DNA of 64,000 bases from Crossaster papposus (Eukaryota > Echinodermata > Asteroidea > Velatida > Solasteridae), in NCBI GenBank assembly GCA_037893245.1, contig JBAIAA010000439.1:1-64000 (forward strand), read 5' to 3'. Below the pieces are notes generated by a model, which was given only the letters and a program-made list of their open reading frames with translations, did not search any database and was not told where the DNA came from. Both the position numbers and the translations under genes were made by a program. Below, one piece after another: positions 1 through 64,000 of this stretch. Within the stretch, counting starts at the first letter, position 1, and the number at the start of each line of letters is the position of its first letter.

Positions 1-700
1 GAGTGTTGTTAGTCAATTTCGTAATCTGAAGGTAAAAAGTGCCGAAAAGTGTTTTTTAGGCTCAATGGGCGCTATAGAGCATTTGGGAGTGTTGTTAGTC
101 CATTTCGTGATCTGAAGGTAAATAGTGCCAAAAAGTGTTTGTTAGGCTCAATGGGCGCTATAGAGCATTTGGGAGTGTTGTAAGTCCATTTCGTGATCTG
201 AAGGTAAATAGTGCCAAAAAGTGTTTGTTAGGCTCAATGGGCGCTATAGAGCATTTGGGAGTGTTGTAAGTCCATTTCGTGATCTGAAGGTAAATAGTGC
301 CAAAAAGTGTTTGTTAGGCTCAATGGGCGCTATAGAGCATTTGGGAGGGTTGTTAGTCAATTTCGTGATCTGAAGGTAAAAAGTGTCGAAAAGTGTTTGT
401 TAGGCTCAATAGGCGCTATAGAGCATTTGGGAGTGTTGTTAAGTCAATTTCGTGATCTGAAGGTAAAAAGTGCCGAAAAGTGTTTGTTAGGCTCAATGGG
501 CGCTATAGAGCATTTGGGAGTGTTGTAAGTCAATTTCGTGATCTGAAGGTAAAAAGTGCCGAAAAGTGTTTGTTAGGCTCAATGGGCGCTATAGACCATT
601 TGGGAGTGTTGTAAGTCCATTTCGTGATCTGAAGGTAAAAAGTGCCGAAAAGTGTTTGTTAGGCTCAATGGGCGCTATAGAGCATTTGGGAGTGTTGTAA
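1..700 (+). repeat. Left-edge array segment
   Basis: This stretch starts inside a monomer. It carries a T-like unit with gtaatc, a unit with linker ttgtta, two standard units (the second ending gaggg), then a V-E pair, one agacc unit and J-like units. The same order recurs near 3540-4060, 43430-43950 and 51000-51520, so the window begins inside a truncated copy of the 38-monomer higher-order repeat. Confidence 0.8.
356..442 (+). repeat. 87-bp monomer with linker ttgttaa (class V)
   Basis: This unit ends in ttgttaagtc rather than ttgtaagtc, adding one base. It also carries aaaaagtgtcg and ataggcgc. The next unit (class E, gtcaatttcg with aaaaagtgccg) normally follows a V. 86 is not a multiple of three but 87 is, so the longer linker both removes the in-frame TAA and keeps the reading frame into the next copy. 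That is why the longest open frames in the window sit on V-E pairs. V-E pairs recur throughout, for example at 3892-4067, 29270-29450 and 63750-63905. Confidence 0.85.
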
Positions 701-1906
701 GTCCATTTCGTGATCTGAAGGTAAAAAGTGCCGAAAAGTGTTTGTTAGGCTCAATGGGCGCTATAGAGCATTTAGGAGTGTTGTAAGTCGATTTCGTGAT
801 CTGGGGGTTAAAAGTGCCAAAAAGTGTTTGTTAGGCTCAATAGGCGCTATAGAGCATTTGGGAGTGTTGTTAGTCAATTTCCTGATCTGAAGGTAAAAAG
901 TGCCGAAAAGTGTTTTTTAGGCTCAATGGGCGCTATAGAGCATTTGGGAGTGTTGTAAGTCCATTTCGTGATCTGAAGGTAAATATTGCCAAAAAGTGTT
1001 TGTTAGGCTCAATGGGCGCTATAGAGCATTTGGGAGTGTTGTAAGTCCATTTCGTGATCTGAAGGTAAATAGTGCCAAAAAGTGTTTGTTAGGCTCAATG
1101 GGCGCTATAGAGCATTTGGGAGTGTTGTAAGTCCATTTCGTGATCTGAAGGTAAAAAGTGTCGAAAAGTGTTTGTTAGGCTCAATAGGCGCTATATAGCA
1201 TTTGGGAGTGTTGTTAAGTCAATTTCGTGATCTGAAGGTAAAAAGTGCCGAAAAGTGTTTGTTAGGCTCAATGGGCGCTATAGAGCATTTGGGAGTGTTG
1301 TAAGTCCATTTCGTGATCTGAAGGTAAAAAGTGCCGAAAAGTGTTTGTTAGGCTCAATGGGCGCTATAGAGCATTTAGGAGTGTTGTAAGTCGATTTCGT
1401 GATCTGGGGGTTAAAAGTGCCAAAAAGTGTTTGTTAGGCTCAATAGGCGCTATAGAGCATTTGGGAGTGTTGTTAGTCAATTTCCTGATCTGAAGGTAAA
1501 AAGTGCCGAAAAGTGTTTTTTAGGCTCAATGGGCGCTATAGAGCATTTGGGAGTGTTGTAAGTCCATTTCGTGATCTGAAGGTAAATATTGCCAAAAAGT
1601 GTTTGTTAGGCTCAATGGGCGCTATAGAGCATTTGGGAGTGTTGTAAGTCCATTTCGTGATCTGAAGGTAAATAGTGCCAAAAAGTGTTTGTTAGGCTCA
1701 ATGGGCGCTATAGAGCATTTGGGAGTGTTGTAAGTCCATTTCGTGATCTGAAGGTAAAAAGTGTCGAAAAGTGTTTGTTAGGCTCAATAGGCGCTATATA
1801 GCATTTGGGAGTGTTGTTAAGTCAATTTCGTGATCTGAAGGTAAAAAGTGCCGAAAAGTGTTTGTTAGGCTCAATGGGCGCTATAGACCATTTGGGAGTG
1901 TTGTAA
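701..1906 (+). repeat. Two tandem 603-bp (7-monomer) units
   Basis: Positions 701-1303 and 1304-1906 are direct copies. Shared rare markers are cctgatc (near 881 and 1484), tttaggagtg followed by gggggtt, and ctatatagc (near 1191 and 1794), each pair 603 bp apart. The length equals seven 86-bp units plus one base for the single 87-bp linker. The visible difference is agagc in the last monomer of the first unit against agacc in the second. Confidence 0.9.
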
Positions 1907-2079
1907 GTCCATTTCGTGATCTGAAGGTAAATAGTGCCAAAAAGTGTTTGTTAGGCTCAATGGGCGCTATAGAGCATTTGGGAGTGTTGTAAGTCAATTT
2001 CGTGATCTGAAGGTAAATATTGCCAAAAAGTGTTTGTTAGGCTCAATAGGCGCTATAGAGCATTTGGGAGTGTTGTTAA

Positions 2080-2768
2080 GTCAATTTCGTGATCTAAGGG
2101 TAAAAAGTGCCGAAAAGTGTTTGTTAGGCTCAATGGGCGCTATAGAGCATTTGGGAGTGTTGTAAGTCGATTTCGTGATCTGGGGGTAAAAAGTGCCAAA
2201 AAGTGTTTGTTAGGCTCAATAGGCGCTATAGAGCATTTGGGAGTGTTGTAAGTCCATTTCGTGATCTGAAGGTAAAAAGTGCCGAAAAGTGTTTGTTAGG
2301 CTCAATGGGCGCTATAGAGCATTTGGGAGTGTTGTAAGTCGATTTCGTGATCTGGGGGTAAAAAGTGCCAAAAAGTGTTTGTTAGGCTCAATAGGCGCTA
2401 TAGAGCATTTGGGAGTGTTGTTAAGTCAATTTCGTGATCTAAGGGTAAAAAGTGCCGAAAAGTGTTTGTTAGGCTCAATGGGCGCTATAGAGCATTTGGG
2501 AGTGTTGTAAGTCGATTTCGTGATCTGGGGGTAAAAAGTGCCAAAAAGTGTTTGTTAGGCTCAATAGGCGCTATAGAGCATTTGGGAGTGTTGTAAGTCC
2601 ATTTCGTGATCTGAAGGTAAAAAGTGCCGAAAAGTGTTTGTTAGGCTCAATGGGCGCTATAGAGCATTTGGGAGTGTTGTAAGTCGATTTCGTGATCTGG
2701 GGGTAAAAAGTGCCAAAAAGTGTTTGTTAGGCTCAATAGGCGCTATAGAGCATTTGGGAGTGTTGTTA
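2080..2768 (+). repeat. Tandem duplication of a 4-monomer Q-G-J-G unit
   Basis: The order Q, G, J, G occurs twice: 2080-2424 (345 bp) and 2425-2768 (344 bp). Elsewhere this series occurs once before the F monomer. The last G of the first unit ends in the 87-bp linker ttgttaa that normally precedes Q, while the last G of the second ends in ttgtta before F. The one-base length difference comes from that. Confidence 0.85.
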
Positions 2769-2850
2769 GTTTCGTGATCTGAAGGTAAAAAGTGCCGAAA
2801 AGTGTTTTTTAGGCTCAATGGGCGCTATAGAGCATTTGGGAGTGTTTTTA
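2769..2850 (+). repeat. 82-bp monomer lacking four bases (class F)
   Basis: The start of the unit reads gttagtttcgtg where other copies read gttagtcaatttcgtg, so four bases (caat) are missing. The same units carry tttttt instead of tttgtt. I find 23 copies, with the gtttcg start near 2769, 6040, 9395, 11631, 13779, 15583, 18849, 23061, 26070, 28217, 29592, 30707, 33199, 34917, 38617, 41111, 42660, 46535, 47565, 56347, 58324, 61765 and 62451. The upstream neighbour is usually a G monomer. A deletion this specific most likely arose once, so F monomers mark copies of one ancestral higher-order repeat. Confidence 0.9.
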
Positions 2851-4487
2851 GTCCATTTCGTGATCTGAAGGTAAATAGTGCCAAAAAGTGTTTGTTAGGC
2901 TCAATGGGCGCTGTAGAGCATTTGGGAGTGTTGTAAGTCCATTTCGTGATCTGAAGGTAAATATTGCCAAAAAGTGTTTGTTAGGCTCAATGGGCGCTAT
3001 AGAGCATTTGGGAGTGTTGTAAGTCCATTTCGTGATCTGAAGGTAAATAGTGCCAAAAAGTGTTTGTTAGGCTCAATGGGCGCTATAGAGCATTTGGGAG
3101 TGTTGTTAAGTCAATTTCGTGATCTGAATGTAAAAAGTGCCGAAAAGTGTTTGTTAGGCTCAATGGGCGCTATAGACCATTTGGGAGTGTTGTAAGTCCA
3201 TTTCGTGATCTGAAGGTAAAAAGTGCCGAAAAGTGTTTGTTAGGCTCAATAGGCGCTATAGAGCATTTGGGAGTGTTGTAAGTCCATTTCGTAATCTGAA
3301 GGTAAATAGTGCCAAAAAGTGTTTGTTAGGCTCAATGGGCGCTATAGAGCATTTGGGAGGGTTGTTAGTCAATTTCGTGATCTGAAGGTAAATATTGCCA
3401 AAAAGTGTTTGTTAGGCTCAATAGGCGCTATAGAGCATTTGGGAGTGTTGTAAGTCCATTTCGTGATCTGAAGGTAAAAAATGTCGAAAAGTGTTTGTTA
3501 GGCTCAATAGGCGCTATAGAGCATTTGGGAGTGTTGTTAGTCAATTTCGTAATCTGAAGGTAAAAAGTGCCGAAAAGTGTTTTTTAGGCTCAATGGGCGC
3601 TATAGAGCATTTGGGAGTGTTGTTAGTCCATTTCGTGATCTGAAGGTAAATAGTGCCAAAAAGTGTTTGTTAGGCTCAATGGGCGCTATAGAGCATTTGG
3701 GAGTGTTGTAAGTCCATTTCGTGATCTGAAGGTAAATAGTGCCAAAAAGTGTTTGTTAGGCTCAATGGGCGCTATAGAGCATTTGGGAGTGTTGTAAGTC
3801 CATTTCGTGATCTGAAGGTAAATAGTGCCAAAAAGTGTTTGTTAGGCTCAATGGGCGCTATAGAGCATTTGGGAGGGTTGTTAGTCAATTTCGTGATCTG
3901 AAGGTAAAAAGTGTCGAAAAGTGTTTGTTAGGCTCAATAGGCGCTATAGAGCATTTGGGAGTGTTGTTAAGTCAATTTCGTGATCTGAAGGTAAAAAGTG
4001 CCGAAAAGTGTTTGTTAGGCTCAATGGGCGCTATAGAGCATTTGGGAGTGTTGTAAGTCCATTTCGTGATCTGAAGGTAAAAAGTGTCGAAAAGTGTTTG
4101 TTAGGCTCAATAGGCGCTATAGAGCATTTGGGAGTGTTGTTAAGTCAATTTCGTGATCTGAAGGTAAAAAGTGCCGAAAAGTGTTTGTTAGGCTCAATGG
4201 GCGCTATAGAGCATTTGGGAGTGTTGTAAGTCGATTTCGTGATCTGGGGGTAAAAAGTGCCAAAAAGTGTTTGTTAGGCTCAATAGGCGCTATAGAGCAT
4301 TTGGGAGTGTTGTTAGTCAATTTCGTGATCTGAAGGTAAAAAGTGCCGAAAAGTGTTTTTTAGGCTCAATGGGCGCTATAGAGCATTTGGGAGTGTTGTA
4401 AGTCCATTTCGTGATCTGAAGGTAAATAGTGCCAAAAAGTGTTTGTTAGGCTCAATGGGCGCTATAGAGCATTTGGGAGTGTTGTAA

Positions 4488-4573
4488 GTCCATTTCTTGA
4501 TCTGAAGGTAATTAGTGCCAAAAAGTGTTTGTTAGGCTCAATGGGGGCTATAGAGCATTTGGGAGTGTTGTAA
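4488..4573 (+). repeat. Monomer with ttcttgatc and aattag (class C)
   Basis: Two linked substitutions mark this class: ttcttgatc for ttcgtgatc, which removes a CpG, and gtaattag for gtaaatag. The class is nearly always embedded between S monomers (S, C, S, S). Copies occur in most segments, for example near 12492, 14895, 15239, 17561, 18165, 20827, 25034, 26840, 30362, 31477, 36981, 39561, 45071 and 49285. The copy at 4488 also has atgggggcta instead of atgggcgcta. Confidence 0.85.
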
Positions 4574-6039
4574 GTCCATTTCGTGATCTGAAGGTAAATA
4601 GTGCCAAAAAGTGTTTGTTAGGCTCAATGGGCGCTATAGAGCATTTGGGAGTGTTGTAAGTCCATTTCGTGATCTGAAGGTAAATAGTGCCAAAAAGTGT
4701 TTGTTAGGCTCAATGGGCGCTATAGAGCATTTGGGAGTGTTGTAAGTCCATTTCGTGATCTGAAGGTAAAAAGTGCCGAAAAGTGTTTGTTAGGCTCAAT
4801 GGGCGCTATAGACCATTTGGGAGTGTTGTAAGTCCATTTCGTGATCTGAAGGTAAAAAGTGCCGAAAAGTGTTTGTTAGGCTCAATAGGCGCTATAGAGC
4901 ATTTGGGAGTGTTGTAAGTCCATTTCGTGATCTGAAGGTAAAAAGTGCCGAAAAGTGTTTGTTAGGCTCAATGGGCGCTATAGAGCATTTAGGAGTGTTG
5001 TAAGTCGATTTCGTGATCTGGGGGTTAAAAGTGCCAAAAAGTGTTTGTTAGGCTCAATAGGCGCTATAGAGCATTTGGGAGTGTTGTTAGTCAATTTCGT
5101 GATCTGAAGGTAAAAAGTGCCGAAAAGTGTTTTTTAGGCTCAATGGGCGCTATAGAGCATTTGGGAGTGTTGTAAGTCCATTTCGTGATCTGAAGGTAAA
5201 TATTGCCAAAAAGTGTTTGTTAGGCTCAATGGGCGCTATAGAGCATTTGGGAGTGTTGTAAGTCCATTTCGTGATCTGAAGGTAAATAGTGCCAAAAAGT
5301 GTTTGTTAGGCCCAATGGGCGCTATAGAGCATTTGGGAGTGTTGTAAGTCCATTTCGTGATCTGAAGGTAAAAAGTGTCGAAAAGTGTTTGTTAGGCTCA
5401 ATAGGCGCTATAGAGCATTTGGGAGTGTTGTTAAGTCAATTTCGTGATCTGAAGGTAAAAAGTGCCGAAAAGTGTTTGTTAGGCTCAATGGGCGCTATAG
5501 ACCATTTGGGAGTGTTGTAAGTCCATTTCGTGATCTGAAGGTAAATAGTGCCAAAAAGTGTTTGTTAGGCTCAATGGGCGCTATAGAGCATTTGGGAGTG
5601 TTGTAAGTCAATTTCGTGATCTGAAGGTAAATATTGCCAAAAAGTGTTTGTTAGGCTCAATAGGCGCTATAGAGCATTTGGGAGTGTTGTTAAGTCAATT
5701 TCGTGATCTGAAGGGTAAAAAGTGCCGAAAAGTGTTTGTTAGGCTCAATGGGCGCTATAGAGCATTTGGGAGTGTTGTTAAGTCGATTTCGTGATCTGGG
5801 GGTAAAAAGTGCCAAAAAGTGTTTGTTAGGCTCAATAGGCGCTATAGAGCATTTGGGAGTGTTGTAAGTCCATTTCGTGATCTGAAGGTAAAAAGTGCCG
5901 AAAAGTGTTTGTTAGGCTCAATGGGCGCTATAGAGCATTTGGGAGTGTTGTAAGTCGATTTCGTGATCTGGGGGTAAAAAGTGCCAAAAAGTGTTTGTTA
6001 GGCTCAATAGGCGCTATAGAGCATTTGGGAGTGTTGTTA

Positions 6040-9000
6040 GTTTCGTGATCTGAAGGTAAAAAGTGCCGAAAAGTGTTTTTTAGGATCAATGGGCGCTATA
6101 GAGCATTTGGGGAGTGTTGTTAGTCCATTCGTGATCTGAAGGTAAATAGTGCCAAAAAGTGTTTGTTAGGCTCAATGGGCGCTTAGAGCATTTGGGAGTG
6201 TTGTAAGTCCATTTCGTGATCTGAAGGTAAATATTGCCAAAAAGTGTTTGTTAGGCTCAATGGGCGCTATAGAGCATTTGGGAGTGTTGTAAGTCCATTT
6301 CGTGATCTGAAGGTAAATAGTGCCAAAAAGTGTTTGTTAGGCTCAATGGGCGCTATAGAGCATTTGGGAGTGTTGTTAAGTCAATTTCGTGATCTGAAGG
6401 TAAAAAGTGCCGAAAAGTGTTTGTTAGGCTCAATGGGCGCTATAGACCATTTGGGAGTGTTGTAAGTCCATTTCGTGATCTGAAGGTAAAAAGTGCCGAA
6501 AAGTGTTTGTTAGGCTCAATAGGCGCTATAGAGCATTTGGGAGTGTTGTAAGTCCATTTCGTAATCTGAAGGTAAATAGTGCCAAAAAGTGTTTGTTAGG
6601 CTCAATGGGCGCTATAGAGCATTTGGGAGGGTTGTTAGTCAATTTCGTGATCTGAAGGTAAATATTGCCAAAAAGTGTTTGTTAGGCTCAATAGGCGCTA
6701 TAGAGCATTTGGGAGTGTTGTTAAGTCCATTTCGTGATCTGAAGGTAAAAAGTGCCGAAAAGTGTTTTTTAGGCTCAATGGGCGCTATAGAGCATTTGGG
6801 AGTGTTGTTAGTCCATTTCGTGATCTGAAGGTAAATAGTGCCAAAAAGTGTTTGTTAGGCTCAATGGGCGCTATAGAGCATTTGGGAGTGTTGTAAGTCC
6901 ATTTCGTGATCTTAAGGTAAATAGTGCCAAAAAGTGTTTGTTAGGCTCAATAGGCGCTATAGAGCATTTGGGAGTGTTGTTAAGTCAATTTCGTGATCTG
7001 AAGGTAAAAAGTGCCGAAAAGTGTTTGTTAGGCTCAATGGGCGCTATAGAGCATTTGGGAGGGTTGTTAGTCAATTTCGTGATCTGAAGGTAAATATTGC
7101 CAAAAAGTGTTTGTTAGGCTCAATGGGCGCTATAGAGCATTTGGGAGTGTTGTAAGTCCATTTCGTGATCTGAAGGTAAATAGTGCCAAAAAGTGTTTGT
7201 TAGGCTCAATGGGCGCTATAGAGCATTTGGGAGTGTTGTTAGTCCATTTCGTGATCTGAAGGTAAATAGTGCCGAAAAGTGTTTGTTAGGCTCAATGGGC
7301 GCTATAGAGCATTTGGGAGTGTTGTTAAGTCCATTTCGTGATCTGAAGGTAAATATTGCCAAAAAGTGTTTGTTAGGCTCAATGGGCGCTATAGAGCATT
7401 TGGGAGTGTTGTAAGTCCATTTCGTGATCTGAAGGTAAATAGTGCCAAAAAGTGTTTGTTAGGCTCAATGGGCGCTATAGAGCATTTGGGAGTGTTGTAA
7501 GTCCATTTCTTGATCTGAAGGTAATTAGTGCCAAAAAGTGTTTGTTAGGCTCAATGGGCGCTATAGAGCATTTGGGAGTGTTGTAAGTCCATTTCGTGAT
7601 CTGAAGGTAAATAGTGCCAAAAAGTGTTTGTTAGGCTCAATGGGCGCTATAGAGCATTTGGGAGTGTTGTAAGTCGATTTCGTGATCTGGGGGTAAAAAG
7701 TGCCAAAAAGTGTTTGTTAGGCTCAATAGGCGCTATAGAGCATTTGGGAGTGTTGTTAGTCCATTTCGTGATCTGAAGGTAAAAAGTGCGACAAAGTGTT
7801 TTTTAGGCTCAATGGGCGCTATAGAGCATTTGGGAGTGTTGTTAGTCCATTTCGTGATCTGAAGGTAAATATTGCCAAAAAGTGTTTGTTAGGCTCAATG
7901 GGCGCTATAGAGCATTTGGGAGTGTTGTAAGTCCATTTCGTGATCTGAAGGTAAATAGTGCCAAAAAGTGTTTGTTAGGCTCAATGGGCGCTATAGAGCA
8001 TTTGGGAGTGTTGTAAGTCCATTTCGTGATCTGAAGGTAAATAGTGCCAAAAAGTGTTTGTTAGGCTCAATGGGCGCTATAGAGCATTTGGGAGTGTTGT
8101 AAGTCCATTTCGTGATCTGAAGGTAAAAAGTGCCGAAAAGTGTTTGTTAGGCTCAATGGGCGCTATAGACCATTTGGGAGTGTTGTAAGTCCATTTCGTG
8201 ATCTGAAGGTAAAAAGTGCCGAAAAGTGTTTGTTAGGCTCAATAGGCGCTATAGAGCATTTGGGAGTGTTGTAAGTCCATTTCGTGATCTGAAGGTAAAA
8301 AGTGCCGAAAAGTGTTTGTTAGGCTCAATGGGCGCTATAGAGCATTTAGGAGTGTTGTAAGTCGATTTCGTGATCTGGGGGTTAAAAGTGCCAAAAAGTG
8401 TTTGTTAGGCTCAATAGGCGCTATAGAGCATTTGGGAGTGTTGTTAGTCAATTTCGTGATCTGAAGGTAAAAAGTGCCGAAAAGTGTTTTTTAGGCTCAA
8501 TGGGCGCTATAGAGCATTTGGGAGTGTTGTAAGTCCATTTCGTGATCTGAAGGTAAATATTGCCAAAAAGTGTTTGTTAGGCTCAATGGGCGCTATAGAG
8601 CATTTGGGAGTGTTGTAAGTCCATTTCGTGATCTGAAGGTAAATAGTGCCAAAAAGTGTTTGTTAGGCTCAATGGGCGCTATAGAGCATTTGGGAGTGTT
8701 GTAAGTCCATTTCGTGATCTGAAGGTAAAAAGTGTCGAAAAGTGTTTGTTGGGCTCAATAGGCGCTATAGAGCATTTGGGAGTGTTGTTAAGTCAATTTC
8801 GTGATCTGAAGGTAAAAAGTGCCGAAAAGTGTTTGTTAGGCTCAATGGGCGCTATAGACCATTTGGGAGTGTTGTAAGTCCATTTCGTGATCTGAAGGTA
8901 AATAGTGCCAAAAAGTGTTTGTTAGGCTCAATGGGCGCTATAGAGCATTTGGGAGTGTTGTAAGTCAATTTCGTGATCTGAAGGTAAATATTGCCAAAAA

Positions 9001-9394
9001 GTGTTTGTTAGGCTCAATAGGCGCTATAGAGCATTTGGGAGTGTTGTTAAGTCAATTTCGTGATCTAAGGGTAAAAAGTGCCGAAAAGTGTTTGTTAGGC
9101 TCAATGGGCGCTACAGAGCATTTGGGAGTGTTGTAAGTCGATTTCGTGATCTGGGGGTAAAAAGTGCCAAAAAGTGTTTGTTAGGCTCAATAGGCGCTAT
9201 AGAGCATTTGGGAGTGTTGTAAGTCCATTTCGTGATCTGAAGGTAAAAAGTGCCGAAAAGTGTTTGTTAGGCTCAATGGGCGCTATAGAGCATTTGGGAG
9301 TGTTGTAAGTCGATTTCGTGATCTGGGGGTAAAAAGTGCCAAAAAGTGTTTGTTAGGCTCAATAGGCGCTATAGAGCATTTGGGAGTGTTGTTA
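6040..9394 (+). repeat. Second higher-order repeat copy, rearranged middle (3355 bp)
   Basis: The first third (to about 6720) and last third (from about 8100) follow the reference order, and rare states such as ctgtagagc-like and gaggg copies line up. The middle, about 6720-8090, is replaced by another mixture: a ttaagtcc/tttttt hybrid, linker-ttgtta units, an S with gatcttaagg near 6910, a second gaggg copy near 7062, S, C and G. Total length fits 39 monomers with six 87-bp linkers, one 82-bp F and a net loss of one base. The copy near 7794 reads gcgacaaag, a private change. Confidence 0.78.
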
Positions 9395-11630
9395 GTTTCG
9401 TGATCTGAAGGTAAAAAGTGCCGAAAAGTGTTTTTTAGGCTCAATGGGCGCTATAGAGCATTTGGGAGTGTTGTTAGTCCATTTCGTGATCTGAAGGTAA
9501 ATAGTGCCAAAAAGTGTTTGTTAGGCTCAATGGGCGCTGTAGAGCATTTGGGAGTGTTGTAAGTCCATTTCGTGATCTGAAGGTAAATATTGCCAAAAAG
9601 TGTTTGTTAGGCTCAATGGGCGCTATAGAGCATTTGGGAGTGTTGTAAGTCCATTTCGTAATCTGAAGGTAAATAGTGCCAAAAAGTGTTTGTTAGGCTC
9701 AATGGGCGCTATAGAGCATTTAGGAGTGTTGTTAAGTCAATTTGGTGATCTGAAGGTAAAAAGTGCCGAAAAGTGTTTGTTAGGCTCAATGGGCGCTATA
9801 GACCATTTGGGAGTGTTGTAAGTCCATTTCGTGATCTGAAGGTAAAAAGTGCCGAAAAGTGTTTGTTAGGCTCAATAGGCGCTATAGAGCATTTGGGAGT
9901 GTTGTAAGTCCATTTCGTAATCTGAAGGTAAATAGTGCCAAAAAGTGTTTGTTAGGCTCAATGGGCGCTATAGAGCATTTGGGAGGGTTGTTAGTCAATT
10001 TCGTGATCTGAAGGTAAATATTGCCAAAAAGTGTTTGTTAGGCTCAATAGGCGCTATAGAGCATTTGGGAGTGTTGTAAGTCCATTTCGTGATCTGAAGG
10101 TAAAAAATGTCGAAAAGTGTTTGTTAGGCTCAATAGGCGCTATAGAGCATTTGGGAGTGTTGTTAGTCAATTTCGTAATCTGAAGGTAAAAAGTGCCGAA
10201 AAGTGTTTTTTAGGCTCAATGGGCGCTATAGAGCATTTGGGAGTGTTGTTAGCCCATTTCGTGATCTCAAGGTAAATAGTGCCAAAAAGTGCTTGTTAGG
10301 CTCAATGGGCGCTATAGAGCATTTGGGAGTGTTGTAAGTCCATTTCGTGATCTGAAGGTAAATAGTGCCAAAAAGTGTTTGTTAGGCTCAATGGGCGCTA
10401 TAGAGCATTTGGGAGTGTTGTAAGTCCATTTCGTGATCTGAAGGTAAATAGTGCCAAAAAGTGTTTGTTAGGCTCAATGGGCGCTATAGAGCATTTGGGA
10501 GTGTTGTAAGTCCATTTCGTGATCTGAAGGTAAAAAGTGCCGAAAAGTGTTTGTTAGGCTCAATGGGCGCTATAGACCATTTGGGAGTGTTGTAAGTCCA
10601 TTTCGTGATCTGAAGGTAAAAAGTGCCGAAAAGTGTTTGTTAGGCTCAATAGGCGCTATAGAGCATTTGGGAGTGTTGTAAGTCCATTTCGTGATCTGAA
10701 GGTAAAAAGTGCCGAAAAGTGTTTGTCAGGCTCAATGGGCGCTATAGAGCATTTAGGAGTGTTGTAAAGTCGATTTCGTGATCTGGGGGTTAAAAGTGCC
10801 AAAAAGTGTTTGTTAGGCTCAATAGGCGCTATAGAGCATTTGGGAGTGTTGTTAGTCAATTTCGTGATCTGAAGGTAAAAAGTGCCGAAAAGTGTTTTTT
10901 AGGCTCAATGGGCGCTATAGAGCATTTGGGAGTGTTGTAAGTCCATTTCGTGATCTGAAGGTAAATATTGCCAAAAAGTGTTTGTTAGGCTCAATGGGCG
11001 CTATAGAGCATTTGGGAGTGTTGTAAGTCCATTTCGTGATCTGAAGGTAAATAGTGCCAAAAAGTGTTTGTTAGGCTCAATGGGCGCTATAGAGCATTTG
11101 GGAGTGTTGTAAGTCCATTTCGTGATCTGAAGGTAAAAAGTGTCGAAAAGTGTTTGTTAGGCTCAATAGGCGCTATAGAGCATTTGGGAGTGTTGTTAAG
11201 TCAATTTCGTGATCTGAAGGTAAAAAGTGCCGAAAAGTGTTTGTTAGGCTCAATGGGCGCTATAGACCATTTGGGAGTGTTGTAAGTCCATTTCGTGATC
11301 TGAAGGTAAATAGTGCCAAAAAGTGTTTGTTAGGCTCAATGGGCGCTATAGAGCATTTGGGAGTGTTGTAAGTCAATTTCGTGATCTGAAGGTAAATATT
11401 GCCAAAAAGTGTTTGTTAGGCTCAATAGGCGCTATAGAGCATTTGGGAGTGTTGTTAAGTCAATTTCGTGATCTAAGGGTAAAAAGTGCCGAAAAGTGTT
11501 TGTTAGGCTCAATGGGCGCTATAGAGCATTTGGGAGTGTTGTAAGTCGATTTCGTGATCTGGGGGTAAAAAGTGCCAAAAAGTGTTTGTTAGGCTCAATA
11601 GGCGCTATAGAGCATTTGGGAGTGTTGTTA
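9395..11630 (+). repeat. Third higher-order repeat copy, shortened (2236 bp)
   Basis: It follows the reference order from F through X and the gtaatc T copy, then passes through a copy with gatctcaagg and gtgcttg (near 10268 and 10291) and three S units into D, and joins the late part. The V-E-V-E-G-T-S-C block is missing. From about 10331 to 11626 it matches 37059-38354 at an offset of 26,728 bp, including the rare linker ttgtaaagtcg near 10764. Private changes include gtcagg near 10725 and agcccatttc near 10252. Confidence 0.78.
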
Positions 11631-13778
11631 GTTTCGTGATCTGAAGGTAAAAAGTGCCGAAAAGTGTTTTTTAGGCTCAATGGGCGCTATAGAGCATTTG
11701 GGAGTGTTGTAAGTCCATTTCGTGATCTGAAGGTAAATAGTGCCAAAAAGTGTTTGTTAGGCTCAATGGGCGCTATAGAGCATTTGGGAGTGTTGTTAAG
11801 TCAATTTCGTGATCTGAAGGTAAAAAGTGCCGAAAAGTGTTTGTTAGGCTCAATGGGCGCTATAGACCATTTGGGAGTGTTGTAAGTCCATTTCGTGATC
11901 TGAAGGTAAAAAGTGCCGAAAAGTGTTTGTTAGGCTCAATAGGCGCTATAGAGCATTTGGGAGTGTTGTAAGTCCATTTCGTAATCTGAAGGTAAATAGT
12001 GCCAAAAAGTGTTTGTTAGGCTCAATGGGCGCTATAGAGCATTTGGGAGGGTTGTTAGTCAATTTCGTGATCTGAAGGTAAATATTGCCAAAAAGTGTTT
12101 GTTAGGCTCAATAGGCGCTATAGAGCATTTGGGAGTGTTGTAAGTCCATTTCGTGATCTGAAGGTAAAAAATGTCGAAAAGTGTTTTTTAGGCTCAATGG
12201 GCGCTATAGAGCATTTGGGAGTGTTGTAAGTCGATTTCGTGATCTGGGGGTAAAAAGTGCCAAAAAGTGTTTGTTAGGCTCAATAGGCGCTATAGAGCAT
12301 TTGGGAGTGTTGTTAGTCAATTTCGTGATCTGAAGGTAAAAAGTGCCGAAAAGTGTTTTTTAGGCTCAATGGGCGCTATAGAGCATTTGGGAGTGTTGTA
12401 AGTCCATTTCGTGATCTGAAGGTAAATAGTGCCAAAAAGTGTTTGTTAGGCTCAATGGGCGCTATAGAGCATTTGGGAGTGTTGTAAGTCCATTTCTTGA
12501 TCTGAAGGTAATTAGTGCCAAAAAGTGTTTGTTAGGCTCAATGGGCGCTATAGAGCATTTGGGAGTGTTGTAAGTCCATTTCGTGATCTGAAGGTAAATA
12601 GTGCCAAAAAGTGTTTGTTAGGCTCAAAGGGCGCTATAGAGCATTTGGGAGTGTTGTAAGTCCATTTCGTGATCTGAAGGTAAATAGTGCCAAAAAGTGT
12701 TTGTTAGGCTCAATGGGCGCTATAGAGCATTTGGGAGTGTTGTAAGTCCATTTCGTGATCTGAAGGTAAAAAGTGCCGAAAAGTGTTTGTTAGGCTCAAT
12801 GGGCGCTATAGACCATTTGGGAGTGTTGTAAGTCCATTTCGTGATCTGAAGGTAAAAAGTGCCGAAAAGTGTTTGTTAGGCTCAATAGGCGCTATAGAGC
12901 ATTTGGGAGTGTTGTAAGTCCATTTCGTGATCTGAAGGTAAAAAGTGCCGAAAAGTGTTTGTTAGGCTCAATGGGCGCTATAGAGCATTTAGGAGTGTTG
13001 TAAGTCGATTTCGTGATCTGGGGGTTAAAAGTGCCAAAAAGTGTTTGTTAGGCTCAATAGGCGCTATAGAGCATTTGGGAGTGTTGTTAGTCAATTTCGT
13101 GATCTGAAGGTAAAAAGTGCCGAAAAGTGTTTTTTAGGCTCAATGGGCGCTATAGAGCATTTGGGAGTGTTGTAAGTCCATTTCGTGATCTGAAGGTAAA
13201 TATTGCCAAAAAGTGTTTGTTAGGCTCAATGGGCGCTATAGAGCATTTGGGAGTGTTGTAAGTCCATTTCGTGATCTGAAGGTAAATAGTGCCAAAAAGT
13301 GTTTGTTAGGCCCAATGGGCGCTATAGAGCATTTGGGAGTGTTGTAAGTCCATTTCGTGATCTGAAGGTAAAAAGTGTCGAAAAGTGTTTGTTAGGCTCA
13401 ATAGGCGCTATAGAGCATTTGGGAGTGTTGTTAAGTCAATTTCGTGATCTGAAGGTAAAAAGTGCCGAAAAGTGTTTGTTAGGCTCAATGGGCGCTATAG
13501 AGCATTTGGGAGTGTTGTAAGTCGATTTCGTGATCTGGGGGTAAAAAGTGCCAAAAAGTGTTTGTTAGGCTCAATAGGCGCTATAGAGCATTTGGGAGTG
13601 TTGTAAGTCCATTTCGTGATCTGAAGGTAAAAAGTGCCGAAAAGTGTTTGTTAGGCTCAATGGGCGCTATAGAGCATTTGGGAGTGTTGTAAGTCGATTT
13701 CGTGATCTGGGGGTAAAAAGTGCCAAAAAGTGTTTGTTAGGCTCAATAGGCGCTATAGAGCATTTGGGAGTGTTGTTA
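11631..13778 (+). repeat. Fourth higher-order repeat copy, shortened (2148 bp)
   Basis: F is followed by a copy joined directly to S and an agacc copy, so the ctgtagagc and B units are lost. At 12144-12229 a hybrid monomer joins the X class to a tttttt class and leads straight into G, skipping the V-E-V-E stretch. The remainder (G, T, S, C, S, S, D and on to G-J-G) is in reference order, with cccaatggg near 13311 shared with 5310. In the last V-E pair the agacc copy is agagc and leads directly into G. Confidence 0.75.
12144..12229 (+). repeat. Hybrid monomer joining X and tttttt classes
   Basis: The left part has the X-class aaaaaatgtcg and the right part the tttttt and atggg of the following T-type copy. 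In other regions X is a separate unit with tttgtt and atagg (for example near 3480, 10107, 43373 and 56967). The hybrid leads directly to G, so several further reference monomers are also absent. Confidence 0.8.
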
Positions 13779-14722
13779 GTTTCGTGATCTGAAGGTAAAA
13801 AGTGCCGAAAAGTGTTTTTTAGGCTCAATGGGCGCTATAGAGCATTTGGGAGTGTTGTTAGTCCATTTCGTGATCTGAAGGTAAATAGTGCCAAAAAGTG
13901 TTTGTTAGGCTCAATGGGCGCTGTAGAGCATTTGGGAGTGTTGTAAGTCCATTTCGTGATCTGAAGGTAAATATTGCCAAAAAGTGTTTGTTAGGCTCAA
14001 TGGGCGCTATAGAGCATTTGGGAGTGTTGTAAGTCCATTTCGTGATCTGAAGGTAAATAGTGCCAAAAAGTGTTTGTTAGGCTCAATGGGCGCTATAGAG
14101 CATTTGGGAGTGTTGTTAAGTCAATTTCGTGATCTGAAGGTAAAAAGTGCCGAAAAGTGTTTGTTAGGCTCAATAGGCGCTATAGAGCATTTGGGAGTGT
14201 TGTAAGTCCATTTCGTAATCTGAAGGTAAATAGTGCCAAAAAGTGTTTGTTAGGCTCAATGGGCGCTATAGAGCATTTGGGAGGGTTGTTAGTCAATTTC
14301 GTGATCTGAAGGTAAATATTGCCAAAAAGTGTTTGTTAGGCTCAATAGGCGCTATAGAGCATTTGGGAGTGTTGTAAGTCCATTTCGTGATCTGAAGGTA
14401 AAAAGTGCCGAAAAGTGTTTTTTAGGCTCAATGGGCGCTATAGAGCATTTGGGAGTGTTGTTAGTCCATTTCGTGATCTGAAGGTAAATAGTGCCAAAAA
14501 GTGTTTGTTAGGCTCAATGGGCGCTATAGAGCATTTGGGAGTGTTGTAAGTCCATTTCGTGATCTGAAGGTAAATAGTGCCAAAAAGTGTTTGTTAGGCT
14601 CAATAGGCGCTATAGAGCATTTGGGAGTGTTGTTAAGTCAATTTCGTGATCTGAAGGTAAAAAGTGCCGAAAAGTGTTTGTTAGGCTCAATGGGCGCTAT
14701 AGAGCATTTGGGAGTGTTGTAA
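13779..14722 (+). repeat. Array segment leading into the tripled block
   Basis: The segment starts F, ctgtagagc copy, B, S, then an atagg copy after an 87-bp linker, the gaggg copy, gtcaat/aatat copy, a tttttt copy, the linker-ttgtta copy, S with atagg, and E. From F on, this order closely resembles the inside of the 3266-bp blocks (15583 onward), so it is probably the remnant of an earlier block copy that lacks the agacc unit. Confidence 0.7.
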
Positions 14723-14808
14723 GTCGATTTCGTGATCTGGGGGTAAAAAGTGCCAAAAAGTGTTTGTTAGGCTCAATAGGCGCTATAGAGCATTTGGGAG
14801 TGTTGTAA
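14723..14808 (+). repeat. G-run monomer (class G)
   Basis: This copy begins gtcgatttcg and has ctgggggt where the standard has ctgaaggt, followed by aaaaagtgcc and ataggcgc. The first change creates a TCGA (TaqI) site, and the second gives a run of five G. G monomers often flank one J monomer (order G, J, G) just upstream of the 82-bp F monomer. A related form with gggggtt (class Gt) follows a unit with tttagg, for example near 5004 and 13007. Confidence 0.88.
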
Positions 14809-17800
14809 GTCCATTTCGTGATCTGAAGGTAAATAGTGCCAAAAAGTGTTTGTTAGGCTCAATGGGCGCTATAGAGCATTTGGGAGTGTTGTAAGTCCAT
14901 TTCTTGATCTGAAGGTAATTAGTGCCAAAAAGTGTTTGTTAGGCTCAATGGGCGCTATAGAGCATTTGGGAGTGTTGTAAGTCCATTTCGTGATCTGAAG
15001 GTAAATAGTGCCAAAAAGTGTTTGTTAGGCTCAATGGGCGCTATAGAGCATTTGGGAGTGTTGTAAGTCCATTTCGTGATCTGAAGGTAAATAGTGCCAA
15101 AAAGTGTTTGTTAGGCTCAATGGGCGCTATAGAGCATTTGGGAGTGTTGTAAGTCCATTTCGTGATCTGAAGGTAAATAGTGCCAAAAAGTGTTTGTTAG
15201 GCTCAATGGGCGCTATAGAGCATTTGGGAGTGTTGTAAGTCCATTTCTTGATCTGAAGGTAATTAGTGCCAAAAAGTGTTTGTTAGGCTCAATGGGCGCT
15301 ATAGAGCATTTGGGAGTGTTGTAAGTCGATTTCGTGATCTGGGGGTAAAAAGTGCCAAAAAGTGTTTGTTAGGCTCAATAGGCGCTATAGAGCATTTGGG
15401 AGTGTTGTAAGTCCATTTCGTGATCTGAAGGTAAAAAGTGCCGAAAAGTGTTTGTTAGGCTCAATGGGCGCTATAGAGCATTTGGGAGTGTTGTAAGTCG
15501 ATTTCGTGATCTGGGGGTAAAAAGTGCCAAAAAGTGTTTGTTAGGCTCAATAGGCGCTATAGAGCATTTGGGAGTGTTGTTAGTTTCGTGATCTGAAGGT
15601 AAAAAGTGCCGAAAAGTGTTTTTTAGGCTCAATGGGCGCTATAGAGCATTTGGGAGTGTTGTTAGTCCATTTCGTGATCTGAAGGTAAATAGTGCCAACA
15701 AGTGTTTGTTAGGCTCAATGGGCGCTGTAGAGCATTTGGGATTGTTGTAAGTCCATTTCGTGATCTGAAGGTAAATATTGCCAAAAAGTGTTTGTTAGGC
15801 TCAATGGGCGCTATAGAGCATTTGGGAGTGTTGTAAGTCCATTTCGTGATCTGAAGGTAAATAGTGCCAAAAAGTGTTTGTTAGGCTCAATGGGCGCTAT
15901 AGAGCATTTGGGAGTGTTGTTAAGTCAATTTCGTGATCTGAAGGTAAAAAGTGCCGAAAAGTGTTTGTTAGGCTCAATGGGCGCTATAGACCATTTGGGA
16001 GTGTTGTAAGTCCATTTCGTGATCTGAAGGTAAAAAGTGCCGAAAAGTGTTTGTTAGGCTCAATAGGCGCTATAGAGCATTTGGGAGTGTTGTAAGTCCA
16101 TTTCGTAATCTGAAGGTAAATAGTGCCAAAAAGTGTTTGTTAGGCTCAATGGGCGCTATAGAGCATTTGGGAGGGTTGTTAGTCAATTTCGTGATCTGAA
16201 GGTAAATATTGCCAAAAAGTGTTTGTTAGGCTCAATAGGCGCTATAGAGCATTTGGGAGTGTTGTAAGTCCATTTCGTGATCTGAAGGTAAAAAGTGCCG
16301 AAAAGTGTTTTTTAGGCTCAATGGGCGCTATAGAGCATTTGGGAGTGTTGTTAGTCCATTTCGTGATCTGAAGGTAAATAGTGCCAAAAAGTGTTTGTTA
16401 GGCTCAATGGGCGCTATAGAGCATTTGGGAGTGTTGTAAGTCCATTTCGTGATCTGAAGGTAAATAGTGCCAAAAAGTGTTTGTTAGGCTCAATAGGCGC
16501 TATAGAGCATTTGGGAGTGTTGTTAAGTCAATTTCGTGATCTGAAGGTAAAAAGTGCCGAAAAGTGTTTGTTAGGCTCAATGGGCGCTATAGAGCATTTG
16601 GGAGTGTTGTAAGTCGATTTCGTGATCTGGGGGTAAAAAGTGCCAAAAAGTGTTTGTTAGGCTCAATAGGCGCTATAGAGCATTTGGGAGTGTTGTTAGT
16701 CAATTTCGTGATCTGAAGGTAAAAAGTGCCGAAAAGTGTTTTTTAGGCTCAATGGGCGCTATAGAGCATTTGGGAGTGTTGTTAGTCCATTTCGTGATCT
16801 GAAGGTAAATAGTGCCGAAAAGTGTTTGTTAGGCTCAATGGGCGCTATAGAGCATTTGGGAGTGTTGTAAGTCCATTTCGTGATCTGAAGGTAAAAAGTG
16901 CCGAAAGGTGTTTGTTAGGCTCAATAGGCGCTATAGAGCATTTGGGAGTGTTGTAAGTCCATTTCGTGATCTGAAGGTAAATAGTGCCAAAAAGTGTTTG
17001 TTAGGCTCAATGGGCGCTATAGAGCATTTGGGAGGGTTGTTAGTCAATTTCGTGATCTGAAGGTAAATATTGCCAAAAAGTGTTTGTTAGGCTCAATAGG
17101 CGCTATAGAGCATTTGGGAGTGTTGTAAGTCCATTTCGTGATCTGAAGGTAAATAGTGCCAAAAAGTGTTTGTTAGGCTCAATGGGCGCTATAGAGCATT
17201 TGGGAGTGTTGTAAGTCCATTTCGTGATCTGAAGGTAAATAGTGCCAAAAAGTGTTTGTTAGGCTCAATGGGCGCTATAGAGCATTTGGGAGTGTTGTTA
17301 GTCCATTTCGTGATCTGAAGGTAAATAGTGCCGAAAAGTGTTTGTTAGGCTCAATGGGCGCTATAGAGCATTTGGGAGTGTTGTAAGTCCATTTCGTGAT
17401 CTGAAGGTAAATATTGCCAAAAAGTGTTTGTTAGGCTCAATGGGCGCTATAGAGCATTTGGGAGTGTTGTAAGTCCATTTCGTGATCTGAAGGTAAATAG
17501 TGCCAAAAAGTGTTTGTTAGGCTCAATGGGCGCTATAGAGCATTTGGGAGTGTTGTAAGTCCATTTCTTGATCTGAAGGTAATTAGTGCCAAAAAGTGTT
17601 TGTTAGGCTCAATGGGCGCTATAGAGCATTTGGGAGTGTTGTAAGTCCATTTCGTGATCTGAAGGTAAATAGTGCCAAAAAGTGTTTGTTAGGCTCAATG
17701 GGCGCTATAGAGCATTTGGGAGTGTTGTAAGTCCATTTCGTGATCTGAAGGTAAATAGTGCCAAAAAGTGTTTGTTAGGCTCAATGGGCGCTATAGAGCA

Positions 17801-17988
17801 TTTGGGAGTGTTGTAAGTCCATTTCGTGATCTGAAGGTAAAAAGTGCCGAAAAGTGTTTGTTAGGCTCAATGGGCGCTATAGACCATTTGGGAGTGTTGT
17901 AAGTCCATTTCGTGATCTGAAGGTAAAAAGTGCCGAAAAGTGTTTGTTAGGCTCAATAGGCGCTATAGAGCATTTGGGAGTGTTGTAA
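14723..17988 (+). repeat. 3266-bp higher-order block, copy 1
   Basis: Thirty-eight monomers, in the order G, S, C, S, S, S, C, G, J, G, F, ctgtagagc copy, B, S, agacc copy, atagg copy, gaggg copy, gtcaat/aatat copy, tttttt copy, linker-ttgtta copy, S with atagg, E, G, T, Lg, gaaaggtg copy, gaggg copy, gtcaat/aatat copy, S, S, Lg, B, S, C, S, S, D, atagg copy. A block-specific marker, ttgggattgttg near 15737, recurs at +3266 and +7478. One private change is caacaag near 15697. Thirty-eight 86-bp units minus four plus two give exactly 3266. Confidence 0.88.
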
Positions 17989-18246
17989 GTCGATTTCGTG
18001 ATCTGGGGGTAAAAAGTGCCAAAAAGTGTTTGTTAGGCTCAATAGGCGCTATAGAGCATTTGGGAGTGTTGTAAGTCCATTTCGTGATCTGAAGGTAAAT
18101 AGTGCCAAAAAGTGTTTGTTAGGCTCAATGGGCGCTATAGAGCATTTGGGAGTGTTGTAAGTCCATTTCTTGATCTGAAGGTAATTAGTGCCAAAAAGTG
18201 TTTGTTAGGCTCAATGGGCGCTATAGAGCATTTGGGAGTGTTGTAA

Positions 18247-18332
18247 GTCCATTTCGTGATCTGAAGGTAAATAGTGCCAAAAAGTGTTTGTTAGGCTCAA
18301 TGGGCGCTATAGAGCATTTGGGAGTGTTGTAA
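18247..18332 (+). repeat. Representative standard monomer (class S), 86 bp
   Basis: This unit carries the commonest state at every variable position: linker ttgtaa, gtcc, ctgaagg, aatagtgcc, aaaaagtg, tttgttagg, caatggg, agagc, tttggg and gagtg. I phase monomers from gtc. It holds one GATC at monomer positions 12-15, one HaeII site (ggcgct) around positions 57-62, and an imperfect 12-bp palindrome at 58-69. A and T tracts lie at positions 6-8, 33-37, 41-43 and 71-73. Class S is the most abundant class and often occurs two or three times in a row, for example just downstream of this copy. Confidence 0.9.
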
Positions 18333-20136
18333 GTCCATTTCGTGATCTGAAGGTAAATAGTGCCAAAAAGTGTTTGTTAGGCTCAATGGGCGCTATAGAG
18401 CATTTGGGAGTGTTGTAAGTCCATTTCGTGATCTGAAGGTAAATAGTGCCAAAAAGTGTTTGTTAGGCTCAATGGGCGCTATAGAGCATTTGGGAGTGTT
18501 GTAAGTCCATTTCTTGATCTGAAGGTAATTAGTGCCAAAAAGTGTTTGTTAGGCTCAATGGGCGCTATAGAGCATTTGGGAGTGTTGTAAGTCGATTTCG
18601 TGATCTGGGGGTAAAAAGTGCCAAAAAGTGTTTGTTAGGCTCAATAGGCGCTATAGAGCATTTGGGAGTGTTGTAAGTCCATTTCGTGATCTGAAGGTAA
18701 AAAGTGCCGAAAAGTGTTTGTTAGGCTCAATGGGCGCTATAGAGCATTTGGGAGTGTTGTAAGTCGATTTCGTGATCTGGGGGTAAAAAGTGCCAAAAAG
18801 TGTTTGTTAGGCTCAATAGGCGCTATAGAGCATTTGGGAGTGTTGTTAGTTTCGTGATCTGAAGGTAAAAAGTGCCGAAAAGTGTTTTTTAGGCTCAATG
18901 GGCGCTATAGAGCATTTGGGAGTGTTGTTAGTCCATTTCGTGATCTGAAGGTAAATAGTGCCAAAAAGTGTTTGTTAGGCTCAATGGGCGCTGTAGAGCA
19001 TTTGGGATTGTTGTAAGTCCATTTCGTGATCTGAAGGTAAATATTGCCAAAAAGTGTTTGTTAGGCTCAATGGGCGCTATAGAGCATTTGGGAGTGTTGT
19101 AAGTCCATTTCGTGATCTGAAGGTAAATAGTGCCAAAAAGTGTTTGTTAGGCTCAATGGGCGCTATAGAGCATTTGGGAGTGTTGTTAAGTCAATTTCGT
19201 GATCTGAAGGTAAAAAGTGCCGAAAAGTGTTTGTTAGGCTCAATGGGCGCTATAGACCATTTGGGAGTGTTGTAAGTCCATTTCGTGATCTGAAGGTAAA
19301 AAGTGCCGAAAAGTGTTTGTTAGGCTCAATAGGCGCTATAGAGCATTTGGGAGTGTTGTAAGTCCATTTCGTAATCTGAAGGTAAATAGTGCCAAAAAGT
19401 GTTTGTTAGGCTCAATGGGCGCTATAGAGCATTTGGGAGGGTTGTTAGTCAATTTCGTGATCTGAAGGTAAATATTGCCAAAAAGTGTTTGTTAGGCTCA
19501 ATAGGCGCTATAGAGCATTTGGGAGTGTTGTAAGTCCATTTCGTGATCTGAAGGTAAAAAGTGCCGAAAAGTGTTTTTTAGGCTCAATGGGCGCTATAGA
19601 GCATTTGGGAGTGTTGTTAGTCCATTTCGTGATCTGAAGGTAAATAGTGCCGAAAAGTGTTTGTTAGGCTCAATGGGCGCTATAGAGCATTTGGGAGTGT
19701 TGTAAGTCCATTTCGTGATCTGAAGGTAAATAGTGCCAAAAATTGTTTGTTAGGCTCAATAGGCGCTATAGAGCATTTGGGAGTGTTGTTAAGTCAATTT
19801 CGTGATCTGAAGGTAAAAAGTGCCGAAAAGTGTTTGTTAGGCTCAATGGGCGCTATAGAGCATTTGGGAGTGTTGTAAGTCGATTTCGTGATCTGGGGGT
19901 AAAAAGTGCCAAAAAGTGTTTGTTAGGCTCAATAGGCGCTATAGAGCATTTGGGAGTGTTGTTAGTCAATTTCGTGATCTGAAGGTAAAAAGTGCCGAAA
20001 AGTGTTTTTTAGGCTCAATGGGCGCTATAGAGCATTTGGGAGTGTTGTTAGTCCATTTCGTGATCTGAAGGTAAATAGTGCCGAAAAGTGTTTGTTAGGC
20101 TCAATGGGCGCTATAGAGCATTTGGGAGTGTTGTAA

Positions 20137-22028
20137 GTCCATTTCGTGATCTGAAGGTAAAAAGTGCCGAAAGGTGTTTGTTAGGCTCAATAGGCGCTAT
20201 AGAGCATTTGGGAGTGTTGTAAGTCCATTTCGTGATCTGAAGGTAAATAGTGCCAAAAAGTGTTTGTTAGGCTCAATGGGCGCTATAGAGCATTTGGGAG
20301 GGTTGTTAGTCAATTTCGTGATCTGAAGGTAAATATTGCCAAAAAGTGTTTGTTAGGCTCAATAGGCGCTATAGAGCATTTGGGAGTGTTGTAAGTCCAT
20401 TTCGTGATCTGAAGGTAAATAGTGCCAAAAAGTGTTTGTTAGGCTCAATGGGCGCTATAGAGCATTTGGGAGTGTTGTAAGTCCATTTCGTGATCTGAAG
20501 GTAAATAGTGCCAAAAAGTGTTTGTTAGGCTCAATGGGCGCTATAGAGCATTTGGGAGTGTTGTTAGTCCATTTCGTGATCTGAAGGTAAATAGTGCCGA
20601 AAAGTGTTTGTTAGGCTCAATGGGCGCTATAGAGCATTTGGGAGTGTTGTAAGTCCATTTCGTGATCTGAAGGTAAATATTGCCAAAAAGTGTTTGTTAG
20701 GCTCAATGGGCGCTATAGAGCATTTGGGAGTGTTGTAAGTCCATTTCGTGATCTGAAGGTAAATAGTGCCAAAAAGTGTTTGTTAGGCTCAATGGGCGCT
20801 ATAGAGCATTTGGGAGTGTTGTAAGTCCATTTCTTGATCTGAAGGTAATTAGTGCCAAAAAGTGTTTGTTAGGCTCAATGGGCGCTATAGAGCATTTGGG
20901 AGTGTTGTAAGTCCATTTCGTGATCTGAAGGTAAATAGTGCCAAAAAGTGTTTGTTAGGCTCAATGGGCGCTATAGAGCATTTGGGAGTGTTGTAAGTCC
21001 ATTTCGTGATCTGAAGGTAAATAGTGCCAAAAAGTGTTTGTTAGGCTCAATGGGCGCTATAGAGCATTTGGGAGTGTTGTAAGTCCATTTCGTGATCTGA
21101 AGGTAAAAAGTGCCGAAAGGTGTTTGTTAGGCTCAATAGGCGCTATAGAGCATTTGGGAGTGTTGTAAGTCCATTTCGTGATCTGAAGGTAAATAGTGCC
21201 AAAAAGTGTTTGTTAGGCTCAATGGGCGCTATAGAGCATTTGGGAGGGTTGTTAGTCAATTTCGTGATCTGAAGGTAAATATTGCCAAAAAGTGTTTGTT
21301 AGGCTCAATAGGCGCTATAGAGCATTTGGGAGTGTTGTAAGTCCATTTCGTGATCTGAAGGTAAATAGTGCCAAAAAGTGTTTGTTAGGCTCAATGGGCG
21401 CTATAGAGCATTTGGGAGTGTTGTAAGTCCATTTCGTGATCTGAAGGTAAATAGTGCCAAAAAGTGTTTGTTAGGCTCAATGGGCGCTATAGAGCATTTG
21501 GGAGTGTTGTTAGTCCATTTCGTGATCTGAAGGTAAATAGTGCCGAAAAGTGTTTGTTAGGCTCAATGGGCGCTATAGAGCATTTGGGAGTGTTGTAAGT
21601 CCATTTCGTGATCTGAAGGTAAATATTGCCAAAAAGTGTTTGTTAGGCTCAATGGGCGCTATAGAGCATTTGGGAGTGTTGTAAGTCCATTTCGTGATCT
21701 GAAGGTAAATAGTGCCAAAAAGTGTTTGTTAGGCTCAATGGGCGCTATAGAGCATTTGGGAGTGTTGTAAGTCCATTTCTTGATCTGAAGGTAATTAGTG
21801 CCAAAAAGTGTTTGTTAGGCTCAATGGGCGCTATAGAGCATTTGGGAGTGTTGTAAGTCCATTTCGTGATCTGAAGGTAAATAGTGCCAAAAAGTGTTTG
21901 TTAGGCTCAATGGGCGCTATAGAGCATTTGGGAGTGTTGTAAGTCCATTTCGTGATCTGAAGGTAAATAGTGCCAAAAAGTGTTTGTTAGGCTCAATGGG
22001 CGCTATAGAGCATTTGGGAGTGTTGTAA
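20137..22028 (+). repeat. Nested 946-bp (11-monomer) tandem duplication
   Basis: Two 946-bp units, 20137-21082 and 21083-22028, each start with the rare gaaaggtg copy (gtccatttcg then gtgccgaaaggtg). They run through the gaggg copy, a gtcaat/aatat copy, S, S, Lg, B, S, C, S, S. Eleven 86-bp units give exactly 946. Block copies 1 and 3 hold this stretch only once (from 16871 and from about 24349), so the duplication happened in or after the formation of copy 2. Confidence 0.88.
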
Positions 22029-22200
22029 GTCCATTTCGTGATCTGAAGGTAAAAAGTGCCGAAAAGTGTTTGTTAGGCTCAATGGGCGCTATAGACCATT
22101 TGGGAGTGTTGTAAGTCCATTTCGTGATCTGAAGGTAAAAAGTGCCGAAAAGTGTTTGTTAGGCTCAATAGGCGCTATAGAGCATTTGGGAGTGTTGTAA

Positions 22201-25200
22201 GTCGATTTCGTGATCTGGGGGTAAAAAGTGCCAAAAAGTGTTTGTTAGGCTCAATAGGCGCTATAGAGCATTTGGGAGTGTTGTAAGTCCATTTCGTGAT
22301 CTGAAGGTAAATAGTGCCAAAAAGTGTTTGTTAGGCTCAATGGGCGCTATAGAGCATTTGGGAGTGTTGTAAGTCCATTTCTTGATCTGAAGGTAATTAG
22401 TGCCAAAAAGTGTTTGTTAGGCTCAATGGGCGCTATAGAGCATTTGGGAGTGTTGTAAGTCCATTTCGTGATCTGAAGGTAAATAGTGCCAAAAAGTGTT
22501 TGTTAGGCTCAATGGGCGCTATAGAGCATTTGGGAGTGTTGTAAGTCCATTTCGTGATCTGAAGGTAAATAGTGCCAAAAAGTGTTTGTTAGGCTCAATG
22601 GGCGCTATAGAGCATTTGGGAGTGTTGTAAGTCCATTTCGTGATCTGAAGGTAAATAGTGCCAAAAAGTGTTTGTTAGGCTCAATGGGCGCTATAGAGCA
22701 TTTGGGAGTGTTGTAAGTCCATTTCTTGATCTGAAGGTAATTAGTGCCAAAAAGTGTTTGTTAGGCTCAATGGGCGCTATAGAGCATTTGGGAGTGTTGT
22801 AAGTCGATTTCGTGATCTGGGGGTAAAAAGTGCCAAAAAGTGTTTGTTAGGCTCAATAGGCGCTATAGAGCATTTGGGAGTGTTGTAAGTCCATTTCGTG
22901 ATCTGAAGGTAAAAAGTGCCGAAAAGTGTTTGTTAGGCTCAATGGGCGCTATAGAGCATTTGGGAGTGTTGTAAGTCGATTTCGTGATCTGGGGGTAAAA
23001 AGTGCCAAAAAGTGTTTGTTAGGCTCAATAGGCGCTATAGAGCATTTGGGAGTGTTGTTAGTTTCGTGATCTGAAGGTAAAAAGTGCCGAAAAGTGTTTT
23101 TTAGGCTCAATGGGCGCTATAGAGCATTTGGGAGTGTTGTTAGTCCATTTCGTGATCTGAAGGTAAATAGTGCCAAAAAGTGTTTGTTAGGCTCAATGGG
23201 CGCTGTAGAGCATTTGGGATTGTTGTAAGTCCATTTCGTGATCTGAAGGTAAATATTGCCAAAAAGTGTTTGTTAGGCTCAATGGGCGCTATAGAGCATT
23301 TGGGAGTGTTGTAAGTCCATTTCGTGATCTGAAGGTAAATAGTGCCAAAAAGTGTTTGTTAGGCTCAATGGGCGCTATAGAGCATTTGGGAGTGTTGTTA
23401 AGTCAATTTCGTGATCTGAAGGTAAAAAGTGCCGAAAAGTGTTTGTTAGGCTCAATGGGCGCTATAGACCATTTGGGAGTGTTGTAAGTCCATTTCGTGA
23501 TCTGAAGGTAAAAAGTGCCGAAAAGTGTTTGTTAGGCTCAATAGGCGCTATAGAGCATTTGGGAGTGTTGTAAGTCCATTTCGTAATCTGAAGGTAAATA
23601 GTGCCAAAAAGTGTTTGTTAGGCTCAATGGGCGCTATAGAGCATTTGGGAGGGTTGTTAGTCAATTTCGTGATCTGAAGGTAAATATTGCCAAAAAGTGT
23701 TTGTTAGGCTCAATAGGCGCTATAGAGCATTTGGGAGTGTTGTAAGTCCATTTCGTGATCTGAAGGTAAAAAGTGCCGAAAAGTGTTTTTTAGGCTCAAT
23801 GGGCGCTATAGAGCATTTGGGAGTGTTGTTAGTCCATTTCGTGATCTGAAGGTAAATAGTGCCAAAAAGTGTTTGTTAGGCTCAATGGGCGCTATAGAGC
23901 ATTTGGGAGTGTTGTAAGTCCATTTCGTGATCTGAAGGTAAATAGTGCCAAAAAGTGTTTGTTAGGCTCAATAGGCGCTATAGAGCATTTGGGAGTGTTG
24001 TTAAGTCAATTTCGTGATCTGAAGGTAAAAAGTGCCGAAAAGTGTTTGTTAGGCTCAATGGGCGCTATAGAGCATTTGGGAGTGTTGTAAGTCGATTTCG
24101 TGATCTGGGGGTAAAAAGTGCCAAAAAGTGTTTGTTAGGCTCAATAGGCGCTATAGAGCATTTGGGAGTGTTGTTAGTCAATTTCGTGATCTGAAGGTAA
24201 AAAGTGCCGAAAAGTGTTTTTTAGGCTCAATGGGCGCTATAGAGCATTTGGGAGTGTTGTTAGTCCATTTCGTGATCTGAAGGTAAATAGTGCCGAAAAG
24301 TGTTTGTTAGGCTCAATGGGCGCTATAGAGCATTTGGGAGTGTTGTAAGTCCATTTCGTGATCTGAAGGTAAAAAGTGCCGAAAGGTGTTTGTTAGGCTC
24401 AATAGGCGCTATAGAGCATTTGGGAGTGTTGTAAGTCCATTTCGTGATCTGAAGGTAAATAGTGCCAAAAAGTGTTTGTTAGGCTCAATGGGCGCTATAG
24501 AGCATTTGGGAGGGTTGTTAGTCAATTTCGTGATCTGAAGGTAAATATTGCCAAAAAGTGTTTGTTAGGCTCAATAGGCGCTATAGAGCATTTGGGAGTG
24601 TTGTAAGTCCATTTCGTGATCTGAAGGTAAATAGTGCCAAAAAGTGTTTGTTAGGCTCAATGGGCGCTATAGAGCATTTGGGAGTGTTGTAAGTCCATTT
24701 CGTGATCTGAAGGTAAATAGTGCCAAAAAGTGTTTGTTAGGCTCAATGGGCGCTATAGAGCATTTGGGAGTGTTGTTAGTCCATTTCGTGATCTGAAGGT
24801 AAATAGTGCCGAAAAGTGTTTGTTAGGCTCAATGGGCGCTATAGAGCATTTGGGAGTGTTGTAAGTCCATTTCGTGATCTGAAGGTAAATATTGCCAAAA
24901 AGTGTTTGTTAGGCTCAATGGGCGCTATAGAGCATTTGGGAGTGTTGTAAGTCCATTTCGTGATCTGAAGGTAAATAGTGCCAAAAAGTGTTTGTTAGGC
25001 TCAATGGGCGCTATAGAGCATTTGGGAGTGTTGTAAGTCCATTTCTTGATCTGAAGGTAATTAGTGCCAAAAAGTGTTTGTTAGGCTCAATGGGCGCTAT
25101 AGAGCATTTGGGAGTGTTGTAAGTCCATTTCGTGATCTGAAGGTAAATAGTGCCAAAAAGTGTTTGTTAGGCTCAATGGGCGCTATAGAGCATTTGGGAG

Positions 25201-25466
25201 TGTTGTAAGTCCATTTCGTGATCTGAAGGTAAATAGTGCCAAAAAGTGTTTGTTAGGCTCAATGGGCGCTATAGAGCATTTGGGAGTGTTGTAAGTCCAT
25301 TTCGTGATCTGAAGGTAAAAAGTGCCGAAAAGTGTTTGTTAGGCTCAATGGGCGCTATAGACCATTTGGGAGTGTTGTAAGTCCATTTCGTGATCTGAAG
25401 GTAAAAAGTGCCGAAAAGTGTTTGTTAGGCTCAATAGGCGCTATAGAGCATTTGGGAGTGTTGTAA
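22201..25466 (+). repeat. 3266-bp block, copy 3
   Basis: The order returns to the 38-monomer arrangement of copy 1, with markers 4212 bp downstream of those in copy 2 (F near 23061, ttgggattgttg near 23215, gaaaggtg near 24382). It ends at about 25466. There copy 1 would restart with gtcg, but instead a gtcc unit with gatctaaagg follows, so the tandem series stops cleanly at a monomer boundary. Confidence 0.87.
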
Positions 25467-27788
25467 GTCCATTTCGTGATCTAAAGGTAAAAAGTGCCGA
25501 AAAGTGTTTGTTAGGCTCAATGGGCGCTATAGAGCATTTAGGAGTGTTGTAAGTCGATTTCGTGATCTGGGGGTTAAAAGTGCCAAAAAGTGTTTGTTAG
25601 GCTCAATAGGCGCTATAGAGCATTTGGGAGTGTTGTTAGTCAATTTCGTGATCTGAAGGTAAAAAGTGCCGAAAAGTGTTTTTTAGGCTCAATGGGCGCT
25701 ATAGAGCATTTGGGAGTGTTGTAAGTCCATTTCGTGATCTGAAGGTAAATATTGCCAAAAAGTGTTTGTTAGGCTCAATGGGCGCTATAGAGCATTTGGG
25801 AGTGTTGTAAGTCCATTTCGTGATCTGAAGGTAAATAGTGCCAAAAAGTGTTTGTTAGGCTCAATGGGCGCTATAGAGCATTTGGGAGTGTTGTAAGTCC
25901 ATTTCGTGATCTGAAGGTAAAAAGTGTCGAAAAGTGTTTGTTAGGCTCAATAGGCGCTATAGAGCATTTGGGAGTGTTGTTAAGTCAATTTCGTGATCTG
26001 AAGGTAAAAAGTGCCAAAAAGTGTTTGTTAGGCTCAATAGGCGCTATAGAGCATTTGGGAGTGTTGTTAGTTTCGTGATCTGAAGGTAAAAAGTGCCGAA
26101 AAGTGTTTTTTAGGCTCAATGGGCGCTATAGAGCATTTGGGAGTGTTGTTAGTCCATTTCGTGATCTGAAGGTAAATAGTGCCAAAAAGTGTTTGTTAGG
26201 CTCAATGGGCGCTGTAGAGCATATGGGAGTGTTGTAAGTCCATTTCGTGATCTGAAGGTAAATATTGCCAAAAAGTGTTTGTTAGGCTCAATGGGCGCTA
26301 TAGAGCATTTGGGAGGGTTGTTAGTCAATTTCGTGATCTGAAGGTAAATATTGCCAAAAAGTGTTTGTTAGGCTCAATAGGCGCTATAGAGCATTTGGGA
26401 GTGTTGTAAGTCCATTTCGTGATCTGAAGGTAAATAGTGCCAAAAAGTGTTTGTTAGGCTCAATGGGCGCTATAGAGCATTTGGGAGTGTTGTAAGTCCA
26501 TTTCGTGATCTGAAGGTAAATAGTGCCAAAAAGTGTTTGTTAGGCTCAATGGGCGCTATAGAGCATTTGGGAGTGTTGTTAGTCCATTTCGTGATCTGAA
26601 GGTAAATAGTGCCGAAAAGTGTTTGTTAGGCTCAATGGGCGCTATAGAGCATTTGGGAGTGTTGTAAGTCCATTTCGTGATCTGAAGGTAAATATTGCCA
26701 AAAAGTGTTTGTTAGGCTCAATGGGCGCTATAGAGCATTTGGGAGTGTTGTAAGTCCATTTCGTGATCTGAAGGTAAATAGTGCCAAAAAGTGTTTGTTA
26801 GGCTCAATGGGCGCTATAGAGCATTTGGGAGTGTTGTAAGTCCATTTCTTGATCTGAAGGTAATTAGTGCCAAAAAGTGTTTGTTAGGCTCAATGGGCGC
26901 TATAGAGCATTTGGGAGTGTTGTAAGTCCATTTCGTGATCTGAAGGTAAATAGTGCCAAAAAGTGTTTGTTAGGCTCAATGGGCGCTATAGAGCATTTGG
27001 GAGTGTTGTAAGTCCATTTCGTGATCTGAAGGTAAATAGTGCCAAAAAGTGTTTGTTAGGCTCAATGGGCGCTATAGAGCATTTGGGAGTGTTGTAAGTC
27101 CATTTCGTGATCTGAAGGTAAATAGTGCCAAAAAGTGTTTGTTAGGCTCAATAAGCGCTATAGAGCATTTGGGAGTGTTGTAAGTCCATTTCGTGATCTG
27201 AAGGTAAATAGTGCCAAAAAGTGTTTGTTAGGCTCAATGGGCGCTATAGAGCATTTGGGAGTGTTGTAAGTCCATTTCGTGATCTGAAGGTAAAAAGTGC
27301 CGAAAAGTGTTTGTTAGGCTCAATGGGCGCTATAGACCATTTGGGAGTGTTGTAAGTCCATTTCGTGATCTGAAGGTAAAAAGTGCCGAAAAGTGTTTGT
27401 TAGGCTCAACAGGCGCTATAGAGCATTTGGGAGTGTTGTAAGTCCATTTCGTGATCTGAAGGTAAAAAGTGCCGAAAAGTGTTTGTTAGGCTCAATGGGC
27501 GCTATAGAGCATTTAGGAGTGTTGTAAGTCGATTTCGTGATCTGGGGGTTAAAAGTGCCAAAAAGTGTTTGTTAGGCTCAATAGGCGCTATAGAGCATTT
27601 GGGAGTGTTGTTAGTCAATTTCGTGATCTGAAGGTAAAAAGTGCCGAAAAGTGTTTTTTAGGCTCAATGGGCGCTATAGAGCATTTGGGAGTGTTGTAAG
27701 TCCATTTCGTGATCTGAAGGTAAATATTGCCAAAAAGTGTTTGTTAGGCTCAATGGGCGCTATAGAGCATTTGGGAGTGTTGTAAGTC
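25467..27788 (+). repeat. Array segment shared with 30448-32425
   Basis: After a J-like, tttagg, Gt, T and B series, positions 25811-27788 match 30448-32425 at an offset of 4637 bp. Shared rare markers include ataagcgc (near 27151 and 31788) and caacagg (near 27410 and 32047). A private change is catatggg near 26222. The match stops where 27786 has gtcaat and 32423 has gtcc. Confidence 0.82.
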
Positions 27789-29535
27789 AATTTCGTGATC
27801 TGAAGGTAAATATTGCCAAAAAGTGTTTGTTAGGCTCAATAGGCGCTATAGAGCATTTGGGAGTGTTGTTAAGTCAATTTCGTGATCTAAGGGTAAAAAG
27901 TGCCGAAAAGTGTTTGTTAGGCTCAATGGGCGCTATAGAGCATTTGGGAGTGTTGTAAGTCGATTTCGTGATCTGGGGGTAAAAAGTGCCAAAAAGTGTT
28001 TGTTAGGCTCAATAGGCGCTATAGAGCATTTGGGAGTGTTGTAAGTCCATTTCGTGATCTGAAGGTAAAAAGTGCCGAAAAGTGTTTGTTAGGCTCAATG
28101 GGCGCTATAGAGCATTTGGGAGTGTTGTAAGTCGATTTCGTGATCTGGGGGTAAAAAGTGCCAAAAAGTGTTTGTTAGGCTCAATAGGCGCTATAGAGCA
28201 TTTGGGAGTGTTGTTAGTTTCGTGATCTGAAGGTAAAAAGTGCCGAAAAGTGTTTTTTAGGCTCAATGGGCGCTATAGAGCATTTGGGAGTGTTGTTAGT
28301 CCATTTCGTGATCTGAAGGTAAATAGTGCCAAAAAGTGTTTGTTAGGCTCAATGGGCGCTGTAGAGCATTTGGGAGTGTTGTAAGTCCATTTCGTGATCT
28401 GAAGGTAAATATTGCCAAAAAGTGTTTGTTAGGCTCAATGGGCGCTATAGAGCATTTGGGAGTGTTGTAAGTCCATTTCGTGATCTGAAGGTAAATAGTG
28501 CCAAAAAGTGTTTGTTAGGCTCAATGGGCGCTATAGAGCATTTAGGAGTGTTGTTAAGTCAATTTCGTGATCTGAAGGTAAAAAGTGCCGAAAAGTGTTT
28601 GTTAGGCTCAATGGGCGCTATAGACCATTTGGGAGTGTTGTAAGTCCATTTCGTGATCTGAAGGTAAAAAGTGCCGAAAAGTGTTTGTTAGGCTCAATAG
28701 GCGCTATAGAGCATTTGGGAGTGTTGTAAGTCCATTTCGTAATCTGAAGGTAAATAGTGCCAAAAAGTGTTTGTTAGGCTCAATGGGCGCTATAGAGCAT
28801 TTGGGAGGGTTGTTAGTCAATTTCGTGATCTGAAGGTAAATATTGCCAAAAAGTGTTTGTTAGGCTCAATAGGCGCTATAGAGCATTTGGGAGTGTTGTA
28901 AGTCCATTTCGTGATCTGAAGGTAAAAAATGTCGAAAAGTGTTTGTTAGGCTCAATAGGCGCTATAGAGCATTTGGGAGTGTTGTTAGTCAATTTCGTAA
29001 TCTGAAGGTAAAAAGTGCCGAAAAGTGTTTTTTAGGCTCAATGGGCGCTATAGAGCATTTGGGAGTGTTGTTAGTCCATTTCGTGATCTCAAGGTAAATA
29101 GTGCCAAAAAGTGCTTGTTAGGCTCAATGGGCGCTATAGAGCATTTGGGAGTGTTGTAAGTCCATTTCGTGATCTGAAGGTAAATAGTGCCAAAAAGTGT
29201 TTGTTAGGCTCAATGGGCGCTATAGAGCATTTGGGAGGGTTGTTAGTCAATTTCGTGATCTGAAGGTAAAAAGTGTCGAAAAGTGTTTGTTAGGCTCAAT
29301 AGGCGCTATAGAGCATTTGGGAGTGTTGTTAAGTCAATTTCGTGATCTGAAGGTAAAAAGTGCCGAAAAGTGTTTGTTAGGCTCAATGGGCGCTATAGAG
29401 CATTTGGGAGTGTTGTAAGTCCATTTCGTGATCTGAAGGTAAAAAGTGTCGAAAAGTGTTTGTTAGGCTCAATAGGCGCTATAGAGCATTTGGGAGTGTT
29501 GTTAAGTCAATTTCGTGATCTGAAGGTAAAAAGTG
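27735..29535 (+). repeat. 1.8-kb segment repeated at 34435-36235
   Basis: Rare and common markers line up at an offset of 6700 bp, including F (28217 and 34917) and gatctcaagg with gtgcttg (near 29090 and 35790). A tttagg copy near 28543 matches 35243. The left edge is a B/S difference. The right edge is gccaaaaag here against gccgaaaag there. The copy at 34435 carries a private caatgtgcgc. Confidence 0.82.
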
Positions 29536-31599
29536 CCAAAAAGTGTTTGTTAGGCTCAATAGGCGCTATAGAGCATTTGGGAGTGTTGTTAGTTTCGTGA
29601 TCTGAAGGTAAAAAGTGCCGAAAAGTGTTTTTTAGGCTCAATGGGCGCTATAGAGCATTTGGGAGTGTTGTTAGTCTATTTCGTGATCTGAAGGTAAATA
29701 GTGCCAAAAAGTGTTTGTTAGGCTCAATGGGCGCTGTAGAGCATTTGGGAGTGTTGTAAGTCCATTTCGTGATCTGAAGGTAAATATTGCCAAAAAGTGT
29801 TTGTTAGGCTCAATGGGCGCTATAGAGCATTTGGGAGGGTTGTTAGTCAATTTCGTGATCTGAAGGTAAATATTGCCAAAAAGTGTTTGTTAGGCTCAAT
29901 AGGCGCTATAGAGCATTTGGGAGTGTTGTAAGTCCATTTCGTGATCTGAAGGTAAATAGTGCCAAAAAGTGTTTGTTAGGCTCAATGGGCGCTATAGAGC
30001 ATTTGGGAGTGTTGTAAGTCCATTTCGTGATCTGAAGGTAAATAGTGCCAAAAAGTGTTTGTTAGGCTCAATGGGCGCTATAGAGCATTTGGGAGTGTTG
30101 TTAGTCCATTTCGTGATCTGAAGGTAAATAGTGCCGAAAAGTGTTTGTTAGGCTCAATGGGCGCTATAGAGCATTTGGGAGTGTTGTAAGTCCATTTCGT
30201 GATCTGAAGGTAAATATTGCCAAAAAGTGTTTGTTAGGCTCAATGGGCGCTATAGAGCATTTGGGAGTGTTGTAAGTCCATTTCGTGATCTGAAGGTAAA
30301 TAGTGCCAAAAAGTGTTTGTTAGGCTCAATGGGCGCTATAGAGCATTTGGGAGTGTTGTAAGTCCATTTCTTGATCTGAAGGTAATTAGTGCCAAAAAGT
30401 GTTTGTTAGGCTCAATGGGCGCTATAGAGCATTTGGGAGTGTTGTAAGTCCATTTCGTGATCTGAAGGTAAATAGTGCCAAAAAGTGTTTGTTAGGCTCA
30501 ATGGGCGCTATAGAGCATTTGGGAGTGTTGTAAGTCCATTTCGTGATCTGAAGGTAAAAAGTGTCGAAAAGTGTTTGTTAGGCTCAATAGGCGCTATAGA
30601 GCATTTGGGAGTGTTGTTAAGTCAATTTCGTGATCTGAAGGTAAAAAGTGCCAAAAAGTGTTTGTTAGGCTCAATAGGCGCTATAGAGCATTTGGGAGTG
30701 TTGTTAGTTTCGTGATCTGAAGGTAAAAAGTGCCGAAAAGTTTTTTTTAGGCTCAATGGGCGCTATAGAGCATTTGGGAGTGTTGTTAGTCCATTTCGTG
30801 ATCTGAAGGTAAATAGTGCCAAAAAGTGTTTGTTAGGCTCAATGGGCGCTGTAGAGCATTTGGGAGTGTTGTAAGTCCATTTCGTGATCTGAAGGTAAAT
30901 ATTGCCAAAAAGTGTTTGTTAGGCTCAATGGGCGCTATAGAGCATTTGGGAGGGTTGTTAGTCAATTTCGTGATCTGAAGGTAAATATTGCCAAAAAGTG
31001 TTTGTTAGGCTCAATAGGCGCTATAGAGCATTTGGGAGTGTTGTAAGTCCATTTCGTGATCTGAAGGTAAATAGTGCCAAAAAGTGTTTGTTAGGCTCAA
31101 TGGGCGCTATAGAGCATTTGGGAGTGTTGTAAGTCCATTTCGTGATCTGAAGGTAAATAGTGCCAAAAAGTGTTTGTTAGGCTCAATGGGCGCTATAGAG
31201 CATTTGGGAGTGTTGTTAGTCCATTTCGTGATCTGAAGGTAAATAGTGCCGAAAAGTGTTTGTTAGGCTCAATGGGCGCTATAGAGCATTTGGGAGTGTT
31301 GTAAGTCCATTTCGTGATCTGAAGGTAAATATTGCCAAAAAGTGTTTGTTAGGCTCAATGGGCGCTATAGAGCATTTGGGAGTGTTGTAAGTCCATTTCG
31401 TGATCTGAAGGTAAATAGTGCCAAAAAGTGTTTGTTAGGCTCAATGGGCGCTATAGAGCATTTGGGAGTGTTGTAAGTCCATTTCTTGATCTGAAGGTAA
31501 TTAGTGCCAAAAAGTGTTTGTTAGGCTCAATGGGCGCTATAGAGCATTTGGGAGTGTTGTAAGTCCATTTCGTGATCTGAAGGTAAATAGTGCCAAAAA
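29370..31599 (+). repeat. Two tandem 1115-bp (13-monomer) units
   Basis: Units 29370-30484 and 30485-31599 share F (29592 and 30707), the ctgtagagc copy, the gaggg copy and the C monomer (30366 and 31481 within atttcttgat), all 1115 bp apart. Thirteen 86-bp units minus four plus one give 1115. The unit boundary falls inside a monomer, where an E-type left part in one copy corresponds to an S-type left part in the other. The first unit has gtctatttc near 29672 and the second gttttttttagg near 30739. Confidence 0.85.
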
Positions 31600-34500
31600 G
31601 TGTTTGTTAGGCTCAATGGGCGCTATAGAGCATTTGGGAGTGTTGTAAGTCCATTTCGTGATCTGAAGGTAAATAGTGCCAAAAAGTGTTTGTTAGGCTC
31701 AATGGGCGCTATAGAGCATTTGGGAGTGTTGTAAGTCCATTTCGTGATCTGAAGGTAAATAGTGCCAAAAAGTGTTTGTTAGGCTCAATAAGCGCTATAG
31801 AGCATTTGGGAGTGTTGTAAGTCCATTTCGTGATCTGAAGGTAAATAGTGCCAAAAAGTGTTTGTTAGGCTCAATGGGCGCTATAGAGCATTTGGGAGTG
31901 TTGTAAGTCCATTTCGTGATCTGAAGGTAAAAAGTGCCGAAAAGTGTTTGTTAGGCTCAATGGGCGCTATAGACCATTTGGGAGTGTTGTAAGTCCATTT
32001 CGTGATCTGAAGGTAAAAAGTGCCGAAAAGTGTTTGTTAGGCTCAACAGGCGCTATAGAGCATTTGGGAGTGTTGTAAGTCCATTTCGTGATCTGAAGGT
32101 AAAAAGTGCCGAAAAGTGTTTGTTAGGCTCAATGGGCGCTATAGAGCATTTAGGAGTGTTGTAAGTCGATTTCGTGATCTGGGGGTTAAAAGTGCCAAAA
32201 AGTGTTTGTTAGGCTCAATAGGCGCTATAGAGCATTTGGGAGTGTTGTTAGTCAATTTCGTGATCTGAAGGTAAAAAGTGCCGAAAAGTGTTTTTTAGGC
32301 TCAATGGGCGCTATAGAGCATTTGGGAGTGTTGTAAGTCCATTTCGTGATCTGAAGGTAAATATTGCCAAAAAGTGTTTGTTAGGCTCAATGGGCGCTAT
32401 AGAGCATTTGGGAGTGTTGTAAGTCCATTTCGTGATCTGAAGGTAAATAGTGCCAAAAAGTGTTTGTTAGGCTCAATGGGCGCTATAGAGCATTTGGGAG
32501 TGTTGTAAGTCCATTTCGTGATCTGAAGGTAAACAGTGTCGAAAAGTGTTTGTTAGGCTCAATAGGCGCTATAGAGCATTTGGGAGTGTTGTTAAGTCAA
32601 TTTCGTGATCTGAAGGTAAAAAGTGCCGAAAAGTGTTTGTTAGGCTCAATGGGCGCTATAGACCATTTGGGAGTGTTGTAAGTCCATTTCGTGATCTGAA
32701 GGTAAATAGTGCCAAAAAGTGTTTGTTAGGCTCAATGGGCGCTATAGAGCATTTGGGAGTGTTGTAAGTCAATTTCGTGATCTGAAGGTAAATATTGCCA
32801 AAAAGTGTTTGTTAGGCTCAATAGGCGCTATAGAGCATTTGGGAGTGTTGTTAAGTCAATTTCGTGATCTAAGGGTAAAAAGTGCCGAAAAGTGTTTGTT
32901 AGGCTCAATGGGCGCTATAGAGCATTTGGGAGTGTTGTAAGTCGATTTCGTGATCTGGGGGTAAAAAGTGCCAAAAAGTGTTTGTTAGGCTCAATAGGCG
33001 CTATAGAGCATTTGGGAGTGTTGTAAGTCCATTTCGTGATCTGAAGGTAAAAAGTGCCGAAAAGTGTTTGTTAGGCTCAATGGGCGCTATAGAGCATTTG
33101 GGAGTGTTGTAAGTCGATTTCGTGATCTGGGGGTAAAAAGTGCCAAAAAGTGTTTGTTAGGCTCAATAGGCGCTATAGAGCATTTGGGAGTGTTGTTAGT
33201 TTCGTGATCTGAAGGTAAAAAGTGCCGAAAAGTGTTTTTTAGGCTCAATGGGCGCTATAGAGCATTTGGGAGTGTTGTTAGTCCATTTCGTGATCTGAAG
33301 GTAAATAGTGCCAAAAAGTGTTTGTTAGGCTCAATGGGCGCTGTAGAGCATTTGGGAGTGTTGTAAGTCCATTTCGTGATCTGAAGGTAAATATTGCCAA
33401 AAAGTGTTTGTTAGGCTCAATGGGCGCTATAGAGCATTTGGGAGTGTTGTAAGTCCATTTCGTGATCTGAAGGTAAATAGTGCCAAAAAGTGTTTGTTAG
33501 GCTCAATGGGCGCTATAGAGCATTTGGGAGTGTTGTAAGTCCATTTCGTGATCTGAAGGTAAATAGTGCCAAAAAGTGTTTGTTAGGCTCAATGGGCGCT
33601 ATAGAGCATTTGGGAGTGTTGTAAGTCCATTTCGTGATCTGAAGGTAAAAAGTGCCGAAAAGTGTTTGTTAGGCTCAATGGGCGCTATAGACCATTTGGG
33701 AGTGTTGTAAGTCCATTTCGTGATCTGAAGGTAAAAAGTGCCGAAAAGTGTTTGTTAGGCTCAATAGGCGCTATAGAGCATTTGGGAGTGTTGTAAGTCC
33801 ATTTCGTGATCTGAAGGTAAAAAGTGCCAAAAAGTGTTTGTTAGGCTCAATGGGCGCTATAGAGCATTTAGGAGTGTTGTAAGTCGATTTCGTGATCTGG
33901 GGGTTAAAAGTGCCAAAAAGTGTTTGTTAGGCTCAATAGGCGCTATAGAGCATTTGGGAGTGTTGTTAGTCAATTTCGTGATCTGAAGGTAAAAAGTGCC
34001 GAAAAGTGTTTTTTAGGCTCAATGGGCGCTATAGAGCATTTGGGAGTGTTGTAAGTCCATTTCGTGATCTGAAGGTAAATATTGCCAAAAAGTGTTTGTT
34101 AGGCTCAATGGGCGCTATAGAGCATTTGGGAGTGTTGTAAGTCCATTTCGTGATCTGAAGGTAAATAGTGCCAAAAAGTGTTTGTTAGGCTCAATGGGCG
34201 CTATAGAGCATTTGGGAGTGTTGTAAGTCCATTTCGTGATCTGAAGGTAAAAAGTGTCGAAAAGTGTTTGTTAGGCTCAATAGGCGCTATAGAGCATTTG
34301 GGAGTGTTGTTAAGTCAATTTCGTGATCTGAAGGTAAAAAGTGCCGAAAAGTGTTTGTTAGGCTCAATGGGCGCTATAGACCATTTGGGAGTGTTGTAAG
34401 TCCATTTCGTGATCTGAAGGTAAATAGTGCCAAAAAGTGTTTGTTAGGCTCAATGTGCGCTATAGAGCATTTGGGAGTGTTGTAAGTCAATTTCGTGATC

Positions 34501-36721
34501 TGAAGGTAAATATTGCCAAAAAGTGTTTGTTAGGCTCAATAGGCGCTATAGAGCATTTGGGAGTGTTGTTAAGTCAATTTCGTGATCTAAGGGTAAAAAG
34601 TGCCGAAAAGTGTTTGTTAGGCTCAATGGGCGCTATAGAGCATTTGGGAGTGTTGTAAGTCGATTTCGTGATCTGGGGGTAAAAAGTGCCAAAAAGTGTT
34701 TGTTAGGCTCAATAGGCGCTATAGAGCATTTGGGAGTGTTGTAAGTCCATTTCGTGATCTGAAGGTAAAAAGTGCCGAAAAGTGTTTGTTAGGCTCAATG
34801 GGCGCTATAGAGCATTTGGGAGTGTTGTAAGTCGATTTCGTGATCTGGGGGTAAAAAGTGCCAAAAAGTGTTTGTTAGGCTCAATAGGCGCTATAGAGCA
34901 TTTGGGAGTGTTGTTAGTTTCGTGATCTGAAGGTAAAAAGTGCCGAAAAGTGTTTTTTAGGCTCAATGGGCGCTATAGAGCATTTGGGAGTGTTGTTAGT
35001 CCATTTCGTGATCTGAAGGTAAATAGTGCCAAAAAGTGTTTGTTAGGCTCAATGGGCGCTGTAGAGCATTTGGGAGTGTTGTAAGTCCATTTCGTGATCT
35101 GAAGGTAAATATTGCCAAAAAGTGTTTGTTAGGCTCAATGGGCGCTATAGAGCATTTGGGAGTGTTGTAAGTCCATTTCGTGATCTGAAGGTAAATAGTG
35201 CCAAAAAGTGTTTGTTAGGCTCAATGGGCGCTATAGAGCATTTAGGAGTGTTGTTAAGTCAATTTCGTGATCTGAAGGTAAAAAGTGCCGAAAAGTGTTT
35301 GTTAGGCTCAATGGGCGCTATAGACCATTTGGGAGTGTTGTAAGTCCATTTCGTGATCTGAAGGTAAAAAGTGCCGAAAAGTGTTTGTTAGGCTCAATAG
35401 GCGCTATAGAGCATTTGGGAGTGTTGTAAGTCCATTTCGTAATCTGAAGGTAAATAGTGCCAAAAAGTGTTTGTTAGGCTCAATGGGCGCTATAGAGCAT
35501 TTGGGAGGGTTGTTAGTCAATTTCGTGATCTGAAGGTAAATATTGCCAAAAAGTGTTTGTTAGGCTCAATAGGCGCTATAGAGCATTTGGGAGTGTTGTA
35601 AGTCCATTTCGTGATCTGAAGGTAAAAAATGTCGAAAAGTGTTTGTTAGGCTCAATAGGCGCTATAGAGCATTTGGGAGTGTTGTTAGTCAATTTCGTAA
35701 TCTGAAGGTAAAAAGTGCCGAAAAGTGTTTTTTAGGCTCAATGGGCGCTATAGAGCATTTGGGAGTGTTGTTAGTCCATTTCGTGATCTCAAGGTAAATA
35801 GTGCCAAAAAGTGCTTGTTAGGCTCAATGGGCGCTATAGAGCATTTGGGAGTGTTGTAAGTCCATTTCGTGATCTGAAGGTAAATAGTGCCAAAAAGTGT
35901 TTGTTAGGCTCAATGGGCGCTATAGAGCATTTGGGAGGGTTGTTAGTCAATTTCGTGATCTGAAGGTAAAAAGTGTCGAAAAGTGTTTGTTAGGCTCAAT
36001 AGGCGCTATAGAGCATTTGGGAGTGTTGTTAAGTCAATTTCGTGATCTGAAGGTAAAAAGTGCCGAAAAGTGTTTGTTAGGCTCAATGGGCGCTATAGAG
36101 CATTTGGGAGTGTTGTAAGTCCATTTCGTGATCTGAAGGTAAAAAGTGTCGAAAAGTGTTTGTTAGGCTCAATAGGCGCTATAGAGCATTTGGGAGTGTT
36201 GTTAAGTCAATTTCGTGATCTGAAGGTAAAAAGTGCCGAAAAGTGTTTGTTAGGCTCAATGGGCGCTATAGAGCATTTGGGAGTGTTGTAAGTCGATTTC
36301 GTGATCTGGGGGTAAAAAGTGCCAAAAAGTGTTTGTTAGGCTCAATAGGCGCTATAGAGCATTTGGGAGTGTTGTTAGTCAATTTCGTGATCTGAAGGTA
36401 AATAGTGCCGAAAAGTGTTTGTTAGGCTCAATGGGCGCTATAGAGCATTTGGGAGTGTTGTAAGTCCATTTCGTGATCTGAAGGTAAAAAGTGCCGAAAG
36501 GTGTTTGTTAGGCTCAATAGGCGCTATAGAGCATTTAGGAGTGTTGTAAGTCCATTTCGTGATCTGAAGGTAAATAGTGCCAAAAAGTGTTTGTTAGGCT
36601 CAATGGGCGCTATAGAGCATTTGGGAGTGTTGTAAGTCCATTTCGTGATCTGAAGGTAAATAGTGCCAAAAAGTGTTTGTTAGGCTCAATGGGCGCTATA
36701 GAGCATTTGGGAGTGTTGTTA
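31600..36721 (+). repeat. Array segment built from reference-order pieces
   Basis: Contents in order: S units, ataagcgc and caacagg copies, then the late reference order (Gt, T, B, S, V, agacc, S, aatat, Q, G, J, G) to F at 33199. A shortened copy follows (F, ctgtagagc, B, S, S, D and on), reaching F again at 34917 (1718 bp later). The 6700-bp-offset partner of 27735-29535 then runs to 36235. The last part, 36236-36721, has G, an aatag-type linker-ttgtta copy, the gaaaggtg copy near 36497 and S units. Confidence 0.72.
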
Positions 36722-39301
36722 GTCCATTTCGTGATCTGAAGGTAAATAGTGCCGAAAAGTGTTTGTTAGGCTCAATGGGCGCTATAGAGCATTTGGGAGT
36801 GTTGTAAGTCCATTTCGTGATCTGAAGGTAAATATTGCCAAAAAGTGTTTGTTAGGCTCAAGGGGCGCTATAGAGCATTTGGGAGTGTTGTAAGTCCATT
36901 TCGTGATCTGAAGGTAAATAGTGCCAAAAAGTGTTTGTTAGGCTCAATGGGCGCTATAGAGCATTTGGGAGTGTTGTAAGTCCATTTCTTGATCTGAAGG
37001 TAATTAGTGCCAAAAAGTGTTTGTTAGGCTCAATGGGCGCTATAGAGCATTTGGGAGTGTTGTAAGTCCATTTCGTGATCTGAAGGTAAATAGTGCCAAA
37101 AAGTGTTTGTTAGGCTCAATGGGCGCTATAGAGCATTTGGGAGTGTTGTAAGTCCATTTCGTGATCTGAAGGTAAATAGTGCCAAAAAGTGTTTGTTAGG
37201 CTCAATGGGCGCTATAGAGCATTTGGGAGTGTTGTAAGTCCATTTCGTGATCTGAAGGTAAAAAGTGCCGAAAAGTGTTTGTTAGGCTCAATGGGCGCTA
37301 TAGACCATTTGGGAGTGTTGTAAGTCCATTTCGTGATCTGAAGGTAAAAAGTGCCGAAAAGTGTTTGTTAGGCTCAATAGGCGCTATAGAGCATTTGGGA
37401 GTGTTGTAAGTCCATTTCGTGATCTGAAGGTAAAAAGTGCCGAAAAGTGTTTGTTAGGCTCAATGGGCGCTATAGAGCATTTAGGAGTGTTGTAAAGTCG
37501 ATTTCGTGATCTGGGGGTTAAAAGTGCCAAAAAGTGTTTGTTAGGCTCAATAGGCGCTATAGAGCATTTGGGAGTGTTGTTAGTCAATTTCGTGATCTGA
37601 AGGTAAAAAGTGCCGAAAAGTGTTTTTTAGGCTCAATGGGCGCTATAGAGCATTTGGGAGTGTTGTAAGTCCATTTCGTGATCTGAAGGTAAATATTGCC
37701 AAAAAGTGTTTGTTAGGCTCAATGGGCGCTATAGAGCATTTGGGAGTGTTGTAAGTCCATTTCGTGATCTGAAGGTAAATAGTGCCAAAAAGTGTTTGTT
37801 AGGCTCAATGGGCGCTATAGAGCATTTGGGAGTGTTGTAAGTCCATTTCGTGATCTGAAGGTAAAAAGTGTCGAAAAGTGTTTGTTAGGCTCAATAGGCG
37901 CTATAGAGCATTTGGGAGTGTTGTTAAGTCAATTTCGTGATCTGAAGGTAAAAAGTGCCGAAAAGTGTTTGTTAGGCTCAATGGGCGCTATAGACCATTT
38001 GGGAGTGTTGTAAGTCCATTTCGTGATCTGAAGGTAAATAGTGCCAAAAAGTGTTTGTTAGGCTCAATGGGCGCTATAGAGCATTTGGGAGTGTTGTAAG
38101 TCAATTTCGTGATCTGAAGGTAAATATTGCCAAAAAGTGTTTGTTAGGCTCAATAGGCGCTATAGAGCATTTGGGAGTGTTGTTAAGTCAATTTCGTGAT
38201 CTAAGGGTAAAAAGTGCCGAAAAGTGTTTGTTAGGCTCAATGGGCGCTATAGAGCATTTGGGAGTGTTGTAAGTCGATTTCGTGATCTGGGGGTAAAAAG
38301 TGCCAAAAAGTGTTTGTTAGGCTCAATAGGCGCTATAGAGCATTTGGGAGTGTTGTAAGTCCATTTCGTGATCTGAAGGTAAAAAGTGCCGAAAAGTGTT
38401 TGTTAGGCTCAATGGGCGCTATAGAGCATTTGGGAGTGTTGTAAGTCCATTTCGTGATCTGAAGGTAAAAAGTGCCGAAAAGTGTTTGTTAGGCTCAATG
38501 GGCGCTATAGAGCATTTGGGAGTGTTGTAAGTCGATTTCGTGATCTGGGGGTAAAAAGTGCCAAAAAGTGTTTGTTAGGCTCAATAGGCGCTATAGAGCA
38601 TTTGGGAGTGTTGTTAGTTTCGTGATCTGAAGGTAAAAAGTGCCGAAAAGTGTTTTTTAGGCTCAATGGGCGCTATAGAGCATTTGGGAGTGTTGTTAGT
38701 CCATTTCGTGATCTGAAGGTAAATAGTGCCAAAAAGTGTTTGTTAGGCTCAATGGGCGCTATAGAGCATTTGGGAGTGTTGTAAGTCCATTTCGTGATCT
38801 GAAGGTAAATAGTGCCAAAAAGTGTTTGTTAGGCTCAATGGGCGCTATAGAGCATTTGGGAGTGTTGTAAGTCCATTTCGTGATCTGAAGGTAAATAGTG
38901 CCAAAAAGTGTTTGTTAGGCTCAATGGGCGCTATAGAGCATTTGGGAGTGTTGTAAGTCCATTTCGTGATCTGAAGGTAAAAAGTGCCGAAAAGTGTTTG
39001 TTAGGCTCAATGGGCGCTATAGACCATTTGGGAGTGTTGTAAGTCCATTTCGTGATCTGAAGGTAAAAAGTGCCGAAAAGTGTTTGTTAGGCTCAATAGG
39101 CGCTATAGAGCATTTGGGAGTGTTGTAAGTCCATTTCGTGATCTGAAGGTAAAAAGTGCCGAAAAGTGTTTGTTAGGCTCAATGGGCGCTATAGAGCATT
39201 TAGGAGTGTTGTAAAGTCGATTTCGTGATCTGGGGGTTAAAAGTGCCAAAAAGTGTTTGTTAGGCTCAATAGGCGCTATAGAGCATTTGGGAGTGTTGTT
39301 A
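36722..39301 (+). repeat. 30-monomer tandem unit A (2580 bp)
   Basis: The unit starts at Lg, followed by a B copy with the rare caaggggcgc (near 36860), S, C, S, S, D, an atagg copy, a tttagg copy, Gt after the rare linker ttgtaaagtcg, and the late reference order to G-J-J-G-F. It closes with a linker-ttgtta copy, S, S, D, atagg, tttagg and Gt. The same markers recur 2580 bp downstream. Two J monomers sit side by side at about 38359-38530, where unit B has one. Confidence 0.85.
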
Positions 39302-41795
39302 GTCCATTTCGTGATCTGAAGGTAAATAGTGCCGAAAAGTGTTTGTTAGGCTCAATGGGCGCTATAGAGCATTTGGGAGTGTTGTAAGTCCATTTCGTGA
39401 TCTGAAGGTAAATATTGCCAAAAAGTGTTTGTTAGGCTCAAGGGGCGCTATAGAGCATTTGGGAGTGTTGTAAGTCCATTTCGTGATCTGAAGGTAAATA
39501 GTGCCAAAAAGTGTTTGTTAGGCTCAATGGGCGCTATAGAGCATTTGGGAGTGTTGTAAGTCCATTTCTTGATCTGAAGGTAATTAGTGCCAAAAAGTGT
39601 TTGTTAGGCTCAATGGGCGCTATAGAGCATTTGGGAGTGTTGTAAGTCCATTTCGTGATCTGAAGGTAAATAGTGCCAAAAAGTGTTTGTTAGGCTCAAT
39701 GGGCGCTATAGAGCATTTGGGAGTGTTGTAAGTCCATTTCGTGATCTGAAGGTAAATAGTGCCAAAAAGTGTTTGTTAGGCTCAATGGGCGCTATAGAGC
39801 ATTTGGGAGTGTTGTAAGTCCATTTCGTGATCTGAAGGTAAAAAGTGCCGAAAAGTGTTTGTTAGGCTCAATGGGCGCTATAGACCATTTGGGAGTGTTG
39901 TAAGTCCATTTCGTGATCTGAAGGTAAAAAGTGCCGAAAAGTGTTTGTTAGGCTCAATAGGCGCTATAGAGCATTTGGGAGTGTTGTAAGTCCATTTCGT
40001 GATCTGAAGGTAAAAAGTGCCGAAAAGTGTTTGTTAGGCTCAATGGGCGCTATAGAGCATTTAGGAGTGTTGTAAAGTCGATTTCGTGATCTGGGGGTTA
40101 AAAGTGCCAAAAAGTGTTTGTTAGGCTCAATAGGCGCTATAGAGCATTTGGGAGTGTTGTTAGTCAATTTCGTGATCTGAAGGTAAAAAGTGCCGAAAAG
40201 TGTTTTTTAGGCTCAATGGGCGCTATAGAGCATTTGGGAGTGTTGTAAGTCCATTTCGTGATCTGAAGGTAAATATTGCCAAAAAGTGTTTGTTAGGCTC
40301 AATGGGCGCTATAGAGCATTTGGGAGTGTTGTAAGTCCATTTCGTGATCTGAAGGTAAATAGTGCCAAAAAGTGTTTGTTAGGCTCAATGGGCGCTATAG
40401 AGCATTTGGGAGTGTTGTAAGTCCATTTCGTGATCTGAAGGTAAAAAGTGTCGAAAAGTGTTTGTTAGGCTCAATAGGCGCTATAGAGCATTTGGGAGTG
40501 TTGTTAAGTCAATTTCGTGATCTGAAGGTAAAAAGTGCCGAAAAGTGTTTGTTAGGCTCAATGGGCGCTATAGACCATTTGGGAGTGTTGTAAGTCCATT
40601 TCGTGATCTGAAGGTAAATAGTGCCAAAAAGTGTTTGTTAGGCTCAATGGGCGCTATAGAGCATTTGGGAGTGTTGTAAGTCAATTTCGTGATCTGAAGG
40701 TAAATATTGCCAAAAAGTGTTTGTTAGGCTCAATAGGCGCTATAGAGCATTTGGGAGTGTTGTTAAGTCAATTTCGTGATCTAAGGGTAAAAAGTGCCGA
40801 AAAGTGTTTGTTAGGCTCAATGGGCGCTATAGAGCATTTGGGAGTGTTGTAAGTCGATTTCGTGATCTGGGGGTAAAAAGTGCCAAAAAGTGTTTGTTAG
40901 GCTCAATAGGCGCTATAGAGCATTTGGGAGTGTTGTAAGTCCATTTCGTGATCTGAAGGTAAAAAGTGCCGAAAAGTGTTTGTTAGGCTCAATGGGCGCT
41001 ATAGAGCATTTGGGAGTGTTGTAAGTCGATTTCGTGATCTGGGGGTAAAAAGTGCCAAAAAGTGTTTGTTAGGCTCAATAGGCGCTATAGAGCATTTGGG
41101 AGTGTTGTTAGTTTCGTGATCTGAAGGTAAAAAGTGCCGAAAAGTGTTTTTTAGGCTCAATGGGCGCTATAGAGCATTTGGGAGTGTTGTTAGTCCATTT
41201 CGTGATCTGAAGGTAAATAGTGCCAAAAAGTGTTTGTTAGGCTCAATGGGCGCTATAGAGCATTTGGGAGTGTTGTAAGTCCATTTCGTGATCTGAAGGT
41301 AAATAGTGCCAAAAAGTGTTTGTTAGGCTCAATGGGCGCTATAGAGCATTTGGGAGTGTTGTAAGTCCATTTCGTGATCTGAAGGTAAATAGTGCCAAAA
41401 AGTGTTTGTTAGGCTCAATGGGCGCTATAGAGCATTTGGGAGTGTTGTAAGTCCATTTCGTGATCTGAAGGTAAAAAGTGCCGAAAAGTGTTTGTTAGGC
41501 TCAATGGGCGCTATAGACCATTTGGGAGTGTTGTAAGTCCATTTCGTGATCTGAAGGTAAAAAGTGCCGAAAAGTGTTTGTTAGGCTCAATAGGCGCTAT
41601 AGAGCATTTGGGAGTGTTGTAAGTCCATTTCGTGATCTGAAGGTAAAAAGTGCCGAAAAGTGTTTGTTAGGCTCAATGGGCGCTATAGAGCATTTAGGAG
41701 TGTTGTAAAGTCGATTTCGTGATCTGGGGGTTAAAAGTGCCAAAAAGTGTTTGTTAGGCTCAATAGGCGCTATAGAGCATTTGGGAGTGTTGTTA
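39302..41795 (+). repeat. 29-monomer tandem unit B (2494 bp)
   Basis: This is a direct copy of the preceding unit, including caaggggcgc near 39440 and the rare linker ttgtaaagtcg near 40073 and 41705. It is shorter by exactly one 86-bp monomer: a single J where unit A has two, so markers before 41024 lie 2580 bp from their partners and those after lie 2494 bp away. At 41796 a T monomer follows instead of Lg, ending the tandem series. Confidence 0.85.
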
Positions 41796-43602
41796 GTCAA
41801 TTTCGTGATCTGAAGGTAAAAAGTGCCGAAAAGTGTTTTTTAGGCTCAATGGGCGCTATAGAGCATTTGGGAGTGTTGTAAGTCCATTTCGTGATCTGAA
41901 GGTAAATATTGCCAAAAAGTGTTTGTTAGGCTCAATGGGCGCTATAGAGCATTTGGGAGTGTTGTAAGTCCATTTCGTGATCTGAAGGTAAATAGTGCCA
42001 AAAAGTGTTTGTTAGGCTCAATGGGCGCTATAGAGCATTTGGGAGTGTTGTTAAGTCAATTTCGTGATCTGAAGGTAAAAAGTGCCGAAAAGTGTTTGTT
42101 AGGCTCAATGGGCGCTATAGACCATTTGGGAGTGTTGTAAGTCCATTTCGTGATCTGAAGGTAAATAGTGCCAAAAAGTGTTTGTTAGGCTCAATGGGCG
42201 CTATAGAGCATTTGGGAGTGTTGTAAGTCAATTTCGTGATCTGAAGGTAAATATTGCCAAAAAGTGTTTGTTAGGCTCAATAGGCGCTATAGAGCATTTG
42301 GGAGTGTTGTTAAGTCAATTTCGTGATCTAAGGGTAAAAAGTGCCGAAAAGTGTTTGTTAGGCTCAATGGGCGCTATAGAGCATTTGGGAGTGTTGTAAG
42401 TCGATTTCGTGATCTGGGGGTAAAAAGTGCCAAAAAGTGTTTGTTAGGCTCAATAGGCGCTATAGAGCATTTGGGAGTGTTGTAAGTCCATTTCGTGATC
42501 TGAAGGTAAAAAGTGCCGAAAAGTGTTTGTTAGGCTCAATGGGGCGCTATAGAGCATTTGGGAGTGTTTGTAAGTCGATTTCGTGATCTGGGGGTAAAAA
42601 GTGCCAAAAAGTGTTTGTTAGGCTCAATAGGCGCTATAGAGCATTTGGGAGTGTTGTTAGTTTCGTGATCTGAAGGTAAAAAGTGCCGAAAAGTGTTTTT
42701 TAGGCTCAATGGGAGCTATAGAGCATTTGGGAGTGTTGTTAGTCCATTTCGTGATCTGAAGGTAAATAGTGCCAAAAAGTGTTTGTTAGGCTCAATGGGC
42801 GCTGTAGAGCATTTGGGAGTGTTGTAAGTCCATTTCGTGATCTGAAGGTAAATATTGCCAAAAAGTGTTTGTTAGGCTCAATGGGCGCTATAGAGCATTT
42901 GGGAGTGTTGTAAGTCCATTTCGTGATCTGAAGGTAAATAGTGCCAAAAAGTGTTTGTTAGGCTCAATGGGCGCTATAGAGCATTTGGGAGTGTTGTTAA
43001 GTCAATTTCGTGATCTGAAGGTAAAAAGTGCCGAAAAGTGTTTGTTAGGCTCAATGGGCGCTATAGACCATTTGGGAGTGTTGTAAGTCCATTTCGTGAT
43101 CTGAAGGTAAAAAGTGCCGAAAAGTGTTTGTTAGGCTCAATAGGCGCTATAGAGCATTTGGGAGTGTTGTAAGTCCATTTCGTAATCTGAAGGTAAATAG
43201 TGCCAAAAAGTGTTTGTTAGGCTCAATGGGCGCTATAGAGCATTTGGGAGGGTTGTTAGTCAATTTCGTGATCTGAAGGTAAATATTGCCAAAAAGTGTT
43301 TGTTAGGCTCAATAGGCGCTATAGAGCATTTGGGAGTGTTGTAAGTCCATTTCGTGATCTGAAGGTAAAAAATGTCGAAAAGTGTTTGTTAGGCTCAATA
43401 GGCGCTATAGAGCATTTGGGAGTGTTGTTAGTCAATTTCGTAATCTGAAGGTAAAAAGTGCCGAAAAGTGTTTTTTAGGCTCAATGGGCGCTATAGAGCA
43501 TTTGGGAGTGTTGTTAGTCCATTTCGTGATCTGAAGGTAAATAGTGCCAAAAAGTGTTTGTTAGGCTCAATGGGCGCTATAGAGCATTTGGGAGTGTTGT
43601 AA
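41796..43602 (+). repeat. Array segment between tandem blocks
   Basis: T, B, S, an agacc copy, S, gtcaat/aatat copy, Q, G, J, G, F and then the first part of the reference order. The J near 42500-42573 carries two single-base insertions (atggggcgc near 42541 and gtgtttgtaag near 42567). The F-type unit after it has gggagcta near 42714. The direct join of S to the agacc copy skips one V. Confidence 0.72.
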
Positions 43603-44984
43603 GTCCATTTCGTGATCTGAAGGTAAATAGTGCCAAAAAGTGTTTGTTAGGCTCAATGGGCGCTATAGAGCATTTGGGAGTGTTGTAAGTCCATTTCGTG
43701 ATCTGAAGGTAAATAGTGCCAAAAAGTGTTTGTTAGGCTCAATGGGCGCTATAGAGCATTTGGGAGGGTTGTTAGTCAATTTCGTGATCTGAAGGTAAAA
43801 AGTGTCGAAAAGTGTTTGTTAGGCTCAATAGGCGCTATAGAGCATTTGGGAGTGTTGTTAAGTCAATTTCGTGATCTGAAGGTAAAAAGTGCCGAAAAGT
43901 GTTTGTTAGGCTCAATGGGCGCTATAGAGCATTTGGGAGTGTTGTAAGTCCATTTCGTGATCTGAAGGTAAAAAGTGTCGAAAAGTGTTTGTTAGGCTCA
44001 ATAGGCGCTATAGAGCATTTGGGAGTGTTGTTAAGTCAATTTCGTGATCTGAAGGTAAAAAGTGCCGAAAAGTGTTTGTTAGGCTCAATGGGCGCTATAG
44101 AGCATTTGGGAGTGTTGTTAAGTCAATTTCGTGATCTGAATGTAAAAAGTGCCGAAAAGTGTTTGTTAGGCTCAATAGGCGCTATAGAGCATTTGGGAGT
44201 GTTGTTAGTCAATTTCGTGATCTGAAGGTAAAAAGTGCCGAAAAGTGTTTTTTAGGCTCAATGGGCGCTATAGAGCATTTGGGAGTGTTGTAAGTCCATT
44301 TCGTGATCTGAAGGTAAATAGTGCCAAAAAGTGTTTGTTAGGCTCAATGGGCGCTATAGAGCATTTGGGAGTGTTGTAAGTCCATTTCGTGATCTGAAGG
44401 TAAATAGTGCCAAAAAGTGTTTGTTAGGCTCAATGGGCGCTATAGAGCATTTGGGAGGGTTGTTAGTCAATTTCGTGATCTGAAGGTAAAAAGTGTCGAA
44501 AAGTGTTTGTTAGGCTCAATAGGCGCTATAGAGCATTTGGGAGTGTTGTTAAGTCAATTTCGTGATCTGAAGGTAAAAAGTGCCGAAAAGTGTTTGTTAG
44601 GCTCAATGGGCGCTATAGAGCATTTGGGAGTGTTGTAAGTCCATTTCGTGATCTGAAGGTAAAAAGTGTCGAAAAGTGTTTGTTAGGCTCAATAGGCGCT
44701 ATAGAGCATTTGGGAGTGTTGTTAAGTCAATTTCGTGATCTGAAGGTAAAAAGTGCCGAAAAGTGTTTGTTAGGCTCAATGGGCGCTATAGAGCATTTGG
44801 GAGTGTTGTTAAGTCAATTTCGTGATCTGAATGTAAAAAGTGCCGAAAAGTGTTTGTTAGGCTCAATAGGCGCTATAGAGCATTTGGGAGTGTTGTTAGT
44901 CAATTTCGTGATCTGAAGGTAAAAAGTGCCGAAAAGTGTTTTTTAGGCTCAATGGGCGCTATAGAGCATTTGGGAGTGTTGTAA
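43603..44984 (+). repeat. Two tandem 691-bp (8-monomer) units
   Basis: Units 43603-44293 and 44294-44984 both read S, S ending gaggg, V, E, V, E, a second E-like copy with ctgaatgt, and T. Eight 86-bp units plus three 87-bp linkers give 691. A following S at 44985 belongs to the same series before C begins at 45071. The consecutive 87-bp linkers produce the longest open frames in the window (43899-44225 and 44590-44916). Confidence 0.88.
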
Positions 44985-45586
44985 GTCCATTTCGTGATCT
45001 GAAGGTAAATAGTGCCAAAAAGTGTTTGTTAGGCTCAATGGGCGCTATAGAGCATTTGGGAGTGTTGTAAGTCCATTTCTTGATCTGAAGGTAATTAGTG
45101 CCAAAAAGTGTTTGTTAGGCTCAATGGGCGCTATAGAGCATTTGGGAGTGTTGTAAGTCCATTTCGTGATCTGAAGGTAAATAGTGCCAAAAAGTGTTTG
45201 TTAGGCTCAATGGGCGCTATAGAGCATTTGGGAGTGTTGTAAGTCCATTTCGTGATCTGAAGGTAAATAGTGCCAAAAAGTGTTTGTTAGGCTCAATGGG
45301 CGCTATAGAGCATTTGGGAGTGTTGTAAGTCCATTTCGTGATCTGAAGGTAAAAAGTGCCGAAAAGTGTTTGTTAGGCTCAATGGGCGCTTTAGACCATT
45401 TGGGAGTGTTGTAAGTCCATTTCGTGATCTGAAGGTAAAAAGTGCCGAAAAGTGTTTGTTAGGCTCAATAGGCGCTATAGAGCATTTGGGAGTGTTGTAA
45501 GTCCATTTCGTGATCTGAAGGTAAAAAGTGCCGAAAAGTGTTTGTTAGGCTCAATGGGCGCTATAGAGCATTTAGGAGTGTTGTAA

Positions 45587-45672
45587 GTCGATTTCGTGAT
45601 CTGGGGGTTAAAAGTGCCGAAAAGTGTTTTTTAGGCTCAATGGGCGCTATAGAGCATTTGGGAGTGTTGTAA
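45587..45672 (+). repeat. Hybrid monomer joining Gt and T classes
   Basis: The left part (gtcgatttcg, ctgggggtta) is diagnostic of Gt, and the right part (gccgaaaagtg, ttttttagg, caatggg) of T. Elsewhere these are two neighbouring monomers (for example 5004-5175 and 49800-49971). The hybrid is exactly 86 bp, so one full monomer length is missing and the join lies in the shared aaaagtgcc. Confidence 0.85.
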
Positions 45673-46448
45673 GTCCATTTCGTGATCTGAAGGTAAATAT
45701 TGCCAAAAAGTGTTTGTTAGGCTCAATGGGCGCTATAGAGCATTTGGGAGTGTTGTAAGTCCATTTCGTGATCTGAAGGTAAATAGTGCCAAAAAGTGTT
45801 TGTTAGGCTCAATGGGCGCTATAGAGCATTTGGGAGTGTTGTAAGTCCATTTCGTGATCTGAAGGTAAAAAGTGTCGAAAAGTGTTTGTTAGGCTCAATA
45901 GGCGCTATAGAGCATTTGGGAGTGTTGTTAAGTCAATTTCGTGATCTGAAGGTAAAAAGTGCCGAAAAGTGTTTGTTAGGCTCAATGGGCGCTATAGACC
46001 ATTTGGGAGTGTTGTAAGTCCATTTCGTGATCTGAAGGTAAATAGTGCCAAAAAGTGTTTGTTAGGCTCAATGGGCGCTATAGAGCATTTGGGAGTGTTG
46101 TAAGTCAATTTCGTGATCTGAAGGTAAATATTGCCAAAAAGTGTTTGTTAGGCTCAATAGGCGCTATAGAGCATTTGGGAGTGTTGTTAAGTCAATTTCG
46201 TGATCTAAGGGTAAAAAGTGCCGAAAAGTGTTTGTTAGGCTCAATGGGCGCTATAGAGCATTTGGGAGTGTTGTAAGTCGATTTCGTGATCTGGGGGTAA
46301 AAAGTGCCAAAAAGTGTTTGTTAGGCTCAATAGGCGCTATAGAGCATTTGGGAGTGTTGTAAGTCCATTTCGTGATCTGAAGGTAAAAAGTGCCGAAAAG
46401 TGTTTGTTAGGCTCAATGGGCGCTATAGAGCATTTGGGAGTGTTGTAA

Positions 46449-46534
46449 GTCGATTTCGTGATCTGGGGGTAAAAAGTGCCGAAAAGTGTTTGTTAGGCTC
46501 AATGGGCGCTATAGAGCATTTGGGAGTGTTGTTA
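46449..46534 (+). repeat. Hybrid monomer joining G and J classes
   Basis: The unit starts as G (gtcgatttcg, ggggg) but continues as J (gccgaaaag, atgggcgc) before F. The usual G before F has gccaaaaag and ataggcgc. The order G, J, G, F is kept, so the number of monomers is unchanged. That favours a patch of gene conversion over a deletion. Confidence 0.75.
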
Positions 46535-48594
46535 GTTTCGTGATCTGAAGGTAAAAAGTGCCGAAAAGTGTTTTTTAGGCTCAATGGGCGCTATAGAGCA
46601 TTTGGGAGTGTTGTTAGTCCATTTCGTGATCTGAAGGTAAATAGTGCCAAAAAGTGTTTGTTAGGCTCAATGGGCGCTGTAGAGCATTTGGGAGTGTTGT
46701 AAGTCCATTTCGTGATCTGAAGGTAAATATTGCCAAAAAGTGTTTGTTAGGCTCAATGGGCGCTATAGAGCATTTGGGAGTGTTGTAAGTCCATTTCGTG
46801 ATCTGAAGGTAAATAGTGCCAAAAAGTGTTTGTTAGGCTCAATGGGCGCTATAGAGCATTTGGGAGTGTTGTTAAGTCAATTTCGTGATCTGAAGGTAAA
46901 AAGTGCCGAAAAGTGTTTGTTAGGCTCAATGGGCGCTATAGACCATTTGGGAGTGTTGTAAGTCCATTTCGTGATCTGAAGGTAAAAAGTGCCGAAAAGT
47001 GTTTGTTAGGCTCAATAGGCGCTATAGAGCATTTGGGAGTGTTGTAAGTCCATTTCGTAATCTGAAGGTAAATAGTGCCAAAAAGTGTTTGTTAGGCTCA
47101 ATGGGCGCTATAGAGCATTTGGGAGGGTTGTTAGTCAATTTCGTGATCTGAAGGTAAATATTGCCAAAAAGTGTTTGTTAGGCTCAATAGGCGCTATAGA
47201 GCATTTGGGAGTGTTGTAAGTCCATTTCGTGATCTGAAGGTAAAAAATGTCGAAAAGTGTTTGTTAGGCTCAATAGGCGCTATAGAGCATTTGGGAGTGT
47301 TGTTAGTCAATTTCGTAATCTGAAGGTAAAAAGTGCCGAAAAGTGTTTTTTAGGCTCAATGGGCGCTATAGAGCATTTGGGAGTGTTGTTAGTCCATTTC
47401 GTGATCTGAAGGTAAATAGTGCCAAAAAGTGTTTGTTAGGCTCAATGGGCGCTATAGAGCATTTGGGAGTGTTGTAAGTCCATTTCGTGATCTGAAGGTA
47501 AATAGTGCCTAAAAAGTGTTTGTTAGGCTCAATGGGCGCTATAGAGCATTTGGGAGTGTTGTTAGTTTCGTGATCTGAAGGTAAAAAGTGCCGAAAAGTG
47601 TTTTTTAGGCTCAATGGGCGCTATAGAGCATTTGGGAGTGTTGTTAGTCCATTTCGTGATCTGAAGGTAAATAGTGCCAAAAAGTGTTTGTTAGGCTCAA
47701 TGGGCGCTGTAGAGCATTTGGGAGTGTTGTAAGTCCATTTCGTGATCTGAAGGTAAATATTGCCAAAAAGTGTTTGTTAGGCTCAATGGGCGCTATAGAG
47801 CATTTGGGAGTGTTGTAAGTCCATTTCGTGATCTGAAGGTAAATAGTGCCAAAAAGTGTTTGTTAGGCTCAATGGGCGCTATAGAGCATTTGGGAGTGTT
47901 GTTAAGTCAATTTCGTGATCTGAAGGTAAAAAGTGCCGAAAAGTGTTTGTTAGGCTCAATGGGCGCTATAGACCATTTGGGAGTGTTGTAAGTCCATTTC
48001 GTGATCTGAAGGTAAAAAGTGCCGAAAAGTGTTTGTTAGGCTCAATAGGCGCTATAGAGCATTTGGGAGTGTTGTAAGTCCATTTCGTAATCTGAAGGTA
48101 AATAGTGCCAAAAAGTGTTTGTTAGGCTCAATGGGCGCTATAGAGCATTTGGGAGGGTTGTTAGTCAATTTCGTGATCTGAAGGTAAATATTGCCAAAAA
48201 GTGTTTGTTAGGCTCAATAGGCGCTATAGAGCATTTGGGAGTGTTGTAAGTCCATTTCGTGATCTGAAGGTAAAAAATGTCGAAAAGTGTTTGTTAGGCT
48301 CAATAGGCGCTATAGAGCATTTGGGAGTGTTGTTAGTCAATTTCGTAATCTGAAGGTAAAAAGTGCCGAAAAGTGTTTTTTAGGCTCAATGGGCGCTATA
48401 GAGCATTTGGGAGTGTTGTTAGTCCATTTCGTGATCTGAAGGTAAATAGTGCCAAAAAGTGTTTGTTAGGCTCAATGGGCGCTATAGAGCATTTGGGAGT
48501 GTTGTAAGTCCATTTCGTGATCTGAAGGTAAATAGTGCCTAAAAAGTGTTTGTTAGGCTCAATGGGCGCTATAGAGCATTTGGGAGTGTTGTAA
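46535..48594 (+). repeat. Two tandem 1030-bp (12-monomer) units
   Basis: Units 46535-47564 and 47565-48594 both begin with the 82-bp F monomer and end with a copy carrying an extra T, gcctaaaaag (near 47510 and 48540). Twelve 86-bp units, minus four, plus one 87-bp linker, plus the extra T, give 1030. In unit 1 the last copy ends in ttgtta before F, and in unit 2 in ttgtaa before a gaggg copy. Confidence 0.88.
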
Positions 48595-51500
48595 GTCCAT
48601 TTCGTGATCTGAAGGTAAATAGTGCCAAAAAGTGTTTGTTAGGCTCAATGGGCGCTATAGAGCATTTGGGAGGGTTGTTAGTCAATTTCGTGATCTGAAG
48701 GTAAAAAGTGTCGAAAAGTGTTTGTTAGGCTCAATAGGCGCTATAGAGCATTTGGGAGTGTTGTTAAGTCAATTTCGTGATCTGAAGGTAAAAAGTGCCG
48801 AAAAGTGTTTGTTAGGCTCAATGGGCGCTATAGAGCATTTGGGAGTGTTGTAAGTCCATTTCGTGATCTGAAGGTAAAAAGTGTCGAAAAGTGTTTGTTA
48901 GGCTCAATAGGCGCTATAGAGCATTTGGGAGTGTTGTTAAGTCAATTTCGTGATCTGAAGGTAAAAAGTGCCGAAAAGTGTTTGTTAGGCTCAATGGGCG
49001 CTATAGAGCATTTGGGAGTGTTGTAAGTCGATTTCGTGATCTGGGGGTAAAAAGTGCCAAAAAGTGTTTGTTAGGCTCAATAGGCGCTATAGAGCATTTG
49101 GGAGTGTTGTTAGTCAATTTCGTGATCTGAAGGTAAAAAGTGCCGAAAAGTGTTTTTTAGGCTCAATGGGCGCTGTAGAGCATTTGGGAGTGTTGTAAGT
49201 CCATTTCGTGATCTGAAGGTAAATAGTGCCAAAAAGTGTTTGTTAGGCTCAATGGGCGCTATAGAGCATTTGGGAGTGTTGTAAGTCCATTTCTTGATCT
49301 GAAGGTAATTAGTGCCAAAAAGTGTTTGTTAGGCTCAATGGGCGCTATAGAGCATTTGGGAGTGTTGTAAGTCCATTTCGTGATCTGAAGGTAAATAGTG
49401 CCAAAAAGTGTTTGTTAGGCTCAATGGGCGCTATAGAGCATTTGGGAGTGTTGTAAGTCCATTTCGTGATCTGAAGGTAAATAGTGCCAAAAAGTGTTTG
49501 TTAGGCTCAATGGGCGCTATAGAGCATTTGGGAGTGTTGTAAGTCCATTTCGTGATCTGAAGGTAAAAAGTGCCGAAAAGTGTTTGTTAGGCTCAATGGG
49601 CGCTTTAGACCATTTGGGAGTGTTGTAAGTCCATTTCGTGATCTGAAGGTAAAAAGTGCCGAAAAGTGTTTGTTAGGCTCAATAGGCGCTATAGAGCATT
49701 TGGGAGTGTTGTAAGTCCATTTCGTGATCTGAAGGTAAAAAGTGCCGAAAAGTGTTTGTTAGGCTCAATGGGCGCTATAGAGCATTTAGGAGTGTTGTAA
49801 GTCGATTTCGTGATCTGGGGGTTAAAAGTGCCAAAAAGTGTTTGTTAGGCTCAATAGGCGCTATAGAGCATTTGGGAGTGTTGTTAGTCAATTTCGTGAT
49901 CTGAAGGTAAAAAGTGCCGAAAAGTGTTTTTTAGGCTCAATGGGCGCTATAGAGCATTTGGGAGTGTTGTAAGTCCATTTCGTGATCTGAAGGTAAATAT
50001 TGCCAAAAAGTGTTTGTTAGGCTCAATGGGCGCTATAGAGCATTTGGGAGTGTTGTAAGTCCATTTCGTGATCTGAAGGTAAATAGTGCCAAAAAGTGTT
50101 TGTTAGGCTCAATGGGCGCTATAGAGCATTTGGGAGTGTTGTAAGTCCATTTCGTGATCTGAAGGTAAAAAGTGTCGAAAAGTGTTTGTTAGGCTCAATA
50201 GGCGCTATAGAGCATTTGGGAGTGTTGTTAAGTCAATTTCGTGATCTGAAGGTAAAAAGTGCCGAAAAGTGTTTGTTAGGCTCAATGGGCGCTATAGACC
50301 ATTTGGGAGTGTTGTAAGTCCATTTCGTGATCTGAAGGTAAATAGTGCCAAAAAGTGTTTGTTAGGCTCAATGGGCGCTATAGAGCATTTGGGAGTGTTG
50401 TAAGTCAATTTCGTGATCTGAAGGTAAATATTGCCAAAAAGTGTTTGTTAGGCTCAATAGGCGCTATAGAGCATTTGGGAGTGTTGTTAAGTCAATTTCG
50501 TGATCTAAGGGTAAAAAGTGCCGAAAAGTGTTTGTTAGGCTCAATGGGCGCTATAGAGCATTTGGGAGTGTTGTAAGTCAATTACGTGATATGAAGGTAA
50601 AAAGTGCCGAAAAGTGTTTGTTAGGCTCAATGGGCGCTATAGACCATTTGGGAGTGTTGTAAGTCCATTTCGTGATCTGAAGGTAAAAAGTGCCGAAAAG
50701 TGTTTGTTAGGCTCAATAGGCGCTATAGAGCATTTGGGAGTGTTGTAAGTCCATTTCGTAATCTGAAGGTAAATAGTGCCAAAAAGTGTTTGTTAGGCTC
50801 AATGGGCGCTATAGAGCATTTGGGAGGGTTGTTAGTCAATTTCGTGATCTGAAGGTAAATATTGCCAAAAAGTGTTTGTTAGGCTCAATAGGCGCTATAG
50901 AGCATTTGGGAGTGTTGTAAGTCCATTTCGTGATCTGAAGGTAAAAAATGTCGAAAAGTGTTTGTTAGGCTCAATAGGCGCTATAGAGCATTTGGGAGTG
51001 TTGTTAGTCAATTTCGTAATCTGAAGGTAAAAAGTGCCGAAAAGTGTTTTTTAGGCTCAATGGGCGCTATAGAGCATTTGGGAGTGTTGTTAGTCCATTT
51101 CGTGATCTGAAGGTAAATAGTGCCAAAAAGTGTTTGTTAGGCTCAATGGGCGCTATAGAGCATTTGGGAGTGTTGTAAGTCCATTTCGTGATCTGAAGGT
51201 AAATAGTGCCAAAAAGTGTTTGTTAGGCTCAATGGGCGCTATAGAGCATTTGGGAGTGTTGTAAGTCCATTTCGTGATCTGAAGGTAAATAGTGCCAAAA
51301 AGTGTTTGTTAGGCTCAATGGGCGCTATAGAGCATTTGGGAGGGTTGTTAGTCAATTTCGTGATCTGAAGGTAAAAAGTGTCGAAAAGTGTTTGTTAGGC
51401 TCAATAGGCGCTATAGAGCATTTGGGAGTGTTGTTAAGTCAATTTCGTGATCTGAAGGTAAAAAGTGCCGAAAAGTGTTTGTTAGGCTCAATGGGCGCTA

Positions 51501-52040
51501 TAGAGCATTTGGGAGTGTTGTAAGTCCATTTCGTGATCTGAAGGTAAAAAGTGTCGAAAAGTGTTTGTTAGGCTCAATAGGCGCTATAGAGCATTTGGGA
51601 GTGTTGTTAAGTCAATTTCGTGATCTGAAGGTAAAAAGTGCCGAAAAGTGTTTGTTAGGCTCAATGGGCGCTATAGAGCATTTGGGAGTGTTGTAAGTCG
51701 ATTTCGTGATCTGGGGGTAAAAAGTGCCAAAAAGTGTTTGTTAGGCTCAATAGGCGCTATAGAGCATTTGGGAGTGTTGTTAGTCAATTTCGTGATCTGA
51801 AGGTAAAAAGTGCCGAAAAGTGTTTTTTAGGCTCAATGGGCGCTATAGAGCATTTGGGAGTGTTGTTAGTCCATTTCGTGATCTGAAGGTAAATAGTGCC
51901 GAAAAGTGTTTGTTAGGCTCAATGGGCGCTATAGAGCATTTGGGAGTGTTGTAAGTCCATTTCGTGATCTGAAGGTAAAAAGTGCCGAAAGGTGTTTGTT
52001 AGGCTCAATAGGCGCTATAGAGCATTTGGGAGTGTTGTAA
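48595..52040 (+). repeat. Array segment, reference-order pieces
   Basis: A gaggg copy, V, E, V, E, G, T (with gctgtagag near 49173), S, C, S, S, a gctttagacc copy, then the late reference order to Q near 50490. At about 50577 a copy with gtcaattacgtgatatgaagg replaces the usual G-J-G-F series, and the array re-enters the early reference order with agacc, atagg, gaggg and X. It continues through V-E-V-E-G-T, Lg and a gaaaggtg copy. Confidence 0.72.
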
Positions 52041-53073
52041 GTCCATTTCGTGATCTGAAGGTAAATAGTGCCAAAAAGTGTTTGTTAGGCTCAATGGGCG
52101 CTATAGAGCATTTGGGAGGGTTGTTAGTCAATTTCGTGATCTGAAGGTAAATATTGCCAAAAAGTGTTTGTTAGGCTCAATAGGCGCTATAGAGCATTTG
52201 GGAGTGTTGTAAGTCCATTTCGTGATCTGAAGGTAAAAAATTCCGAAAAGTGTTTTTTAGGCTCAATGGGCGCTATAGAGCATTTGGGAGTGTTGTTAGT
52301 CCATTTTGTGATCTGAAGGTAAATAGTGCCGAAAAGTGTTTGTTAGGCTCAATGGGCGCTATAGAGCATTTGGGAGTGTTGTAAGTCCATTTCGTGATCT
52401 GAAGGTAAATATTGCCAAAAAGTGTTTGTTATGCTCAATGGGCGCTATTGACCATTTGGGAGTGTTGTAAGTCCATTTCGTGATCTGAAGGTAAAAAGTG
52501 CCGAAAAGTGTTTGTTAGGCTCAATAGGCGCTATAGAGCATTTGGGAGTGTTGTAAGTCCATTTCGTGATCTGAAGGTAAATAGTGCCAAAAAGTGTTTG
52601 TTAGGCTCAATGGGCGCTATAGAGCATTTGGGAGTGTTGTAAGTCCATTTCGTGATCTGAAGGTAAATAGTGCCAAAAAGTGTTTGTTAGGCTCAATGGG
52701 CGCTATAGAGCATTTGGGAGTGTTGTAAGTCCATTTCGTGATCTGAAGGTAAATATTGCCAAAAAGTGTTTGTTAGGCTCAATGGGCGCTATAGAGCATT
52801 TGGGAGTGTTGTAAGTCCATTTCGTGATCTGAAGGTAAATAGTGCCAAAAAGTGTTTGTTAGGCTCAATGGGCGCTATAGAGCATTTGGGAGTGTTGTAA
52901 GTCCATTTCGTGATCTGAAGGTAAAAAGTGTCGAAAAGTGTTTGTTAGGCTCAATAGGCGCTATAGAGCATTTGGGAGTGTTGTTAAGTCAATTTCGTGA
53001 TCTGAAGGTAAAAAGTGCCGAAAAGTGTTTGTTAGGCTCAATGGGCGCTATAGACCATTTGGGAGTGTTGTAA
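52041..53073 (+). repeat. 12-monomer unit, first of an imperfect tandem pair
   Basis: A gaggg copy, gtcaat/aatat copy, tttttt copy with aaaaaattccg, Lg with ccattttgtg, B with gttatgctc and ctattgacc, atagg copy, S, S, B, S, V and an agacc copy. The same series follows from 53074. Markers on the left side are 1033 bp apart and those after about 52470 are 947 bp apart, so the second copy has one monomer fewer. Confidence 0.82.
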
Positions 53074-56000
53074 GTCCATTTCGTGATCTGAAGGTAAATA
53101 GTGCCAAAAAGTGTTTGTTAGGCTCAATGGGCGCTATAGAGCATTTGGGAGGGTTGTTAGTCAATTTCGTGATCTGAAGGTAAATATTGCCAAAAAGTGT
53201 TTGTTAGGCTCAATAGGCGCTATAGAGCATTTGGGAGTGTTGTAAGTCCATTTCGTGATCTGAAGGTAAAAAATTCCGAAAAGTGTTTTTTAGGCTCAAT
53301 GGGCGCTATAGAGCATTTGGGAGTGTTGTTAGTCCATTTTGTGATCTGAAGGTAAATAGTGCCGAAAAGTGTTTGTTAGGCTCAATGGGCGCTATTGACC
53401 ATTTGGGAGTGTTGTAAGTCCATTTCGTGATCTGAAGGTAAAAAGTGCCGAAAAGTGTTTGTTATGCTCAATAGGCGCTATAGAGCATTTGGGAGTGTTG
53501 TAAGTCCATTTCGTGATCTGAAGGTAAATAGTGCCAAAAAGTGTTTGTTAGGCTCAATGGGCGCTATAGAGCATTTGGGAGTGTTGTAAGTCCATTTCGT
53601 GATCTGAAGGTAAATAGTGCCAAAAAGTGTTTGTTAGGCTCAATGGGCGCTATAGAGCATTTGGGAGTGTTGTAAGTCCATTTCGTGATCTGAAGGTAAA
53701 TATTGCCAAAAAGTGTTTGTTAGGCTCAATGGGCGCTATAGAGCATTTGGGAGTGTTGTAAGTCCATTTCGTGATCTGAAGGTAAATAGTGCCAAAAAGT
53801 GTTTGTTAGGCTCAATGGGCGCTATAGAGCATTTGGGAGTGTTGTAAGTCCATTTCGTGATCTGAAGGTAAAAAGTGTCGAAAAGTGTTTGTTAGGCTCA
53901 ATAGGCGCTATAGAGCATTTGGGAGTGTTGTTAAGTCAATTTCGTGATCTGAAGGTAAAAAGTGCCGAAAAGTGTTTGTTAGGCTCAATGGGCGCTATAG
54001 ACCATTTGGGAGTGTTGTAAGTCCATTTCGTGATCTGAAGGTAAATAGTGCCAAAAAGTGTTTGTTAGGCTCAATGGGCGCTATAGAGCATTTGGGAGTG
54101 TTGTAAGTCCATTTCGTGATCTGAAGGTAAATAGTGCCAAAAAGTGTTTGTTAGGCTCAATGGGCGCTATAGAGCATTTGGGAGGGTTGTTAGTCAATTT
54201 CGTGATCTGAAGGTAAAAAGTGTCGAAAAGTGTTTGTTAGGCTCAATAGGCGCTATAGAGCATTTGGGAGTGTTGTTAAGTCAATTTCGTGATCTGAAGG
54301 TAAAAAGTGCCGAAAAGTGTTTGTTAGGCTCAATGGGCGCTATAGAGCATTTGGGAGTGTTGTAAGTCCATTTCGTGATCTGAAGGTAAAAAGTGTCGAA
54401 AAGTGTTTGTTAGGCTCAATAGGCGCTATAGAGCATTTGGGAGTGTTGTTAAGTCAATTTCGTGATCTGAAGGTAAAAAGTGCCGAAAAGTGTTTGTTAG
54501 GCTCAATGGGCGCTATAGAGCATTTGGGAGTGTTGTAAGTCGATTTCGTGATCTGGGGGTAACAAGTGCCAAAAAGTGTTTGTTAGGCTCAATAGGCGCT
54601 GAAAAGCATTTGGGAGTGTTGTTAGTCAATTTCGTGATCTGAAGGTAAAAAGTGCCGAAAAGTGTTTTTTAGGCTCAATGGGCGCTATAGAGCATTTGGG
54701 AGTGTTGTAAGTCCATTTCGTGATCTGAAGGTAAATAGTGCCAAAAAGTGTTTGTTAGGCTCAATGGGCGCTATAGAGCATTTGGGAGTGTTGTAAGTCC
54801 ATTTCGTGATCTGAAGGTAAATAGTGCCAAAAAGTGTTTGTTAGGCTCAATGGGCGCTATAGAGCATTTGGGAGTGTTGTAAGTCCATTTCGTGATCTGA
54901 AGGTAAATAGTGCCAAAAAGTGTTTGTTAGGCTCAATGGGCGCTATAGAGCATTTGGGAGTGTTGTAAGTCCATTTCGTGATCTGAAGGTAAATAGTGCC
55001 AAAAAGTGTTTGTTAGGCTCAATGGGCGCTATAGAGCATTTGGGAGTGTTGTAAGTCCATTTCATGATCTGAAGGTAAAAAGTGCCGAAAAGTGTTTGTT
55101 AGGCTCAATGGGCGCTATAGACCATTTGGGAGTGTTGTAAGTCCATTTCGTTATCTGAAGGTAAAAAGTGCCGAAAAGTGTTTGTTAGGCTCAATAGGCG
55201 CTATAGAGCATTTGGGAGTGTTGTAAGTCCATTTCGTGATCTGAAGGTAAAAAGTGCCGAAAAGTGTTTGTTAGGCTCAATGGGCGCTATATAGCATTTA
55301 GGAGTGTTGTAAGTCGATTTCGTGATCTGGGGGTTAAAAGTGCCAAAAAGTGTTTGTTAGGCTCAATAGGCGCTATAGAGCATTTGGGAGTGTTGTTAGT
55401 CAATTTCGTGATCTGAAGGTAAAAAGTGCCGAAAAGTGTTTTTTAGGCTCAATGGGCGCTATAGAGCATTTGGGAGTGTTGTAAGTCCATTTCGTGATCT
55501 GAAGGTAAATATTGCCAAAAAGTGTTTGTTAGGCTCAATGGGCGCTATAGAGCATTTGGGAGTGTTGTAAGTCCATTTCGTGATCTGAAGGTAAATAGTG
55601 CCAAAAAGTGTTTGTTAGGCTCAATGGGCGCTATAGAGCATTTGGGAGTGTTGTAAGTCCATTTCGTGATCTGAAGGTAAAAAGTGTCGAAAAGTGTTTG
55701 TTAGGCTCAATAGGCGCTATAGAGCATTTGGGAGTGTTGTTAAGTCAATTTCGTGATCTGAAGGTAAAAAGTGCCGAAAAGTGTTTGTTAGGCTCAATGG
55801 GCGCTATAGACCATTTGGGAGTGTTGTAAGTCCATTTCGTGATCTGAAGGTAAATAGTGCCAAAAAGTGTTTGTTGGGCTCAATGGGCGCTATAGAGCAT
55901 TTGGGAGTGTTGTAAGTCAATTTCGTGATCTGAAGGTAAATATTGCCAAAAAGTGTTTGTTAGGCTCAATAGGCGCTATAGAGCATTTGGGAGTGTTGTT

Positions 56001-56170
56001 AAGTCAATTTCGTGATCTAAGGGTAAAAAGTGCCGAAAAGTGTTTGTTAGGCTCAATGGGCGCTATAGAGCATTTGGGAGTGTTGTAAGTCGATTTCGTG
56101 ATCTGGGGGTAAAAAGTGCCAAAAAGTGTTTGTTAGGCTCAATAGGCGCTATAGAGCATTTGGGAGTGTT
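53074..56170 (+). repeat. 3.1-kb segment, first copy of a 5590-bp-offset pair
   Basis: This segment and 58664-61760 share rare markers 5590 bp (65 monomers) apart: ccattttgtg (53336 and 58926), gttatgctc (53462 and 59052), gggggtaacaag followed by ggcgctgaaaagc (54557 and 60147), ttcatgatc (near 55063 and 60653), ctatatagc with tttagg, and gttgggctc. At 56175 a J copy with gtaatc follows. Confidence 0.84.
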
Positions 56171-58663
56171 GTAAGTCCATTTCGTAATCTGAAGGTAAAA
56201 AGTGCCGAAAAGTGTTTGTTAGGCTCAATGGGCGTTATAGAGCATTTGGGAGTGTTGTAAGTCGATTTCGTGATCTGGGGGTAAAAAGTGCCAAAAAGTG
56301 TTTGTTAGGCTCAATAGGCGCTATAGAGCATTTGGGAGTGTTGTTAGTTTCGTGATCTGAAGGTAAAAAGTGCCGAAAAGTGTTTTTTAGGCTCAATGGG
56401 CGCTATAGAGCATTTGGGAGTGTTGTTAGTCCATTTCGTGATCTGAAGGTAAATAGTGCCAAAAAGTGTTTGTTAGGCTCAATGGGCGCTGTAGAGCATT
56501 TGGGAGTGTTGTAAGTCCATTTCGTGATCTGAAGGTAAATATTGCCAAAAAGTGTTTGTTAGGCTCAATGGGCGCTATAGAGCATTTGGGAGTGTTGTAA
56601 GTCCATTTCGTGATCTGAAGGTAAATAGTGCCAAAAAGTGTTTGTTAGGCTCAATGGGCGCTATAGACCATTTGGGAGTGTTGTAAGTCCATTTCGTGAT
56701 CTGAAGGTAAAAAGTGCCGAAAAGTGTTTGTTAGGCTCAATAGGCGCTATAGAGCATTTGGGAGTGTTGTAAGTCCATTTCGTAATCTGAAGGTAAATAG
56801 TGCCAAAAAGTGTTTGTTAGGCTCAATGGGCGCTATAGAGCATTTGGGAGGGTTGTTAGTCAATTTCGTGATCTGAAGGTAAATATTGCCAAAAAGTGTT
56901 TGTTAGGCTCAATAGGCGCTATAGAGCATTTGGGAGTGTTGTAAGTCCATTTCGTGATCTGAAGGTAAAAAATGTCGAAAAGTGTTTGTTAGGCTCAATA
57001 GGCGCTATAGAGCATTTGGGAGTGTTGTTAGTCAATTTCGTAATCTGAAGGTAAAAAGTGCCGAAAAGTGTTTTTTAGGCTCAATGGGCGCTATAGAGCA
57101 TTTGGGAGTGTTGTTAGTCCATTTCGTGATCTGAAGGTAAATAGTGCCAAAAAGTGTTTGTTAGGCTCAATGGGCGCTATAGAGCATTTGGGAGTGTTGT
57201 AAGTCCATTTCGTGATCTGAAGGTAAATAGTGCCAAAAAGTGTTTGTTAGGCTCAATGGGCGCTATAGAGCATTTGGGAGTGTTGTAAGTCCATTTCGTG
57301 ATCTGAAGGTAAATATTGCCAAAAAGTGTTTGTTAGGCTCAATGAGCGCTATAGAGCATTTGGGAGTGTTGTAAGTCCATTTCGTGATCTGAAGGTAAAT
57401 AGTGCCAAAAAGTGTTTGTTAGGCTCAATGGGCGCTATAGAGCATTTGGGAGTGTTGTAAGTCCATTTCGTGATCTGAAGGTAAATATTGCCAAAAAGTG
57501 TTTGTTAGGCTCAATGGGCGCTATAGAGCATTTGGGAGTGTTGTAAGTCCATTTCGTGATCTGAAGGTAAATAGTGCCAAAAAAGTGTTTGTTAGGCTCA
57601 ATGGGCGCTATAGAGCATTTGGGAGTGTTGTAAGTCCATTTCGTGATCTGAAGGTAAAAAGTGTCGAAAAGTGTTTGTTAGGCTCAATGGGCGCTATAGA
57701 GCATTTGGGAGTGTTGTTAAGTCAATTTCGTGATCTGAAGGTAAAAAGTGCCGAAAAGTGTTTGTTAGGCTCAATGGGCGCTATAGACCATTTGGGAGTG
57801 TTGTAAGTCCATTTCGTGATCTGAAGGTAAATAGTGCCAAAAAGTGTTTGTTGGGCTCAATGGGCGCTATAGAGCATTTGGGAGTGTTGTAAGTCAATTT
57901 CGTGATCTGAAGGTAAATATTGCCAAAAAGTGTTTGTTAGGCTCAATAGGCGCTATAGAGCATTTGGGAGTGTTGTTAAGTCAATTTCGTGATCTAAGGG
58001 TAAAACGTGCCGAAAAGTGTTTGTTAGGCTCAATGGGCGCTATAGAGCATTTGGGAGTGTTGTAAGTCGATTTCGTGATCTGGGGGTAAAAAGTGCCAAA
58101 AAGTGTTTGTTAGGCTCAATAGGCGCTATAGAGCATTTGGGAGTGTTGTAAGTCCATTTCGTAATCTGAAGGTAAAAAGTGCCGAAAAGTGTTTGTTAGG
58201 CTCAATGGGCGCTATAGAGCATTTGGGAGTGTTGTAAGTCGATTTCGTGATCTGGGGGTAAAAAGTGCCAAAAAGTGTTTGTTAGGCTCAATAGGCGCTA
58301 TAGAGCATTTGGGAGTGTTGTTAGTTTCGTGATCTGAAGGTAAAAAGTGCCGAAAAGTGTTTTTTAGGCTCAATGGGCGCTATAGAGCATTTGGGAGTGT
58401 TGTTAGTCCATTTCGTGATCTGAAGGTAAAAAGTGCCGAAAAGTGTTTTTTAGGCTCAATGGGCGCTATAGAGCATTTGGGAGTGTTGTTAGTCCATTTC
58501 GTGATCTGAAGGTAAATAGTGCCGAAAAGTGTTTGTTAGGCTCAATGGGCGCTATAGAGCATTTGGGAGTGTTGTAAGTCCATTTCGTGATCTGAAGGTA
58601 AAAAGTGCCGAAAGGTGTTTGTTAGGCTCAATAGGCGCTATAGAGCATTTGGGAGTGTTGTAA
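56171..58663 (+). repeat. Array segment between the 5590-bp-offset copies
   Basis: J with gtaatc, G, F (56347) and the early reference order, then alternating S and B copies (57207-57560), a copy with one extra A (near 57580), V-like, agacc, S with gttgggctc, gtcaat/aatat, Q with aaaacgtgcc, G, J, G, F (58324), a tttttt copy, Lg and gaaaggtg. The stretch around F repeats at 1977 bp (56347 and 58324). A V-like copy near 57660-57690 has atggg instead of atagg. Confidence 0.75.
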
Positions 58664-61600
58664 GTCCATTTCGTGATCTGAAGGTAAATAGTGCCAACAA
58701 GTGTTTGTTAGGCTCAATGGGCGCTATAGAGCATTTGGGAGGGTTGTTAGTCAATTTCGTGATCTGAAGGTAAATATTGCCAAAAAGTGTTTGTTAGGCT
58801 CAATAGGCGCTATAGAGCATTTGGGAGTGTTGTAAGTCCATTTCGTGATCTGAAGGTAAAAAATGCCGAAAAGTGTTTTTTAGGCTCAATGGGCGCTATA
58901 GAGCATTTGGGAGTGTTGTTAGTCCATTTTGTGATCTGAAGGTAAATAGTGCCGAAAAGTGTTTGTTAGGCTCAATGGGCGCTATAGAGCATTTGGGAGT
59001 GTTGTAAGTCCATTTCGTGATCTGAAGGTAAAAAGTGCCGAAAAGTGTTTGTTATGCTCAATAGGCGCTATAGAGCATTTGGGAGTGTTGTAAGTCCATT
59101 TCGTGATCTGAAGGTAAATAGTGCCAAAAAGTGTTTGTTAGGCTCAATGGGCGCTATAGAGCATTTGGGAGTGTTGTAAGTCCATTTCGTGATCTGAAGG
59201 TAAATAGTGCCAAAAAGTGTTTGTTAGGCTCAATGGGCGCTATAGAGCATTTGGGAGTGTTGTAAGTCCATTTCGTGATCTGAAGGTAAATATTGCCAAA
59301 AAGTGTTTGTTAGGCTCAATGGGCGCTATAGAGCATTTGGGAGTGTTGTAAGTCCATTTCGTGATCTGAAGGTAAATAGTGCCAAAAAGTGTTTGTTAGG
59401 CTCAATGGGCGCTATAGAGCATTTGGGAGTGTTGTAAGTCCATTTCGTGATCTGAAGGTAAAAAGTGTCGAAAAGTGTTTGTTAGGCTCAATAGGCGCTA
59501 TAGAGCATTTGGGAGTGTTGTTAAGTCAATTTCGTGATCTGAAGGTAAAAAGTGCCGAAAAGTGTTTGTTAGGCTCAATGGGCGCTATAGACCATTTGGG
59601 AGTGTTGTAAGTCCATTTCGTGATCTGAAGGTAAATAGTGCCAAAAAGTGTTTGTTAGGCTCAATGGGCGCTATAGAGCATTTGGGAGTGTTGTAAGTCC
59701 ATTTCGTGATCTGAAGGTAAATAGTGCCAAAAAGTGTTTGTTAGGCTCAATGGGCGCTATAGAGCATTTGGGAGGGTTGTTAGTCAATTTCGTGATCTGA
59801 AGGTAAAAAGTGTCGAAAAGTGTTTGTTAGGCTCAATAGGCGCTATAGAGCATTTGGGAGTGTTGTTAAGTCAATTTCGTGATCTGAAGGTAAAAAGTGC
59901 CGAAAAGTGTTTGTTAGGCTCAATGGGCGCTATAGAGCATTTGGGAGTGTTGTAAGTCCATTTCGTGATCTGAAGGTAAAAAGTCTCGAAAAGTGTTTGT
60001 TAGGCTCAATAGGCGCTATAGAGCATTTGGGAGTGTTGTTAAGTCAATTTCGTGATCTGAAGGTAAAAAGTGCCGAAAAGTGTTTGTTAGGCTCAATGGG
60101 CGCTATAGAGCATTTGGGAGTGTTGTAAGTCGATTTCGTGATCTGGGGGTAACAAGTGCCAAAAAGTGTTTGTTAGGCTCAATAGGCGCTGAAAAGCATT
60201 TGGGAGTGTTGTTAGTCAATTTCGTGATCTGAAGGTAAAAAGTGCCGAAAAGTGTTTTTTAGGCTCAATGGGCGCTATAGAGCATTTGGGAGTGTTGTAA
60301 GTCCATTTCGTGATCTGAAGGTAAATAGTGCCAAAAAGTGTTTGTTAGGCTCAATGGGCGCTATAGAGCATTTGGGAGTGTTGTAAGTCCATTTCGTGAT
60401 CTGAAGGTAAATAGTGCCAAAAAGTGTTTGTTAGGCTCAATGGGCGCTATAGAGCATTTGGGAGTGTTGTAAGTCCATTTCGTGATCTGAATGTAAATAG
60501 TGCCAAAAAGTGTTTGTTAGGCTCAATGGGCGCTATAGAGCATTTGGGAGTGTTGTAAGTCCATTTCGTGATCTGAAGGTAAATAGTGCCAAAAAGTGTT
60601 TGTTAGGCTCAATGGGCGCTATAGAGCATTTGGGAGTGTTGTAAGTCCATTTCATGATCTGAAGGTAAAAAGTGCCGAAAAGTGTTTGTTAGGCTCAATG
60701 GGCGCTATAGACCATTTGGGAGTGTTGTAAGTCCATTTCGTGATCTGAAGGTAAAAAGTGCCGAAAAGTGTTTGTTAGGCTCAATAGGCGCTATAGAGCA
60801 TTTGGGAGTGTTGTAAGTCCATTTCGTGATCTGAAGGTAAAAAGTGCCGAAAAGTGTTTGTTAGGCTCAATGGGCGCTATATAGCATTTAGGAGTGTTGT
60901 AAGTCGATTTCGTGATCTGGGGGTTAAAAGTGCCAAAAAGTGTTTGTTAGGCTCAATAGGCGCTATAGAGCATTTGGGAGTGTTGTTAGTCAATTTCGTG
61001 ATCTGAAGGTAAAAAGTGCCGAAAAGTGTTTTTTAGGCTCAATGGGCGCTATAGAGCATTTGGGAGTGTTGTAAGTCCATTTCGTGATCTGAAGGTAAAT
61101 ATTGCCAAAAAGTGTTTGTTAGGCTCAATGGGCGCTATAGAGCATTTGGGAGTGTTGTAAGTCCATTTCGTGATCTGAAGGTAAATAGTGCCAAAAAGTG
61201 TTTGTTAGGCTCAATGGGCGCTATAGAGCATTTGGGAGTGTTGTAAGTCCATTTCGTGATCTGAAGGTAAAAAGTGTCGAAAAGTGTTTGTTAGGCTCAA
61301 TAGGCGCTATAGAGCATTTGGGAGTGTTGTTAAGTCAATTTCGTGATCTGAAGGTAAAAAGTGCCGAAAAGTGTTTGTTAGGCTCAATGGGCGCTATAGA
61401 CCATTTGGGAGTGTTGTAAGTCCATTTCGTGATCTGAAGGTAAATAGTGCCAAAAAGTGTTTGTTGGGCTCAATGGGCGCTATAGAGCATTTGGGAGTGT
61501 TGTTAGTCCATTTCGTGATCTGAAGGTAAATATTGCCAAAAAGTGTTTGTTAGGCTCAATAGGCGCTATAGAGCATTTGGGAGTGTTGTTAAGTCAATTT

Positions 61601-61760
61601 CGTGATCTAAGGGTAAAACGTGCCGAAAAGTGTTTGTTAGGCTCAATGGGCGCTATAGAGCATTTGGGAGTGTTGTAAGTCGATTTCGTGATCTGGGGGT
61701 AAAAAGTGCCAAAAAGTGTTTGTTAGGCTCAATAGGCGCTATAGAGCATTTGGGAGTGTT
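58664..61760 (+). repeat. 3.1-kb segment, second copy of the 5590-bp-offset pair
   Basis: It matches 53074-56170 in monomer order over about 36 units. Visible differences are caacaag near 58694, aaaaaatgccg for aaaaaattccg near 58860, agagc for ctattgacc near 58985, gtctcg near 59983, ctgaatgt near 60490, gttagtcc for gtaagtcaat near 61505, and aaaacgtgcc for aaaaagtgcc near 61616. The match ends where F (61765) replaces J. Confidence 0.84.
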
Positions 61761-64000
61761 GTTAGTTTCGTGATCTGAAGGTAAAAAGTGCCGAAAAGTG
61801 TTTTTTAGGCTCAATGGGCGCTATAGAGCATTTGGGAGTGTTGTTAAGTCAATTTCGTGATCTGAAGGTAAAAAGTGCCGAAAAGTGTTTGTTAGGCTCA
61901 ATGGGCGCTATAGACCATTTGGGAGTGTTGTAAGTCCATTTCGTGATCTGAAGGTAAATAGTGCCAAAAAGTGTTTGTTGGGCTCAATGGGCGCTATAGA
62001 GCATTTGGGAGTGTTGTAAGTCAATTTCGTGATCTGAAGGTAAATATTGCCAAAAAGTGTTTGTTAGGCTCAATAGGCGCTATAGAGCATTTGGGAGTGT
62101 TGTTAAGTCAATTTCGTGATCTAAGGGTAAAAAGTGCCGAAAAGTGTTTGTTAGGCTCAATGGGCGCTATAGAGCATTTGGGAGTGTTGTAAGTCGATTT
62201 CGTGATCTGGGGGTAAAAAGTGCCAAAAAGTGTTTGTTAGGCTCAATAGGCGCTATAGAGCATTTGGGAGTGTTGTAAGTCCATTTCGTAATCTGAAGGT
62301 AAAAAGTGCCGAAAAGTGTTTGTTAGGCTCAATGGGCGCTATAGAGCATTTGGGAGTGTTGTAAGTCGATTTCGTGATCTGGGGGTAAAAAGTGCCAAAA
62401 AGTGTTTGTTAGGCTCAATAGGCGCTATAGAGCATTTGGGAGTGTTGTTAGTTTCGTGATCTGAAGGTAAAAAGTGCCGAAAAGTGTTTTTTAGGCTCAA
62501 TGGGCGCTATAGAGCATTTGGGAGTGTTGTTAGTCCATTTCGTGATCTGAAGGTAAATAGTGCCAAAAAGTGTTTGTTAGGCTCAATGGGCGCTGTAGAG
62601 CATTTGGGAGTGTTGTAAGTCCATTTCGTGATCTGAAGGTAAATATTGCCAAAAAGTGTTTGTTAGGCTCAATGGGCGCTATAGAGCATTTGGGAGTGTT
62701 GTAAGTCCATTTCGTGATCTGAAGGTAAATAGTGCCAAAAAGTGTTTGTTAGGCTCAATGGGCGCTATAGACCATTTGGGAGTGTTGTAAGTCCATTTCG
62801 TGATCTGAAGGTAAAAAGTGCCGAAAAGTGTTTGTTAGGCTCAATAGGCGCTATAGAGCATTTGGGAGTGTTGTAAGTCCATTTCGTAATCTGAAGGTAA
62901 ATAGTGCCAAAAAGTGTTTGTTAGGCTCAATGGGCGCTATAGAGCATTTGGGAGGGTTGTTAGTCAATTTCGTGATCTGAAGGTAAATATTGCCAAAAAG
63001 TGTTTGTTAGGCTCAATAGGCGCTATAGAGCATTTGGGAGTGTTGTAAGTCCATTTCGTGATCTGAAGGTAAAAAATGTCGAAAAGTGTTTGTTAGGCTC
63101 AATAGGCGCTATAGAGCATTTGGGAGTGTTGTTAGTCAATTTCGTAATCTGAAGGTAAAAAGTGCCGAAAAGTGTTTTTTAGGCTCAATGGGCGCTATAG
63201 AGCATTTGGGAGTGTTGTTAGTCCATTTCGTGATCTGAAGGTAAATAGTGCCAAAAAGTGTTTGTTAGGCTCAATGGGCGCTATAGAGCATTTGGGAGTG
63301 TTGTAAGTCCATTTCGTGATCTGAAGGTAAATAGTGCCAAAAAGTGTTTGTTAGGCTCAATGGGCGCTATAGAGCATTTGGGAGTGTTGTAAGTCCATTT
63401 CGTGATCTGAAGGTAAATATTGCCAAAAAGTGTTTGTTAGGCTCAATGGGCGCTATAGAGCATTTGGGAGTGTTGTAAGTCCATTTCGTGATCTGAAGGT
63501 AAATAGTGCCAAAAAGTGTTTGTTAGGCTCAATGGGCGCTATAGAGCATTTGGGAGTGTTGTAAGTCCATTTCGTGATCTGAAGGTAAATATTGCCAAAA
63601 AGTGTTTGTTAGGCTCAATGGGCGCTATAGAGCATTTGGGAGTGTTGTAAGTCCATTTCGTGATCTGAAGGTAAATAGTGCCAAAAAGTGTTTGTTAGGC
63701 TCAATGGGCGCTATAGAGCATTTGGGAGTGTTGTAAGTCCATTTCGTGATCTGAAGGTAAAAAGTGTCGAAAAGTGTTTGTTAGGCTCAATAGGCGCTAT
63801 AGAGCATTTGGGAGTGTTGTTAAGTCAATTTCGTGATCTGAAGGTAAAAAGTGCCGAAAAGTGTTTGTTAGGCTCAATGGGCGCTATAGAGCATTTGGGA
63901 GTGTTGTAAGTCCATTTCGTGATCTGAAGGTAAATAGTGCCAAAAAGTGTTTGTTGGGCTCAATGGGCGCTATAGAGCATTTGGGAGTGTTGTAAGTCAA
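61761..64000 (+). repeat. Right-edge array segment
   Basis: F, an agacc copy after an 87-bp linker, S with gttgggctc, gtcaat/aatat, Q, G, J with gtaatc, G and a second F at 62451, only 686 bp (8 monomers) after the first. The early reference order follows and then alternating S and B copies like those at 57207-57560. The segment ends in V, E, another gttgggctc copy and the start of the next unit at the last base. The array clearly continues past the window. Confidence 0.78.

Follow-up and report, generated by a model that had tools for sequence, protein, structure and literature searches.

Does the 86-bp satellite that makes up one contig of the echinoderm Crossaster papposus contain a long higher-order repeat, and if it does, is that repeat a period of the present array or the trace of an earlier one? 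A preliminary description had proposed that the monomers follow one fixed order of 38 units (about 3.27 kb) that recurs in partial or edited copies, a length thought exceptional and an arrangement of the kind seen in homogenised arrays. The DNA considered here (the window, 64,000 bp) is the first 64 kb of contig JBAIAA010000439.1 (C439; 89,868 bp) in assembly GCA_037893245.1, which comprises 1,023,315,904 bases in 1841 contigs. Another contig of the assembly, C1841 (16,330 bp), carries a COX1 that has an open reading under code table 9, the code of echinoderm and flatworm mitochondria, with AAA standing for Asn where Asn is expected (FSTNHKDIG and GGFGNWL, for example), and the protein resembles echinoderm rather than flatworm COX1; on this evidence by itself an echinoderm is the most likely source.

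The 86-bp array and its monomer order

The satellite fills the whole window head to tail (1..64000, forward strand) and runs on to the end of the contig: Tandem Repeats Finder reports one row for the window (744.2 copies, 94% matches) and a single row for the entire contig. Cutting by wrap-around alignment to the consensus gave 744 full monomers in the window and 1045 over C439, with a mean identity between monomers of about 95%. There are 105 distinct haplotypes among the 744, of which 54 were seen once, and the monomers do fall into recurring classes as first described: 28 over C439, defined as haplotypes occurring five times or more among the 1045 monomers, with rarer haplotypes assigned to the nearest class if within two differences and otherwise left unclassed. 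Monomer length is 86, 87 or 82 bp in 1038 of 1044 monomers of C439, that is, the 86-bp phase is kept. Members of class J, which share a 4-bp deletion (82 bp; 83 bp in the copy at 6029), serve as a marker; monomer cutting places the first at 2758..2839 (forward strand), and there are 23 in the window and 32 in C439.

The window has a strong and even strand bias (GC skew 0.40–0.42 in every 4-kb step, with C making up 12% of bases), which stems from the G- and T-rich monomer. Its 81 open reading frames of at least 60 amino acids (67–108 aa, mostly 73 aa) recur with the repeat, whose 86-bp unit is not divisible by three; the satellite is non-coding and no protein is claimed. No Rfam family matched the window at the gathering score. 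An origin from a phage, plasmid, viral contig or prokaryote was rejected, with no match in blastn (943 bases) or exact-pattern searches and the window sitting in a 1.02-Gb assembly, as was a 172-bp dimer (match rate at lag 2 of 0.084 over C439, inside the permuted-order range).

Recurring strings of 8, 12, 20 and 30 classes cover 92, 82, 63 and 23% of C439, respectively. With monomer order permuted the corresponding coverage is 0% at all four lengths, whilst a first-order Markov chain gives 38, 4, 0 and 0% and a second-order chain 88, 55, 8.5 and 0.3%. If each 3- or 4-monomer context is extended by its most frequent successor, the path closes at exactly 38 over C439, and its order is that of a single marker-to-marker interval at 2758..6028 (forward strand; 38 monomers, 3271 bp, between the class J markers at 2758 and 6029), the very unit singled out in the preliminary description. 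The interval reads JOCAGDNHVSQAAWEFEBIAKAAPDUXICAFGAMRBLB, with E for R at one place, and in the 3-monomer path class Z replaces B at one place. Support is thin at some steps (5/16 or 2/5, for example), and with a 2-monomer context the modal cycle over C439 is 12. Among the 31 marker-to-marker intervals this is the sole one with the modal order. From 2413 the cyclic order is followed for 38 monomers without a break, a near-complete second copy (35 of 38 monomers consecutively) lies at 47554..50563 and a collinear piece of 28 monomers at 33528..35935 (both forward strand; ends estimated as 35 and 28 × 86 bp).

When 38-monomer stretches of the array were tried as cyclic templates (those free of unclassed monomers), the best proved to be a rotation of the 2758..6028 order. 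Its collinear pieces of at least four monomers, 87 in number, tile 785 of the 1045 monomers of C439, and 55 of them tile 549 of the 744 in the window, bearing out the claim that partial and edited copies recur. By comparison, 200 shuffled 38-orders tiled at most 64 monomers of the real array, and no more than 21 were tiled in any of 50 permuted arrays. Because the modal path closes at 38, the order is the best template and the tiling lies far above that of the shuffles, we take the 38-monomer order to be real.

Identity is 0.997 between monomers that share a place in the order and 0.947 between those that do not (916 of 1045 monomers assigned), a comparison that is partly circular in that the classes define the places. 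A less circular test examines the monomers that follow members of the same class (19 chosen classes): these are identical in 49% of pairs versus 6% of random pairs, with a following-monomer identity of 0.984 versus 0.947. The proposed excess of within-unit over monomer-to-monomer identity is seen in both comparisons, and the presence of an ordered multi-monomer pattern is supported.

A monomer order without a fixed period

The 31 spacings between the markers of C439 range from 8 to 102 monomers. Two of them (2 of 22 in the window) equal 38, and their contents differ: the second, at 15572..18837 (forward strand), reads JOCAGDNHLQAEBITaAHAATCAKAAPDBAKAAAKBLB. Decoding C439 with the 38-cycle takes 110 jumps and 129 mismatches in 1045 monomers, with a median run of 6, and a single run (50 monomers) reaches 38 or more with mismatches allowed. 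When the 2758..6028 unit is compared with the 38 monomers that follow it, 6 of 38 places are identical; over the first 140 monomers lag 39 comes third (0.20), a near-repeat of this unit offset by one.

Over C439 the exact-match rate at lag 38 is 0.086, where the maxima of permuted orders average 0.081 and reach 0.093 (n = 200), and it is exceeded by lags 49 (0.128) and 58 (0.105), both above the permuted-maxima range. Within the window by itself lag 38 reaches 0.113; it ranks third of 119 and exceeds every one of 500 permuted maxima, of which the largest is 0.107. The predicted excess of self-identity at about 3.27 kb is therefore found in the window, but it comes from one place: 51 of the 80 lag-38 matches have their start in the 12–24 kb stretch, and leaving out 13.7–25.5 kb lowers lag 38 to 0.051, rank 79 of 119. 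This stretch (13700..25500, forward strand) is a local tandem block with marker intervals of 21, 38, 49 and 35 monomers and an exact 2834-bp repeat at a lag of 4212 bp. It repeats a different 38-unit string beside a 49-unit string, and accounts for the lag-38 excess and for roughly half the matches at lag 49. Of 13 local 140-monomer stretches of C439, two have lag 38 in their top five, and both overlap the block.

Order memory (next-monomer identity, 19 classes) falls from 49% at one monomer to 14% at 8, 8% at 16–20 and 7% at 38, against a baseline of 6%. It thus spans about 12–16 monomers, is near baseline by about 16–30 and does not rebound at 38. The 38-monomer order is real but is not a fixed period.

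Nor is 38 the only length to emerge. Taken alone, the window gives a modal cycle of 46 with 3-monomer context and 38 with 4-monomer context; C439 minus the 2758..6028 interval gives 38 and 45, and finer classes (38 instead of 28) give 37 and 38, respectively. A 46-cycle with the extra stretch ITaAHAATC decodes C439 with a score of 253 versus 89 for the 38-cycle and tiles 859 monomers versus 785, having eight more places to fit. Of the original proposal, then, the 38-unit order persists as the modal order and best template of C439 but not as a fixed unit, and a homogenised 38-mer array is not supported, given the short memory, the lack of a rebound at 38 and a 46-cycle that fits about as well.

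Possible origins of the order

To ask how such an array might arise, we ran simulations in which blocks of monomers were duplicated in tandem or deleted (the single kind of event used, with neither mutation nor inter-array exchange), starting from a random order (640 runs), a perfect 38-cycle (800 runs) and a perfect 46-cycle (800 runs). A memory of at least 0.55 and a modal cycle of at least 30 were reached jointly in 565 of 800 runs from 38-mer starts, 491 of 800 from 46-mer starts and 0 of 640 from random starts, 57 of the last reaching the memory threshold alone and 15 the cycle threshold alone. The modal cycle was exactly 38 in 552 38-cycle runs, three 46-cycle runs and two random-start runs. 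Nearness to the data was scored on eleven measures of order memory, string coverage and the height of the top lag; the 100 closest runs comprised 66 with 46-mer, 33 with 38-mer and one with random start, and most had 100–250 events with a mean size of 15–25 monomers. A founder length of 38 is not cleanly separable from one of about 46, and we make no choice between them because the eleven measures favour 46 and the cycle length favours 38.

The array is, we think, probably a long higher-order repeat, once regular (38 or 46 monomers), that has since been scrambled by block duplications and deletions, roughly 100–150 of them in the simulations that fit best. Some 38 distinct 86-bp monomers, or perhaps 46 if an optional 8-monomer stretch is counted, would have formed a long block that was amplified as a unit. 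Many out-of-register exchanges would then have duplicated or deleted blocks of whole monomers, until what remained was a patchwork of collinear pieces that lacks a fixed period. The once-regular stage is inferred, as are how many events there were, how large they were and the agent of exchange, which may have been unequal crossing over or a replication-based process. Exact duplications of up to 2834 bp are found in C439 at many lags, including 11, 12, 13, 15, 24, 30, 38, 49, 58 and 87 monomers; at 46524..48583 (forward strand, end estimated), for example, a 12-monomer tandem duplication carries JOCAGDNHVSQA twice (an exact 1081-bp repeat at a lag of 1030 bp). Breaks in the order adjoin identical monomers in 24% of cases versus 11% by chance, a modest excess (66 of the 110 breaks usable, with both sides matched). 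The long duplications, the kept 86-bp phase and the identical monomers at breaks fit homologous unequal exchange. Lag 38 was the top lag in 11 of 320 38-cycle runs with 100–150 events, so the fixed-lag test suggested in the preliminary description cannot refute an eroded order of this sort.

It is unlikely, in our estimation, that no regular repeat ever existed and that the modal order emerged from a random monomer string duplicated and deleted locally. Random starts with mean blocks of 25–40 monomers do match the observed coverage by repeated strings, and one such run is among the nearest 100, but not one of the 640 combines the observed memory with a long modal cycle and only two close at exactly 38. 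In the unequal-crossover model of Smith, random exchange is said both to create and to erode periodic order; the array resembles that model (which is not a family) in the making and eroding of such order, but differs from it in the length of its modal cycle, which only a few random-start runs equal or exceed. The model is named, as one of satellite evolution, in the part of PMC8122249 drawn on here.

Very unlikely is a true homogenised 38-monomer higher-order repeat with few edited copies. The closure of the modal order at 38, the one full and one 35/38 copy, the window rate at lag 38 and the raised lag 39 in the first 140 monomers all speak for it, but the list of marker intervals, with its two 38-monomer members of different content, largely refutes it, and the 110 breaks, the median run of 6 and a lag-38 excess that comes from one other block (with lag 38 in the top five of two of the 13 local stretches of C439) also count against it. 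Least credible is that the scrambling is partly an assembly artefact, produced where long identical stretches of the repeat were misjoined or collapsed: C439 is satellite throughout and thus has no unique anchoring sequence, and the indel-rich first 20 kb of contig C1256 show that assembly quality is uneven, but C439 itself looks clean, with its 54 once-seen haplotypes, its irregular intervals occur all along the contig, and an array on contig C426 likewise has short-range order without one fixed lag.

Other arrays and known systems

A 28-base core of the monomer has 29,367 exact matches in the assembly (13,563 and 15,804 per strand), and its reversed control has none; scaling by the rate in C439 (873 cores per 1045 monomers) suggests about 35,000 monomers genome-wide, or roughly 3 Mb. 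On C426 the 86-bp satellite occupies the first 113 kb and is followed by a 64-bp satellite (to 130 kb, and also at 200–202 kb) and, at 350 and 530 kb in the sampled stretches of the contig that were read, by a third satellite. A heterochromatic setting is likely because this array of the same satellite adjoins other satellites.

The orders differ between the arrays read. No string of 8 C439 classes is common to the C426 array and C439 (530 and 107 fully classed strings tested), the 30-base pattern of class J, with 32 occurrences in C439, is absent from the first 130 kb of C426, and order memory at one monomer is 0.15–0.27 in C426 versus 0.42 in C439 in the same analysis. Two 10-kb stretches of a further contig (C2) belong to the same satellite family with other variants, one of them with a local top lag of 35.

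Two elements interrupt the C426 array, one with a reverse transcriptase and the other with terminal inverted repeats. The first, at about 57.8–63.5 kb, is a LINE-like insert with a 563-aa frame that matches the reverse transcriptase family PF00078 (E 1.4e-38). The second, at about 83.8–88.0 kb, is a DNA element with inverted ends (TAGTACAGCAGATAA...TTATCTGCTGTACTA), apparently flanked by repeated TTA, and two of its open frames (183 and 563 aa) have no Pfam match at E 0.001. At 113.02–113.80 kb the junction between the 86-bp and 64-bp satellites is duplicated (392 bp, 2.0 copies, 100% matches), so the boundary took part in a tandem duplication. The third satellite has a unit of roughly 210–220 bp with inverted ends (CCTAGGAATGGCAAAATTAACAATTTGA and its complement), as if it consisted of head-to-tail copies of a small inverted-repeat transposon.

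Two observations concern the assembly itself. In C1256 the satellite at 1–20000 has 1.87 indels per monomer versus 0.26 in C439, and the final 2 kb (43001–45020) are clean by eye; polishing is likely to have been uneven. The 5.3-Mb contig C8 has bacterial-looking COX1-family matches without internal stops and may be the genome of a symbiont or contaminant inside the assembly.

Scored against the CENP-B-box motif, 924 of the 1045 monomers have a best match of 6/9 and 121 one of 7/9, which is within the range given by 300 shuffled consensus sequences (5–8). Centromere function is not inferable from monomer order alone. A tentative possibility is that this is a centromere-type echinoderm satellite whose separate arrays have their own long higher-order repeats (here with a founder of at least 38), C439 being a more recently homogenised, transposon-free core and arrays like that of C426 an older, transposon-hit edge.

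As a higher-order repeat in the strict sense the array has its classes head to tail and likeness at the same place, but it lacks a fixed tandem unit length. It has the features of an irregular or eroded higher-order repeat, namely a common order in copies whose length varies by loss and gain of whole monomers. It is not alpha satellite, having an 86-bp rather than an approximately 171-bp monomer and CENP-B-box matches at shuffle level. The closest likeness we can draw is to the irregular higher-order repeats of orangutan chromosome 13, which, in the sections of PMC11276891 consulted, also have an alignable monomer order and copies of varying length. Described there are a 59-mer, intermixed 18-, 27- and 45-mers, a 7-mer array in which deletions and insertions increase towards either side, and an array of 21 monomer types that is called 'highly riddled' and in which no copy is canonical. 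The orangutan 59-mer has a mean divergence of 22.4% (same source, same sections), in contrast to the 86-bp monomer of about 95% identity and the other phylum here, and no sequence relation is claimed. With that 59-mer and 45-mer, and a 34-mer on the human Y (PMC8122249, as excerpted), a length of 38 has precedents and is less exceptional than the preliminary description supposed. Orders also differ between arrays of alpha satellite, according to the same excerpts of PMC8122249. Among invertebrates, satellites of the Drosophila ananassae subgroup similarly form long arrays with higher-order structure and few transposon interruptions, but their monomers are 99–411 bp and they lie in pericentromeric domains (PMC11917152, portions used here).

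No example of echinoderm satellitomes or higher-order repeats was found in the open-licence literature among the matches listed. The finding is of a known kind of array in a host new to it, with a founder order that is long, and we read it as routine satellite turnover at work on a long higher-order repeat that has eroded, comparable to parts of orangutan chromosome 13. For method, the simulations indicate that fixed-lag self-identity can miss eroded arrays of long order. If the tentative core-and-edge arrangement held, the layout of alpha satellite would have been reached independently in echinoderms. If the long founder is real, an echinoderm would join the animals with long-unit higher-order satellites, and the array would show by example that a long founder order can still be recovered once the period itself has been lost.
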